NCBI GenBank assembly: GCA_036768485.1
Contig: JAVLUZ010000400.1
Coordinates: 62,001 to 126,000, forward strand
Source: Mermis nigrescens
Lineage: Eukaryota; Nematoda; Enoplea; Mermithida; Mermithidae
Length of the DNA stretch: 64,000 nt
Direction of reading: 5' to 3'
Part shown: in pieces, positions 1 through 64,000 of the stretch
Position numbering within the stretch: the first letter of the stretch is position 1
Layout: each line of letters starts with the position of its first letter
The notes under the pieces: model-generated
Databases searched by the model: none
The model's input: only the letters and a program-made list of their open reading frames with translations
What the model was told of the DNA's origin: nothing
Translations under genes and position numbers: made by a program

Positions 1-955
1 TATTTAATACACGCCAATTCAATTGTAAGTTTATAGAAACAATTGCCGACAACACAAAACAGCTAATCCGTAAAACGTAATAATCCAAACCTCAAATTCT
101 TTTACGTCCACGAAAGTTTTCAAAAGTAGGCGGACTCCGAGCTTATCCTTAAGTTTTATCTTTTCTAGCCTTGGGTCTTGATGCTTTAACGTTGCATCAT
201 TTGAACACTAGACAGGTGGAGTCTAAATGCAACGCATATGTTAACTTTGTTAGTGATATTATTAAAAGCATTCTTGAAAGAATTGAGGGCCATACAGTAG
301 GTAGGAGTATGTATCAGTTTAATAGCTGAGAAATTACGGTGGGTATTCGCAAGGTAAAAATATGTCAGTTGGAACTTGGAAAATTAATATGTGTCTGATT
401 TTTGGAGTTTAAATGGCTTTTCTAACGGAATTTTTGGTGTCATTTGGTTCTCGGGCAAAAGCAATTAGGGATTGAGTTTCAGCATATTTCTAATCGAGGT
501 TCTATATGATTTCGATATGAGTTGAATATATTTGATATAATTCGTAGTGATATTTAACGATAAGTTTTATAGTTAGCAATGATTATGTTTTGGCTGTAAT
601 GCATAATAAGGCTCATATTTATGTATGGTAAGTGGAACAAGAGTTTAATTCAACTATTTCTGGTTGGAATGGGTCTTTTACATTAAGGCTTGGGCAAAAA
701 TAAGACAATAGTTTGTCATTACGATTGATAAGCTTTTGAAAATTAGGGAGAACGGAAGTTAATGTAATATATCAGGAATTGTCAAACACGATAAAAGAAT
801 AAAAAGTTTCTAACGCGACTACAGTATAACTAAAGCTATTAAATTACGCTATTTCTATGATAAACTACGAATCGTTCGTAAAGAAACAAATTCTATTTAA
901 ACACTGCACAAAAACTATCATCCAGATTAAATCATGATTATATCGTCATACGTGA
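1..955. other. no recognised feature
   Basis: AT-rich sequence. I see no coding exon, RNA gene or repeat that recurs elsewhere in the window. Confidence 0.5.
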
Positions 956-3162
956 CAGAGCAATGTTCGCCTATCTGATTGCGTATTTTTGGGCAAAATA
1001 ACCCATAATGGCATCATTAGACAAGTACTGGTAAAAAATTAAGCATTGTAACGACAGTGTAAAAAAAATCAGCATACTGTAGGTTGTGCGCTAAAATTTT
1101 GTACAAAGAATACCTACGTAAACCTAGCGTACTTTGAAAATTTGAGCCAAATCTGCCCTCTAGTCCTTGAAATATAGTGCTATATGAGAAAGTGTAAAGT
1201 AAACTGGTGTAATGTAGGCTGCGCGCTGAAATTCCATATGTAGCATGCCTTGCCTATATACATCATATCCTAACAATTTGAACAAAATCACAGCATTGGT
1301 CATTTAAATATGGTGCTATATGAGGAAGTGTAAAATAAAATCCGCATACTGTAGATCACGTGCTGTTAACAATAAGATGATACATGCCATATAAACCCAC
1401 CCTACTATGAAAATTTTATTCCAATCCGCCCTCTATTTCTAAGGTTATAGTACTATTTGAGCAAGTGTAAAGTAAATTGGTATACTGTAGGCTGCGCGCT
1501 AAAATTCTATGCATAGCATGCCTCGCCTCTATACATCATATCCTGAAAATCTGAACAAAATCCAAGCATTGGTTCTTGAAATATGCTGCTATATGATGAA
1601 GTGTAAACTAAAATCGGCATACTGTAGATTACATGCTGGTAACAATAGGATAACACATGCAACATAAACCCACCTTACTATGAAAATTTCAACCCAATCC
1701 GCCCTCTATTTCTGAAGTTATATCACTATTTGAGCAAGTGTAAAGTAATTTGGTATACTGTAGGCTGCGCGCTAAAATTCTATGCATAGCATGCCTCGCC
1801 TATATACATCATATCCTAGAAATCTGAACAAAATCCAGCCATTGGTTCCTGATTTACGTTCCTATATGAGGAAGTGTAAACTAAAATTGGCATACTGTAG
1901 ATTTCATGTTGATCACAATAAGATAACACATGCAACATAAACCCACCCTACTATGAAAATTTGAACCCAATCCGCCCTCTATTTCTAAAGTTATAGTACC
2001 AAATGATAAAGTGTAAAGTAATCTGGTATACTGTAGGCTGCGCACTGAAATTCTGTGCATAGCATGACTCGACTATATACATCATGTCATGAATATTTGA
2101 ACAAAATCCGGCCATTGGTTCTTGAATTATGCAAAAGTGTAAAGTAATGCTGGTATACTGTTGGTTGCGTGCTAAAATTTTGTACGTAGCATACCTAACA
2201 TATACTCAACAGACTCTGAAATTTTTAATCCGATCTGGCTGCTGGTTCTTGAATTATAGCTCTTTCAATTTTTCCCCCAGGGAAATTCCCCCTGGAAATT
2301 TGCCCCTCCCTTGGCCCTGGGCTTGCGTGCGCCCCCTCCCCGGGCAGGTCCGGGCAGGCCCCTATGCTACAACACAACCTATGCTGCAGCATTGCTCCCT
2401 GAAAAAAGCCAAGGAGTAGATTATGAGCCCCTCCGCCCATGCTATAACATAGGCGATGTTATAGCTTTGCCCCCTAGGGATACACGGTATACAACTGACA
2501 TCATAAGATTAATTGGCCGTGATAGTGCTAGTCTGTGTATGTATGTAGTTATAAATTTATTCTGGATTGATCAAATATGTGTGTATGTATGTATGCCCCA
2601 GAGCTTAAGCTGGCCCATCAACGTGCACTAATGGGTGACTGGGCAGCTATTGAATGTGCTATCCATGCAGCGCAAAAAAATATTTTCTAATGAGGAAGCA
2701 AATCTGCCAGACCATCTCAAATAAAAGTGCCTTCTAAAACCATCTACTACAGGTTGAAATGCGAGCAAAGCGCCAGCTTCCCATATCGATAAGCTTCCAA
2801 CTTGACTGCATATAATATCACATTGTGTGCTATATTGCCTGCAGTCTAGGCCGCTGGTTCTTGACTGCATATAATTTTACGTTGTGTGCTATATTGCCTG
2901 CAGTCTAGGCCGCTGGATTTTGACTGCATATAATTTTACATTGTGTGCTATATTGCCTGCAGTCTAGGCCGCTGGTTTTTGACTGCATATAATTTAACAT
3001 TGTGTGCTATATTGCCTGCAGTCTAGGCCGCTGGTTTTTGACTGCATATAATTTTACATTGTGTGCTATATTGCCTGCAGTCTAGGCCGCTGGTTTTTGA
3101 CTGCATATAATTTTGCATTGTGTGCTATATTACCTGCAGTTGACTGCAAATAATTACTGCCC
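956..3162 (+). repeat. Polinton (i) inverted-repeat arm, extra copy A, with right flank
   Basis: This is a second copy of the inverted-repeat arm found at 7.8-10.3 kb, in the same orientation. It lacks the inner part: similarity begins abruptly near 956. It contains nine tandem subrepeats of about 136 bp, each starting with GTGTAAA (near 1059, 1194, 1329, 1464, 1600, 1738, 1876, 2010 and 2137). A GC-rich stretch follows at 2270-2480, then about 300 bp of flank and a 59-bp satellite. The likely element terminus is at 2496 (...TATACAACT, preceding GACATC), by analogy with the AGT...ACT ends of the other two Polintons. The long frames at 2129-2631 are not genes. Confidence 0.8.
2802..3162. repeat. 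59-bp tandem repeat, six units
   Basis: Units starting TTGACTGCATATAAT begin at 2802, 2861, 2920, 2979, 3038 and 3097, exactly 59 bp apart. A truncated unit at 3140 ends ...ACTGCCC. The same array, with eight units, recurs at 9838-10316, beyond the presumed Polinton end. Confidence 0.9.
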
Positions 3163-3788
3163 ATAATTGCACTCCTCAGATGGACATAAACAGAATCACA
3201 TTGGGTTCTGAATTTCATACAGTAAACAAAGGATAGCTAAATTTCACTGGCGACCACATCCTTATAGTCACATTGCTTGCATTATTTACGTAAAGCTGTA
3301 GACTGTAGCGGTTTAAATGATTGATCGCACTTCGTCAGGGAATTTGAATTTGACCACAAAAGCCCCTTGATTGGAAGCTGATTTAAGCAGTTGTGCAAAT
3401 ACGAAGATTACGTCGTCGATTTCCATTGTAGGTACTACTGTAGATATGTAGCTAAACATAACTCGCATTTACGAACTCATCGCTTTTGGTTGTAATGAAA
3501 TCGGTGCAATATTCGATAAGTTACGAACATTCGCTCCCAAACCAGGAGTTCGCCTTACAGAAAGAGATGCGATCCGCCCCGCCCACTTCGCAATTATTGG
3601 TATTCTTAGCATAGTCAAGTAAGCTCCTCTGAGGAGTGCAACGTGAGCTAAGCCTGCAGATTCGAAATTCATATCCCTCATAGAATTTAACCGTTCGAAA
3701 TTCATATCCCTCATAGAATTTAACCGCTAAATTTTTCATGCATGCGTAACAAAGCCGATACATTCAACAGCTAACAGTCTTATTTTAC
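3163..3788. other. spacer between arms A and B
   Basis: Unique-looking sequence between two Polinton arms whose outer ends face each other. It holds a 14-bp inverted repeat (TTGCACTCCTCAGA at 3167-3180, its complement at 3628-3641) and a direct duplication of a 33-bp unit at 3661-3726. No gene is recognised. Confidence 0.5.
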
Positions 3789-5728
3789 GCATAGGGGCCT
3801 GCACGGACCTGCCCAGGGAGGGGGCGCACGCAAGCCCAGGGCCAAGGGAGGGGCAAATTTCCAGGGGGGGAATTTCCCTGGGGGAAAAATTGAAAGAGCT
3901 ATAATTCAAGAACCAGCAGCCAGATCGGACTAAAAACTTCAAAGTGGTAAGTATATGTTAGGTATGCTACGTACAAAATTTTAGCGTGCAACCTACAGTA
4001 TACCAGCATTACTTTACACTTTTGCATAATTCAAGAACCAATGGCCGGATTTTGTTCAAATTTTCATGACATGATGTATATAGGCGAGTCATGCTATGCA
4101 CAGAATGTCAGTGCGCAGCCTACAGTATACCAGTTTACTTTACACTCATTTGGTACTATAACTTTGGAAATAGAGGGCGGATCGGACTCAAATTTTCATA
4201 GTAGGATGGGTTTATGTTGCATGTCTTATCTTATTGTTATCAACATGTAATCTACAGTATGCCAATTTTAGTTTACACTTCCTCATATAGGAACGTAAAT
4301 CGAGAACCAATGGCTGGATTTTGTTCAGATTTTTAGGATATGATGTATATAGGAGAGGCATGCTATGCATAGAATTTTAGCGCGCAGCCTACAGTATACC
4401 AAATTACTTTACACTTGCTCAAATAGTGAAATAACTTCAGAAATAGAGGGCAGATTGGGTTTAAATTTTTATAGTAGGGTGGGTCTATGTTGCATGTGTT
4501 ATCCTATTGTTATCAGCATGTAATCTACAGCATGCCGATTTTAGTTTACACTTCATCATATAGCACCATATTTCAAGAACCAATGCTTGGATTTTGTTCA
4601 GATTTTCAGGATGTGATGTATACAGGCGAGGCATGCTATGCATAGAATTTCAGCGCGCAGCCTACAGTATACCAATTTACTTTACACTTGCTCAAATAGT
4701 ACTATAACCTTAGAAATAATGGGCGGATTGGAATAAAATTTTCATAGTAGGGTGGGTTTATGTTGCATTATCATCTTATTGTTTCAGCATGTGATCTACA
4801 GTATGCGGATTTTAGTTTACACTTCCTCATATAGCACCATATTTAAAGAACCAATGCTGTGATTTTGTTCAAATCGTTAGGATATGATGTATATAGGCAA
4901 GGCATACTATATATGGAATTTCAGCGCGAAGCCTATAGTACACCAGTTTACTTTACACTTTCTTATATAGCACTATATTTCAAGAACTAGAGGGCAGATT
5001 TGGCTCAAATTTTCAGAATACGTTAGGTTTACTTAGGTATGCTATGTACAAAATTTTAGCGCACAACCTACAGTATGCTGATTTTTTTTACACTGTCTTT
5101 ACAATGCTTAATTTTTTACTAGTACTTGTCTAATGATGCCATTAGGAGTTATTTTTGCCCAAAAATAAGCAACCAGTATAGGCGAACATTGCTCAAATTT
5201 AATTATCATGCAATTTTGAGCTTCTCAAAGTTTATCAGAAAATACCTGAAAAAGGGCGATGTTTGCCTGCTGTTCAACTTGTGGATATTTTTAAGCCCTG
5301 AAGCTAGGTTTTACTTTACAAACCTTCACACAAAATTCATTAATGAAAACATAACTTCATCCATGTCATCAGTATTGATCTAAAAATTTGTAAAGTTTGG
5401 AAAAATTTTTGTTAAGCTTAGAAATTTTTTTGTAAAATTTGGAATACTTTTTGTAAAGTTTGGAATATTTTTTGTAAAGTTTGAAAATTTTTCTGTAAAA
5501 CTTGGAATTAATTTTACATGCTTGAGCATAGTACTTTTGCAAAGTTTGGAATATTTTTTGTAGAGTTTGGAATATTTTTTATAAAATTTGAAATATTTCT
5601 AGTAAAATTTGGAATATTTTTTGTAAAATTCGGGAAATTTTCTGTAAAGTTCGAAATATTATGTATCTAATCCGCATTTCTCAAGCATTGTTGAAACTAT
5701 TTTATATGCTCTGTACAACTCATGCTCC
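3789..5728 (-). repeat. left inverted repeat (arm B) of Polinton (i)
   Basis: Reverse-complement copy of the right arm. From outside in it has the GC-rich block (3790-3870), nine 136-bp subrepeats seen as TTTACAC boundaries between about 4012 and 5093, a 250-bp spacer, and a run of about 20-bp units (TTTTTGTAAAGTTTGGAATA type) at 5385-5660. The innermost 70 bp (5656-5728) is an inverted copy of the 3' end of the TBP-like coding sequence at 7771-7840. The repeat boundary therefore lies inside a gene. Confidence 0.9.
5385..5660. repeat. short tandem repeat TTTTTGTAAAGTTTGGAATA
   Basis: A degenerate array of about 20-bp units, interrupted near 5513 by a segment containing ACATGCTTGAGCATAGTACT. 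The inverted partner array is at 7846-8070. A similar array with the same interrupting segment occurs in Polinton (ii) at 23,866-24,250. Confidence 0.85.
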
Positions 5729-5767
5729 CTCCTAAGTCAAGCAAAAAAACCTCAAAGAACCGCTATT

Positions 5768-6037
5768 ATGAATTCTGCTAGCAAGGATCAAATCCTTTGT
5801 CTCTGTGACTGTGCAAACAACTTTCTGAATGGTAATATTCCTTTTGATAAAAAGGATATGAATAAACTTCGAAGATATCAGAATCAAATAAGATACCTGG
5901 CAAACAATAAGCAAGTGACTACAAAACAAAAGAAATATATTATAATACAGGAAGGTGGTTTTCTTCCTCTTTCACTTACTCCCATACTTACAATAGCTGG
6001 TAGTTTGCTAGCTGATGCAATAGTTGGTAGTAAATGA
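5768..6037 (+). CDS. small Polinton-associated basic/hydrophobic protein (89 aa)
   Basis: An intact 89-codon frame starting at ATG. Its N-terminal half is polar and helical, with Cys-rich LCLCDC at residues 11-16 and NGNIPFDKKD around 22-31. A Lys/Arg-rich centre follows, then a sharp switch to GGFLPLS and a hydrophobic C-terminal tail of about 20 residues. Small proteins with an IP/VPL segment, a KKKxLIxQxGGF-like junction and a hydrophobic tail recur, in my knowledge, next to capsid and ATPase genes in invertebrate Polinton-like elements. I infer a small virion or membrane-active component by this association only. Its own sequence proves no function. A damaged second copy lies tail-to-tail at 6093-6350. 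This is the only unbroken gene of the element. Confidence 0.6.
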   Translation: MNSASKDQILCLCDCANNFLNGNIPFDKKDMNKLRRYQNQIRYLANNKQVTTKQKKYIIIQEGGFLPLSLTPILTIAGSLLADAIVGSK

Positions 6038-6092
6038 AACATACTGAAAAAATTATTTGTATACCTGCTGAAATCAGCGAGCGGACTAAACC

Positions 6093-6355
6093 TATTGTAA
6101 GTATGGGAGTAAGTAAAAGAGGAAGAAAACCACCTTGCCTTATTATAATATCTTTCTTTTGTTTTGTAGTCGCCTGCTTCTTGTTTGCCAGGTATCTTAT
6201 TTGATTCTTATATCTTTGAAGTGAAGTTTATTTATATCCTTTTTATCAAAAGGGATATTACAATTCAGAAAGTTGTTTGCACAGTCACAGAGACAAAGGA
6301 TTTGATCTTTGCTTGCAGTATTTATAATAGCGGTTCTTTGAGGTTTTTTTAGTCC
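6093..6355 (-). pseudogene. inverted second copy of the small hydrophobic-protein gene
   Basis: The reverse complement closely matches 5745-6005, including upstream CCTCAAAGAACCGCTAT and the GGxKTTFLPL-coding region. It carries small indels, one near 6215 in the KLxRYQ region, so the frame is broken. The open part from 6379 shares ASKDQILCLCDCANNF with the intact copy. The two copies are convergent, about 85 bp apart, and form a large potential hairpin. They probably arose by an inverted duplication within the element. Confidence 0.8.
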
Positions 6356-6553
6356 GACTAAGGAGATGTAAACAACCAATATTGCATGTTAATCGTTCTT
6401 TACCCATTTTTTCCCTTTTTTGTCACAATATCTCTACTAGTATTTATAGATTTCTGCATATAAAGAGTTGGATGCCTGCTAAAAATATTTGTTTTAAGCC
6501 TGATCTCGTCTCTAGCATTTTGAGTTAAATCAATTACAAGGTAACCATGTGAC

Positions 6554-6817
6554 CATACGTGGGCAGCAAGAAATTTCTGGGGGGTGCAAGATTTTTTTGA
6601 AGGTCAAAAAATGGCCTTAAAAACGATGGTATGGTGATAAAAACACCATTTTTCGACGTTTCTCATCAAGCACTATCCATTGGCATCAAAAAATTGCAAA
6701 AAAAGCGAAAAAAATTTTCAAAAATTGAATTCTGGGGGGGGGTATTTTGATTTCTGGGGGGGTATTTTGGTTTTCTGGGGGTGCATACCCCCCTGCTAAA
6801 CCCCACGCCCAGGTGTG
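6554..6817 (+). mobile_element. hAT-like MITE, copy 1
   Basis: A 264-bp repeat beginning CATACGTGGGCAGC and ending GCCCAGGTGTG. Its inverted ends are imperfect (CATACGTGGGC against CACACCTGGGC). It is flanked by a perfect 8-bp target duplication CATGTGAC (6546-6553 and 6818-6825). Duplications of 8 bp and short TIRs starting CA fit hAT-superfamily non-autonomous elements. The interior is G-run rich (TTCTGGGGGGGGTAT, GCATACCCCCC). It interrupts the ATPase pseudogene. Confidence 0.85.
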
Positions 6818-7299
6818 CATGTGACTGAGAAGTAGCATCAGAATAAGCTTGTGGAAAATATTTAGCGTTAGCAGGATAGAGCTGTCTGGAAAGCATTTGT
6901 GCCTGTAGCTGATCAGCAGGGTGTTTGAATAACTATGTAATCAGAGTTGATGCGTGAAGTTCTCAGATCATCAAAGAAAACGTTTTGAACAATGTGTATA
7001 ATGCTAATGTTTCAATGATGACAACTCCTTGTAAAAAGTTGCACAATCTGGGCATTACCCTTGCTCTGTTGCATAAGATCATCGAGAATCAAAAGTTGAG
7101 GCATATGACTAAACTGTTTTAGGTAATTAAAATCAGGAAGCCCTTCTATGAATAAATATCATTTAATTTTTTATAAAGAGGCTGGTTTTCCATGAAGCAC
7201 CACCAAATCTTTTTGATTTTAGTATCAATAGGCATGCTCTATTCTCAATTAATCGCTTGACAAATGTTGTTTTACCTGACTTTGTTGGTCCTGAAACAA

Positions 7300-7400
7300 A
7301 CAAAAAAATAAAATGTAAAATACAATACAATAAAAAATACAATAAAAAATAAAATACAAAATACAATATAAAATACAAAATACATAAAATACAAGCAAAG
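7300..7400. repeat. AT-rich simple repeat (AAAATACAAT type)
   Basis: About 100 bp of AAAATACAATA-like units between the divergent ATPase and TBP-like genes. It lies where the N-termini of both proteins should be encoded, so it seems to have expanded or been inserted there. Confidence 0.8.
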
Positions 7401-7415
7401 CAAAGACTGCACAAT

Positions 7416-7840
7416 ACAATTATTTGAGATTTCCAGGAATTGTATTTTGACTACCTCAGGCAACATTAGTGATTTTCGAATCGGGTAAAATTGTATGTGT
7501 TGGAGCTAAAACAGTGAAAGATGATGAAAGTGCTATAAAATCAGCTGTAGATGCATTAAATGCTAGAAGTGATGATTTAAAGGTGAAACCCCATATGTTT
7601 GCAGGTTCGGCAAATTTAGGGTTCCGCATTAATCTTTGCAAATTTTATGAGCTGGTGGAAAGAAAATGCATGTGTGAAGTAGAACTGTTCCCTGGCTTAT
7701 TATACAAATTCAGAAATATAACATTTTTGCCGTTCATCAGCGGAAAGTTGATCCTTAAAGGTGCAAAACAGGAGCATGAGTTGCACAGAGCATATGAAAT
7801 AGTTTCAACAATGCTTGAGAAATGCAGATTAGATACATAA
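7416..7840 (+). pseudogene. TATA-binding-protein-like gene, two saddle repeats
   Basis: The conceptual product shows the direct-repeat architecture of the TBP core. Repeat 1 has RFPGIVF, then VIFESGKIVCVGAKT; repeat 2 has ELFPGLLYKF, then FISGKLILKGAK. The four Phe residues that in TBP wedge into the TATA minor groove all have equivalents here: Phe of RFPG and of VIFESGK in repeat 1, and of ELFPG and PFISGK in repeat 2. The open part from 7469 has no ATG; the frame runs upstream through a TGA at 7448-7450. Upstream coding is lost in the simple repeat, so the copy is probably a pseudogene or encodes only the C-terminal 120 residues. It lies inside Polinton (i), divergent from the ATPase, and its last 70 bp belong to the right inverted repeat. 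A host TBP pseudogene is the alternative; the duplicated 3' end in arm B argues for residence in the element. Confidence 0.7.
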
Positions 7841-9403
7841 TATTTCAAACTTTACAAAAAATTTTACAAATTTTACAAAAAAATATTCCAAACTTTACAA
7901 GAAATATTCCAAATTTTACAAAAAAATTTCCAAACTTTACAAAAAATATTCCAAACTTTACAAAAAATATTCCTAATTTTACAAAAAAAAATTTTTAAGC
8001 TTCACAAAAAATATTCCAAATTTTACAAAAAAAAGTTTTTTAGGCTTTACAAAAAATATTCCAAACTTTGCAAATTTTCAGATCAATACTAATGACATGA
8101 ATGAAGTTATGTTTTCATTAATTAATTTTGTGTGGAAGTTTGTAAAGTAAAACATAGCTTCAGGGCTTAAAAATTACCACAAGTTGAACAGCAGGCAAAG
8201 ATCGCCCTTTTTCAGGCATTTTCTGATAAACTTTGAGAAGCTCAAAATTGCATGATAATTAAATTTGAGCTATGTTCGCCTATACTGGTTGCGTATTTTT
8301 GGGCAAAAATAACCCATAATGGCATCATTAGACAAGTACTGGTAAAAAATTAAGCATTGTAATGACAGTGTAAAAAAATCAGCATACTGTAGGTTGTGCG
8401 CTAATATTTTGTACAAAGCATACCTACGTAAACCTAACGTACTTTGAAAATTTGAGCCAAATCTGTCCTCTAGTTCTTGAAATATAGTGCTATATGAGAA
8501 AGTGTAAAGTAAACTGGTGTACTGTAGGCTGCGCGCTGAAATTCCAAATGTAGCATGCCTTGCCTAAATACGTCATATCCTAACAATTTGAACAAAATCA
8601 CAGCATTGGTTATTTAAATATGGTGCTATATGAGGGAGTGTAAAATAAAATCCGCATACTGTAGATCACGTGCTGTTAACAATAAGATGATACATGCAAC
8701 ATAAACTCACCCTACTATGAAAATTTTATTCCAATCCACCCTCTATTTCTAAGGTTATAGTACTATTCGAGCAAGTGTAAAGTAATTTGGTATACTGTAG
8801 GCTGCGCGCTAAAATTCTATGCATAGCATGCCTCGCCTATATACATCATATCCTAGAAATCTGAACAAAATCCAGCCATTGGTTCTTGATTTACGTTCCT
8901 ATATGAGGAAGTGTAAACTAAAATCGGCATACTGTAGATTTCATGTTGATTACAATAAGATAACACATGCAAAATAAACCCATCCAACTATGAAAATTTG
9001 AACCCAATCCGCCCTCTATTTCTAAAGTTATAGTTCTAAATGAGAAAGTGTAAAGTAATCTGGTATATCGTAGGCTGCGCACTGAAATTCTGTGCATAGC
9101 ATGACTCGACTATATACATCATGTCATGAATATTTGAACAAAATCCGGCCATTGGTTCTTGAATTATGCAAAAGTGTAAAGTAATGCTGATATACTGTAG
9201 GTTGCGCGCTAAAATTTTGTACATAGCATACCTAACATATACTTAACAGACTCTGAAATTTTTAATCCGATCTGGCTGCTGGTTCTTGAATTATAGCTCT
9301 TTCAATTTTTCCCCCAGGGAAATTCCCCTTGGAAATTTGCCCCTCCCTTGGCCCTGGGCTTGCGTGCGCCCCCTCCCGGGCAGGTCCGGGCAGGCCCCTA
9401 TGC
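7771..9403 (+). repeat. right inverted repeat (arm C) of Polinton (i)
   Basis: Partner of arm B. It contains the last 70 bp of the TBP-like frame, the 20-bp array (7846-8070), a spacer, seven 136-bp subrepeats (starting near 8369, 8503, 8639, 8776, 8912, 9047 and 9173) and the GC-rich block. It has two subrepeats fewer than arms A and B, which accounts for its shorter length. Similarity to the left arm ends at CCCCTATGC near 9403. Confidence 0.9.
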
Positions 9404-10316
9404 TACAACACAACCTATGCTGCAGCATTGCTCCCTGAGAAAAGCCAAGGAGTAGATTATGAGCCCCTCCGCCTATGCTATAACATAGGCGATGTTATAG
9501 CTTTGCCCCCTTGGGAGACATGGTATACAACTGACATCATAAGATTAATTGGCCGTGATAGTGCTAGTCTGTGTATGTATGTAGTTATAAATTTATTCCG
9601 GATTGATCAAATATGTGTGTATGTATGTATGCCCCAGAGCTTAAGCTGGCCCATCAACATGCACTAATGGGTGACTGGGCAGCTATTGAATGTGCTACCC
9701 ATGCAGCGCTAAAAAATATTTTCTAATGAGGAAGCAAATCTGCCAAACCATCTCAAATAAAAGTGCCTTCTAAAACCATCTACTACAGGTTGAAATGCGA
9801 GCAAAGCGCCAGCTTCCCATATCAATAAGCTTCCAACTTGACTGCATATAATATCACATTGTGTGCTATATTGCCTGCAGTCTAGGCCGCTGGTTCTTGA
9901 CTGCATATAATTTTACGTTGTGTGCTATATTGCCTGCAGTCTAGGCCACTGGTTTTTGACTGCATATAATTTTACATTGTGTGCTATATTGCCTGCAGTC
10001 TGAGCCACTGGTTTTTGACTGCATATAATTTTGCAGTGTGTGCTATATTGCCTGCAATCTAGGCCGCTGGTTTTTGACTGCATATAATTTTACATTGTGT
10101 GCTATATTGCCTGCAGTCTAGGCCGCTGGTTTTTGACTGCAAATAATTTTGCATTGTGTGCTATATTGCCTGCAGTCTAGGCCGCTGGTTTTTGACTGCA
10201 TATAATTTTACATTGTGTGCTATATTGCCTGCAGTCTAGGCCGCTGGTTTTTGACTGCATATAATTTTACATTGTGTGCTATATTACCTGCAGTTGACTG
10301 CAAATAATTACTGCCC
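9404..10316 (+). repeat. outer right end of Polinton (i) and duplicated flank, with 59-bp satellite
   Basis: Shared with 2380-3162 but absent from arm B. A potential hairpin (CTATGCTATAACATAG) near 9473-9490 and TTGCCCCC at about 9505 recall the ends of Polinton (ii), placing the terminus near 9532. Beyond it lie about 300 bp of flank and eight 59-bp units starting at 9838, 9897, 9956, 10,015, 10,074, 10,133, 10,192 and 10,251. The array ends at 10,316 with the same ACTGCCC truncation as copy A. Confidence 0.7.
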
Positions 10317-10790
10317 GTGGTAGATAGATAGCAATAAGTCCATATTTTTTCAGCAAAATTTCATCCTTTTTCATCGTCCGAGCTCCGGTTCATTGTCATG
10401 CTGAGCGCTTCCATTTAAATTTAATTTTCACGGAGCCTAATCGAGCTACATCAACTGGCATGGTGGTGTTGAGAGCGGAAGAAACAGCAAAGGCGACTGT
10501 GGCGGCGCAAACAGGGAACCCAATGGAAAACGAGTCGGTCGGCTACAGTAATAATCGCTATTAGTCGATCTGCCGTTTTCTGGCACGGAAAAGGTCATTT
10601 GAAATGAAACAGACTATAGCACAATCTAAACCCACAGTTGCGCCTTCTTTTCCGCCCGGCTTACGCTCATGTCGAATTATTGAATGAATTGGATGTTTTC
10701 ATTTAATTCTTAAATAAAATTATGTATTATTAATTCGTTGTTATCCTATCAATGCATGCAAACGCAAGATTGCCAGAATCTTTTGTGAAG
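10317..10790. other. intergenic or intronic, slightly GC-richer patch
   Basis: The stretch 10,380-10,600 is noticeably less AT-rich than its surroundings and contains GGCGGCGC. I see no exon-like frame with splice sites that fits the host gene model, and no repeat partner. Confidence 0.3.
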
Positions 10791-12858
10791 GCACGTTTCT
10801 TCAGATTCTGCAGAATACACTTAGATTTTTTGCTTTTATTGGCAGCAGTCCAATTTTAGCACATTATTACAACTTTCGCAAGCATCGGCGACTTTTCCCT
10901 AATCCTTCCTTTTAAGTCCTTATTGATGCATAATTACAAGTAGGAATATTAGCTGTGTTTGTTCCATCGGAGCATTTTTCCTTGCAAGATTATGAGAGCA
11001 GTACAAGAACATGGTAAACAAGATTGATATGAACATCAGCATTATCTTTTTTTAATAAAGGACAAGCGACCTTTCCTAAACCGAATAAATGTTTAACCGT
11101 GAACCTTGCGCAACTACTAGGTGTAAACAAAAATTTAATTTAGATTTGTAAAACTCACGTCACAAAAATTATTTTAAAAAAATTACGCTTCCACAGTGCT
11201 CTAGAACCAAAAATTAAGTTCTGGTAAATACTTTGGACGACTGCTGGGTGTATAGAAAATTTAAAGTCAGATTCAATCTAGAATTAGGGTCAGTTTTACC
11301 GTAAACTTTACACAACTACAGTGTGAAAAGAAATTTCACAGTCAGATTCGTGATTCTAGCGTAACGGATAACATTTAAGAACAAGCATTTGCAACGCTCT
11401 AAAACTAAATTTAACTTTCAGTTTAAACTTAACACAACTTCTGGATGTAAAGACAACCAAAACATACAGCCACATCCTTAATTCTTACGTTACACAGAAC
11501 ATTTTATAGAACACATCCACGTTCTGCATTACTCTGGAATTAAAATTAGTTTTTATAGTAAGCTTTACGTTTTTACGATGACTGAATAGCATTCACTTTA
11601 CACGACTACTATGTTTAGAGAAAACTATCAGACAGATTCTTAACCTGATGTTACGGAGAATATTTACGTTTCGCGACATCTGAGAACTAAAATTAATTTC
11701 TAGTGTACACTGTATACCTCTACAATATTCAGGCCGTAGAGAAATCTAACAGTCTTATTCGTGTTTTCGACGTTACAGAGAAGATTGTGAAAAAATTCAT
11801 CTTTGCAACGTTCATGAAGTAAAATAATTTTGTGGCGTAAATTTTAAAACTGTTTTATAAGTCAATATTGCTGTTATTAAATGCAGGATTATGTCCCAAA
11901 TTAAATCATAAGAACTTGACTGACAAAACTTGCCAAATATATCCTTTTATCTAACGTTCGAACTTTACACCTCTAAATCTAACTCAGTATTGGGTGCAAA
12001 GAAAGGCGACTCATTGCGATGTGTGACCGCTATAATTTACTTTCCTCCTAGAATATTTCGCACTACCCTGATCATTATCGGAGTAGTTGACAGATCAAAA
12101 TAAGGCCCAAAAATATGTTTTTTTACTTCGAACATTAAATTTTACACCTCTAGAACTAAGTCTGTATTGAGCTTATAAAATGCGTCCAAGTGCGATTTGT
12201 AAACAATGAGACGTATTTTATCCTTAGAATACTTCACACAACCCAACTTATAACGCAAGAAGTTGGCGGATTAAAAGAAAAAACGTATTTCTTTCGTCCT
12301 TCACTCTGGTGTAAACTCTAAACTCCTAGAAGTAGGCCCGTCTTGACTTTACGCAAACGCAAACCAATTCGGTTTGTAGTCCTTAAAACGTAGTACTTTC
12401 TTAATGGAAAGGACTATAGCGGACTCCTTACCTATGATGTTGGCAGACATGAAGACTACAACGCGACTAAAATGTGTTTTTCCAACCCCAGATTTTTAAA
12501 CTCTTTACACCTTCACTCGAGAACTAACGCGAAATTATAGAAAAAAATTTACTATCTAGAGAATTTAATCCTATACAGATCTGTGTCATTAAATTGTATG
12601 AAGCATCTACGCTCAGTTGTTTACAATATGGCTAAAAAATTGTCGAAGGTTTGTTTATGTCATAACGTTGCACCAAAAATTTACACGCGCATTGCGAACT
12701 TAATATTGAGTGTGAACAAAAAAGGTGCATAATCTTTTCTGTTATCTATCTTTTAAAAAACCGGCACCTCTTAGATGTGTCACGCTGTAGCTGTAGAGGG
12801 ATGAACACTTATGTTGGGGGTACTTGAGTATATTATAGGTACGCGCTAGCTATGATAA
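10790..12858 (+). repeat. R1 composite repeat, copy 1 (complete)
   Basis: Head module at 10,797-11,000 (GCAGAATACACTTAGATTTT ... TTTGTTCCATCGGAGCATTT). A degenerate array of roughly 100-240 bp units follows (CTTTACAC...GTGTAAA...CAGATTCGT...ACGGAGAACATTT). The tail near 12,730-12,858 (TTTTAAAAAACCGGCACCTC ... GGGGGTACTTGAGTATATTA TAGGTACGCG) ends in a decayed version of the family hairpin. No coding capacity is seen. The class is unknown. Confidence 0.7.
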
Positions 12859-15731
12859 CCACGTAAACTCAAAACCCTCGCTTATCCGGCTGAAAAATAT
12901 ATTCCTTTTGCATATATTCCTTAGACTAAGAAATATGCTAATTAAGTGAGACGGATTTCAAACAACGGCGGGAAAAGCTGGTTTTAAAATTTTATTTTAT
13001 CGAAAAAAGTTTTTTTATCAACAAGCAGCTGTGCATATATGTGCGCCCAATATACATCTATAGGTATATGTAGTTCAAGGGGTGTGATAAGAGTTCTCCA
13101 CTTGATATAGGTATGTATGTATGCGTATATACGCACACTGAGTGATTTGTCCAGTTATAAGCTTTTGCGCATTATTTCGCGATTTTTCAATACAACTATT
13201 CATTACTAACAGAGATGGTTTTGGTTTTCTTTAAAACTAAAGATAATGAATTTGCGGAAAGTTTGGTTTATAAATATTTCATAAATGATGATAAAAAGTA
13301 CATATTGCAACAAATCGTAGATTAATCATATGCCTACTCTGCTCACTTATGTCTCGGAGAGATAAGCTTTTTGTTTTCTCAATAGCTTGTTCAACTAATA
13401 TTTTATATTTAAACTTATTATGCTTATTTTTTCACTACTGTTGCTTAGCCATTCTGAAATCGGATATATCTTACATCATTAGCAAATGTCGAATAGTTGA
13501 ATACGCACCTTTGTGAACTCGCCAAATGAATATTTCCAAAAATTATCTTGCGCGACGCAAAATCTATCTTCTATCATCTGATAGATGTGATAGATTTTCT
13601 ATTCATAATTACCCTTTTTTGTACGACGCGCCCTCGTCGGTATTTTTTAAGTTTAAAGAGGCTTCACCGTAAATTGGTAAAAATTTGGATTCGTCATAAT
13701 TAAGCTGTTTTCTAGGCTAAGGCTCTGATTGTTGAAGGAAGCTTTTGAAATTTAAAACATTTGATTGCTCTGAAATATTCAGCAGTAAGTTACACTTATG
13801 AAAGTCATAAAGCAATTTAACCCTCCCGGACCTATAGTCTGTTTCACATAACTCTGTGCATAAATTTAAGAAGCATCTTCGAGAATAAACCGACAGATTG
13901 CGGTCACAGCATTAATATGATATATAATTATCGTAAATATAGGCTTACTATCGATGAAAATTTTTTAAAATTTATGTACGAATTTATGTGAAACAGACTA
14001 TAATCCTTATAGTTTTTGCCACTAAATCTGTTTTTACGTTCGTGTAAACTCAGTTACTGTCATTCTATGTGCAAAGTGATTCTGAAAAAAGGTAGAAAAA
14101 ATTATTATCATAAGAAAAAGAGTCATAAAGTTTTGAAATTTTATTTATTAGCTGCAAATGAATTAAAAAGCCTAGGTTCTGAAAAATTGGCAATTTTTTA
14201 AAAGAAATACTTGTTTTTGTTTTCTTTGACCCAAAACTTATTATTTCAAGTTGAGATAGAAAATCAAATTTCAAAAAATAAAGTTAGATGTAGGTAAATA
14301 CAAAAAAACCTGCTTTAAACCCGCTTGCATCCCGCGCGACTGACGCTACCTATTGCGAAAAAAAATAAAAATTGTTAAAGATATCAATAATCGAATAATT
14401 TCTGCAATCAATAGTTCATTGTGTAGCTTGACCAAGAATCTTTTACAATCGACGTGGAACTAAATTCTCTAATACTTTTCTAAGCTAATATACCAGATTA
14501 AGAAAATTACGTAAAAATTAGACGTCTTTACGAATTTTAGTACAGTTTTGTCAGTAATAAAGGTATAGCAATTCTTGTGAAACACTGTTTTTCTCACATT
14601 TTGTGGTTAGGTTCGGAATCCATTCAATACAACTTGAAGGTATCATTAGGTACTAGCTTAAACGACCCAGGGGATCAGTCGGTCTGAGGGATCATTTAGC
14701 GAACGTTTTTGGATCCGAATGAAATTAAAAAATTTTATAATTGATGCCTTAAACCTTTTCATTATATATTTTTTGGTTAATTTTGAGCCTTGTAGAGTAA
14801 AATTTTCGATTTTTATCCACTTTTAGCCATCATTTTGCCCAATCTTTTTCGAATGTTCCCTGACTTTCTTGGCTGAGAATTCTAGAAGAGCATGCCTGCT
14901 ACCACAGATGAACAGCATGGCTAGCCTGCGTCTCGGCTCACTCTGGAGGAAGTCCCCCGAGAGCTTTTTTGAGCAAAGTTGGCATAAGTAGTCCATAGCG
15001 AAAATAGAAAAAACAACATCATATATAGTATTTTAGTCGATTACAGACACATTTGCGAGAAATGTAGATTCTTGTTTATTTTGGGCCTTGATTTTCCGCC
15101 ATTTTTCTCTTAATATTTTTCCTCGTTCTTGGGGTTCTAGAGTTCACTCCTTCCCGCCCACGTGCATATCTGAAGATGAGGTTAGGCTCTTCATCATATT
15201 CGTGTATTCGTGATAATAATTACTTAATAACATTTGGCTAGCTGGGGGTTTCGAACCTGGGCATCCTGGTTCCCGTTATTTTATCATCAATTTTACTTGT
15301 ATTGATCGAATTCTGAAAAAATGTATTCTTTTCTCGTGTACACTTATTAAAGATTCACAACACAAGGATTGGTTAGTTGCCGAAATTTTATCTCTACGCG
15401 ATTTCTTTGAATAACATGGTGGAAATGTTGCGATCGATCGTGATAATGGCAACAATTTTCCAAAATAGTAAGCATAATTCGCCGTTATATCTTCGTAAAT
15501 CGAGCGCATTCAATAAGACTTCATAAATTTAGAATACGTAGGTGCTCGTGTTTTCTTTAGATTTATAATAAAAATAGCAGATAAGTGCTTTGTTGAATAT
15601 TACAAGGATTAATGATCAGATAAACATCCGCTTCGATTTACTTAATTGAACGTCAACCATTCGGTCCTTATTTATATATGTTAGTAATGTTAAGTACCTA
15701 TGCAGAATATAACGTTTTATCCTGATTTTAG
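12859..15731. other. no recognised gene; intergenic or intronic
   Basis: Short frames at 14,016-14,274 and 15,276-15,509 lack similarity, splice context or compositional support. A B-box-like GGTTCGAAACCC on the minus strand at 15,248 has no A box. Nothing else is supported. Confidence 0.4.
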
Positions 15732-15781
15732 GTGCATTTGCAACCAACACTGCCATACGGTGCGAAGGCGTATTATTCCAA
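15732..15781 (+). CDS. host modular gene, exon d (module 0)
   Basis: A 50-nt exon between acceptor TTTTAG and donor GTAAGC. In phase 1-0 it is open and encodes ...AIRCEGVLFQ. Its length and phases equal those of exon d at 34,167-34,216, and both have a Cys five or six residues before a terminal Gln codon. It would splice to exon a at 27,660 in the correct phase over an 11.9-kb intron. It is too short to stand alone; support is the match to the repeating pattern. Confidence 0.5.
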
Positions 15782-15989
15782 GTAAGCTGCATATATGTAC
15801 TTACTTCTATTTACACGCAGTGGTGGATCTGTCTAAGAATTTCCTCAGTTGAGGGGCAGAGCCCCAACTTTTCTAATATCAGTCAAAAATTGGTCCAGAT
15901 ATTTGCCCTTTACTTGAGAAATCACATTTTTCGACGTTTTGCGTTGTCTACTTTTATTCAACCCTCGCGTTCCAATGTGTTTTTGAAGT

Positions 15990-16513
15990 CAATGGTTCCC
16001 GGGCTAGGACGCCGTCCTAGCCAGGGTAAAATGTAATTAGTCTCACACAACATAGCAAATATTACTATCATTTTCTGCAATTTTTTAAGTTTTTTCCGAA
16101 TATCTTTGTCATTTTTCGCTAAAGTAACTTTGTAAGATGTTATAACTAAAAAAGTTCTTTAATACTTAGGCATAGACTTTAAGTGGACATGCATAAAAAA
16201 ATACAAATAGTATATTTTAGTTGACTAAAATATCAGTTAAGCGTTTATGTAGCTGATTAAAAAGTAGAAGCCCACCAATCTTGTACTAATCATTGACCAA
16301 AACTTTTTTTGTAATTTAAGTGTTTACGTAATAATCATGAAAAATATGCTAATTTTTTAGGATGTATAATTTTATTTACTAGCTTGAACATTTCAAATGA
16401 TGTAACTATGGCTTAAATGGAGCTAGACAAAGTTTTGTAGTCATTCAAAACATACAACGAAAAAAGTCACTAAAAAGTTGTCGACTATGACGCCGTCCTA
16501 TTACACGGGAACG
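15990..16513. mobile_element. possible MITE with terminal inverted repeats
   Basis: The left end reads GTTCCCGGGCTAGGACGCCG; the right end, read inward on the other strand, GTTCCCGTGTAATAGGACGG. These are about 27-bp imperfect inverted ends, 520 bp apart. The left end also contains the perfect palindrome GGCTAGGACGCCGTCCTAGC(C). The interior is AT-rich and non-coding. No target duplication is clear. Confidence 0.45.
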
Positions 16514-17325
16514 CACGCGATGGTTAAAATAGCTTTGGTGCAACATTTTTCCAATAAAATGTTAAAATTTTTAAAATTTTTCTCGAAAAAAAGTTATTAA
16601 ATTTCTTTTATTTTAGCGAAAATCTGGCGCGAAGCGTTGGAACATTCGTGAATTTAAAGCAGAAGAACAACTAAAAGCTTGAATTGCTACCCCATTTCCT
16701 ACACTTAGAGCATTTGAAGTAGTATATCAAAAATTCATTAAAGCCCTATGAATCAATTTAAAAACTATTCTCCGAGCAAAACTATGACTTTCGGGTCACC
16801 AAAAAATAAATAAATGTCATTAATATATTATCAGGCGCGAAGCGCCGGAAAAATTTGGGAAATTATGATCACTGATAGTTAAAAATCATTGCATATTATA
16901 TTTTTCAATCCTGTATCTCTCCAATTATTTCTTGACAATGGATGGGACGGCCAGCCCTTCAATCTTCCTATGTTTGGTCCATTTTTAGAAAATTAGGATA
17001 ATGCTCGGATTGATACGAAATGCATCTCGCTTATTAGAAAATTATCAAATTTTCGGCAGTCAGCATGTGAAGTACTTATCATAATTTCACCTCAAGTGCG
17101 GCTAAGAATTGATACTTTTTTGACAGTTTTTCACAGCCCATTTACAGAAAAAAATTTTTTCGGAGAATTTGTAAGATGCAATGCATGTAGTTGCATAATC
17201 ATACATTAAAGACGGTAATGAGCATTAGGAATTTAAAATCTGTCTATTTGTTTGAGATTCTATCACGTTTAAATGTTCTTGTTTTACTTTTTGGAAGTTC
17301 TGGTCAGGACAGGATTATTACTAGC
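16514..17325. other. intron, nothing recognised
   Basis: AT-rich. The short motif GGCGCGAAGCG occurs twice (16,627 and 16,834). The frame at 17,191-17,376 has no support. Confidence 0.4.
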
Positions 17326-18180
17326 AAACCAACAATGCTCCGATGGAACAAAAAAGACGAATATACTAAGAACTAGCAAAGAAAAATGCTTTGATAGAAC
17401 GAACAAGATGAATATACTTGGAATTCTGGATTATTAAGGATGTAAAAGGAGGGGACTAGGAAAAATCTACCTAAAGTCGCAAAATATGCTAAAAATCACA
17501 CTTTCACTAAGCAACGCGAAAAATCGAAGTATATCCAGCGGCTTCGAACAGAGAATCTTTTTTAAATAATGTTCAGAGTTTCAGATAAGAGTGTATAAAC
17601 GAAATCTAAAATGTTTACTTTTCTTTTTAATTGCTGGCAAGTAGTAACTATGACTAGCTTCGTAGCTTGATTGATAGAAAACTAAGTGGTATTGTATTTA
17701 AAGTTGTTTTATCTTGTTATGAATATTATATCAGGCAAAGCAGAAGCCGATTAATTGGTGCAAACAATCGTTACGGGAACGCTACTGTATTTACATTTAG
17801 TCTGTCTTAAGTCAACTTACTCGTTTCCTACTGTTTTAAACCAATCATTTCTTAAGTTTTCTTGGATGCATCCATGTCTGCTATTTCATTCAGTTAGCTT
17901 ATAAAGACTGTTAGTGTATTAAATACCATTCCCTATAGCTACTGCATAGCTAGCGTGCTGCTTTTTCAATCATTTTTATGGTTAGAGATTTATTTTAATC
18001 TGTTGGCCGCAGAATATACTTCGATTTGTTGCGTTGCTTAGAGAAAGTGTGATTTGTAGCAGATTTTGCGACTTTAGGTAGATTTTTCCTAGTCACCTCC
18101 TTTTAAATCCTTAATAATCCACAATTCAAGGTAAACTCATCTTTTTTGTTCCATCGGAGCATTTTTCTTTGCTAATACCC
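17326..18180. repeat. inverted pair of R1 head modules
   Basis: The head module occurs inverted at about 17,326-17,560 (AATGCTCCGATGGAACAAAA ... AAAAATCGAAGTATATCC) and direct at 18,003-18,180 (GCAGAATATACTTCGATTTG ... TTTGTTCCATCGGAGCATTT), with a 440-bp spacer. The first part of the inverted arm (TAGCAAA..AATGCT..ATGGAAC) is itself duplicated. The same pairing occurs at 21,440-22,040, so it is either a foldback element or the proper left end of R1. Confidence 0.65.
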
Positions 18181-20656
18181 TACTTCTGATTAGCATGATT
18201 TCGGTACATCAGTCAGTAAACACATACAGTAACATACCACAATAATGACAGCAGTCCAAGAACGCGGAAAACAATATTGTTACTAACATAAGCATTATCC
18301 TTTTCAAATAAGACAACCTTACATTATTTGAAAAGATCAGAGTTTTTCAGGATAAAGTTGACGCCAATATAAAGTGTAAGGAACACTAACGCTCAGATTT
18401 GGAAGTAAAATAAATTTGTAGTATAAATTACATATTGACAACAAATGAATAGTGCAAACTTTACATAAATACTAGGTGTAGAGAAAACTAACAGTCAGAT
18501 TCCCTATTCTGATTTTACGGAAAACATTTGAAAAAAATTAAGCTCCCGCAAGGCTCTAGAACTAAAGTTAATATGCAGTGTAAACTTTACACAACCACGG
18601 AGTGTAGAGATAATTTCAGTCGGATGCGTAATCCTGATATGACTTTGATATTACGATCAACATTTATGAAAAGATTAATTCTCCACAAATGACCAAGGAC
18701 AAATGAATATCAGATGTGAATCACTTTACATCCCTGTTGAGTGCAAACAAACTAGCGTATCACATTTAGTTTCTGCTTAATTTTCAGACTTTAGATTATG
18801 TCCAGACTCATAACCCAGAACTTGGCAGAAAAAACAAGACATAAAGACGTTTAACTCCCCCATTTTTTTGAATTTACACCTCCCGAAAAAGCTAAATGTT
18901 GATGTAAACGACCGCAATTTGCCGTGACGCGTACCCCTTAGAAAGTACTTTATTCTTATCCTATTCGACCTCGTTGACTTCTGAACAGAGAAAGTGGCGA
19001 ACAAAAAAATGGAAAAACACGTATTTTCCACTGTCCACCACATTGTAAACTTTAAAAATATGACACTAACACCCCATTGAGTGTAAATAAATTCAGTTCG
19101 GGTCAATTTGTAGCCCTTTGATTGCAGTAGGTTTGAATGTGCGAAACTTATGTTCTGCAAAATATTTAATATGATTAACCAATCAAAATATGAAAAAACC
19201 TGTTTTTAACCCATTTTACACCTCATATTTCGAAGTTTACACCCCCATAAACAACTCAATATTAGGTTTTTTTAACGCGGCTTGCTTCGACCTGTAGTCC
19301 TTTAAGTTATTCTATTTCTTTTTATATTAAATTAATCCAAACTCATAATCGAAAAAGTTGGCAGAGAAATCTCGGAAAAAATATATTTTTTTACTCATCT
19401 ACTAGAGTGTAAAGTTTAAATCCCTGGTACTAATTGCGTATTGATTGTAGAAAAGTTTGCTGGTAAACATAAGATAGCCCTTGATCCATAGTGCATTTCT
19501 GTCTGACAAAATTTCTAAAATCTCATAACCGGAGTTGTTGGCAGAAATAAACAAGTCGAAAGTGCATGGATTTTGCCGAGAGAATTCAAAAAATGAAAAA
19601 AGTCAGTACTCAGAAAATTTGAAGTCATTAGTCTTTTTTTTAAACTCGCATGCGAGAACGGATGCGTCAGCCTCTGCACCAACTCGATAAATCGGCTAAT
19701 TTTGATACTCAATCAATTATTAAAAAATATTCATCATTCTACTGAAGTTTTAGAATAGTGCATTTATAATGAAAAAAATTATTATTTATTAAAGACGAGT
19801 CCAAAACCTCTGAAATAAGAAAACTCCGATCAAACAATATGCAATACGGATTTATGTATCGGCCTTAGAAAATAGATATATAATTCAAAGTTCACCTCCT
19901 CATACCTCAACAAACAATTCCTTTGAACAGTTTAAAGGTCAGATTCGTTATTCTGACCCCACGGAGAACATTTAAAAAAAATTCATCATCCACGACGCTC
20001 TGAGGGGAAAAAATTTTTCTGTGTAAAGTTTACACCTGCACTTAACGCAATATTGATTGTAAAGAAACAAAATAAATTTTGACGTGTAGCGCTTTAGAAG
20101 AGGCACATTTTAAGGCACTTACCACGTTCTGTCTACTAAGTGTAGAACATGGCAGGGAAAAAATATTTTTTTGTCCCAGACTGTTTACAATAAACCGACT
20201 CAAAATTTGAAAAATATTCAAAAAAAAATAAAAAAGTCCACCCAGATTATATAACCGTCTGTCTATTGAAATCAATCAGACTGCATAGAATATAAAACTG
20301 AGTTAGATATGCTCGTGCACATGAAAAGAGTAAAAAACCGTGTAATTTACACTCCTGTGCAACAACTAATGAGTGTAAAAAAATTTTAAGACCAGATTCG
20401 TAACCTACTAATCAAGGAAAACATTTTTTTAAAAAATTTGGCCTGGCGCAAATAATTTAAATTTTTGGCGTAAACTTCACACACTCAACACTCGCTCGGT
20501 ATTTAGTGTAAAAAAAATTGAGGTCCTCAGTTTTTTATTATCTACCTTTTAAAGAAATTGCATCTCTCAGATGTGTGCCGTTATAGCTGTGAGGGGGGGA
20601 CATATGATGGGGGTACCTAAGTATATTATAGGTACGCGCTTACGCGCTACCTATGA
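18003..20656 (+). repeat. R1 composite repeat, copy 2
   Basis: Head module, then a degenerate array, then a tail ending in the hairpin at 20,628-20,654 (ATAGGTACGCGCTTACGCGC TACCTAT). The frame at 18,777-19,160 on the minus strand is array sequence, not a gene. The last 775 bp is tandemly duplicated in the next entry. Confidence 0.75.
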
Positions 20657-21427
20657 ATTCAAAGTTCAACTCTTCATACCTTAACAAACAGTGGCTGTGG
20701 GAAAGTTAGATTCGTTATTATGACCTTACGGAGACCATTTAAAAAAATTCATCATCCACGACGCTCTGAGGGGAAACAATTTTTCTGTGTAAAGTTTACA
20801 CCTGCACTTAACGCAATATTGATTGTAAAGAAACAAAATAAATTTTTAATTGTAGCGATTAAGACGAAGCACATTTTAAAGGTAGTTACCACGTTCTGTC
20901 TACTAAATGGAGAATATGGCAGGGGAAATTTTTTTTGTCCTAGACTCTTTACAATAAACTGCCTCTAATTTTGAAAATATTACGTTTGAAAAAAATAGGA
21001 AAAGACTCCCCTAGATTTGATGACCGTCTACCTTTGGAAACCAATCAGGCTGCATAGAATGTGAAACTCAGATAGATATGCTCTTGCACTTGAAAACAGT
21101 AAAGAAGCGTCTAATTTAGACTCCTGTGCAACAATCAATGAGTGTAAAGAAATTTTAAGACCAGATTCGTAAGCTACTAATTAGGGAAGACATTTAAAAA
21201 AATTGGCACACCGCAAATCATTTGACTTCTTGGTGTTCACTTTACACACTCACGACGCACTCGGTATTGAGTGTAAACAAGAAAAAAATGGGGTCCTAAG
21301 TTTTTTTATTATCCACCTTTAAAAAAGACCGCACCTCTCAGATGTGTGCCATTATAGCTGTGAGGGGGGACATATATTGGGGGTACCTAAGTATATTATA
21401 GGTACGCGCTAACCCGCTACCTATGAT
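20657..21427 (+). repeat. R1 tail, tandem duplicate
   Basis: Closely matches 19,880-20,656 (for example CATCATCCACGACGCTCTGA and ACACCTGCACTTAACGCAAT in both). It ends in its own hairpin, 21,398-21,424. It follows copy 2 directly, consistent with unequal exchange or end-to-end insertion. Confidence 0.8.
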
Positions 21428-21429
21428 TA

Positions 21430-22050
21430 CGCACTATTAAGACAAAGTAGGAGGTGACTAGGGCAAAGTTAAGTGTGTACGCCAGTGAAAGTTGTAAGAA
21501 TCAACTGAAAATTAGACTTCCGCTAAAAAGGCAAAAAATCGATGTAAATTCTGCGGCGTCTGAAAAAACTCACCTTCACAAAACATTGTTCACTGGCTCA
21601 GAAAAGCGATTATGAGGAAGTTTTGATGTGTTTAAATATCTGATTTACTTTCGTGTCAATATCAAATTTTGCTTCCAATATTTAACTAACTCAATGGCTT
21701 CATAAATGAATTATGACAAGCACACCATCTTGTCAATTGCTGCCCCATATCGTTTTTTGTCGTTTTTTGATTAGTGATTGATTCATTTCTAGGAATATAC
21801 TGTTCTTGTTATTTATTTTTGCGTCGAAGGTGCAATTCCTTCTGTATGCCGCAGAATATACTTCGAGGTTTTGCGTCTTTAAGGGAAGTCTAATTTTCAG
21901 TAGATTGTTACAAATTACAGAGGCATATATGGGGTGCTTTCCCTAGCCCGCTTATTTTATATCCTTAGTCATGCGTGATTCGAAACATAATCGTCCTATT
22001 TGTTCCATCAAAGCATTTTGGGTGCCTAGCCTCCTACTTTTTATTGAAAA
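21430..22050. repeat. second inverted pair of R1 head modules
   Basis: Inverted head at 21,440-21,560 (GGAGGTGACTAGGGCAAAGT ... ATCGATGTAAATTCTGC) and direct head at 21,842-22,030 (GCCGCAGAATATACTTCGAG ... TTTGTTCCATCAAAGCATTT), separated by 280 bp. Confidence 0.6.
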
Positions 22051-23865
22051 ATTCAAAGAAACGAGCGTTAAGAAATTGAATTTAAAAATCTTCTTGCTTC
22101 TACGTACCCAAGAGTTTTCGGCAGAATTCTAACTAGACGCACTAGACGGATAGACGAAACAAGATGCCCCTGCTCCATTGACGTAAGATCCACTATACTA
22201 CATCATATAAATTTATTATAAAAAGCACTATAATAAGAAAAAGGACATCAGGCGCTTTGATTGGTCACCGGTGGACGAAAAAAGAAGAGCAATTAATAAT
22301 GTGCAAATGCGCGCAAATAAGCACTTTGTGTAAAATAATGTAATAATGCATTTACAAAAGATCATCTCTACGAAAATCAGGCCTTATGTCAAAGCGTCAA
22401 AGTCTGCACCTTAAACATTACATTAATACCCTTATATGGGTTTATTGACAAATTAATCATTTAAGTGTTAAATAGCATCTCATGCATTACGTGTTGCATA
22501 ACACATGCGCGTTATTCATAGTTCACTTCAACAAATCTCAACAACCAACGTATTAAAAAACTTTAGAGCCAGATTCGTAATTTAGACGTAACAGACTACA
22601 TTTAAAAAAATTTAGCCATCCGCATGACTCTGGAGAAATTCTTACTTTTCAAGTTAAACTTGAAACAAGGACGAGTGTAAAAGAGATTTTATTTGGATTC
22701 GTAACCCTAATATTACCTTCAACATTTTTGAAAAAATTAACTCTTCACAATGTTCTGAAGACAAATAAATGTTACATGTAAACCACTTTACACTACTGTT
22801 GAGTCTAAACAAATGCGCTCAACTGACGCATAATGTTTGGATTTGACTCCTGATACATTTTCGAACTTGAGATTATGTTCAGACACATAACCGGAGACAT
22901 TGGTTGAAGAAACAAGACAGAAACATGTTTTGCACCTCTAATTTTTGGCTTTACACCCCCGAAGTAGATTAATGTTGATATAAATAAACAAAATTTTCTG
23001 TGGCGTGTACTGCTAAGAACGTGAGTAGTAATTGCCGGCAGGCTGGAGGGCAATGCTGTAGCATAGCCCATGTTATAACATAGGCGATGACGTTAAAATC
23101 TGCTCCCTGAGGTCAGCTGAGGGAGCAACCTTAAAGTATGGAGAATATTCAGGACGGGGAGGGGTGTGCGTAAGGGGGCCCCCACAGCGCCGCCTGTTAT
23201 AGCATGGTCTATCTTGCAGTGTTTGTCCTCAGGTTGCATGGTCGATCTGGGGGTAGTGTCAGTGAATTTTTTTGCTAAAATAAATGCTAAAATAGCATAA
23301 AAACTATCTTTCTGGTCAATTTCAAGGATTTCCGTACTATTCGCCCTATTTTATCTAGAAATTTTCCATGCTGAGATGCCCCCTCTTGCATGTCTTGTTG
23401 TTATTCAATTATTTACTCTTCGAAGAAAGCACGTACACAACAAGTCACGAATAAATGAGCGATGTACAACTAATTTTGCTAAAATTATAGTATAAAAGAG
23501 GCAGCCATATAGATCAGCGAATACATCGGATATGCTAAACCTTTGCAAATGTGATCTCATTCGCATGTTTGATAAAGAGAAATACGATGTGACAAATCGT
23601 CGCAGGTTGAACATGAAAAAATTCGTAGTAATTTCGAGTGTTTTTTTGAGGATTTTTGAGCATCTCATCCGTAGATGCATAGCAGGGCGGCTTTAGGGGT
23701 CGGCCAGAGAGCTTCAGTCTCAAAAATAGGCATAAATTGATGGTCATTGCATCAAAAAACTTTAATTTCCTACTATTCCAAGGAACTTTTCCATTTAAGT
23801 CCCCTCCCGTGTATGTCTCGTCTCCCACTCATTTGCATGGGTCTGTATACTACCGAAAACTTCTG

Positions 23866-24250
23866 AAAAATTTTTGTCAAATTGCGAAACATTTTTGTCA
23901 CGTTGTGGAAATTTTTTGTCACGTTGTGGAAATTTTTTGTCATATTGTGAAAATTTTTTCTCACGTTGTGAAAATTTTTTGTCAAGTTGTGAAATATTTT
24001 TGTCACGTTGTGGAAATTTTTTGTCATGTTGTGAAACTTTTTGTCAAGTTGTGAAATATTTTTACATGCTTAAGCATAGTACTTTTGTCAAGTTATGAAA
24101 ATTTTTTTTTCAAGTTGTGAAATTTTTTTGTCAAGTTGTGAAAATTTTTTGTCAAGTCATGAAATATTTTTGTGATGTTGTGACATTTTTTTTGTCAAGT
24201 TATGATAATTTTTTGTCAAGGTGTGAAATATTTTTGTAAAGTTGCGAAAA
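23866..24250. repeat. short tandem repeat TTTTTTGTCAAGTTGTGAAA
   Basis: About 20-bp units (TTTTTTGTCACGTTGTGGAA type) repeated some 18 times, interrupted near 24,060 by ACATGCTTAAGCATAGTACT. Frames through it are repeat artefacts. It matches the layout of the 20-bp array in Polinton (i). Confidence 0.9.
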
Positions 24251-24436
24251 CATTTTGTAAATTTTTTGAGTTTTATTGAAAGTATCATATTTTACGAGTA
24301 TTTTGCTAAAATAATAGAAATATATCAATAAGACAAAAAAAGAGAGAAAAGGAAAATATAGATGAAAAATCTGAGTTTTCAGCACTCAACTCCGTTGTCT
24401 CACGCCCTAAAAAATTAAAATTGCTTCAATTCTGCA

Positions 24437-24823
24437 TCATGAATGCAGGTTTACTGCATCCAAGACCCCAGCTGGCACGACGTGGACATATGAAGCTCGC
24501 AAGTCACGAGATAATATAAAAAACTTACTCAGCACAATGTACAAAAAGGAAATAGGACAGTGTATGATAGCAGGGTATAAATAACGTGTGTATTTACCGC
24601 ACGGCCAGTCATACAAGTATACGTGCGCCCACGAACTCTTTTCAAGGAGGTGGCGCACGCACCTTTTCACTTCACCAGGCATACTGTACACCTCAACCGC
24701 CACTAACCCGGATCGCGGGGTAACCGCTACATATCGCCAGCACTTGCTCCTCACAAGGCACGACATATAAACGGGAAACAAAACAAAATTCAGAAGAAAT
24801 AATAAAGGTATACACGTGTCCAC
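24437..24823 (-). CDS. unrecognised open frame in Polinton (ii), 128 aa
   Basis: A 128-codon frame just downstream of the PolB remnant on the same strand. The N-terminus is hydrophobic, and Cys and Arg are scattered through it. I recognise no domain. It could be an unidentified Polinton accessory gene or a chance frame; the complementary strand is open for 60 codons in the same place, which weakens the case. Confidence 0.25.
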   Translation of the reverse strand: MDTCIPLLFLLNFVLFPVYMSCLVRSKCWRYVAVTPRSGLVAVEVYSMPGEVKRCVRHLLEKSSWAHVYLYDWPCGKYTRYLYPAIIHCPISFLYIVLSKFFILSRDLRASYVHVVPAGVLDAVNLHS

Positions 24824-24849
24824 GAACCTGGTTCACCTGGGTAACACAT

Positions 24850-25954
24850 GCACCCTACAATCAAAATCCGAACGGTAAAGTACAATAATATTGGGCCAAA
24901 GAACGTTTATCATACACAACCTTATACTCCTTTTTGTACACCGCGTTAAGAACGTTTCTCATATTATCCCTGATAATTTTCTTTTCCAAAACTGTCTTTA
25001 TGATCTCTTTTCCTGATTAGAAACCGATGAATATTTGTTTCATTATATCGAAATCGATCTCTTTTCTAGTGTTGAACGTTAAACGGAACCCCCGAATTTT
25101 ATGAGTCTGATTTACGATATTTTTCCCGTCAATAGTAACCCTGTACACGTAATTTTTTGGCCCTCCCGCTACAAATTACATATGTAAGCCCCATCCCCGT
25201 AACCGCTAAGCTCGTCGGTCATATTGCCCAAGTAACGGCCTATCGGAACCGTATAATTATCGTTTTTTTCGAGTCAAATAAATAATTGAATCTATGTTGA
25301 AATAAATTACACGCTTGTCTAATTTTTCTGAATATTCACACAATTTAAGTCTAGCTTGTGCTGTTACCGGATTTGTGTTATTCAATGCTTCTAAAAATTC
25401 GTCTTCTACGACATAAGTTGTTCATTCCATGCGCTCGCCTAAAAACTGTACAGTGCTATTTTTTTCGTAGGATCGAACATTAAGTTTACAAATTTTTCCG
25501 GCTCGGTGAAATGTTCTACCTGAGATAAATTATTGCGCTGTCCGAATTTTCCGCAAAAAGAGTTTGACATGAGTTTAGTTAAAGCGCGCATGCCTGAGTT
25601 TTTCTCAATTTTCTGCCTGTCTAACCGTATACCCTCGAGATCATTGTATTGTCTAATATATCCATCTTTTTCCGCTTCCATTGTACATCCTTTTGGCCAC
25701 CCGTTCGCCTGTTGCTTCAATCGTAAAAAGGTGTTTATATACTCGGTGAAAAGTCTGCCCTCTTTGGTCGTAGGGTCGCATTTTTCGATTTCTGTATAGT
25801 GCCAAACTTCGTGGATTTTTGTTACTGTGTAGCCTTTCTCGATTGCTTTGTACAACTCTAAAGAAACCCAGGCGCTTGTGATTGATCTATCTTCGTCTGA
25901 ATGCTCACAGACGTCCTGCTTTTCTAAAACACAGGTCCGGCAGAGGGGGAACAA
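24850..25954 (-). pseudogene. Polinton protein-primed DNA polymerase B fragment
   Basis: The open 5' part (25,954-25,439, 171 codons) starts with a Cys-rich block, FPLCRTC. It continues through EVWHYTE, FTEYINTFLRLKQQANGWP and SFCGKFGQRNN, the palm/fingers region of Polinton PolB. Downstream, through several frameshifts and stops, further conserved blocks can be picked out to about 24,850: RVIYFNIDSIIYL at the catalytic YxDTDS site (changed to FNIDS, so inactive), a GGPKNYVYR segment and a VYDKR segment near the end. The exonuclease domain and everything before it are missing. The fragment reads inward from the right TIR. Confidence 0.85.
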
Positions 25955-27225
25955 TAATTTGCCGAAATTCGCCCAGATCGACCATGCAAGCTGAGGAACA
26001 ACACTGCAAGATAGAGCATGCTATAACAGACGGCGCTGTGCCCCCCCTTACGCAGACCCCCTCCCTGTCCTTAAGGTTGCCCATACTTTAACGTTGCTCC
26101 CTCAGCTGACCTCAGGGAGCAAGATTTTTACGTCATCGTTTATCTTATAACATAGGCTATCCTACAGCGTTGCCCTCCAGGCTGCCGGCCATTGCTACTA
26201 ACGTGCTTCATTTTCATTCCATTTGACTTATCCCGACTTCTAAGCGTTGAAATTGACAAACGAAGAAATGGACAAAAACATATTTTTTACACTATCTACC
26301 AGATTGTAAATTTTAAAAATCTAAAAATAACTTCGCATCGAATTAAAATAAATTCAAGTTCAATTGGTTTCTAGCCCTTGAGTCGTTGTACTTTTGTGTA
26401 TAGAAATCTTGCTCCTCATATACTGGAGAAATTAATGACCAATCAAATAAGGGAAGAAAACGTGATCTTTCGCCCTTCTTGTTCCTCCGATTTGGAACTT
26501 AACACCTCCGGGAGTGACTCAATATTACGTTTTTTAGACCGCAATTTGCAGCTACATGTATCCCTTGAAGCCTACTTAATTTTTATTCTAATAAATTTGT
26601 TCCGACTTAAAATCGGAGAAGTTGGCTGAGAAATCTTAGTCAAAGCCTGTTTTTTGCACCATGCCTTACATTGCAAACTTTGAGCCCCTGAATCCAACTA
26701 AGTATTAGGTGTAAAAGAGTTTGCAGTTAAACCGGAAGTAGCCGTCGAGTCGTAGTATGATAAGCCGTCGAGTCGTAGTATGTTTATAACAGAAAAAATT
26801 TCTTGAAATTCATGACCGGAGTCGGCACAAAAGACAAAAAAGGGCCGAAATAAGTTTTTTTTCAACAACAGATTTTTACACCCTTTACACTGCCCCTCCA
26901 GGAATAAGTCTCGTTTCAAAAAAAATAAAAAAGTGCTATCGAGCTTGTTTAATTGTCTGCATTTCAAAAAATCAGATTAATAAGAATGCAAACCTGATTT
27001 AGATAAGTACGGTGGCCCTCCAAAATTTCAAAAACTATATGTTATAACGTTACTATAAAACTTTACACGCTCTTCGCTAATCGGGCGAAATTGTAAAAAA
27101 AGGGTACCAAATAATTTTTGATTATCTGTCTTTTTTTAAAAACCGCACAATACAGGAGTGTCCCGGAGATGATCGCTTTTAGGGGTACCCAAGTAGATTA
27201 TAAGTACATGCTGAGGATCTATGTG

Positions 27226-27659
27226 TGATTCTAATTAATTTTCGCTTAAATCATCAATCATATTGTCGATCTATATTAAAAAATCTCTATTCCTGTCACA
27301 CCTCTAAAAATTAGTCCGGCACACCAGAAGGATGAGCAGCTATTTTCACCTGTTGTAACTAGGGCCCGCCTTCACTAGTGAGCAAAAGTTATGCCCGCAT
27401 CCATACATTTTAAGGCTCGAATTTTTGAGTAAAGTCTCCGGCCATTAGATGACATCCAATTTTAAGCCAAAAATAGTAAAAACCCTGACACGGTAAAAAT
27501 GCTTGAGTTTTCGCCTTAAGGGGGGGATTTTCCGACTATGAGGAATAGGTAACAACCGATTTCGTGTAAAAGATCCCCTATCCTTCCCAATTCATGCCTG
27601 TCATCGATTCCGATTCCATTTCGATCGAATCCAAATAATTGAAAAATTCGACTCTTCAG
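27226..27659. other. intron 5' of exon a
   Basis: AT-rich with a few direct repeats. It ends in the polypyrimidine/acceptor ACTCTTCAG of the next exon. Nothing else is seen. Confidence 0.4.
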
Positions 27660-27857
27660 GTGGACAAAAAAAATAAATGGATGGGTTTCGGGAGAGACTT
27701 CGAAAACCGATCACTGGTTGTTCGCGCAAACATTATTGACGCCACAAATTGGTCCATCGAAGCAATCTTTACCCAGTGCACCAAAGGAGATCAATCAGAC
27801 TACTTTTCGGATTGTGCTAATATCGGTTTGGATATCGGCGCCGATCGTAATAACAAG
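27660..27857 (+). CDS. host modular gene, exon a (module 1)
   Basis: A 198-nt exon between TTCAG and donor GTGAGT (AAG|GTGAGT), phase 0-0, 66 residues starting VDKKNKWMGF. The core TNWSIEAIFTQC ... IGLDIGADRNNK aligns with NTTWSVKFDLLAC ... FDAHPSRNGK of the 34,845 exon and, more loosely, with QNSWYFKILLYQV of the 55,562 exon. It is less AT-rich than its surroundings and joins exon b in phase. Alternating hydrophobics suggest beta strands. Cys at two positions would suit an extracellular domain. I do not recognise the family. Confidence 0.75.
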
Positions 27858-28959
27858 GTGAGTTCAAGATGATGTATTTGTTGCGGCAATGCCGAAGCCC
27901 AAAATTTTGTTAGTTACACAGCTTAGTTCCGTAAAAGGCCTGTTTTATTCAGTATCTTTAAAACTGCAGTAGTGCGCAGATATTATATGGTTGAAGTTCT
28001 GTAAAAAATGGAATAATTGAGTAGACATAATGCAAAGATTTAAAAATTTTGCTTATGGAACTACTCGTATATCTTTATCGTAAAAGTGCCATACAACAGT
28101 AAAAATGGACTGAAAATTCAGAAAATTGGGCTGAAAATGCAAACAAACTGTAATCTTGATGCCGCAAAAAGATGTGTTATTTTGATCGTTTTAATTCATT
28201 GATCAGCAAAGATGGAATATCTTTTCCTACATGAATCATCCATTTTTGGATCTTTTTTGTTTTTCCGCGATTTTTTGACGCGTTGAAAAATGTTTAAAAA
28301 TGGTTGAAAACTGGTAAAAAAATGGAATTTTTTGACCATACCACATTTTTCAAGACCATTTTTTAGACCTTCAAAAAAATCTTGCACACACACTCACCCT
28401 TAAAAATTTTAGTGCTGCTCACTTATGCTTACGGTCACTGGTCTACATATAATTGTCATCGACATGTTTGGTTAATTTAAACGTCAATTACTTTATTTTG
28501 ATTCACTGCCTCAACTGTCAAAGGAATAAAAGTTCATTCATGTGATGAACGAACGAATATCAAATAAGCTTTGCATAATCTAACGATTCTTCATTAATAA
28601 ACAGACACTCATGAATTAGAGTTGAAAATTTATTTACGGGTTCTTTCCGTTTTTGTTAAATTTCGTAAGTAGGTACATCTTTAAAATCGTCTCAGCTGAC
28701 TGGATTTGCCCCCTGGCTAGTTGACTCTCTGAATTGTTTGGGTCGCTAGAACTCTGAGAGGTAACGGCAGCGAATATTACTTTTATTGAATTAAAATAAA
28801 TTGATAGTTGAATGATAATTGATAAGACGGTAAATGATAAAACCCAATTTTTCTCTGAGTTTCGTACGATTTTTGATTGGTTATTATAATGTAGAATAAA
28901 TCCTTCATTAATAGCCTCTAAAATAAGTTTTCAGATCAGAGACTCTTTCATTTATTCAG

Positions 28960-29091
28960 ACGGAAGTCTTTCGCATTTGGAAGCAAAGTACGACAATTGA
29001 AATTCAAAGGACGCATCCAGGGGCATATGACCTAGCGATGAATGGCACGTTTGGACTGAAGCTGGACATTACGAACCGGAAATTTCCTGTT
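28960..29091 (+). CDS. host modular gene, exon b (module 1)
   Basis: A 132-nt exon after TTATTCAG, with donor GTGCGT (CCTGTT|GTGCGT), phase 0-0, 44 residues. The segment QRTHPGAYDLAMNGTFGLKL aligns with ERTHHTFYNAIKSDGLIIRL of the 132-nt exon at 37,672. If the donor were not used, translation would stop at a TAA nine bases later (29,098). The paralogous exon has a similar stop soon after its donor. Confidence 0.7.
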
Positions 29092-29337
29092 GTGCGTTAA
29101 TTCATTAAATAGAAAATGCTTTATTATGATTAGTGTTAAAATGCAAAAAAATAGACAATGTTGCATTGAAATATCGTGCAGTACGGTCGGACAATAACTA
29201 ATTAGAATTTTTAGGGAGGCTGAAAAAAACTCAAAAACGGCTAGAAATGCATGTTGTTGCCAAAATTTGGGGGGGGGTCAAAAGTTCAGTTCTGGGGGTG
29301 GATGAGAGAATAATCTACTAATAAGAGTTCTTTTCAC

Positions 29338-29612
29338 CCCACACGTGGACTTGGAGTGGGGATTCGGGGGTATACGACCCCTGAAGGCCGAATACCCAAT
29401 ACCCTAAAAAGCGAAATACTCCTCCTCCTAATCCCCAAAATTTTTTTAATAATTTTTTCGTTGTCTTTTCGCGATTTTTTAATGCCAATGGATTGTGCAT
29501 GCTGAGAAACGTTGAAAAATTGTGTTTTTGCCATACAACTATTTTTAAGACCATTTCTTGACCTTTAAAAAATGTTGCAACCTTTATCAGAATTTGGGCT
29601 GCCCGCCTATGC
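29338..29612 (-). mobile_element. hAT-like MITE, inverted copy
   Basis: Reverse-complement match to the MITE at 6554-6817 (CACGTGGACTTGG ... GGGCTGCCCGCCTATG on the + strand), with the usual AAAATGGTCTT, CGACGTTTCTCA and G-run blocks. The frame 29,318-29,698 is within it. No target duplication could be read. Confidence 0.7.
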
Positions 29613-30028
29613 TGTCCACTTGTTAAATGTATAAATATACTGATATTTGTACATATATTTGCATACATATGTGATCCGTTAATTTTGGGAGGATACATCA
29701 GCCCCTAAAATTTTTTTCTAAAATATATTCTTTTTTGGTTTAGGATTGACAAGTATAGGTTAAAAACGCTGTCTTCGACGTTTCTCACAACGTTCTGTTT
29801 CTCAAACATAAAAACATAAGGAATTGTCAGAAAAAATTTATAAAATACTAAACTCTGTCAATTCATATTATTTTTCAATGATTTTTAAGCATAGCTAGAA
29901 GGTCCAATAGAAAAAAACAAACTGGCCTGGCAAGATATGATAGGTTTTGCTTGTTCATAGTAGTGTAAAGCGTAGATTTGTGATAGTCATCTTTTCAAAA
30001 CTTATATATTTTGCGATATATGCATAGC

Positions 30029-30275
30029 CATAGCTGGACGCCCCTAAAGTTCTAGGGGAAGGTGCAAATTTGTTTCAAAGATCAAGAAATGGCCTTTAAA
30101 ATGGTTTTATGGCAAAAAAACACAATTTTTATACATTTCTCATTAGGCACTATCCATTAGCATCGAAAATTTGTTTAAAAAATAAAAAAAATTCCAGAAA
30201 TTGAATTCTGGTTTCTGGGTGGGTCATTTTGGTTTCTGAGGGTTTATACCCCTAATCCCCCACGCAGCAGGTATG
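30029..30275 (+). mobile_element. hAT-like MITE, copy with 8-bp duplication
   Basis: Starts CATAGCTGGACGCCCC and ends ACGCAGCAGGTATG. It is flanked by a perfect 8-bp duplication TGCATAGC (30,021-30,028 and 30,276-30,283). Internal blocks match the copy at 6554. Confidence 0.8.
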
Positions 30276-30923
30276 TGCATAGCCCACGATTCATGCACTC
30301 CGGTAATAAAAGATAATGAATTCTCAGTATCCGAATGGTTGTGTATCATTAAAAAAACCGTTGAAAAGGTTTAAGCAAGCTCGTGAGAAATTGTTGTCAA
30401 AAGTCAGTACGACGATTTTTGCATAGCGGAGAAAAGTCAGTTCTGTAAAAATAATATATTTCACAGAGTACGTAACCAAATTATGCCACACTTTATTAGT
30501 ACATGGCTTAGTAGACATTCTAGATTCTAAAAAGAAATTTATTTATACTAAGGATTGATATACTTAACGCGAGACAATAGTTCGGAGAATTAGTTGGGAC
30601 AACCTGCGAAAGGAAGGTTCACAGAAACTTCGGTAGCTTACACTACAAATGAGCAAAAGCAGCCAAATCATGTCATCCAGTTTTCTATTAGACCTTCCAT
30701 CTATGTATATAGAATCATTAAAAAATATTATGAATTAGCGGAGTTACTCCTGGGACCTACACCCATGACGAAGACATCTATGTGGCTGGTGAACACCATA
30801 GACGTACAGAATAGTCGGTATGGGGGTAAACAGCCTAACTGTTTGACAGTTAAGCTATTTTAGGGCCAGAATGATATCAAAAACTTTTAAAAACGCAAAT
30901 TCATAGCGCTAAAGCATTATTAA

Positions 30924-32595
30924 TCATAGTAGCGCGTTATCGCGTACCTATAATATACTTGGGTACCCCTAACACCTCTGCACCCCTACAGCTATAACAG
31001 GACACATCTAGAAGGTGCGGTTTTTTTAAAAGATAGATAATAAAAAAATTCGCTGCCCGTGTTTTTTTGTTTTTCTTGAAACTCAAAATTGGCTGTGTAA
31101 AGAAGGTGTAAAGTTTTTGTGTAACGGTATAACGTAAGATAAATCTTGGGAGGTTTTTTAGGCGGCATGTGGACAACTCATTATTGACTCCTCAAATAAA
31201 TTAATGGCACAGATTTGTAGAGGAAGGGATGCTCAAAATAAATTTTTTCTGTTTGTTGAAATTCGCATTAGTTCTTGAATGGGAGTGTAAAGAGTGCGAA
31301 AATCTGGGGTGAAAAAGCACATTTTAATCGAGTTTTCAACTTGTTTATGTCTGATACTAACTCCGGTTAAGAGTTTTTAGAAATATTTTCTGACAGAAAT
31401 GTAGAGCGGATAAAGGGCTACAATCTGCTTACAAGCAGACTTTTCTACGCTCGATAGGGAGTTAGGTCTCAGTTTACACTCTACTTGATTGTGTAAAAAA
31501 CAGATTTTAACTGAGAATTCTCTGTCAGCTTTTTTCGCTTATAAGTCATGCTAAAATGAGTATAACAGTAATCAAGCAGCTTCTAGGGGCTACACGTCAC
31601 AGCAAACCGCGTTTAAAAACGCAATATTGAGTTATTTATAGGGGTGTAAAGTTCGAAATCAGACGTGAAAAATGGGCGAAAAAACACGTTTTTTCTCCAA
31701 TTTCGATTGGTAAATCATATCAAATAATTTTTGCAACAGAATTTTTGCACATAGAAACGTACTACGACTTTGAAGCTACAAATCGTACCAAACCAAATTT
31801 CTCTACACTCAATGTGGAATACGGTACGGATTTTTAAAGTTTACAATGTTCTGAATGATAGAAAATATGTCTCTGTTTGGGTTTTGTTCGCCACTTTCTC
31901 CTTTCAGAAGTCAGGATAGATCCAATAGAATAAAAATAAAGTGCCTTATATGGGGTGTATGTCATAGCGAATCGCGTATGTCTAAACCAATATTAAGCTA
32001 GTGTAAAGTCAAGAATGGGGTGCTTTAAACAGATTTCTGTCTTGTTTCTTTCTGCCAGCTTCTCCGGTTATGAGTCAGGGACATGATTCTCAAGTCTGTA
32101 AATGAACCTGAAACCAAATTCGATACACAATTTCGGCGCGTATGTTTACACTCAACAGTTCAGTAAAATGGTTTAAACCAATGTTAATTTATCCTTACGA
32201 CCTTATGGAGACTTACTATTTTCATAAAAGTTGGTCGTAATATCGAAGCAATATCAAAATTACGATTCTGACTAAAATCTTTTTTACACTAGGTGTTAAC
32301 ATATCAATTACACTACATATTAATCATCGTTTTAGAGCCTTGCGGGAACCTAATTTTTTCCTTATGACTAGAAATTTTTAAGGAATCAAGTGTGAGAAGT
32401 CGGTTAGACACATTTTTTTACACAACAGTGGTGTAAACTGTTTTACACCTCATGTTAATTTGTCATCAGACCATTGTTGAGACCTGATGTCCTTATAAAT
32501 GTTGATTGTAATATCCGCGTAATATCACATTTACGAATCCGACTAAAATCTTCTGTGCATTCTGTGTATGAAAGTAAACACTGCATGTGAACTTT
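30924..32595 (-). repeat. R1 composite repeat, inverted copy 5
   Basis: Begins with the family hairpin (30,924-30,951, GTAGCGCGTTATCGCGTACC). The tail block (GGTACCCCTAACACC ... AGGTGCGGTTTTTTTAAAAG) and the degenerate array in reverse orientation follow. A head module at 32,593-32,860 follows in direct orientation (TTCGATTTTTGCGTTGCTTAG ... TTTGTTCCATCGGAGCATTT), so head and tail here point in opposite directions, unlike copies 1 and 2. Confidence 0.7.
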
Positions 32596-33159
32596 TGAAC
32601 TTCGATTTTTGCGTTGCTTAGAAAAAGTCTGGTTTTTAGCAGATCTTGCAGTTCTAGGCACAGGTAAGTTTTTTCTTTGATTTACTTACTTTCATTTTTT
32701 CTTTTTTTAGAGAATTTCTAAGTTTTAGCAAATTTTGTGACATTTGTAGATAGGAGCTTTTTCTAGTCCCCTCCTTTTACGTCCTTGATAATTCTTTGTT
32801 CCAAGTATATTCTACCTTCTTTTGTTCCATCGGAGCATTTTATCTCGCTAGTATATATTAATATATAGTCTCCGGTTAATTTAAAGGAGTTTTAAAAATA
32901 TTTTCCATTTCCTCCATTTATTTTCGCCACAATTTTTTTCACAGAAAATCTCAAAAATTAACGTCCTGACCAATCCTGGCCACACGTGGCATGGGGGAGG
33001 TCTGCTCTGCACCTTCAAGAATTCAGCTGACCTCTAAAAAACGATGGACCCCCACCGAAACCCCTTCTTCCTTGCATATCTGATCGTCAATCAGATCGCC
33101 AGATTTAAAGACAATTTTTAATTCACTTGACCGTTTGATTAGAGGTTATTTTACTTCAG

Positions 33160-33292
33160 GTCACTATTAACGACGCTGAAATTCAAACAAGCGACGTATT
33201 TTATTGCCCAAATTGTATAATTCGGGGTGCTTTTTTCCAATTTAATAAAGCTCGGCTGGAAGAAGCATGCTCCGCTGACTTTGAAAACCCGG
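33160..33292 (+). CDS. host modular gene, exon c (module 1)
   Basis: A 133-nt exon after TACTTCAG, with donor G|GTAATA, phase 0-1. It starts VTINDAEI and contains FYCPNCII. It aligns with exon c of module 2 (39,359), which starts IVFNDFEI and contains TYCENCTI: same phase pattern, same CxxC spacing, 3 nt difference in length. Exon c completes the strand begun at the end of exon b (FPV|VTINDAEI). Confidence 0.75.
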
Positions 33293-33329
33293 GTAATAGG
33301 CTTAAGGAACACAATCTATACTAAGTACG

Positions 33330-33480
33330 TCTGAACAAGAACATTTCAAGATAGATATTTTTATATATGTTAAATTATATATTATGTTGTATATATTATA
33401 TATTTTATGATATATTTTTTAATAAATAATAATAATAATATATTTTATACTATACATTCATTATTTTATATCCATTTAAC
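33330..33480. repeat. AT-rich low-complexity tract
   Basis: Mostly TATAT and TTTAA with a short (AAT)n run near 33,425. Confidence 0.8.
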
Positions 33481-34166
33481 TATTCCACATATAAGCTCCA
33501 TGTTTGAAAACCAAGCATTATCTTAAAAATACTCTGCATTATAATTATGTTTTATAAGTTATGGTCAATTCAATTCGTTTTTACTATTTTTATCAAGAGC
33601 TTTTGTTAGACTGTAGCGATTAACTTTATGATTTTCGATTCTTGCCTGAAGCTCAGTAGATAATTTATATTTCAAATTTTGTCGTAAGATCAATTAGGTT
33701 AAAAGACAAGATTTAAGTAAAATTAGAGCCGGAAAATAATATTTCGTTCTATCATGAATCAAGACTCTATTCGATAAGCAGAGAAGACATTCGTGACTTA
33801 AGCTCTTAAGCTTTTATGAAATTAAGTTAAATAGTGCGTCGATGCAACAGATTAAAAATACTTTCCTTTTTACACTTACTCTTTACACTACGCTTTATAA
33901 AATATAATGAATTCAGTTATTTTTATAGTTTTGAACATAATTGGCAGCAATTAAATTCTGGAAGGGGTGTGGTTGGGTGAAATCGGCAAAAATCGCAAAA
34001 AAGGTTACTAAAAATAAAATTCTGGGCTTAACAGTAATATTCGAAGGGTTTTTTCAACTTGTGCAGCCCCCCCCAACCGCCCCCGTCAACGTGTGGTTGT
34101 GAGTTGTGGTGACTCATTATTCTTGCTTGGTGTCATGTATCATTCTTATTTAAGTTAGGGCGGCAG

Positions 34167-34216
34167 GACCTGAATATCATCGTTTGATTCTGGGACATTG
34201 CGTGGATACAAGACAG
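34167..34216 (+). CDS. host modular gene, exon d (module 1)
   Basis: A 50-nt exon between CGGCAG and GTACCT, phase 1-0, encoding (G)PEYHRLILGHCVDTRQ. It links exon c (ends phase 1) to the next exon a (starts phase 0). Its length equals that of the exon at 15,732. The acceptor lacks a strong pyrimidine run, so the start is less certain. Confidence 0.6.
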
Positions 34217-34844
34217 GTACCTTTACAGCACCATACCTCTTTGATTGAATTAAAATTTTTTTCTTATTTTAAAATTTTCAAAAAATTCTTCTATTTCAAA
34301 GCACTATAATCAATTTTCAAATTTGCTTTCAAATCTGGAAATAGCTCTAATAAGTTGGGTTGAAATAAGGTTTAAGCGATTCACGAAAGCTTAAGTTATG
34401 TATAAATAAACGGCAAATGAAGAGCGAAAGAAATCAAAGATTAAAACAAGGCATAAAGACGCTGCGAAACTTGATAAGTTCATTCAAATTTACAAACTTA
34501 ATTTTGAGCACAGTTATTCAGTGTTTCACGAAGAGGACAGAACAATAAATTAGTAGTTAGCTTAGCAATCCTACTGCTATCTTCAAACTTGACATATGAT
34601 GTCAAAATGATGCGATATCGGTATAATCACGTTTGAGCTAAATTCTAATCTTTAATGTCTAAGCGAGGTTCAAATGTGTTTAGTCCCGGTACTTTTCAAC
34701 TTAGGATTAAAACATAGTTTAAGTTAACCCGTTTTAAAATTTTTAAATTTTAAAACCTGAATACATCTAACGTGTGCTGGATTAATCCTGGTTCAAGCCA
34801 AAGAATATTAAAAACCTTTTCTTATTTCATTATTTCCTAAATAG

Positions 34845-35036
34845 GAGACAGCTGGTAAGTCGCATCGATTCAGCACAAACGAACATTTTACTAAAGGTCG
34901 CCATATGACCTTTTTCGGAACAACCAATACAACTTGGTCAGTAAAATTTGATTTATTAGCTTGCGTTAAAAGGAGCGTAGCAGCAGATGATTGCTTCTTG
35001 CTGGTATTCGACGCTCATCCTAGTCGAAACGGAAAG
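34845..35036 (+). CDS. host modular gene, exon a (module 2)
   Basis: A 192-nt exon after CCTAAATAG, ending AAG|GCAAGT: a GC-AG donor with otherwise perfect consensus. Phase 0-0, 64 residues. It contains FGTTNTTWSVKFDLLAC and VFDAHPSRNGK, which align with exon a of module 1. A second possible acceptor at 34,873 (ATTCAG) would give the wrong phase, so I chose 34,845. Confidence 0.7.
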
Positions 35037-35391
35037 GCAAGTTACAATTTTAAATGCGATTACTCGACTTTCGTAATGAGCGGAACTTCTGATGCTAGAT
35101 GAAAATAATAGATAATTGTCAAAAGTCTAGAGTCTGTTTCATTTATCCAGGAATTTTGCAGTAAATGTTTTGGAAGGCTACAATAACCCTTTTTTCTTAT
35201 TCACTGTAGTTAGCTATAGATCTCACTCTAGCTACGTAGCAAAGAAGGCTTTTTCAATAACATTTTTGCGGCATAATTTATTCTCGTCTTGCAGCAGATC
35301 AACCAGCTTACAGATAAAAATCGCGCATTGAGCTTATCCTTAGTTGACACTTTAAACAAAATAGGCTAAGATGTTAAGAAACGCCGTGAAC

Positions 35392-35463
35392 TCCCGCATA
35401 GCTCAGTGGTAAAATGTCCGCTTGTCGTCGAAGCCAATTGGGTTTGATTTCAGCCGAGAGCTT
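35392..35463 (+). other. tRNA-like sequence (pseudogene or SINE head)
   Basis: An A-box-like TAGCTCAGTGGTAAAA and a B-box-like GGGTTTGATTTCAG are spaced as in a tRNA, with GTC at the anticodon position (Asp-like). The anticodon stem does not pair and there is no clean acceptor stem, so it is not a functional tRNA. It could be a decayed tRNA gene or the head of a tRNA-derived SINE. Confidence 0.45.
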
Positions 35464-35663
35464 TTATTTAGCCCACTAACTGCAGTATGTCCCAGCACTG
35501 ATTAAATGCACAAATTAAATTAATATGGGCGGATTAGTGAATTGAAAATACAAGAATTCTCTTCACTCGCCTTCTCTGAGCTGATCGGCCGAATTAGATA
35601 TTTGTCTTGTTTCGCTTACTGTATCCATTAAAAAAATTTCCTATAAAGCTCTCGAATAAATAA

Positions 35664-36083
<420 letters not shown>

Positions 36084-37245
36084 ATAGGTAGCGCGTTAAC
36101 GCGTACCTATAATATACTCGGCCATCCTTTTTTCTTATATGTTTTTAACAGCGAGTGCGAAGTTTGTGTCCCCCCTCACAGCTACAACGGCGCACATCTA
36201 AGAGGTGCGGTTTTTTTAAAAGGTAGATAATAAAAAAACTTAGTGCTCCCATTTTTTTCTTGTTTACACTCAATTCCCAGCGCGTCGTGAGCGTGTAAAT
36301 TTACACCGAAAATTCGAATGATTTACAGAGGGCCAATTTTTTTAAAAATGTTTTTCCCTAATTAGTAGGTTACGAATCTGGTCTTCAAATTTCTTTACAC
36401 TCATTGGTTATTATACAGAATTGTGAAATAGACGGTTTTTTTACAGTTTTAATGTGGCCAAGCATATCTAACTCAGTTTTACATTCTATGCAGTCTGATT
36501 GGTTTCAAAAGGTAGACGGTCAAAAAATCTAGGGTAGACTTTTTTAATTTTTTTTTAAAAAGCAATATTTTCGAATTTAGAGGCGGTTTATTGTAAAGAG
36601 TCTCGGACAAAAAAATATTTTTTCCTGCCATATTCTTCACTTGGTAGCAGAACGTAGTAACTACCTTTAAAATGTGCCTCGTCTTGAGCGCTACACGTCA
36701 AAATTTATTTTGTTTCTTTACAATCAGTATTGCGTTATTAGTGCAAGTGTAAACTTTACACTTAAAAAATTTTTTCCGCCCATAGCGTCGTGCGTGGATG
36801 ATGAATTTTTAAAAAAATTTTTTCGCTCAATTAGTAGGTTACGAATCTGTTCCTAAAATTTCTTTACACTCATTGGTTGTTGCACAGGAGTGTAAATTAG
36901 ACGGTTTTTTTACTGTTTTCATATGCAAGAGCATATCTAAGTCAATTTTACATTCTATGCAGTCTGATTGGTTTCAAAAGGTAGACGGTTATAAAGTCTA
37001 GGGGAAACTTTTTTATTTTTCTTAAAAAGTAATATTTTTGAATTTAGATGCGGTTTTTTGTAAAGAGTCTGAGACAAAAAATATTTTCATCCTGCCATAT
37101 TCTCAACTTGTGGTAACTACCTTTAAAATCTGCCTCGTTTTAAGCGCTACACGTCAAAATTTATTTTGTTTCTTTACCATCAATATTGCGTTATTAGTGC
37201 AGTTGTAAACTTTACACTGAAAAAATTTTTTCCGACCAGAGCGTC
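36084..37245 (-). repeat. R1 repeat, inverted copy 6 (partial)
   Basis: Starts with a near-perfect hairpin (36,084-36,110, GGTAGCGCGTTAACGCGTAC), then the tail block, then two tandem units of about 465 bp (AGTAGGTTACGAATCTG at 36,364 and 36,833). It breaks off near 37,245. The units match 19,880-21,427 in reverse. Confidence 0.8.
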
Positions 37246-37671
37246 GTGGATGAGAATTATGACGTGTTAAACAAGGCGAGCAATAATAATGCGCTAGATA
37301 ATATCACTGGCCTTGCTATCAGTCTCTATCTATTCGGGCGAACACATCAGTTTCTAGCAACTTTTTCTCAAAATTATCACTTTTTAGCAAGGCGCTACAT
37401 CGCAATTTGTTTCCACTGTATTTCGTTCATTGCAATTCCGTCTTTTAAATTATTAGTTTTTATGTTAAAGGAAAAAGGCCCATTGTCAAATCTAGTAGTA
37501 GGAAGAAGGGCGTAACACTTTTTGTATTATTGCATTTCTCACTTAAATTTCTACAAGAATCTTTGATTTTTTAAATCGAAGTTAATGAAACAAATTAATC
37601 TTACGGCCCTTTTGATAAGATAAAAGTAAATGAAATTATTTCATCCTCTTTTTAAAGAATTTTTCTTTTAG

Positions 37672-37803
37672 GACATTGATTGCCAGGTTTCAAAGAAAAG
37701 TGCTGCAAGCGATTTGTTGGAAAGAACGCATCACACGTTTTATAACGCAATTAAGAGCGATGGGCTCATCATCAGACTATTTAACCTTAACAACGTTCTG
37801 CGA
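37672..37803 (+). CDS. host modular gene, exon b (module 2)
   Basis: A 132-nt exon after a strong acceptor, TTTTCTTTTAG, with donor CGA|GTGAGG. Phase 0-0, 44 residues, exactly the length of exon b in module 1. ERTHHTFYNAIKSDGLIIRL aligns with the module 1 counterpart. A stop codon would be met five codons past the donor. Confidence 0.75.
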
Positions 37804-39358
37804 GTGAGGCGCTATCTTTAAGTTATTTTCCAGAAAGTGAAAAAATTTCGTAGATTATTTTGGGCATTTGCTGGCAAATATCCGATTTTATAAAGACGAT
37901 TTTTATAATCTTTCATCGTAGAAATACAAAAATAGAAAAATAGTGTAGTGCCCAATGGTAACCAGTGGTGCTATTTGATCATTCTCTGCTTGAAACGTCA
38001 ACTTACTGTTTTAGTCAAAATAGTCATAAAGGCGCATTTGTTCCACTGTTTATTGCTCTTTAGATTCAGAATTGTCAATTTTGTTGTTCGTTTTACTTTA
38101 GTTTTGTGAGTTTTTATCATGTCACACTTTAGTTGAGTTTGTATTCAACAAGGAAGTATGCTTCATGGTGAATCCTCAAATTGACCGATCTCGTGCAATT
38201 TAAAGCCACAAATCAGAGGTCGTGTATCCCGAAATTTTCTTATTGAATGTTATAAACCGCATTGATCTCAGTGAAATTGAATAAAAACTACCGGGAAAAG
38301 ATTGTCTACCCTTTTCAGACTAGTTAATAAGCTTTTTCGTTTCAAGTTTTGAAAGTGTCGAATTTATAAAAGCGTAAACCAAAGAAGTAGTATTAGATCT
38401 AACTCTAGCAAACTTTGCAAATTCATTCCCCCGTATTTGCTGTCCAAAAAACTTTTATTATTTTCCAAAATATTCGACATCTTTATATTTATGACGGAAA
38501 CGTCTCGAACTTTTCTCGAGGAATTATGAGACGTATCCCGAATCTTCAAATTACTTGAAGATGAACCAATTAATTAAGATATAGGAATTCTTGGAAGATA
38601 TTTATATTTCAATATTTAATTGATAATATACTAAAATTCTTGAGTCAATTGATTTACCGAATTTATTCAATTTTATTCGCATTTCTAGAATTATGCATGT
38701 CAATAAATTGGCTTTCAAATGAATAAAACGCTCTAAAATTTTTTTGCATTTTGTGCGAGATTCACATATTTATATTGTTCTCTTCAGAAAAAACCTAGAT
38801 TTGAACAAAAATTTATTGAAATTTACAGTTCGATAAACGTACAAAGGCTTTGCTAGTTCACGTATGTTTATTTACGGAGTAACTTCCGTTAGAAATAAAA
38901 TTTAGTTGTTTTTTTTTGCTGTACCAATCGCAAAAAAATAAGGGATTTTCTCTGAATTAGCATTAGCGGAACATTCAATTTTACATATTGCAGAATGCTT
39001 CAACAGATCACAAGAAAGCAAGAAAGCAAGAAAAAGAATGGGGAAAATTGTTGGTGACGGGTAATTCAAAAAATGAATGGCCCACTTAGGTTTCTGATCA
39101 AACACTTATGAAAGACATTTCTCACAATTTTGCTATTTCTAAAATTCATCTAGGTCACTAAAATTATGTAATGGGCCTCAGAGTACTCAAGCAGAACTGC
39201 GCCTCGACCTCTATTAGGAATAAAGTTCACATAATAATTCAACTTTGATTTTTTTAATCTTAAATATTTTTGAATTTTTTTAAACATTTTTTCGTGTTTA
39301 AATTATTAAAACATCAGCCTTCTGCATCAACGTTTCGTGAACACGTCTCATGTTTCAG
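37804..39358. other. intron between exons b and c (module 2)
   Basis: AT-rich, no repeat or gene recognised. It ends in the acceptor TGTTTCAG. Confidence 0.5.
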
Positions 39359-39488
39359 ATTGTTTTCAACGACTTTGAAATTCGGTTAAGCAGTCTAACT
39401 TATTGCGAGAACTGTACGATTCAATTAGTTAACATGCACGTTGAAGGATATCAGCTGGAAAAAGTTTGTTACCAAACAATAAATGGAA
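39359..39488 (+). CDS. host modular gene, exon c (module 2)
   Basis: A 130-nt exon between TGTTTCAG and a strong donor GTAAGT, phase 0-1. It starts IVFNDFEIRL and contains YCENCTIQLVNM. It aligns with exon c of module 1. It joins exon d at 45,388, across the DIRS-like element. Confidence 0.78.
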
Positions 39489-39944
39489 GTAAGTCTGCGC
39501 GATACACGAAATATTGGGAAAATTAGTATATTAAACACAAACTAGCAATTGGGGCGATTCGCATCCCCATTCGCTAGAGCAGTCTTCTTGCTGAAGGATG
39601 GATTTGCTCCCTTTCAGCAAAAAAATATGATATGACTAATGACCAATATACCAAAAATTATCTGGAAATTTGTAAGTCATATTTGTTATTGTCTAATAAT
39701 TTTGTTTTATTATTCTTATTTACTCGTTTTAAGCTTTGCTGCTTTCTCTCACTCACTCAGTAATATTTATTCCTCTACACAAACAAATCAGACTTTACAT
39801 ATGCATTGTTCATTCTCATTAGCTAAGTAAAGCTAGTTGTAAGCGTATAAGGCGGAGCTTGCTCACGCCCAAATGGCGTTAGTTGGGTACATAACTCAGT
39901 GTTCATTCAGAGCTCGCTTGGTGTGAGCCACTTATTGCTGCAGT

Positions 39945-41047
39945 ATGTCTAGCGTTACTACAAGCAATGTTTCTCACGCTAATCTCGACTTGTTCGCGGA
40001 TGGAGTTAGCTTATCGAAGCCTTCAAAATCTTTGCGCTCATGGGATAAACGTTATCCTAGTGTTTCTTGAGATGATAGCTCGAGAAAATCTATAGAAACG
40101 GATTTATTAGCCTCGACTGTTTCAACTAAGTCTGCCGGTCAGAACTCTCAAAACAAACTAGACGGTTCTGAGCAGAGACATCGCTTAAGCCCCATGTGCT
40201 CATACTGGTCTTCGATCTCCAGTGACGCAAATTCGAGCAGAAAACATAATTCGAGCAGCTCCTCCCGTAACTCCCTCCGATCTGACGCCTTTGAGAGCCT
40301 ATGTTCTGTCAGCTTATTGTTCTACCGAAGTAGTTCCCGACTTTTACGACGAAACGAAAATAAAAAGGCAGAAGCTCACTTTGTTCCCATCTACAAAGTT
40401 GATTGTCACGCGTGAATTCGCTGGCTTTTTCGAAGCTTCGAAAATTGGTTTGGGCGATACAACAAAATTCCAATTCCTGACTGTCAGATTGCAGTGGCAC
40501 AAGCCGTTGATGACGAGATTTGCTTAGTGCTCGAGAGCCAGAATAAATGGCCGGCTCGCAGAGATGAACGGCCGCGATCGTTCAATCAGGGAATTTTAGA
40601 GGGGATGTATCCTCTGGCCTAGGTACTCAACCACATCGAAAAAACAGAGTACGTCGAAAAAGCTGTTCGACACGGCTTACGCCATGTGTGCTTCCCTATT
40701 CAAGACACTGTATCGGAATGTCATTTTGAGATCTTATGTTTGCAAGGCGTGAAGAACAACATTTTCTGTGAAATCTACTGTACTATAGTGCCAATCGTTG
40801 AAGTAGTCAAACGTTCTACCGACTCGCATTCGAAACTTGCGCTGCCACCACTTTTTAGCGACTTCTTATGTGGTCGACAGAAAGATCGTGGTCGTTAGAA
40901 CAAGCATTAGCTAATGATGTCGAGAATTTGACAAAGCGTCCAAATTTTTGTGCTATATCAATCTTCCGACCTCCGTACAAGCGAAAATCACCTGATTGGG
41001 ACGTTTCAAGGTATAATAGTGATGTTATTGACTTTGATTTTTTTGTC
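39945..41047 (+). pseudogene. DIRS gag-like ORF1
   Basis: From ATG at 39,945 (MSSVTTSNVSHANLDLFADG) through Ser-rich sequence. It continues in other frames with PSDLTPLRAYVLSAY at 40,270 and ALPPLFSDFLCGR near 40,840, to a stop at 41,048. Stops and frameshifts occur at about 40,069, 40,527 and 40,620. Position and Ser-rich character fit the poorly conserved first protein of DIRS elements. Confidence 0.55.
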
Positions 41048-41179
41048 TAAATTGTTTTAAATCAAATTGGCGCAAAATAAAATCAGATCCGTGGATTTTG
41101 CAAACTATTTTGGGCTATGAAATCGAATTTAATTCTTAACCGCGGGAGCTGGCTTCCAAACCAATTAAATTTTCAATAT

Positions 41180-41790
41180 TAGAAACGGATGTGATTCAAA
41201 AGAAATTAATGCACTGCTAGAAAAGGAAGCGGTCTCTCGATTTTCAGATACGAAAGATATTTGGATTTCCCGAATTATTTTCCCGGCCAAGAAAACAGGA
41301 GGCTTACGGCCACTTATAACTCTACGACCATTAAATCAATATATTAAATACGAACATTTTAAAATGGAAACTATAATTGTTATTAAAGATAATCAACGAG
41401 GAAATGATTTAATGGCGAAACTCGATTTAAAAGATGCGTATTTTTTGATTCCTATAATCGAAAAACATCAAAAGTTTTTCTAAGTTGAATGGGCACACGT
41501 CATTTACTCATTCACTTGTATGCCCTCTGGTCTTTCTTTGGTTCCCCTTGTATTTACTAAATTATTAAAATCCTTCAGTGCTTCGCCAGACATTTATGCT
41601 TACGACTCATCATTTATTTAGATGATATTTTGCTACTGAACAAACACAGGATGGCCTTTGGCATGACTTATGTCTCTTGCGATTTATTTTACGGAATCTT
41701 GGCTTCGTTATCAACAAAGGAAAGTCGGTTACTGAGCCCACACAGGCTATCATGTTTCTCGGATTCTCCGTAGACTGATCTTCAATGCAG
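41180..41790 (+). pseudogene. DIRS reverse transcriptase fragment
   Basis: Recognisable RT blocks are scattered over shifting frames: a LRPLNQYIKYEHFKMET-like segment near 41,330, MAKLDLKDAYFLIPI (palm motif A) near 41,420, FTCMPSGLSLVP near 41,515 and the catalytic LDDILLLN-type motif near 41,618-41,640. There are several in-frame stops. Confidence 0.8.
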
Positions 41791-42700
41791 TTTTACATTA
41801 CCGAAGAAAAAATAAGTAAAATAGTTAACATGTGTAACTTATGCTTACAGGCGAATTTCGTTATACTGAGAGACTTGGCCACACTTTTAGGCCATTTCAC
41901 TTCAGTCAGTCAAGCAATTATTCAGGCTCATTTATTCAGTCGCCATCTCCAACTGTGTTTGATTGACATCATTCTAGATCACATTTCTTATAGCGCGCCT
42001 CGCATTCTTTCAGCGAACGCGAAAAGTGAATTAATTATGTGGGTAAAACAGCTAAGAAATTGGAACGGTCGTGAAATCGTACCACCTGACAGCAGTTTGA
42101 TATTTTTTCGGACGCATCCAACACGGGATGGGGTGCTTACTGTAATCACGAGTCTGCATCTAGATACTCGAAAATATACGAACTACCTTTGCATATTAAT
42201 TGTAAAGAGCTATTAGCAGCATTTTTTGCTTTAAAAATATTTGGTAAAAATTGTTCCAAAACAATTGTCTCTCTTATGTTGGATAATTCTGTTTCCATAG
42301 CTTGTTTAAATAAAATGGGTTGCAGGAAAAACAACTTTTTATGCGATACTGCAGTGCGTATTTGGAGCTGGTGTCTCGATAGGCAGGTTAATCTGCAACC
42401 ACATTTTTTGCCCGGTTGCCAAAACTTACGAGCGGATGAGGGTTCGCGTACACAATCTGATAGTTCTGATTGGAAACCTAATTATTCAATATTTCACAAC
42501 GAGAGATGGGTCCACTGAAAATCGATCCCTTTTCAGACCGAATCAACGCTCAGTTGCCAAAATTTGTCTCTTGGCGCCACGACTCAGACATTAAGAAAAA
42601 CATTGATGCGTTCAGTTTTTCGTGGAAAAACCTATTAGGGCTGTACGACGCGTTAACCACCATTCTGCATGGTGTCACGCTTTCTGCGCAAAATCTGAAT
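41785..42700 (+). pseudogene. DIRS RT C-terminus and RNase H
   Basis: The frame 41,785-42,216 covers the thumb/connection (FVILRDLATLLGHFTSVSQA, RNWNGREIVPP). The frame then shifts, and 42,189-42,518 continues the RNase H (INCKELLAAFFALK, MLDNSVSIACLNKMG, NLRADEGSR). A third frame from 42,506 carries DRINAQLPKFVSWR. These are the DIRS-type RNase H landmarks, each broken from the next by a frameshift. Confidence 0.85.
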
Positions 42701-42879
42701 AGAAAAGTGCGATCTGCTAATAATCATTCCTGTGTGGCCAACTCAACCAAGGTGGCCCCTACTGTTGTCTCTAGCGGTCAAAAATCCCATCCTCCTTCCA
42801 CATCACAGAAAAATTCTATAGATCCAAACAGGTCAAGCTCATCCGCTCATAAGCAACAGCAGCCTAAGATTATCAGCCT

Positions 42880-43905
42880 GGAAAGTGTCGGGCAAGCATA
42901 GTCGGCCCGAGTTTTATCAAGGTCAGCTTTCGACCTTGTTTTACAATTTTGGGCAACAGGTACCAAATACCACTACAATACGGCCACCAAAAACTGGCAT
43001 AGCTGGTGTACTGAGCGTAAAATTAATCCGCTTCACACGTCTACAGTAGATGTGGGTATTTTCTTGCCGACCTATATAATTTAGGTTATAAATATCGAAC
43101 CATTTCAGGAATGCGAAGCGCTGTGTGTGCATTTCTTTGCGATTTTAAGGAAACCTGAAACAGTAATCATCTTTGACCACGCGTCATGAAAGGTATTTTT
43201 CGTGCTGACCCTCCACTACCTCTCTCTGCTGACACGTGAAATGTTGACATCATAATTATAAATTTTTTGAAAGGATTATACCTTGATAATGCTGATTTCA
43301 GTCACATATAAATAATTGAAAATTACTATCGCTTTGAAACCGTTATGTTGTTGGCCTTGTGTAGCGCCCGAAGATGTCCCGAGTTTGCAAAATTAGATGT
43401 AAATTATTTGCGAATTTCCGATAATTATATTTCGTTTACGGTATCCGAAATGACTAAAGCTCGTCATTTTGGTCCTCAGCTTATGCAGCAAGTCTTTCGT
43501 TTCTCCGAAAAAAGCGTCTGCCCGTATCACCATATCCATTTGTATTTAAATATGACTAAAATGTATACCAAAAGGAACTTGTTTCTATCTTTCATCAAAT
43601 CATAAAACGAAATAAAAACGACATCGGTTCCAAGATGGGTTCAAGAAACACTTAGACTAGCAGAAATTGATTGTGATAAATTTAAGGCCCACTCCGTTCG
43701 ATCAACTTCTTCTTCGAACGCCGCAAAAAGCTGGGTGAGTATTCCAGATATTTTGAAAAACGCTAACTGGTCTCACAAATATACTTTTTTCAAATTTTAT
43801 AATCTAAATATTGAAGATAATTCTAAATATGCTAATGTCATCCTCTCACAAAAAATATGCAATCGCTTTGAACATGCATATATAAAGTCTAATTTGTTTT
43901 TGTAG
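42880..43905 (+). pseudogene. DIRS tyrosine recombinase
   Basis: A degenerate N-terminal SAM-like part lies at 42,880-43,340. The catalytic part opens with LLALCSARRCPEFAKLDVNY (43,345; contains the first catalytic Arg) and runs to 43,605. After a stop and frameshift, RWVQETLRLAEIDCDKFKAH and HSVRSTSSSNAAKSW give the HxxR pair, and FFKFYNL the catalytic Tyr (about 43,790). The catalytic residues survive although the frame does not. Confidence 0.85.
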
Positions 43906-44520
43906 TGGAATATAAGATTTTGTTAAGCCATATTGGCTGACGTGAAATCTATATTCACTAACAAACAAAGTAGACTTTACATATGCCCACCCTCCCGTCG
44001 CCCAAAATCTTATCACATTCTTCACTAGAAAGCCTCAAGGACGCGGCAGCAAATTCAACCAGATGCGAAGTCGTCGCAACAATTGCGCTTTTAGGAAATA
44101 CAACAAAACAACGGCTAGAGGGACATCAGATAAGTTGATCATGCTAAACTCTCACTCATCGACGGGGATCTGTTTTTTTGCGCAATGTACATTACTTAGT
44201 CTCAGTATTTCGTTCTGAGATCCCCTTTTTGTGTTTATCTTGTAACACGTTCACACGCAATAAATCAAATACTTTTGATCACTTCTTCTTGCGCTTATAT
44301 TAGAGTTTACTCGCTTTCATGAACACTGAGTTATGTACCTAACTAACGCTGTTTGGGCGTGAGCAAGCTCCGCCTTATACGCTTACAACGAGCTGTACTC
44401 AGCTAATGAGGATGAACATTGCATAAATAAAGTCTAATTTGTTTGTTAGTGGAGTATAGATTTCAAGTCAGTCAATATGGCTTAGCAAATCTTATATTGT
44501 TTGGCACTCTCAATCTTACG

Positions 44521-45387
44521 ATAAGAGTCAGAATATCTTTGATGAGCGCTACTCAAAAATCATCACCTTCTCTAAGGTCGTATTCGCTCTACAAATGTAA
44601 TTCATTGTAAACCACTATGGTTACCAAAATCTTACGATTTCAGCTAAGCAGATTTTTTTACTCATTCTGCAACGACTGATTTTATTTTGCTTATTTATGG
44701 ATGTTTCTTGCTTCTTTTTCTTCCCTCGTGACAATTAGAGGGCATTGTAAAATGCGCAGGGGATTAAATTGAAGTTTGACCGATTTTCAAACAAACGCAA
44801 AAAGTTCTGTATAAAATTATTTGCTCAAAGCAGATATATTTAGAACTGTATTTTCGGAAGCCATGTGTTTGCTGCTTTCGGTTTATTTACATTGAATCGT
44901 ATGCACGTTACTTTACATTACTAGGAAGAGCATTTATGATTTATTACTTTGCTCTGCTGCATGCTTGTTCTATATGAGTAATCATGATTTTCGGCACCTT
45001 ATGTAATTTCCTTCCAATCCATCCCCTACGTGTTTTACGGCAGTTGATTGTGCACTTTAAATATATAATTCGAAATTAGAGTTCCGCTAAACCCTAGGGG
45101 CCATATTTCAGAAGTAACACCCAAGCTGTGCTGCAGCAAGAAAGCAAGATAAAATTTTACGTTATAGATAATGTACGTTTGAACCCCTGTATCTCAAAAA
45201 CTAATCCATAAATTTTCCCTAAATTCCACGGTAAGGTCAGCCGTAACATCTTTAATAAATATTTGAAATGTTTGTGAAATTTATATGCTGTGAAACGCGA
45301 CATTGAAAACATTCTTTTATTTGTCTTATTTACTAACCATTCTTATTTTGTTATTCTGATTGACAGTGCTTTGAATTCATGATTCAG
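44521..45387. other. intron, nothing recognised
   Basis: AT-rich, no repeat partner or gene seen. It ends in the acceptor GATTCAG. Confidence 0.4.
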
Positions 45388-45446
45388 GCTTACCTCTTCC
45401 TTCGACTAAAGTTGACATAGGGCGTTGTTATTATAAAAATACGAAG
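45388..45446 (+). CDS. host modular gene, exon d (module 2)
   Basis: A 59-nt exon between GATTCAG and GTAAGA, phase 1-0, encoding (S)LPLPSTKVDIGRCYYKNTK. It is 9 nt longer than the other d exons but has the same phases and a single Cys near the end. It connects exon c at 39,359 to exon a at 55,562. Confidence 0.6.
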
Positions 45447-45907
45447 GTAAGAATAATGAAGGGTGGTTGTGCCGTTCACGGGCAGTGACCGAATTCTGGA
45501 GGCCTGATTTTGCAAAAGCGCTAAAAAAGCACAAAAAGTTTAAATATGGAGTCTATCGGTTTGGCTGGGGTCTGCTGCATCCTCGTGCGGAGAAGGATTC
45601 AGACAACACATGAGCGCCGGAGAGGGAGGTTGTTAGGTGTGCACCGCCTCTAGGAGTTTAAAATTCCCGCAGATTACTGTAGATCCCTCCCAGAATTATA
45701 TTTATTTGACATTTTTGGCAATGTTTTGCGATTCAATGCCCCCCTTCCCCTCTAGAATTTTCTTGCTGTCCATGTATGGTTCGTACCCCCAACCTCTTCC
45801 TGTGCCTCCGTTCCTTTGTTATCCAGAATGAGCAAAATTAGCACTTTCACGTTTACATATCTTCCAAAAGACTTGTACTGCTTTTAATGTCTCAATCGCT
45901 TAGCAAC

Positions 45908-47235
45908 AGTAGTATTGCAACCCTGGGGACAGTTACAGAACTCTTAGTTCGGGAACTAGGTTCGGGAACTTTTTTCCTGTGTTATAGTATAGGCGGATGT
46001 GTGTGGCAGCTGGAGGAGGGGGTTAAAATGTGCGCCCTGGCTCTGAGAATGTGCGCCCTGAGGAGGTTACCTGTGCTATAGGAGTACTTCCGGGATTATA
46101 GGCGGGGTTGAGGGGTGCGCCCTGGGTATTTTGCCCAAAATAGTTATCCCTGAAGGATGGAAAATCCGGGAGATTTTTTAAATAGTTGTTCCTGGGAATG
46201 GAGTACTTCCGGGACTCTACCTAAGGAGTGCCTGGATATTCACTATCAAAGCTAAGGCATACCCGGAGGGCCCTGAAAAGAGGGTTTCTCATCATTTTTT
46301 TGATTTTTATTCACAGTAACAGTTGGTTCCGAAACAACATTGGCAGTTTGTGTGTGTAGGTGTGCGTGTGTGTGTGAGTGTATGTGTATGTGTGTGTGTG
46401 TGTGTAAGTGTGTAAAAAATGGTGGTTTTCCACCGCTAATAACCTGCTAGTTTGGCCGTTCAATGCATATAGACTAAAACATCATGATTATAATAACCTA
46501 TAAACAGACACAATTAGGTAGTAATATCGCGCATTGGCGAAGCAGTGTTACCATAGGTGGGCAGCACCGAAATTCTGGGATGGGGTTAAAAAAATTTCTG
46601 GGGAAGGAGTGTGAAAAAAATTTTAATGGTCGAAAAATGGTCTTAAAAGTGTTTGTATGGTGATTAAACACCATTTTTGACGTTTCTCATCGAGCACTAC
46701 CCAATGGCATTAGAAAATCGCTAAAAGAGCTGAAAAAATTCAAAAATAGAATTCTGGGGGTATCTTGATCTCTCGGGGTATTTCAACTTCTTGGGGGTGC
46801 ATACCCCCCAAACTACCCACGCCCACATGTGAGTGTGACGCATTAGTAATATAGTGCATCGACTAAGCAATTTTTTTGCAGCTGGTAAAATCGCGCATTG
46901 GCAGCCTGTTGGGAATTTATCAACTAATAATAAGCGCATTGGCGAAGCATTTTTTATGATACAAATTTATCGACACATTTTGTTGACTAGCGCATTGGCG
47001 AAGCAGTTTTTTAGAATAGGATTAAAAAGAATAGAATTAACGATAAATTGATAATTCTGAGGCGGCTCTAGCAATGCATCAACATGCCTAAATTTGGAAT
47101 ATTGTTTGGAAAGTCATCAAAGCTCTCTTTACAGTATTTTGGAGGAAAAAACTTACTGCTCGTGGGGCATTTTTGTAATCAGATCATAATGATGATTATT
47201 AGCAGCATGTAAATGAGTCACCTTAGGATTTCATT
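45908..47235 (+). repeat. left TIR of Polinton (iii)
   Basis: Matches the complement of 52,505-53,701. Differences are a 280-bp MITE at 46,552-46,831 and a shorter TG microsatellite (about 60 bp, 46,349-46,410). The inner 80 bp (47,150-47,230) is an inverted copy of PolB N-terminal coding sequence present at 52,510-52,590. Confidence 0.9.
46552..46831 (+). mobile_element. hAT-like MITE inside the left TIR of Polinton (iii)
   Basis: Starts CATAGGTGGGCAGC and ends GCCCACATGTG. Flanks are AGTGTTAC (46,544-46,551) and AGTGTGAC (46,832-46,839). The opposite TIR has an empty site with a single GTCACACT (52,899-52,906), so the duplication and element limits are directly confirmed. Confidence 0.9.
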
Positions 47236-47649
47236 TTTTATAAAACGAATGGTGGGAAGAATGGTCAGAGTGACCAAAAGAGCAATGCAGCTCAGAATTT
47301 CATTAGAAATGGCACTAAGCTCTTCTTTATGTAACTATTTTGCGTTAATTTGTGATGAATCTTTAAAGAGGTTTTTCATGCAGGGGCAAAATTCATAGAC
47401 TCGAGTTTTGGTAAGCCTGTTGTCAAATTTCTCCAATTAGCAACTTAAAAATTACAGCATTCTCTTGAGATTATGTTTTGGACTGCTCTTGGAAGCCTGC
47501 TATGATCTGCTAAATTATGACAAACGACCATAGACTCATTAACATAATGATCACAATATGGATCAACCCCATATGAGATATGTAAGAGCACTAACAATAA
47601 AATCATTTTTGTATTATATGCTAGACGGGTTTTATTTATAGTCTATTGG

Positions 47650-48125
47650 CGTCTAAAATGCAATTTTACAATAGTTTTCCCAAATTCAAAAGGTACAGGG
47701 TGATCTTGATCCGTTTTGGTATTCATTTCGATTGTCTCAAATAATTTTTTTAACACGGATATATAGTTTGGACTAATATATTAATGGTTTACAATATTCA
47801 TGTGTTTTCCTTTAATGTTTACAACCAGCAAAAGTGGCATAAAAACATTTCCAACAATCTGAGGCTCAACTATGTCACAATATATGTAAAAATTGTGCAT
47901 TCCGCCTAGCATGTCAGGAGAGTGGTGGGCAGCTATAGTCAGTTCTTGTGCAACAGTATGCTTTATACTTTTAAGCTGACTATCTAGAAATCTGAACATA
48001 TATGTCAAATGATTCGTTAGCCTCAAGCTTTTATTGTATGTAGTGTTAATTACTAAGTGGCAAAATTTCTTATTTTTGTCATACTTAAAAGTCAAGGACT
48101 CAATATATTCAAATTTTTCTTTCAA
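47650..48125 (-). pseudogene. Polinton penton (minor capsid) protein remnant
   Basis: The open part 48,125-47,781 contains FYIYCDIVEPQIVGNVFMP followed by LLLVVNIKGK. Beyond a frameshift near 47,770 lies a PVPFEFGKTIVKLHFR-like end at about 47,680-47,650. These are landmarks of the Polinton single-jelly-roll penton protein. It follows the protease and capsid genes on the same strand. Part of the N-terminus and a loop are lost. Confidence 0.7.
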
Positions 48126-48459
48126 ACTAACTGTTTTAAAGCATTGTTGATAGTTTGAATAAGATCATGTATATTTATATATCTTTCTAAAGAATTAGCA
48201 TTTTTTGTCGCACATTGTTTTCAAAATCATAAAACTGTATCATCTTTTGATTCTCTGCAACATTATTTCATGTATTGGCATAAATTATTTCAGCCAAACC
48301 AACTTCCTATTCGCCAGATAATCAAATTTGCCTTAGCAGGCTGGTTACAAATGTAGCCGCAGTATTCACTTCCTGTGAATTGCTCGGAAGCATTAAATAG
48401 AATGGTTTGGTATCCATTTTTATAATTAAGCTTATCAAAGTGTTTATAAATTTTTCTCA

Positions 48460-48845
48460 GAGCATAGATAGTACAATATTTTTGAAGGGGATATCATTAC
48501 TCTTGCATAACAGGAAGAAGATGCACATATGCCCACAACTAACAGAAAAAAAGCCTTGTGTTTGGACATTATTGTGCATATAAATGAGTGCATTATTAGA
48601 AATATAATGCTTTAATTGTACAGGTGGCTCTAACCCATAGCTATCAAAATAGTCAGTGTTTCTTGCTTACAAAATACAAAGCAACTCAATGTGAACAAGG
48701 TTTATTGCTAGCATTCAAATTAACCACTATAGCTGCAGGATAAGTTTTCATAGGTGGTGAGCGATCTGACGGAATAACGCCCAAAAAAATATATCGATTT
48801 TGTGGTTACCTTTAAGAATTTTGAATACTTCGATAGTATTCATGT
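48460..48845 (-). pseudogene. Polinton adenain-like cysteine protease remnant
   Basis: It starts at an ATG overlapping the end of the capsid gene near 48,842. The catalytic His region follows at about 48,690 (SH followed by a stop, then VALYF; the usual Trp codon is TGA). The catalytic Cys region lies near 48,530 (CGHMCIFFL). This order and spacing fit the Ulp1/adenovirus-type maturation protease of Polintons. Several frameshifts and stops rule out function. Confidence 0.68.
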
Positions 48846-49760
48846 TTTTGCACTATAGTCATTAAATCTGTTTCGATTTTTAACAATCATTATTAAATTA
48901 TCAAATTCAGCATATATAATGATTTCTATACTAGAATCAGGCAATTTGTCAGCAAACCTTACAGTTATGCTTTTGTTCCCTCATGCAATAGATCCCAATG
49001 TCCTCCATCATCTGCATTAGGTGTCAAGTCAAATACAAAAAAGCAGTGACTGGTTTTAAACTCATGTCTGCTAATGAAATTACCTTCACGACCTATATCG
49101 AGTGCATCACACATTTGATTATAGTCTTGCAAGTACCTATTGTGTTTGATTGCAATGCCAAGTGGATAAGCGGGATAGGTTATACCCCTACACGTTACTT
49201 TTGCATCATATATGCCAAATGGTATAAAATTGAATGGCGATTTCGCTAAGTTGCCTTGATAGTTATTACCTTCGACACAAGCAAATGCAATATGTCCAGG
49301 TGGCTGACAATGTATAATTTGGCGTATCACTAGTAGGGTTTGAAATGTACAAGTTTGTCTTAGCTACGCGCCTTATAGGATATTTGGCTGTGTATGAAAG
49401 CATTATTTGCTCTAGAGCTAAATTTACAGTGTCCAAAACCTCAACTTTTGTATGAAAAATTTCATTTGAGAGACTTTCAAATCTATGTTAACATCTTCAA
49501 AACACTGCAAAGCAAATGAATTACTATTGCTGCGTACTTCTAAGCAAAAATCGGTAAAATTAACTATATACCTATCTTGCAAGAACATATGAATATGAAG
49601 TGGAGCTGCAACTTCTACAAAATTTTCATCTTTAAATATAGCAGCTCGCTTTTTGAATGATTCACCATCTTTTGTATCAACATTAGTGCCACTGTCATGT
49701 AAATATAATGATGCCTGTAATTGTGAATGTTTTGCATCAAATCCATAATTTAACTCAGTT
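48845..49760 (-). pseudogene. Polinton major capsid protein (double jelly roll) remnant
   Basis: The clearest part is the open frame 49,330-48,965, with LAKSPFNFIPFGIYDAKV, GREGNFISRHEF and CFFVFDLTPNADDGGHWDLL. Upstream, in other frames, lie KDENFVEVAAPLHIHMFLQ-like N-terminal sequence (about 49,640) and ISNPTSDTPNYTLS. Downstream a frameshifted end (IYAEFDNLI) reaches about 48,850. The KxPFNF and FDLTPD signatures belong to the Polinton double-jelly-roll capsid family. At least three frameshifts are present. Confidence 0.82.
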
Positions 49761-50399
49761 TCAAAATATGATCTATATAAACTGTTAAACCGAATCTAGC
49801 CTATAATAATTGCTCATTTTTGACCCAAAATAGTTCCAAATAGCAGTGCCAAAAAAATTTGCATTTTGTAATAAACAACATAAAATATGCTGGAAAATAC
49901 ACTGACTACCCTCCATTTTTTGTATTTCAAAATGAAATCGAAAATTACTATTTATATTTTTCTTAGATCAAGGACCCAAGAATCAAATTTGGGCGAGTAA
50001 CCTCGCCAATGTACCAAATAATCACTTTTGTTGCCGCCTTTCCGAGTCTCCAGAATTTTTTCAACAATGAATAAATCTTCAGGTTAAACGATGGAAAATG
50101 CCTCCTAATTTTACGCCCATTTGGTCCTCTAAAACATATACTGGTAGGGTTCTAGCGTATCTCTCTTTAACAATAAAAAAATTCTTCGGTCCAATTAGGC
50201 CAGTATCCTTTTGCAAAAGTGCGCTTAACTTTACTTAGTCATACCTTATTGCCAACATTAAACTTAAATACTGCATCTTATTTTGTAATGCGAAAGGCTT
50301 GATTTAAAATTTCTTGTATGTTTTTTGGAACAACGTTTAACGGAAATATACCTATAGTTCAATGCATAGAATGATTATAATTATACATTAGACTGTATA

Positions 50400-51090
50400 C
50401 AACGTAAATCTACCTATGTATGTTCTTTTTAGTGAAGCAACGCCACATTTTTTCTTTCAGTGTGCGATTAAATCGTTCCACTACCGATGATTTCATTTTG
50501 CTTTTCGTAACAAAAAGTCGACAGATTCCGATTTTAAAAATTTCCGATACTCTTTGTTGACAAATTCTTTTCCTGCATGAGACTGTAATTCATACAGTTT
50601 TCGATCTTTGAAGATTTTTGAAAAGATTCGATAATATCATTAGAATATTTGCTTTTAAAGGGTATAGACCACGCATATTTTGAGAAAATATCTATACAGT
50701 TCAATAGATACTTGTACCCATCATTGTGCTGAGCTAGTGATTGAAGATCAACCAGATCAGCTTGCCACTGCTCATCAATACCGCTTACTATAACCCTATT
50801 CCGCAAATATTTTCTTAATGCAGGTTTGTGCAAAGTAATGTTGGTTCTTTTTCTAACCATTGTTTGATTTTGGATTTCGGAAATACTTTTTTAGCTCTGA
50901 GTTACAGTTGGTTTACACCAGAGTACCCCAATTCAGTATCAAAATACAATTTCTTCAACGTTTTGTCCATTTTTTACGAGAAAACTACTTTAATATTTAT
51001 AAAGGGAAAGCTATATTAGATAGTTTACGTTGTTCCAAATACAATTATCGTACATATTTCAAACAGATTCTTCCCGTTTGAATTGAACTG
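50400..51090 (-). pseudogene. Polinton retroviral-type integrase remnant
   Basis: The open part 50,860-50,534 begins after HYTLHKPALRKYLRNR. It carries the first catalytic Asp in WQADLVDLQSL and continues with YKYLLNCIDIFSKYAWSIPF (second catalytic Asp region). The rest of the DDE core and C-terminus, in shifted frames to about 50,400, is badly decayed. An N-terminal portion upstream to about 51,090 can be traced but is interrupted. The HNDGYKYLL/SKYAW pattern is that of Polinton integrases. Confidence 0.85.
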
Positions 51091-51140
51091 TTGCCATAGG
51101 CTGAACAGCTGATCCATTTTCTTTTCAAACATACAATCTT

Positions 51141-51335
51141 TCAAGTCTGACGCGAACTGCCAAAATGCATCGCGTTTGAGCTCTTCTCTTCTCTGCTACT
51201 TAAACTAATCATTAACAATCTCCAGAAAAACGAACCTATATTTTGAACATCACGATTCGTCACAAACCGTTTGCAGGCTTTCTCAACAAGTTTTAGGATG
51301 AATTGCTGGTAGGTAAGCTCACTGGAGGAAGCCAT
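51141..51335 (-). CDS. unrecognised small frame in Polinton (iii)
   Basis: 64 codons, starting MASSSELTYQQFILKLVEKA at an ATG. The first half looks like a helical domain; the second half is low-complexity Ser. It lies just upstream of the integrase on the same strand. It could be the start of a Polinton accessory protein that later frameshifts. I assign no function. Confidence 0.35.
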   Translation of the reverse strand: MASSSELTYQQFILKLVEKACKRFVTNRDVQNIGSFFWRLLMISLSSREEKSSNAMHFGSSRQT

Positions 51336-51372
51336 GTTTTCAAGAGATTAACGCTAGAAAGTAGGTTCATAT

Positions 51373-51708
51373 TTATAGACTTTTCTCTTGAGCAACTTTA
51401 GCTTTTAGTACTTCGACTGCTTCTGCTGCATACCGACTAAGCACTTTACTCCCAGCCTCCTGCGCTGCTCTATTATATTCCCCAGGGCACATCTGAATGT
51501 TAATGTAACGTTGACCCCCATTAGTTTCGAAAACTTCCCATTCACACGATGCTTTTTGGCAAAAATAACAAAAATAAATCATCAAGGGGTACATTGGCCT
51601 CTCCATATTCCGACCACTTAGCTCAATGGGCAGCTTTATCGACCTCCCATATGGCTTCTTTTCCGTGTCCACGAATGAACGCTTTTTGATTTCCTGAATT
51701 AACTCCAT
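51373..51708 (-). CDS. unrecognised Polinton (iii) protein, 111 aa
   Basis: An intact 111-codon frame from ATG (MELIQEIKKRSFVDTEKKPY). The middle contains CYFCQKASCEWEVF, three Cys that might bind a metal, followed by GGQRYINIQMCPGEYN. The C-terminus is an Ala/Val/Lys amphipathic helix (YAAEAVEVLKAKVAQEK). It is divergent from the PolB fragment and upstream of the integrase. Its lack of stops, in an element where everything else is broken, is notable. The family is unknown to me. Confidence 0.5.
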   Translation of the reverse strand: MELIQEIKKRSFVDTEKKPYGRSIKLPIELSGRNMERPMYPLMIYFCYFCQKASCEWEVFETNGGQRYINIQMCPGEYNRAAQEAGSKVLSRYAAEAVEVLKAKVAQEKSL

Positions 51709-52504
51709 TTTTATTTTTTTTAATTAACAAAATATTAGTATTTATAGATTTTTTGTCTATAATTATGGATATACATACATATAGTCTTAACTAAAAATAC
51801 ATCTAAATCAATACTTTGAAATACATAAACTCCCAAGCATTTCTGATCGTAGGTTTGGGACAAACACTAAGGCATTTTTGTTGCGTTTTATGAAACTTCA
51901 TGAATGCCCTATCTTTGAGATTTTTGAACAGTTTTTGAGGAAGCTATTAAGAAGATGTTACATGGCTGCCCTCCCAACAGTATGGTGGGCATTATAATTA
52001 GACAGCCAAGCCTTTATACACCTGTGTTAGTTCCATTCACTGAGTGCCAGTATAATAATGCTGATAAGGTTTTGAATATTATAGAAAATGCGGCTCAATC
52101 CAAGAAGGAGCTTTGCTTCAATGAGAACATGGAATTTAGGGTAGTACTCGTTGATAGAAGACCACAAATAGGATCTGGTCTGGAATTTGATGTGTATGAG
52201 TTTTGCAAAAAATGGAAGAGCATATATTAAAATTACATCAAATGATAATTTATCACTAGCCAGAGCTATTTTAATAGGAATAGCGAAGCTATACAGTAGC
52301 CCAAAATAGGAATCTATTCAAAGAGGTGACAGGGCACGGCATACTCTGTAAAAACAGATAGCTTTAGATTTAATGCATAAGACTAATATTAATATCAATG
52401 AAGAAAAATATATTCTTGATGCTGTTGGAAAAATACAAAAGGTTCTAGTGCCCGACTACCAAATAAGAGTATATTATAATAATATTTTGTTTTTTCCAAG
52501 ACCT

Positions 52505-53701
<1,197 letters not shown>

Positions 53702-54039
53702 AGCAACGCTTATATAGCAATGTTAACAGATTTTAGTAGGGCAGTTGCGGTCATACTTGCACAGCATAAAGATCTGGGGGATGGGTGGTCAGCTGGTCTG
53801 GAGATGGGTTCAAAAATTCACGTTTTTGGGTTAAAATGACTCGAAGAATTGGTATCAGCGCTATAGCATTAAAACTTATTTATTACACCGTTTCTGGTCA
53901 ATTTATAGCATTTTTGAAAATATGTTCACTTTTAATCCGTTTTTTGCCTTTATTTGCCTCATATTCTCGATGAATTTTTATATTTTTTCACTCCGGGCCA
54001 CCAAACCCACTTTTCTTTATGTGCATGTCTTGTTTTGGC

Positions 54040-54220
54040 CATACGTGGGCAACAAGAAAATCCTGAAGGGGGAGGGGTGCGCGAAATCGCCAAAAATAGC
54101 CAAAACTTTTATTAAAGAATAGAATTCTGTGGGTCTGCTTGCAGTAATCTGCTGAGTGTTTTCCAACTTCTGCAGGGGTTTGTGTGTATACACCCAGACC
54201 TCCCATGCCAATGTGTCCCT
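54040..54220 (+). mobile_element. hAT-like MITE, shortened copy
   Basis: Starts CATACGTGGGCAACAAG and has the G-rich middle and CTCCCATGCCAATGTG end of the family. The interior is partly deleted. No convincing target duplication. Confidence 0.55.
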
Positions 54221-54995
54221 GTAGCCAATTTATACTACAATCAAGAAATATTATGAAAAATTCGTCATCATGGACGATGCCATTTCAGTAGAATTATGTG
54301 AAAGATATTTCGCACTGTGAATTATAATATTAATTTGAGCCTGCCTGCATGAGTGTGTATGATGAGCAAAATGTTACTGAGTAATGTAGTGCTATTTGGG
54401 TTCTGGCCCAATAGGTTTTTCAAATTTTATTCCAACAAGTACATCTTTAATGATAAGCTCAGTTTCACTTCAACTTAAGTTTGACAATCTGTCTCAAACA
54501 TCCATAAATTTTTAATTCAAATGATGCAGTCTTTTGTGATGATCGCAGAAGAAACCTGTCGTAAAGCATGTCACTTTAACCTTTTTTATGATTGAATAAA
54601 ACTTTCCCATATAAATGTATCTGAGGTGATAAATTAGATACCAAATTATTCTGCACATACGAACTAACAATCTTGATAAGGAATAAATCGTTTGACTGGA
54701 TCAGACTTCTTCCAGTCATGCTTAAAAATCATTGATTATGTTTATGCTAAAAATGTTGATTCTCGCAAAATTGGGAACTTACCTCACGACAACCCAAAAT
54801 ATGATACTGTAAAGCTTTTCCCTTTTATTTTTTACTTGCCTATGTATACTAAAGATAGTTAATCCGACCTTGTAGCCTAAATTTAATAATATTTAAGTAA
54901 AGAAAATTCTACAAATAATTTGTACAAAACTATTTTATAAGTACATTTACAAGGAATGATGCTATTCAAAATAGCTGTATTTTTTGAATTAATTT

Positions 54996-55245
54996 TATAG
55001 GTGGGCAGCACCCAAATTCTGGAGGATACAATTTTTATCAAAGGTCAAAAAACAGCCTTTAAAATAGTGGTATGGCAAAAAAACACCATTTTTAAATGTT
55101 TGTCATCGAACACTATCTATTGGTATTAAAAATTTCGAAAAAAGAGAAAAAATTTTAAAATTGAATTCTGAGGGGCTATTGTTGTTTTTAAGGAGGCTGG
55201 GGAATTTTACTTTCTCGGGAGGATGCACCCCTAAACCCCATGAGC
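54996..55245 (+). mobile_element. hAT-like MITE, decayed copy
   Basis: TATAGGTGGGCAGCACC ... ACCATTTTTAAATGTTT ... GAGCCCAGGCGTG. The flanks (ATTAATTT and ATTGTTTC) are only loosely alike. Confidence 0.65.
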
Positions 55246-55561
55246 CCAGGCGTGATTGTTTCCATCTTATCATCTTGACCTTTGAATGAGCTTCAAATAG
55301 ATATATTACTTTTGGTCTTTTCTTACTCAGCTACATTCACAATATGCTCAGGAAAAGTGAGCAGATTTCTTCGGGACACTAATATTTGTGGGTACGCCGC
55401 GAAATTGTATCATTTAAAAAATGCACATTTTGCAAAAACATAGAATTCTTATAAAATTTAGGCTCTTTTACTTCCACATGAAAACTACTTTAGTTTTCTG
55501 CAACTAGGAAGATTGTGAAATTGATACTTAGTGATGCCTCTAGAACTTTATGTCTTTTCAG

Positions 55562-55729
55562 CAGAACCTCAAAGATATCATTTTGCAAGTTTCATTAGGC
55601 GATAGAAATGATAATTTGACGTATTACGGTAGCGTTGCTCAAAATTCTTGGTACTTCAAGATTTTGCTATATCAAGTTATCGATCGTCCTTCCTTGCTTT
55701 TTCATGTTGAACCCGATCAAAGTACAGGG
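55562..55729 (+). CDS. host modular gene, exon a (module 3)
   Basis: A 168-nt exon between GTCTTTTCAG and GTAGGC, phase 0-0, 56 residues. SVAQNSWYFKILLYQV aligns loosely with the NTTWSVKFDLL and TNWSIEAIF strands of the other a exons, and the end FHVEPDQSTG occupies the place of FDAHPSRNGK. It is more diverged than modules 1 and 2. Confidence 0.65.
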
Positions 55730-58594
<2,865 letters not shown>

Positions 58595-58747
58595 CGAGTA
58601 TATTCTACTATGGAGTACAATGACGTAAATGGCAATACGTTCTCGTACGGACCTTTCAGCATCCCTTTTCAATCGATAAATATCGACGGACTCCACCCGA
58701 TCGAAGTGACGATAAAATACAAAGGTCGTTACAGCGGAAACTATAAG
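58595..58747 (+). CDS. host modular gene, exon b (module 3)
   Basis: A 153-nt exon between TTCGTGCAG and GTATGC (AAG|GTATGC), phase 0-0, 51 residues. It includes YGPFSIPFQSINIDGLHPIE and ends GNYK. Its phase and position after exon a suggest it is the b exon of a third module, but the sequence is only weakly similar to the other b exons. Codon composition is more balanced than the surroundings. The next exon is not found in the window. Confidence 0.65.
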
Positions 58748-61700
58748 GTATGCGGCAATTATATTACTAGAATTCACGGTAAGCTGTATTATCTTAGTAG
58801 TTATGATTTAATGTTGATGGTACCTTTCTTCGTATCGCACCGGATCCACCATCACAAAATAATTCAATCTTCAGCCCACCTCGACATTTCGAAAACTAGC
58901 ATTTTTGGCCATTTATAGGGGCTTTTTTCGCTACTTCTGGCTAAAAATTGTTAAGACACCCTTCCAAAATTTAAGCCATTTCATGTTTGAATCCAAAATT
59001 TTTTCTGTAACTTGTATTTTCACAGGACTATTTAGCTTAAGCTCCTGCTCCGATGAACTGCAGATATTTAATATTAATAGAGGGGTGCGGCGCAATCTCA
59101 TTTTGAGAAGTATGAAAAAATATGCTCATTGACTTCAAAATCGTTTTACTATAAGGCGGCAAAAAAATTTAGCACATCTTAGGTGGCGTAATAGCACCAA
59201 CCTTAAATATATCACTAATAAATTTGGTTTATAACAATATAAAAAATTAAATATTCAAGGACGGATTAAGAGAGCAGGAGGGAGCACTTCCTCTTGCCCT
59301 AATATAGCTGGCTAAAAAAATATATTTTGTATTTCCTATTAATTTTTAATTCTAGCCATCGTCTACCATGATTGTCTGAAATTCTACGTACCGGGTCCTA
59401 CTATTTTCACCTAATTGACTTTTTCTGCAGTCCAAAGCCGTACTTTAGCCCCAAAATATAGTTCCTGAACGTAGGGACAATTGTGTCTTTTAAGGTCTTA
59501 TAGAGCATTTTGTCTCATTTTAGCCAAAATTTTTTTTTTCAAAAATTTCCAAAATCAAAACAAAATACTTTTTTGCGCTTAACTTTACATTGCAATAAGT
59601 TTACTTATCTTTCTGCATCACTTAGATATCGGGAATATTCGAACTTTCTGGCGCATTACATCGAGTCTTCACAAATTAATAAAATTTCGGCAACGTTTGC
59701 ACGTATTCTATACAAACTTTGTAGAAATTTTGAGGTCTTCTCAAAAATTTCTTGCGGCTAGGAATGATAAAACTCAAGATGAGAAAACTGATTCAGGATG
59801 TTTATGCTCTATGATTATGCATGAGCAGCAGCCGAATTCTGAGAGGTCCTACTGCGCAAAATTACTGCAACAGTACCGAAAAATCCATTCTGGGCTATCG
59901 TTTTTTAAGGGATCCGCCAGATTCTGGGGGTGCAGCTTCCTTAGGCGTATGCGTGATTATGACACGCAAATAAGGAACATCGGTCACTGTACCTTTCCGA
60001 TCCGAGCTTTGAATTTCTACTCATGCTATTCGAAATAGTCTGCCCTATTTAGACATTTTCTTTGGAAAATGGGTTTGATTCCCTCCCCAGAACGGCAAGT
60101 GACACCGCGCGAAATGGCTGCGAACCCCCCACCCCGAGAATTATCGATTTTTTTTGTAACAGTGGTAAAAGTTGTTAGAAGTGTGTCTTTTTAAGCGTTT
60201 TAGCCAATTTTTTGGTCAAAAAATCTCAAATTTTTGGTGCTTTGCGCAATCCACACATTTTTTGACCATATTTTGTTCAAGAAACTCAATTTTACAAAAT
60301 TTTTCGAAATTTTTCAGACGTTTTATGTTCCAAAAAGAACGAGCATTGCCTGAAACGTCAAAAAATAGTGTTTTTGATGTGTACCCATCGTTTTTGCACT
60401 TTTTAAAGAATTTTTTCAGGCCTGACTCCCCAGAAATTCCCATCCTTTACATGTATGGTTCTATGCAACTGATTTTATCTTGCTCTGAGATGTCATATTG
60501 CTTCGTCCACTTATTCAAAACATTTCCTTTAGTTTTTTATCAACGGTCACGATTCTCAACATTTGTTCATTGGTAATGTGTTTAATCGCTTTAACGTAAG
60601 CACACAAGATTCCTACGTCGATAAAGTCTGCGTCACTCCAAATAATCATGAAACGACTAATGACCTTGATTGATTTATCTTTTCGGTGGTTTCGGTTCGA
60701 CACATTCATGCATATTGCCGTTTACTGTTTTTACTTTTTTTCTGGACGAATCGGCAAGTGGCATATTGCCGTTTACTTTTTTTACTTTTTTTATGGACGA
60801 ATCGGCAAGTGGCTACGAAAATAATTCAGAAGAATGTTATCGTAATAAAGTTTTGCACAATCTGCTTATCTTCTTCAGCCTGTTGAATACTATTTACGAT
60901 ATCATTACCATTGCTCTTTAATTTAGACCGATTTTACAATTGATTTACATCTACCTTAAAAATTGACCGTTATGCACGAGGTTTTGTGGAATTAAAGTAC
61001 ATAAATTCGGTCAACTGTCTCCATTCAGAATAAAATGAAAAAATGAAGGAAAAAAGCGATAAGCATAGTAGATCAGAGATCCCGTTTTTGCTCATTGACC
61101 TGGTAGCTAGCAAGCAAAAGGGGACCTACTTTTTACTCCTATATTTTTTACACTGCATCCTGCATATATATCAAGAATCAGTGCATGTTCTCTAAATCCG
61201 GAAAACCAGTCTTAAAGTAATTTCAGTTCTACCAGTTTTGTCATAAATCATTATTCAGTATTCGTACTGGGCTGTTTGCAAAGCTAAATTCCTGGCTACT
61301 CATTACAAGCTATTTTAAGTAAATATTGGCCTTCCTCTAAACATTTAGATTTTTCGTGTATAGTATACGCTCAAAACTAGCCCGATATTAATTGCACAAA
61401 GATACGAAAGTACACATAAAGCGAATTTTCAGGAAAAAATATTTAAGTTAAAAATACATTTAAAAATCAAATAAAATATAAAAGAATGAAAATCACAGCT
61501 CTCATCACTCTGCCTTTATGGCTGTTAAGTGGGACATACATAGTACGTAACAGTATTTTTTACCTGTGTTTAAGTACGCGCTACATGTGATAGCAGAACA
61601 AACGTGTAACGGCTCACAAAATTTTTAGTGGGGAGTTCCCGGCCATTTTCAGAGGGACGGGGGTGGCAGGGAGCCGCCAATTTTTTTGGCCAAAATCAGC

Positions 61701-63040
61701 AAAATCACACAGAAGCTACCAAAAAAATTCAATCTTTCTGTTAAATCGGGTACTTACGAATTTTCTGTCTTTGGGGGATAGGAAACGAATAACTTACCAG
61801 ATTACCAGATTCCCGAAGGAAAATTTTAAAATCTAAATTAGGAACATCATGACAAAAGCAGGTAAACTTAAAGTTCTTATGTCCCAAAAAACAAACTAAA
61901 TTATGAGATACATATGGCTGGCACGCACCCATTGTTAGTCGGACGTCGAAATCTTACGGATCATGATAAAAAGATAACATAATTTATTGGCTGCCATTCT
62001 CGCCGACAATTTAATTTTAAATATACCTTTTAAAATTGCCTGCCTACACCTCTTTTCTCGGACATTTGCCATCGTTATATCTAAATCCTTTTTGTATTTA
62101 TTTTTTACTATCAATGCTCAAAGGAAATAGGTACCTAAAAGTACAAAAGGGATTTTCAGGTGGGCTATAATAATACAAAAGATTTGCACAATAAAAACTC
62201 ACTTCTCGTCATTGTTGTGTGTAAATTATATCTGTAACTTTACGGTTTTGCGGAAGGAATAGAATATTTTATAAGGCAGTCAAAATCGCCTTAGAAAAAT
62301 CCATCGAGTAGGTGTGATTGAAAAGAAGGTATTGTCCTTTCCTTTTTCCGGATTTGAATGTTACGAGAATGATTTCTGGTAAAAGAAAGTCAGCAAAGCG
62401 CTTAATTTCATTTTATTATGATGAGGAAAGATTAGCATTTAAAATGTACACATGTAAAACTATAATATATGGATGAAAATATAAAAACATAAGAAATAGA
62501 ACAGAAGATTCTGTAATCGGTAAATACCACTTGCAATACGAAGCCCAGCGCTCAAGCTTATAACATATGGTCCGGTAGGAGTAAAATACAAAAATTAATA
62601 AAAAGCAAAAATATTTTTTGGTTTTTCACTCAGAAATTGTTTAAAAAATGCGTTTGACATATCAAATCACAAAAATTTCTGGCTTTTCTAGACTTGCACA
62701 TCATGAATCGCAGGAAGTTTCGCTGAACATGTGAAAATCAAAGCTAGGATGGCTAAATGTCATTTGAATTCAGGCGCTCTACAGTACCGAAAGAAGATTT
62801 ATCAAAATGTTAATCTTTTGGTATACAAAGAACTTATTGTCATAAAAACAACGTAGTGCAAATTTTCTGCCGTGTTTTCATTTTCTCTATAAAAAAAGCT
62901 TATTAAAATCTCGTTTTCGTAAAACTCGCCCTCGCTCACACGACTCGTCCCCATACAACTCGCCCTTCTACTAGTTATTCACCCCCTCACAACATGGCCC
63001 TTGGAACTTCAGGCCAGGGTTTCATGATTGCTAATAAGTA
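58748..63040. other. no gene recognised; repeat relics
   Basis: Contains a two-unit 51-bp tandem duplication (60,710-60,811, GCATATTGCCGTTTACT...) and G-rich fragments resembling the hAT-like MITE near 59,910-60,480 and 61,620-61,740. The frames here (for example 60,172-60,576) have no coding support. No exon c of module 3 was found. Confidence 0.45.
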
Positions 63041-64000
63041 AAGGGTGTTCCACCTAAGTGTCACTGACTTAGTTCTCCTGCCATTGAGTCAATACTGATC
63101 GATAAATAATGAAACTTTACAGGAATCATTCCTATGCATTAGAATTTATTCTTACCAGTTTTTATCACATTATATAGGGCACGTCAATAATTATAAACTT
63201 CAACGTGATCACCACCATTTTCAATCATTTTGTGTAGGCGTTGACGATATTCCAAAAGATCCTTTTCTCGCATTTCTACTATAAGTTCGTCGAATGCTTG
63301 AATTATTCGATTCTTCAACTCAGGAATGTTTGTTGGACGTGTGGTATAGACCTTTGATTTAATAAAGCCCCAAAGGAAAAAGTCACACGGTGTCAAATCA
63401 GGTGATCGTGGTGGCCAAGACATGGTACCCGATCCACGATCTATCCACCTGTTTGAAAACTGTTCGTCTAACCAATCACAAACCATTCGGCCCCAATGAG
63501 GCGGAGCGCCATCCTGCATGAAAATGACGTCGTTAACAAGATTTTTTTCCGATAAAATTCGGAAGAATTGGTCGTGAAGCATGTCCAAGTAACGAGCACT
63601 GTTTATTGATTCATCAAAGAAAAATGGGCAAAAAACCCCATGGTGGCCAATAGCTGCCCAGACAGTCGTCCTTGGGGAATGAAGCTTTTCTGCAGCAATC
63701 CAGTGTGCATTATTAGGCGACCAATAGCGATGGTTATGTCGATTAACTCTACCATCCAAATAAAAGTTAGCTTCGTCCGAGAAAAGAAGATTCGCCAAAT
63801 GATTGTGATCACTTTCCATTCTTTCCATTTCATCATATACGAATTCAAGGCGGTTTTGTTTATCTTCGTCGGTTATTTTTTTAAGAATCTGTATCTTGTA
63901 TGGATGCCATTTAGGACCTTTAAGATTCTATGAATTGCACTCAAACTAATCGTGAGGGCATTTGATACTCGACAAATTGATGAGTATAGAACGACCTCTA
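63041..64000 (-). mobile_element. Tc1/mariner-type transposon, 3' part
   Basis: The inner end carries the transposase gene. The outer end begins right after a TA dinucleotide (63,039-63,040) with AAGGGTGTTCCACCTAAGTG, a likely terminal inverted repeat start. The other end lies beyond the window. Confidence 0.8.
63184..64000 (-). CDS. Tc1/mariner-superfamily transposase (partial, frameshifted N-terminus)
   Basis: The open frame 63,828-63,184 (214 codons) has the DDE core: FSDEANFYLDG (first Asp), MQDGAPPHWG (second Asp), and RSPDLTPCDFFLWGFIKSKV (third acidic position Asp in PDLTPCDFFLWG). These are typical of arthropod and nematode Tc1/mariner-type transposases. The frame stays open upstream through KWHPYKIQIL. 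There a frameshift near 63,920 separates it from a helix-turn-helix stretch (SSICRVSNALTISLSAIHRI) that continues to the window edge. The catalytic core is intact; the copy is probably inactive unless the frameshift is an assembly error. Confidence 0.88.

Follow-up and report, generated by a model that had tools for sequence, protein, structure and literature searches.

Remains of a TATA-Binding-Protein-Family Gene Beside a Packaging ATPase in a Polinton-Derived Remnant of Mermis nigrescens

Introduction

Polintons are elements of about 15–20 kb, which are reliant on the polymerase of their host. TATA-binding proteins (TBPs) encoded by viral genomes are documented in several groups. In mirusviruses, whose genomes extend to over 430 kb, a TBP is found in 59% of genomes, versus 0% of Nucleocytoviricota for the same gene cluster (PMC10132985). 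The nimavirus TBP is wsv303 (PMC10871703), a megavirus encodes a TBP together with its own RNA polymerase (PMC11464507), and the algal virus CpV-BQ1 has a TBP and a TFIIB that, as its authors propose, redirect the Pol II of the host (PMC12085832). Endogenous elements of green algae, which are without a DNA polymerase, a packaging ATPase or a double jelly-roll capsid gene, carry TBP sporadically (PMC10675990). Precedents for TBP also exist among predicted giant-virus structures.

For Polintons, the words TATA and TBP occur nowhere in the main text of seven papers on these elements (PMC4642659, PMC8097293, PMC10120064, PMC10328495, PMC6431247, PMC11071296, PMC11071308), and no report of a TBP in a Polinton was found in the portion of the literature searched, which included full-text queries of polinton with “TBP-like,” “TATA-box-binding” and “TATA-binding protein.” Here, we analyze a locus in a 64,000-nucleotide stretch of the Mermis nigrescens genome (“the window”), for which a sequence-only reading had proposed a TBP-like gene inside a Polinton-type element. 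Our preferred explanation, held with modest confidence, is that the locus preserves the remains of an accessory TBP-family gene of a Polinton-type (Maverick) lineage, which would have acted as an element-encoded TBP; this reading rests on one dead copy.

The TBP-Family Reading Frame

The TBP-family frame occupies positions 7451–7840 of the plus strand (129 codons followed by TAA) and comprises the C-terminal part of the first saddle repeat and the whole second repeat. The gene had originally been placed at 7416–7840, but in-frame reading from 7416 does not give the TBP frame. The predicted match to a TBP profile is borne out: PF00352 (Pfam) recognizes the frame with 79.9 bits against a cut-off of 22.9 (E 1.3e-22). 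In addition, 35 distinct PDB sequences match it at E ≤0.001, the top one being an archaeal TBP (1mp9, 7.9e-20), and ten NCBIfam TBP models match with E values from 5e-19 to 7e-12, all of them under their own curated cut-offs. When the window was searched in six frames with a TBP profile built on 46 proteins other than the window frame, the frame scored 6e-24, and besides it no match was better than E 0.74. This 0.74 match is a plus-strand piece at 7394–7447, which is colinear with the eukaryotic NAEYNPKRF region of the profile and lies directly upstream of a TGA read at 7448–7450 (plus strand). We accept the piece as TBP despite its E value of 0.74 when taken alone, since it adjoins the main part, is colinear with it and shares its reading frame. 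The predicted structure has the TBP fold, and its second repeat superposes on yeast TBP with 1.1 Å over 80 residues. The membership of the frame in the TBP family is near certain.

All motifs previously pointed out at this locus are present in the DNA: VIFESGK, ELFPG and FISGK within the frame, and RFPG in the piece upstream of the TGA. The same is true of the four wedge phenylalanines, whose codons lie at 7430, 7475, 7688, and 7733, the first of them upstream of the TGA; we take these to be F99, F116, F190, and F207 in yeast numbering. By alignment, Phe 116, 190, and 207 as well as E186, E188, and L189 are kept in the frame, and we assume that in yeast TBP these correspond to DNA wedges and to the TFIIB stirrup, respectively. 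The central DNA-contact asparagine (yeast N159) is a methionine, and the TFIIA-contact lysines 133, 138, and 145 are altered, at positions that fall in a poorly aligned helix. Since the central Asn and the TFIIA lysines are changed, classic TATA recognition may not hold. This combination raises the idea of a decoy, i.e., an element TBP that kept its TFIIB contact, lost its TFIIA contacts and central Asn, and might have sequestered the initiation factors of the host instead of opening the element’s promoters. The retained E186, E188, and L189 and the changed K133, K138, K145, and N159 would agree with it; however, the uncertain alignment of the helix affects precisely the lysines, and all of the changes may be decay. 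We consider the decoy highly doubtful.

The proposal of two saddle repeats holds for the second repeat, which is whole. The first is partial: it is without its first strand and helix, some 30 N-terminal residues are missing (yeast residues ~61–90), and it holds the TGA, which splits RFPGIVF from the remaining frame. The “two saddle repeats” are therefore a complete second repeat and a portion of the first. A low-complexity stretch of AAATAAAATACAAT lies between the ATPase and TBP genes (7294–7394, Tandem Repeats Finder), and in its reading frames neither the N-terminus of TBP (~30 residues) nor the first residues of the ATPase are recognizable. Given the in-frame TGA and the N-terminal loss, the TBP copy at this locus is a pseudogene.

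The Packaging ATPase and Its Neighborhood

The divergent packaging ATPase expected beside the TBP gene is indeed there: an A32-like gene, nearly full length but broken, occupies 6439–7321 of the minus strand (delimited by relatives and tblastn). A search with four ATPase pieces in order returned 49 candidates, 29 of them at E ≤0.001; the closest is 67% identical (E 2.5e-60), PF04665 (Pox_A32) is carried by 11 of the 29, and tblastn finds a match in the window for 27 of the 29. The recognizable pieces change frame along the gene (7297–7217, 7229–7155, 7152–6928 with one stop, 6932–6789, and 6579–6439), and the damage consists of frameshifts, the one stop, and one insertion. A start near 7321 is indicated by the relatives, and the recognizable part begins at 7303. 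It thus lies head to head with the recognizable TBP end at 7394, on the opposite strand and about 90 bp away, and this spacing counts in favor of a TBP gene resident in the element.

The insertion is a dispersed repeat of ~270 bp near the 3′ end of the ATPase gene (6555–6825, blastn), with CATGTGAC on both sides of it. Four longer related stretches occur elsewhere in the window (29366–29582, 30046–30242, 46621–46839, and 54997–55254), besides one short one (blastn). Copies of this 200–270-bp repeat have TGGGCAGC / CCCACGCCCA near their ends, and CATGTGAC flanks the copy in the ATPase gene.

On the far side of the ATPase gene, a small plus-strand reading frame with a GGFLP motif (5729–6034) presumably resembles the pX type of Polinton gene. 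An inverted second copy, 85% identical, follows on the minus strand (6047–6365), with the center of the palindrome near 6047. No credible family match for this gene was found in Pfam, PHROG or NCBIfam.

Inverted Repeat and Element Architecture

The 3′ end of the TBP gene had been assigned to the element’s own inverted repeat, and the repeat itself is confirmed: 7771–9166 aligns with 5728–4296 at 88% identity. The right arm (7771–10316, plus strand, delimited by alignment and tandem repeats) comprises the TBP 3′ end, 21-bp repeats at 7839–8074, 273-bp repeats, a GC-rich piece and 59-bp repeats. The left arm (3789–5728, minus strand), which is 88–89% identical to the right one and truncated at 3789, comprises the TBP 3′ end, 21-bp AT-rich repeats, 273-bp tandem repeats and the GC-rich piece. 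The final 70 bp of the TBP gene thereby recur in inverted orientation, and tblastn finds the last 24 TBP codons at the inner edge of the left arm (5662–5733, minus strand, 79% identity, E 2e-8). The first 100 columns of the repeat, which include the TBP end, are 92% identical between the arms, and later stretches range from 81 to 96%. Since arm similarity continues unaltered past the TBP stop codon, the TBP end and the arm share a history, and an inverted repeat that runs through the stop codon fits a TBP gene that was part of the element.

The second half of the claim, that the arms are the terminal inverted repeats (TIRs) of a Polinton, is not established, because the outer 2.2 kb of the arms also stands by itself at 958–3160 (plus strand, 92–93% identical to 8267–10176), with no TBP/ATPase core, the left arm is truncated, and no target-site duplication was seen at the inverted arms. 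The arms may instead be a local inverted duplication. In six reading frames of the 3.1-kb core (5195–8266) that were compared with Pfam, no polymerase, integrase or double jelly-roll capsid gene was recognized. Capsid genes diverge fast. Elsewhere in the window, outside the TBP/ATPase core, there are a PolB fragment and a weak match to RVE. As these six core frames gave neither a protein-primed PolB nor an RVE integrase, we name the locus a Polinton-derived remnant rather than a Polinton.

The same arrangement could have arisen if rearrangement had brought a divergent TRF-type paralogue of the host TBP, whole or in part, next to a Polinton remnant and a local inverted duplication had then carried a copy of its 3′ end over to the left arm; in that case the element would never have used the TBP. 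The outer repeat without a core at 958–3160 would suit such a history, as would the fact that one copy is known. However, the TBP gene itself contains the inner boundary of the repeat, and this portion is as similar between the arms as the rest, and the short head-to-head spacing would suit a compact viral genome. We regard displacement of a host paralogue as rather unlikely, and the residence of the TBP gene in the element lineage as probable.

The surroundings are rich in nested repeats. The 2.2-kb repeat consists of 273-bp tandem units, the GC-rich piece and 59-bp tandem units, and is present in three copies within 10 kb, one lone and one truncated. A second Polinton-like element lies at 46500–52950, with inverted arms (46885–47151 and 52588–52854, 87% identity) that were extended outward by eye and a weak RVE integrase match at 50537–50890 (E 0.005, below cut-off); its right arm and the TBP element’s 21-bp AT-rich repeats have a 24-bp motif in common. 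A DNA polymerase B fragment at 25442–26020 (DNA_pol_B_2, E 5e-7) is possibly a third Polinton remnant, and 1.2 kb from it a 21-bp tandem array (23864–24258) is related to the array beside the TBP gene. The window further contains a retroelement, presumably DIRS-like, at 41169–43905 (weak RNase H-like match, E 0.01, with further frames downstream) and a mariner-type DDE transposase at 63187–63927 (DDE_3, E 9e-7).

Divergence and Constraint

The TBP frame is 33–34% identical to five animal TBPs (42–44 of 128–129 positions), which are very alike one another over the compared region, and 34–36% identical to three archaeal TBPs. Identity to human TBPL1 is 23% (29 of 127 positions) and thus below that to the animal TBPs, which speaks against the displaced host paralogue discussed above.

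Conservation is unevenly distributed along the frame. It keeps 29 of the 46 columns that are conserved at ≥95% among 46 TBPs, with one further such column deleted, and has the majority residue in just 15 of the 81 other columns. In a neutral simulation (1000 runs), in which an animal TBP was decayed to the identity of the window frame, 35% of the conserved sites were retained, with a maximum of 55%. The simulated sequences had 4.4 stops on average; 1.1% of the runs had no stop, and 6.5% had none or one. The stop count is weak evidence alone, since a share of 6.5% of neutral runs has at most one stop and it was its openness that drew attention to the frame. It is the pattern of conserved sites, more than the stop count, which implies long divergence as a working TBP and late breakage.

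A recent host TBP pseudogene was ruled out by the identity of ~33% to the five animal TBPs compared, together with constraint outside the range of the neutral runs. A recent processed pseudogene in particular would explain that the sequence is broken and TBP-like; yet the animal TBPs to which it is ~33% identical are themselves very similar here, and neutral decay to such identity loses conserved sites that are retained in the window. Its probability appears negligible.

Searches for Relatives

With the window TBP as query, a search of 5.8 billion proteins, which is blind to relatives sharing few 5-residue words, gave 13 candidates, none of them at E 1e-3. The protein database without a TBP match nevertheless holds 13 relatives of the ATPase that are ≥50% identical, of which the four on the longest contigs lie on 4–7 kb of sequence; two further ATPase relatives (45% identity) in the 5.8-billion-protein database are on contigs of 13 and 16 kb. 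That ATPase relatives lie on contigs of 4–7 kb, but no close TBP was found, counts against a common gene. In a TBP profile search, the best 120 of at least 7998 scored proteins were ordinary TBPs, 31–39% identical to the window. Scans of IMG/VR with the window TBP, a profile containing it, the ATPase piece, the PolB piece or pX yielded no relatives, and a PolB-motif pattern yielded one IMG/VR locus, in which the 7.3 of 38 kb examined had no TBP, ATPase or pX match. Prokaryote genomes contributed two Thermoplasmata TBPs, and in phages no TBP relatives were found. A second Polinton with a TBP was thus found neither among the 5.8 billion proteins nor in IMG/VR, and the single decayed copy counts against a TBP resident in the element.

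When IMG/VR was scanned with the window-free TBP profile, 12 loci were obtained. None of the 12 was matched by the ATPase or pX pieces, and of the five with listed ORFs, four (L001, L006, L008, L009) look archaeal-virus-like and one (L011) giant-virus-like by their neighboring genes. The TBP tree comprised 23 sequences and 128 columns, with four of the 12 viral TBPs left out as duplicates (L003, L012), for a wrong frame (L006) or for poor alignment (L009). The window TBP sits on a very long branch (1.9 substitutions per site), and its node support is 0/44. Among eight constrained alternatives in the AU test, grouping with the giant-virus L011 was the only one excluded, and weakly so (p 0.046). 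Grouping with eukaryotic TBPs as a whole was kept (p 0.372), as was grouping with animal TBPs (0.154) or with TBPL1 (0.105), and the same holds for archaea (0.586) and for archaeal viruses (0.315). The tree and AU test thus do not separate host, archaeal-like and other origins, and the captured host gene of the sequence-only reading is one candidate origin among several.

For the displaced host paralogue, the retention of animal TBPs and human TBPL1 among these groupings is a point in its favor. The tree also touches on a composite origin, in which the TBP would stem from another integrated DNA virus (giant-virus-, mirus- or nimavirus-like) and the locus would combine two viral insertions. Such viruses encode TBPs, and the abundance of nested repeats at the locus would be in keeping with a composite. 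On the other hand, grouping with L011, the sole giant-virus TBP in the tree, is the one rejected, if weakly; no other large-virus gene was recognized in the frames searched with Pfam; and the IMG/VR TBP loci, lacking ATPase and pX matches, look mostly archaeal-virus-like in the five cases with listed ORFs. A second virus as the source thus seems improbable.

Proposed Role in the Element

The preferred reading, an accessory TBP gene of a Polinton-type lineage, would have the following consequences for an intact element. Transcription of the TBP gene would point toward the end of the element, with the packaging ATPase behind it. Its product most likely would bind and bend A/T-rich promoter DNA via the phenylalanine wedges, while its second stirrup would bring in host TFIIB and RNA polymerase II. 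The element might thereby control its own promoters, a putative role suggested by the residues retained. A bolder proposition is that a Polinton lineage in this genome encodes its own TBP beside the packaging ATPase, so that its promoters would depend on an initiation factor made by the element, with host Pol II carrying out the transcription; we put this forward tentatively, at somewhat below even chances.

To our knowledge, such Polintons would be the smallest virus-like elements to carry a TBP. Should TBP prove to be a genuine accessory gene in some Polintons, promoter recognition would have been taken over by virus-like elements of 15–20 kb as well as by giant viruses, mirusviruses and nimaviruses. 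This would bear on how larger relatives of Polintons acquired transcription genes, and would provide a test case for a TBP specialized on the promoters of one element. More generally, it is possible that some virus-like transposons formerly encoded a protein for promoter recognition themselves.

Comparison With Known Systems

With eukaryotic and archaeal members of the TBP family, the window sequence shares motifs of both saddle repeats (the first repeat being partial), the wedge phenylalanines, the SGK loops and the E-x-E-L of the TFIIB stirrup, but it differs from them in its ~33% identity, the lost N-terminus, the in-frame stop, and the changed central Asn and TFIIA lysines. With Polintons/Mavericks and adintoviruses it has in common the A32-like packaging ATPase, whose relatives are up to 67% identical, and presumably also the pX-like neighbor. 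The TBP itself sets the locus apart from Polintons as described in the main texts of the seven papers cited above. In this respect it resembles large DNA viruses, i.e., mirusviruses, giant viruses, nimaviruses (wsv303) and CpV-BQ1, in which a viral genome has its own TBP-fold protein. Unlike Polintons, these viruses have large genomes, and some, such as a megavirus, encode their own RNA polymerase.
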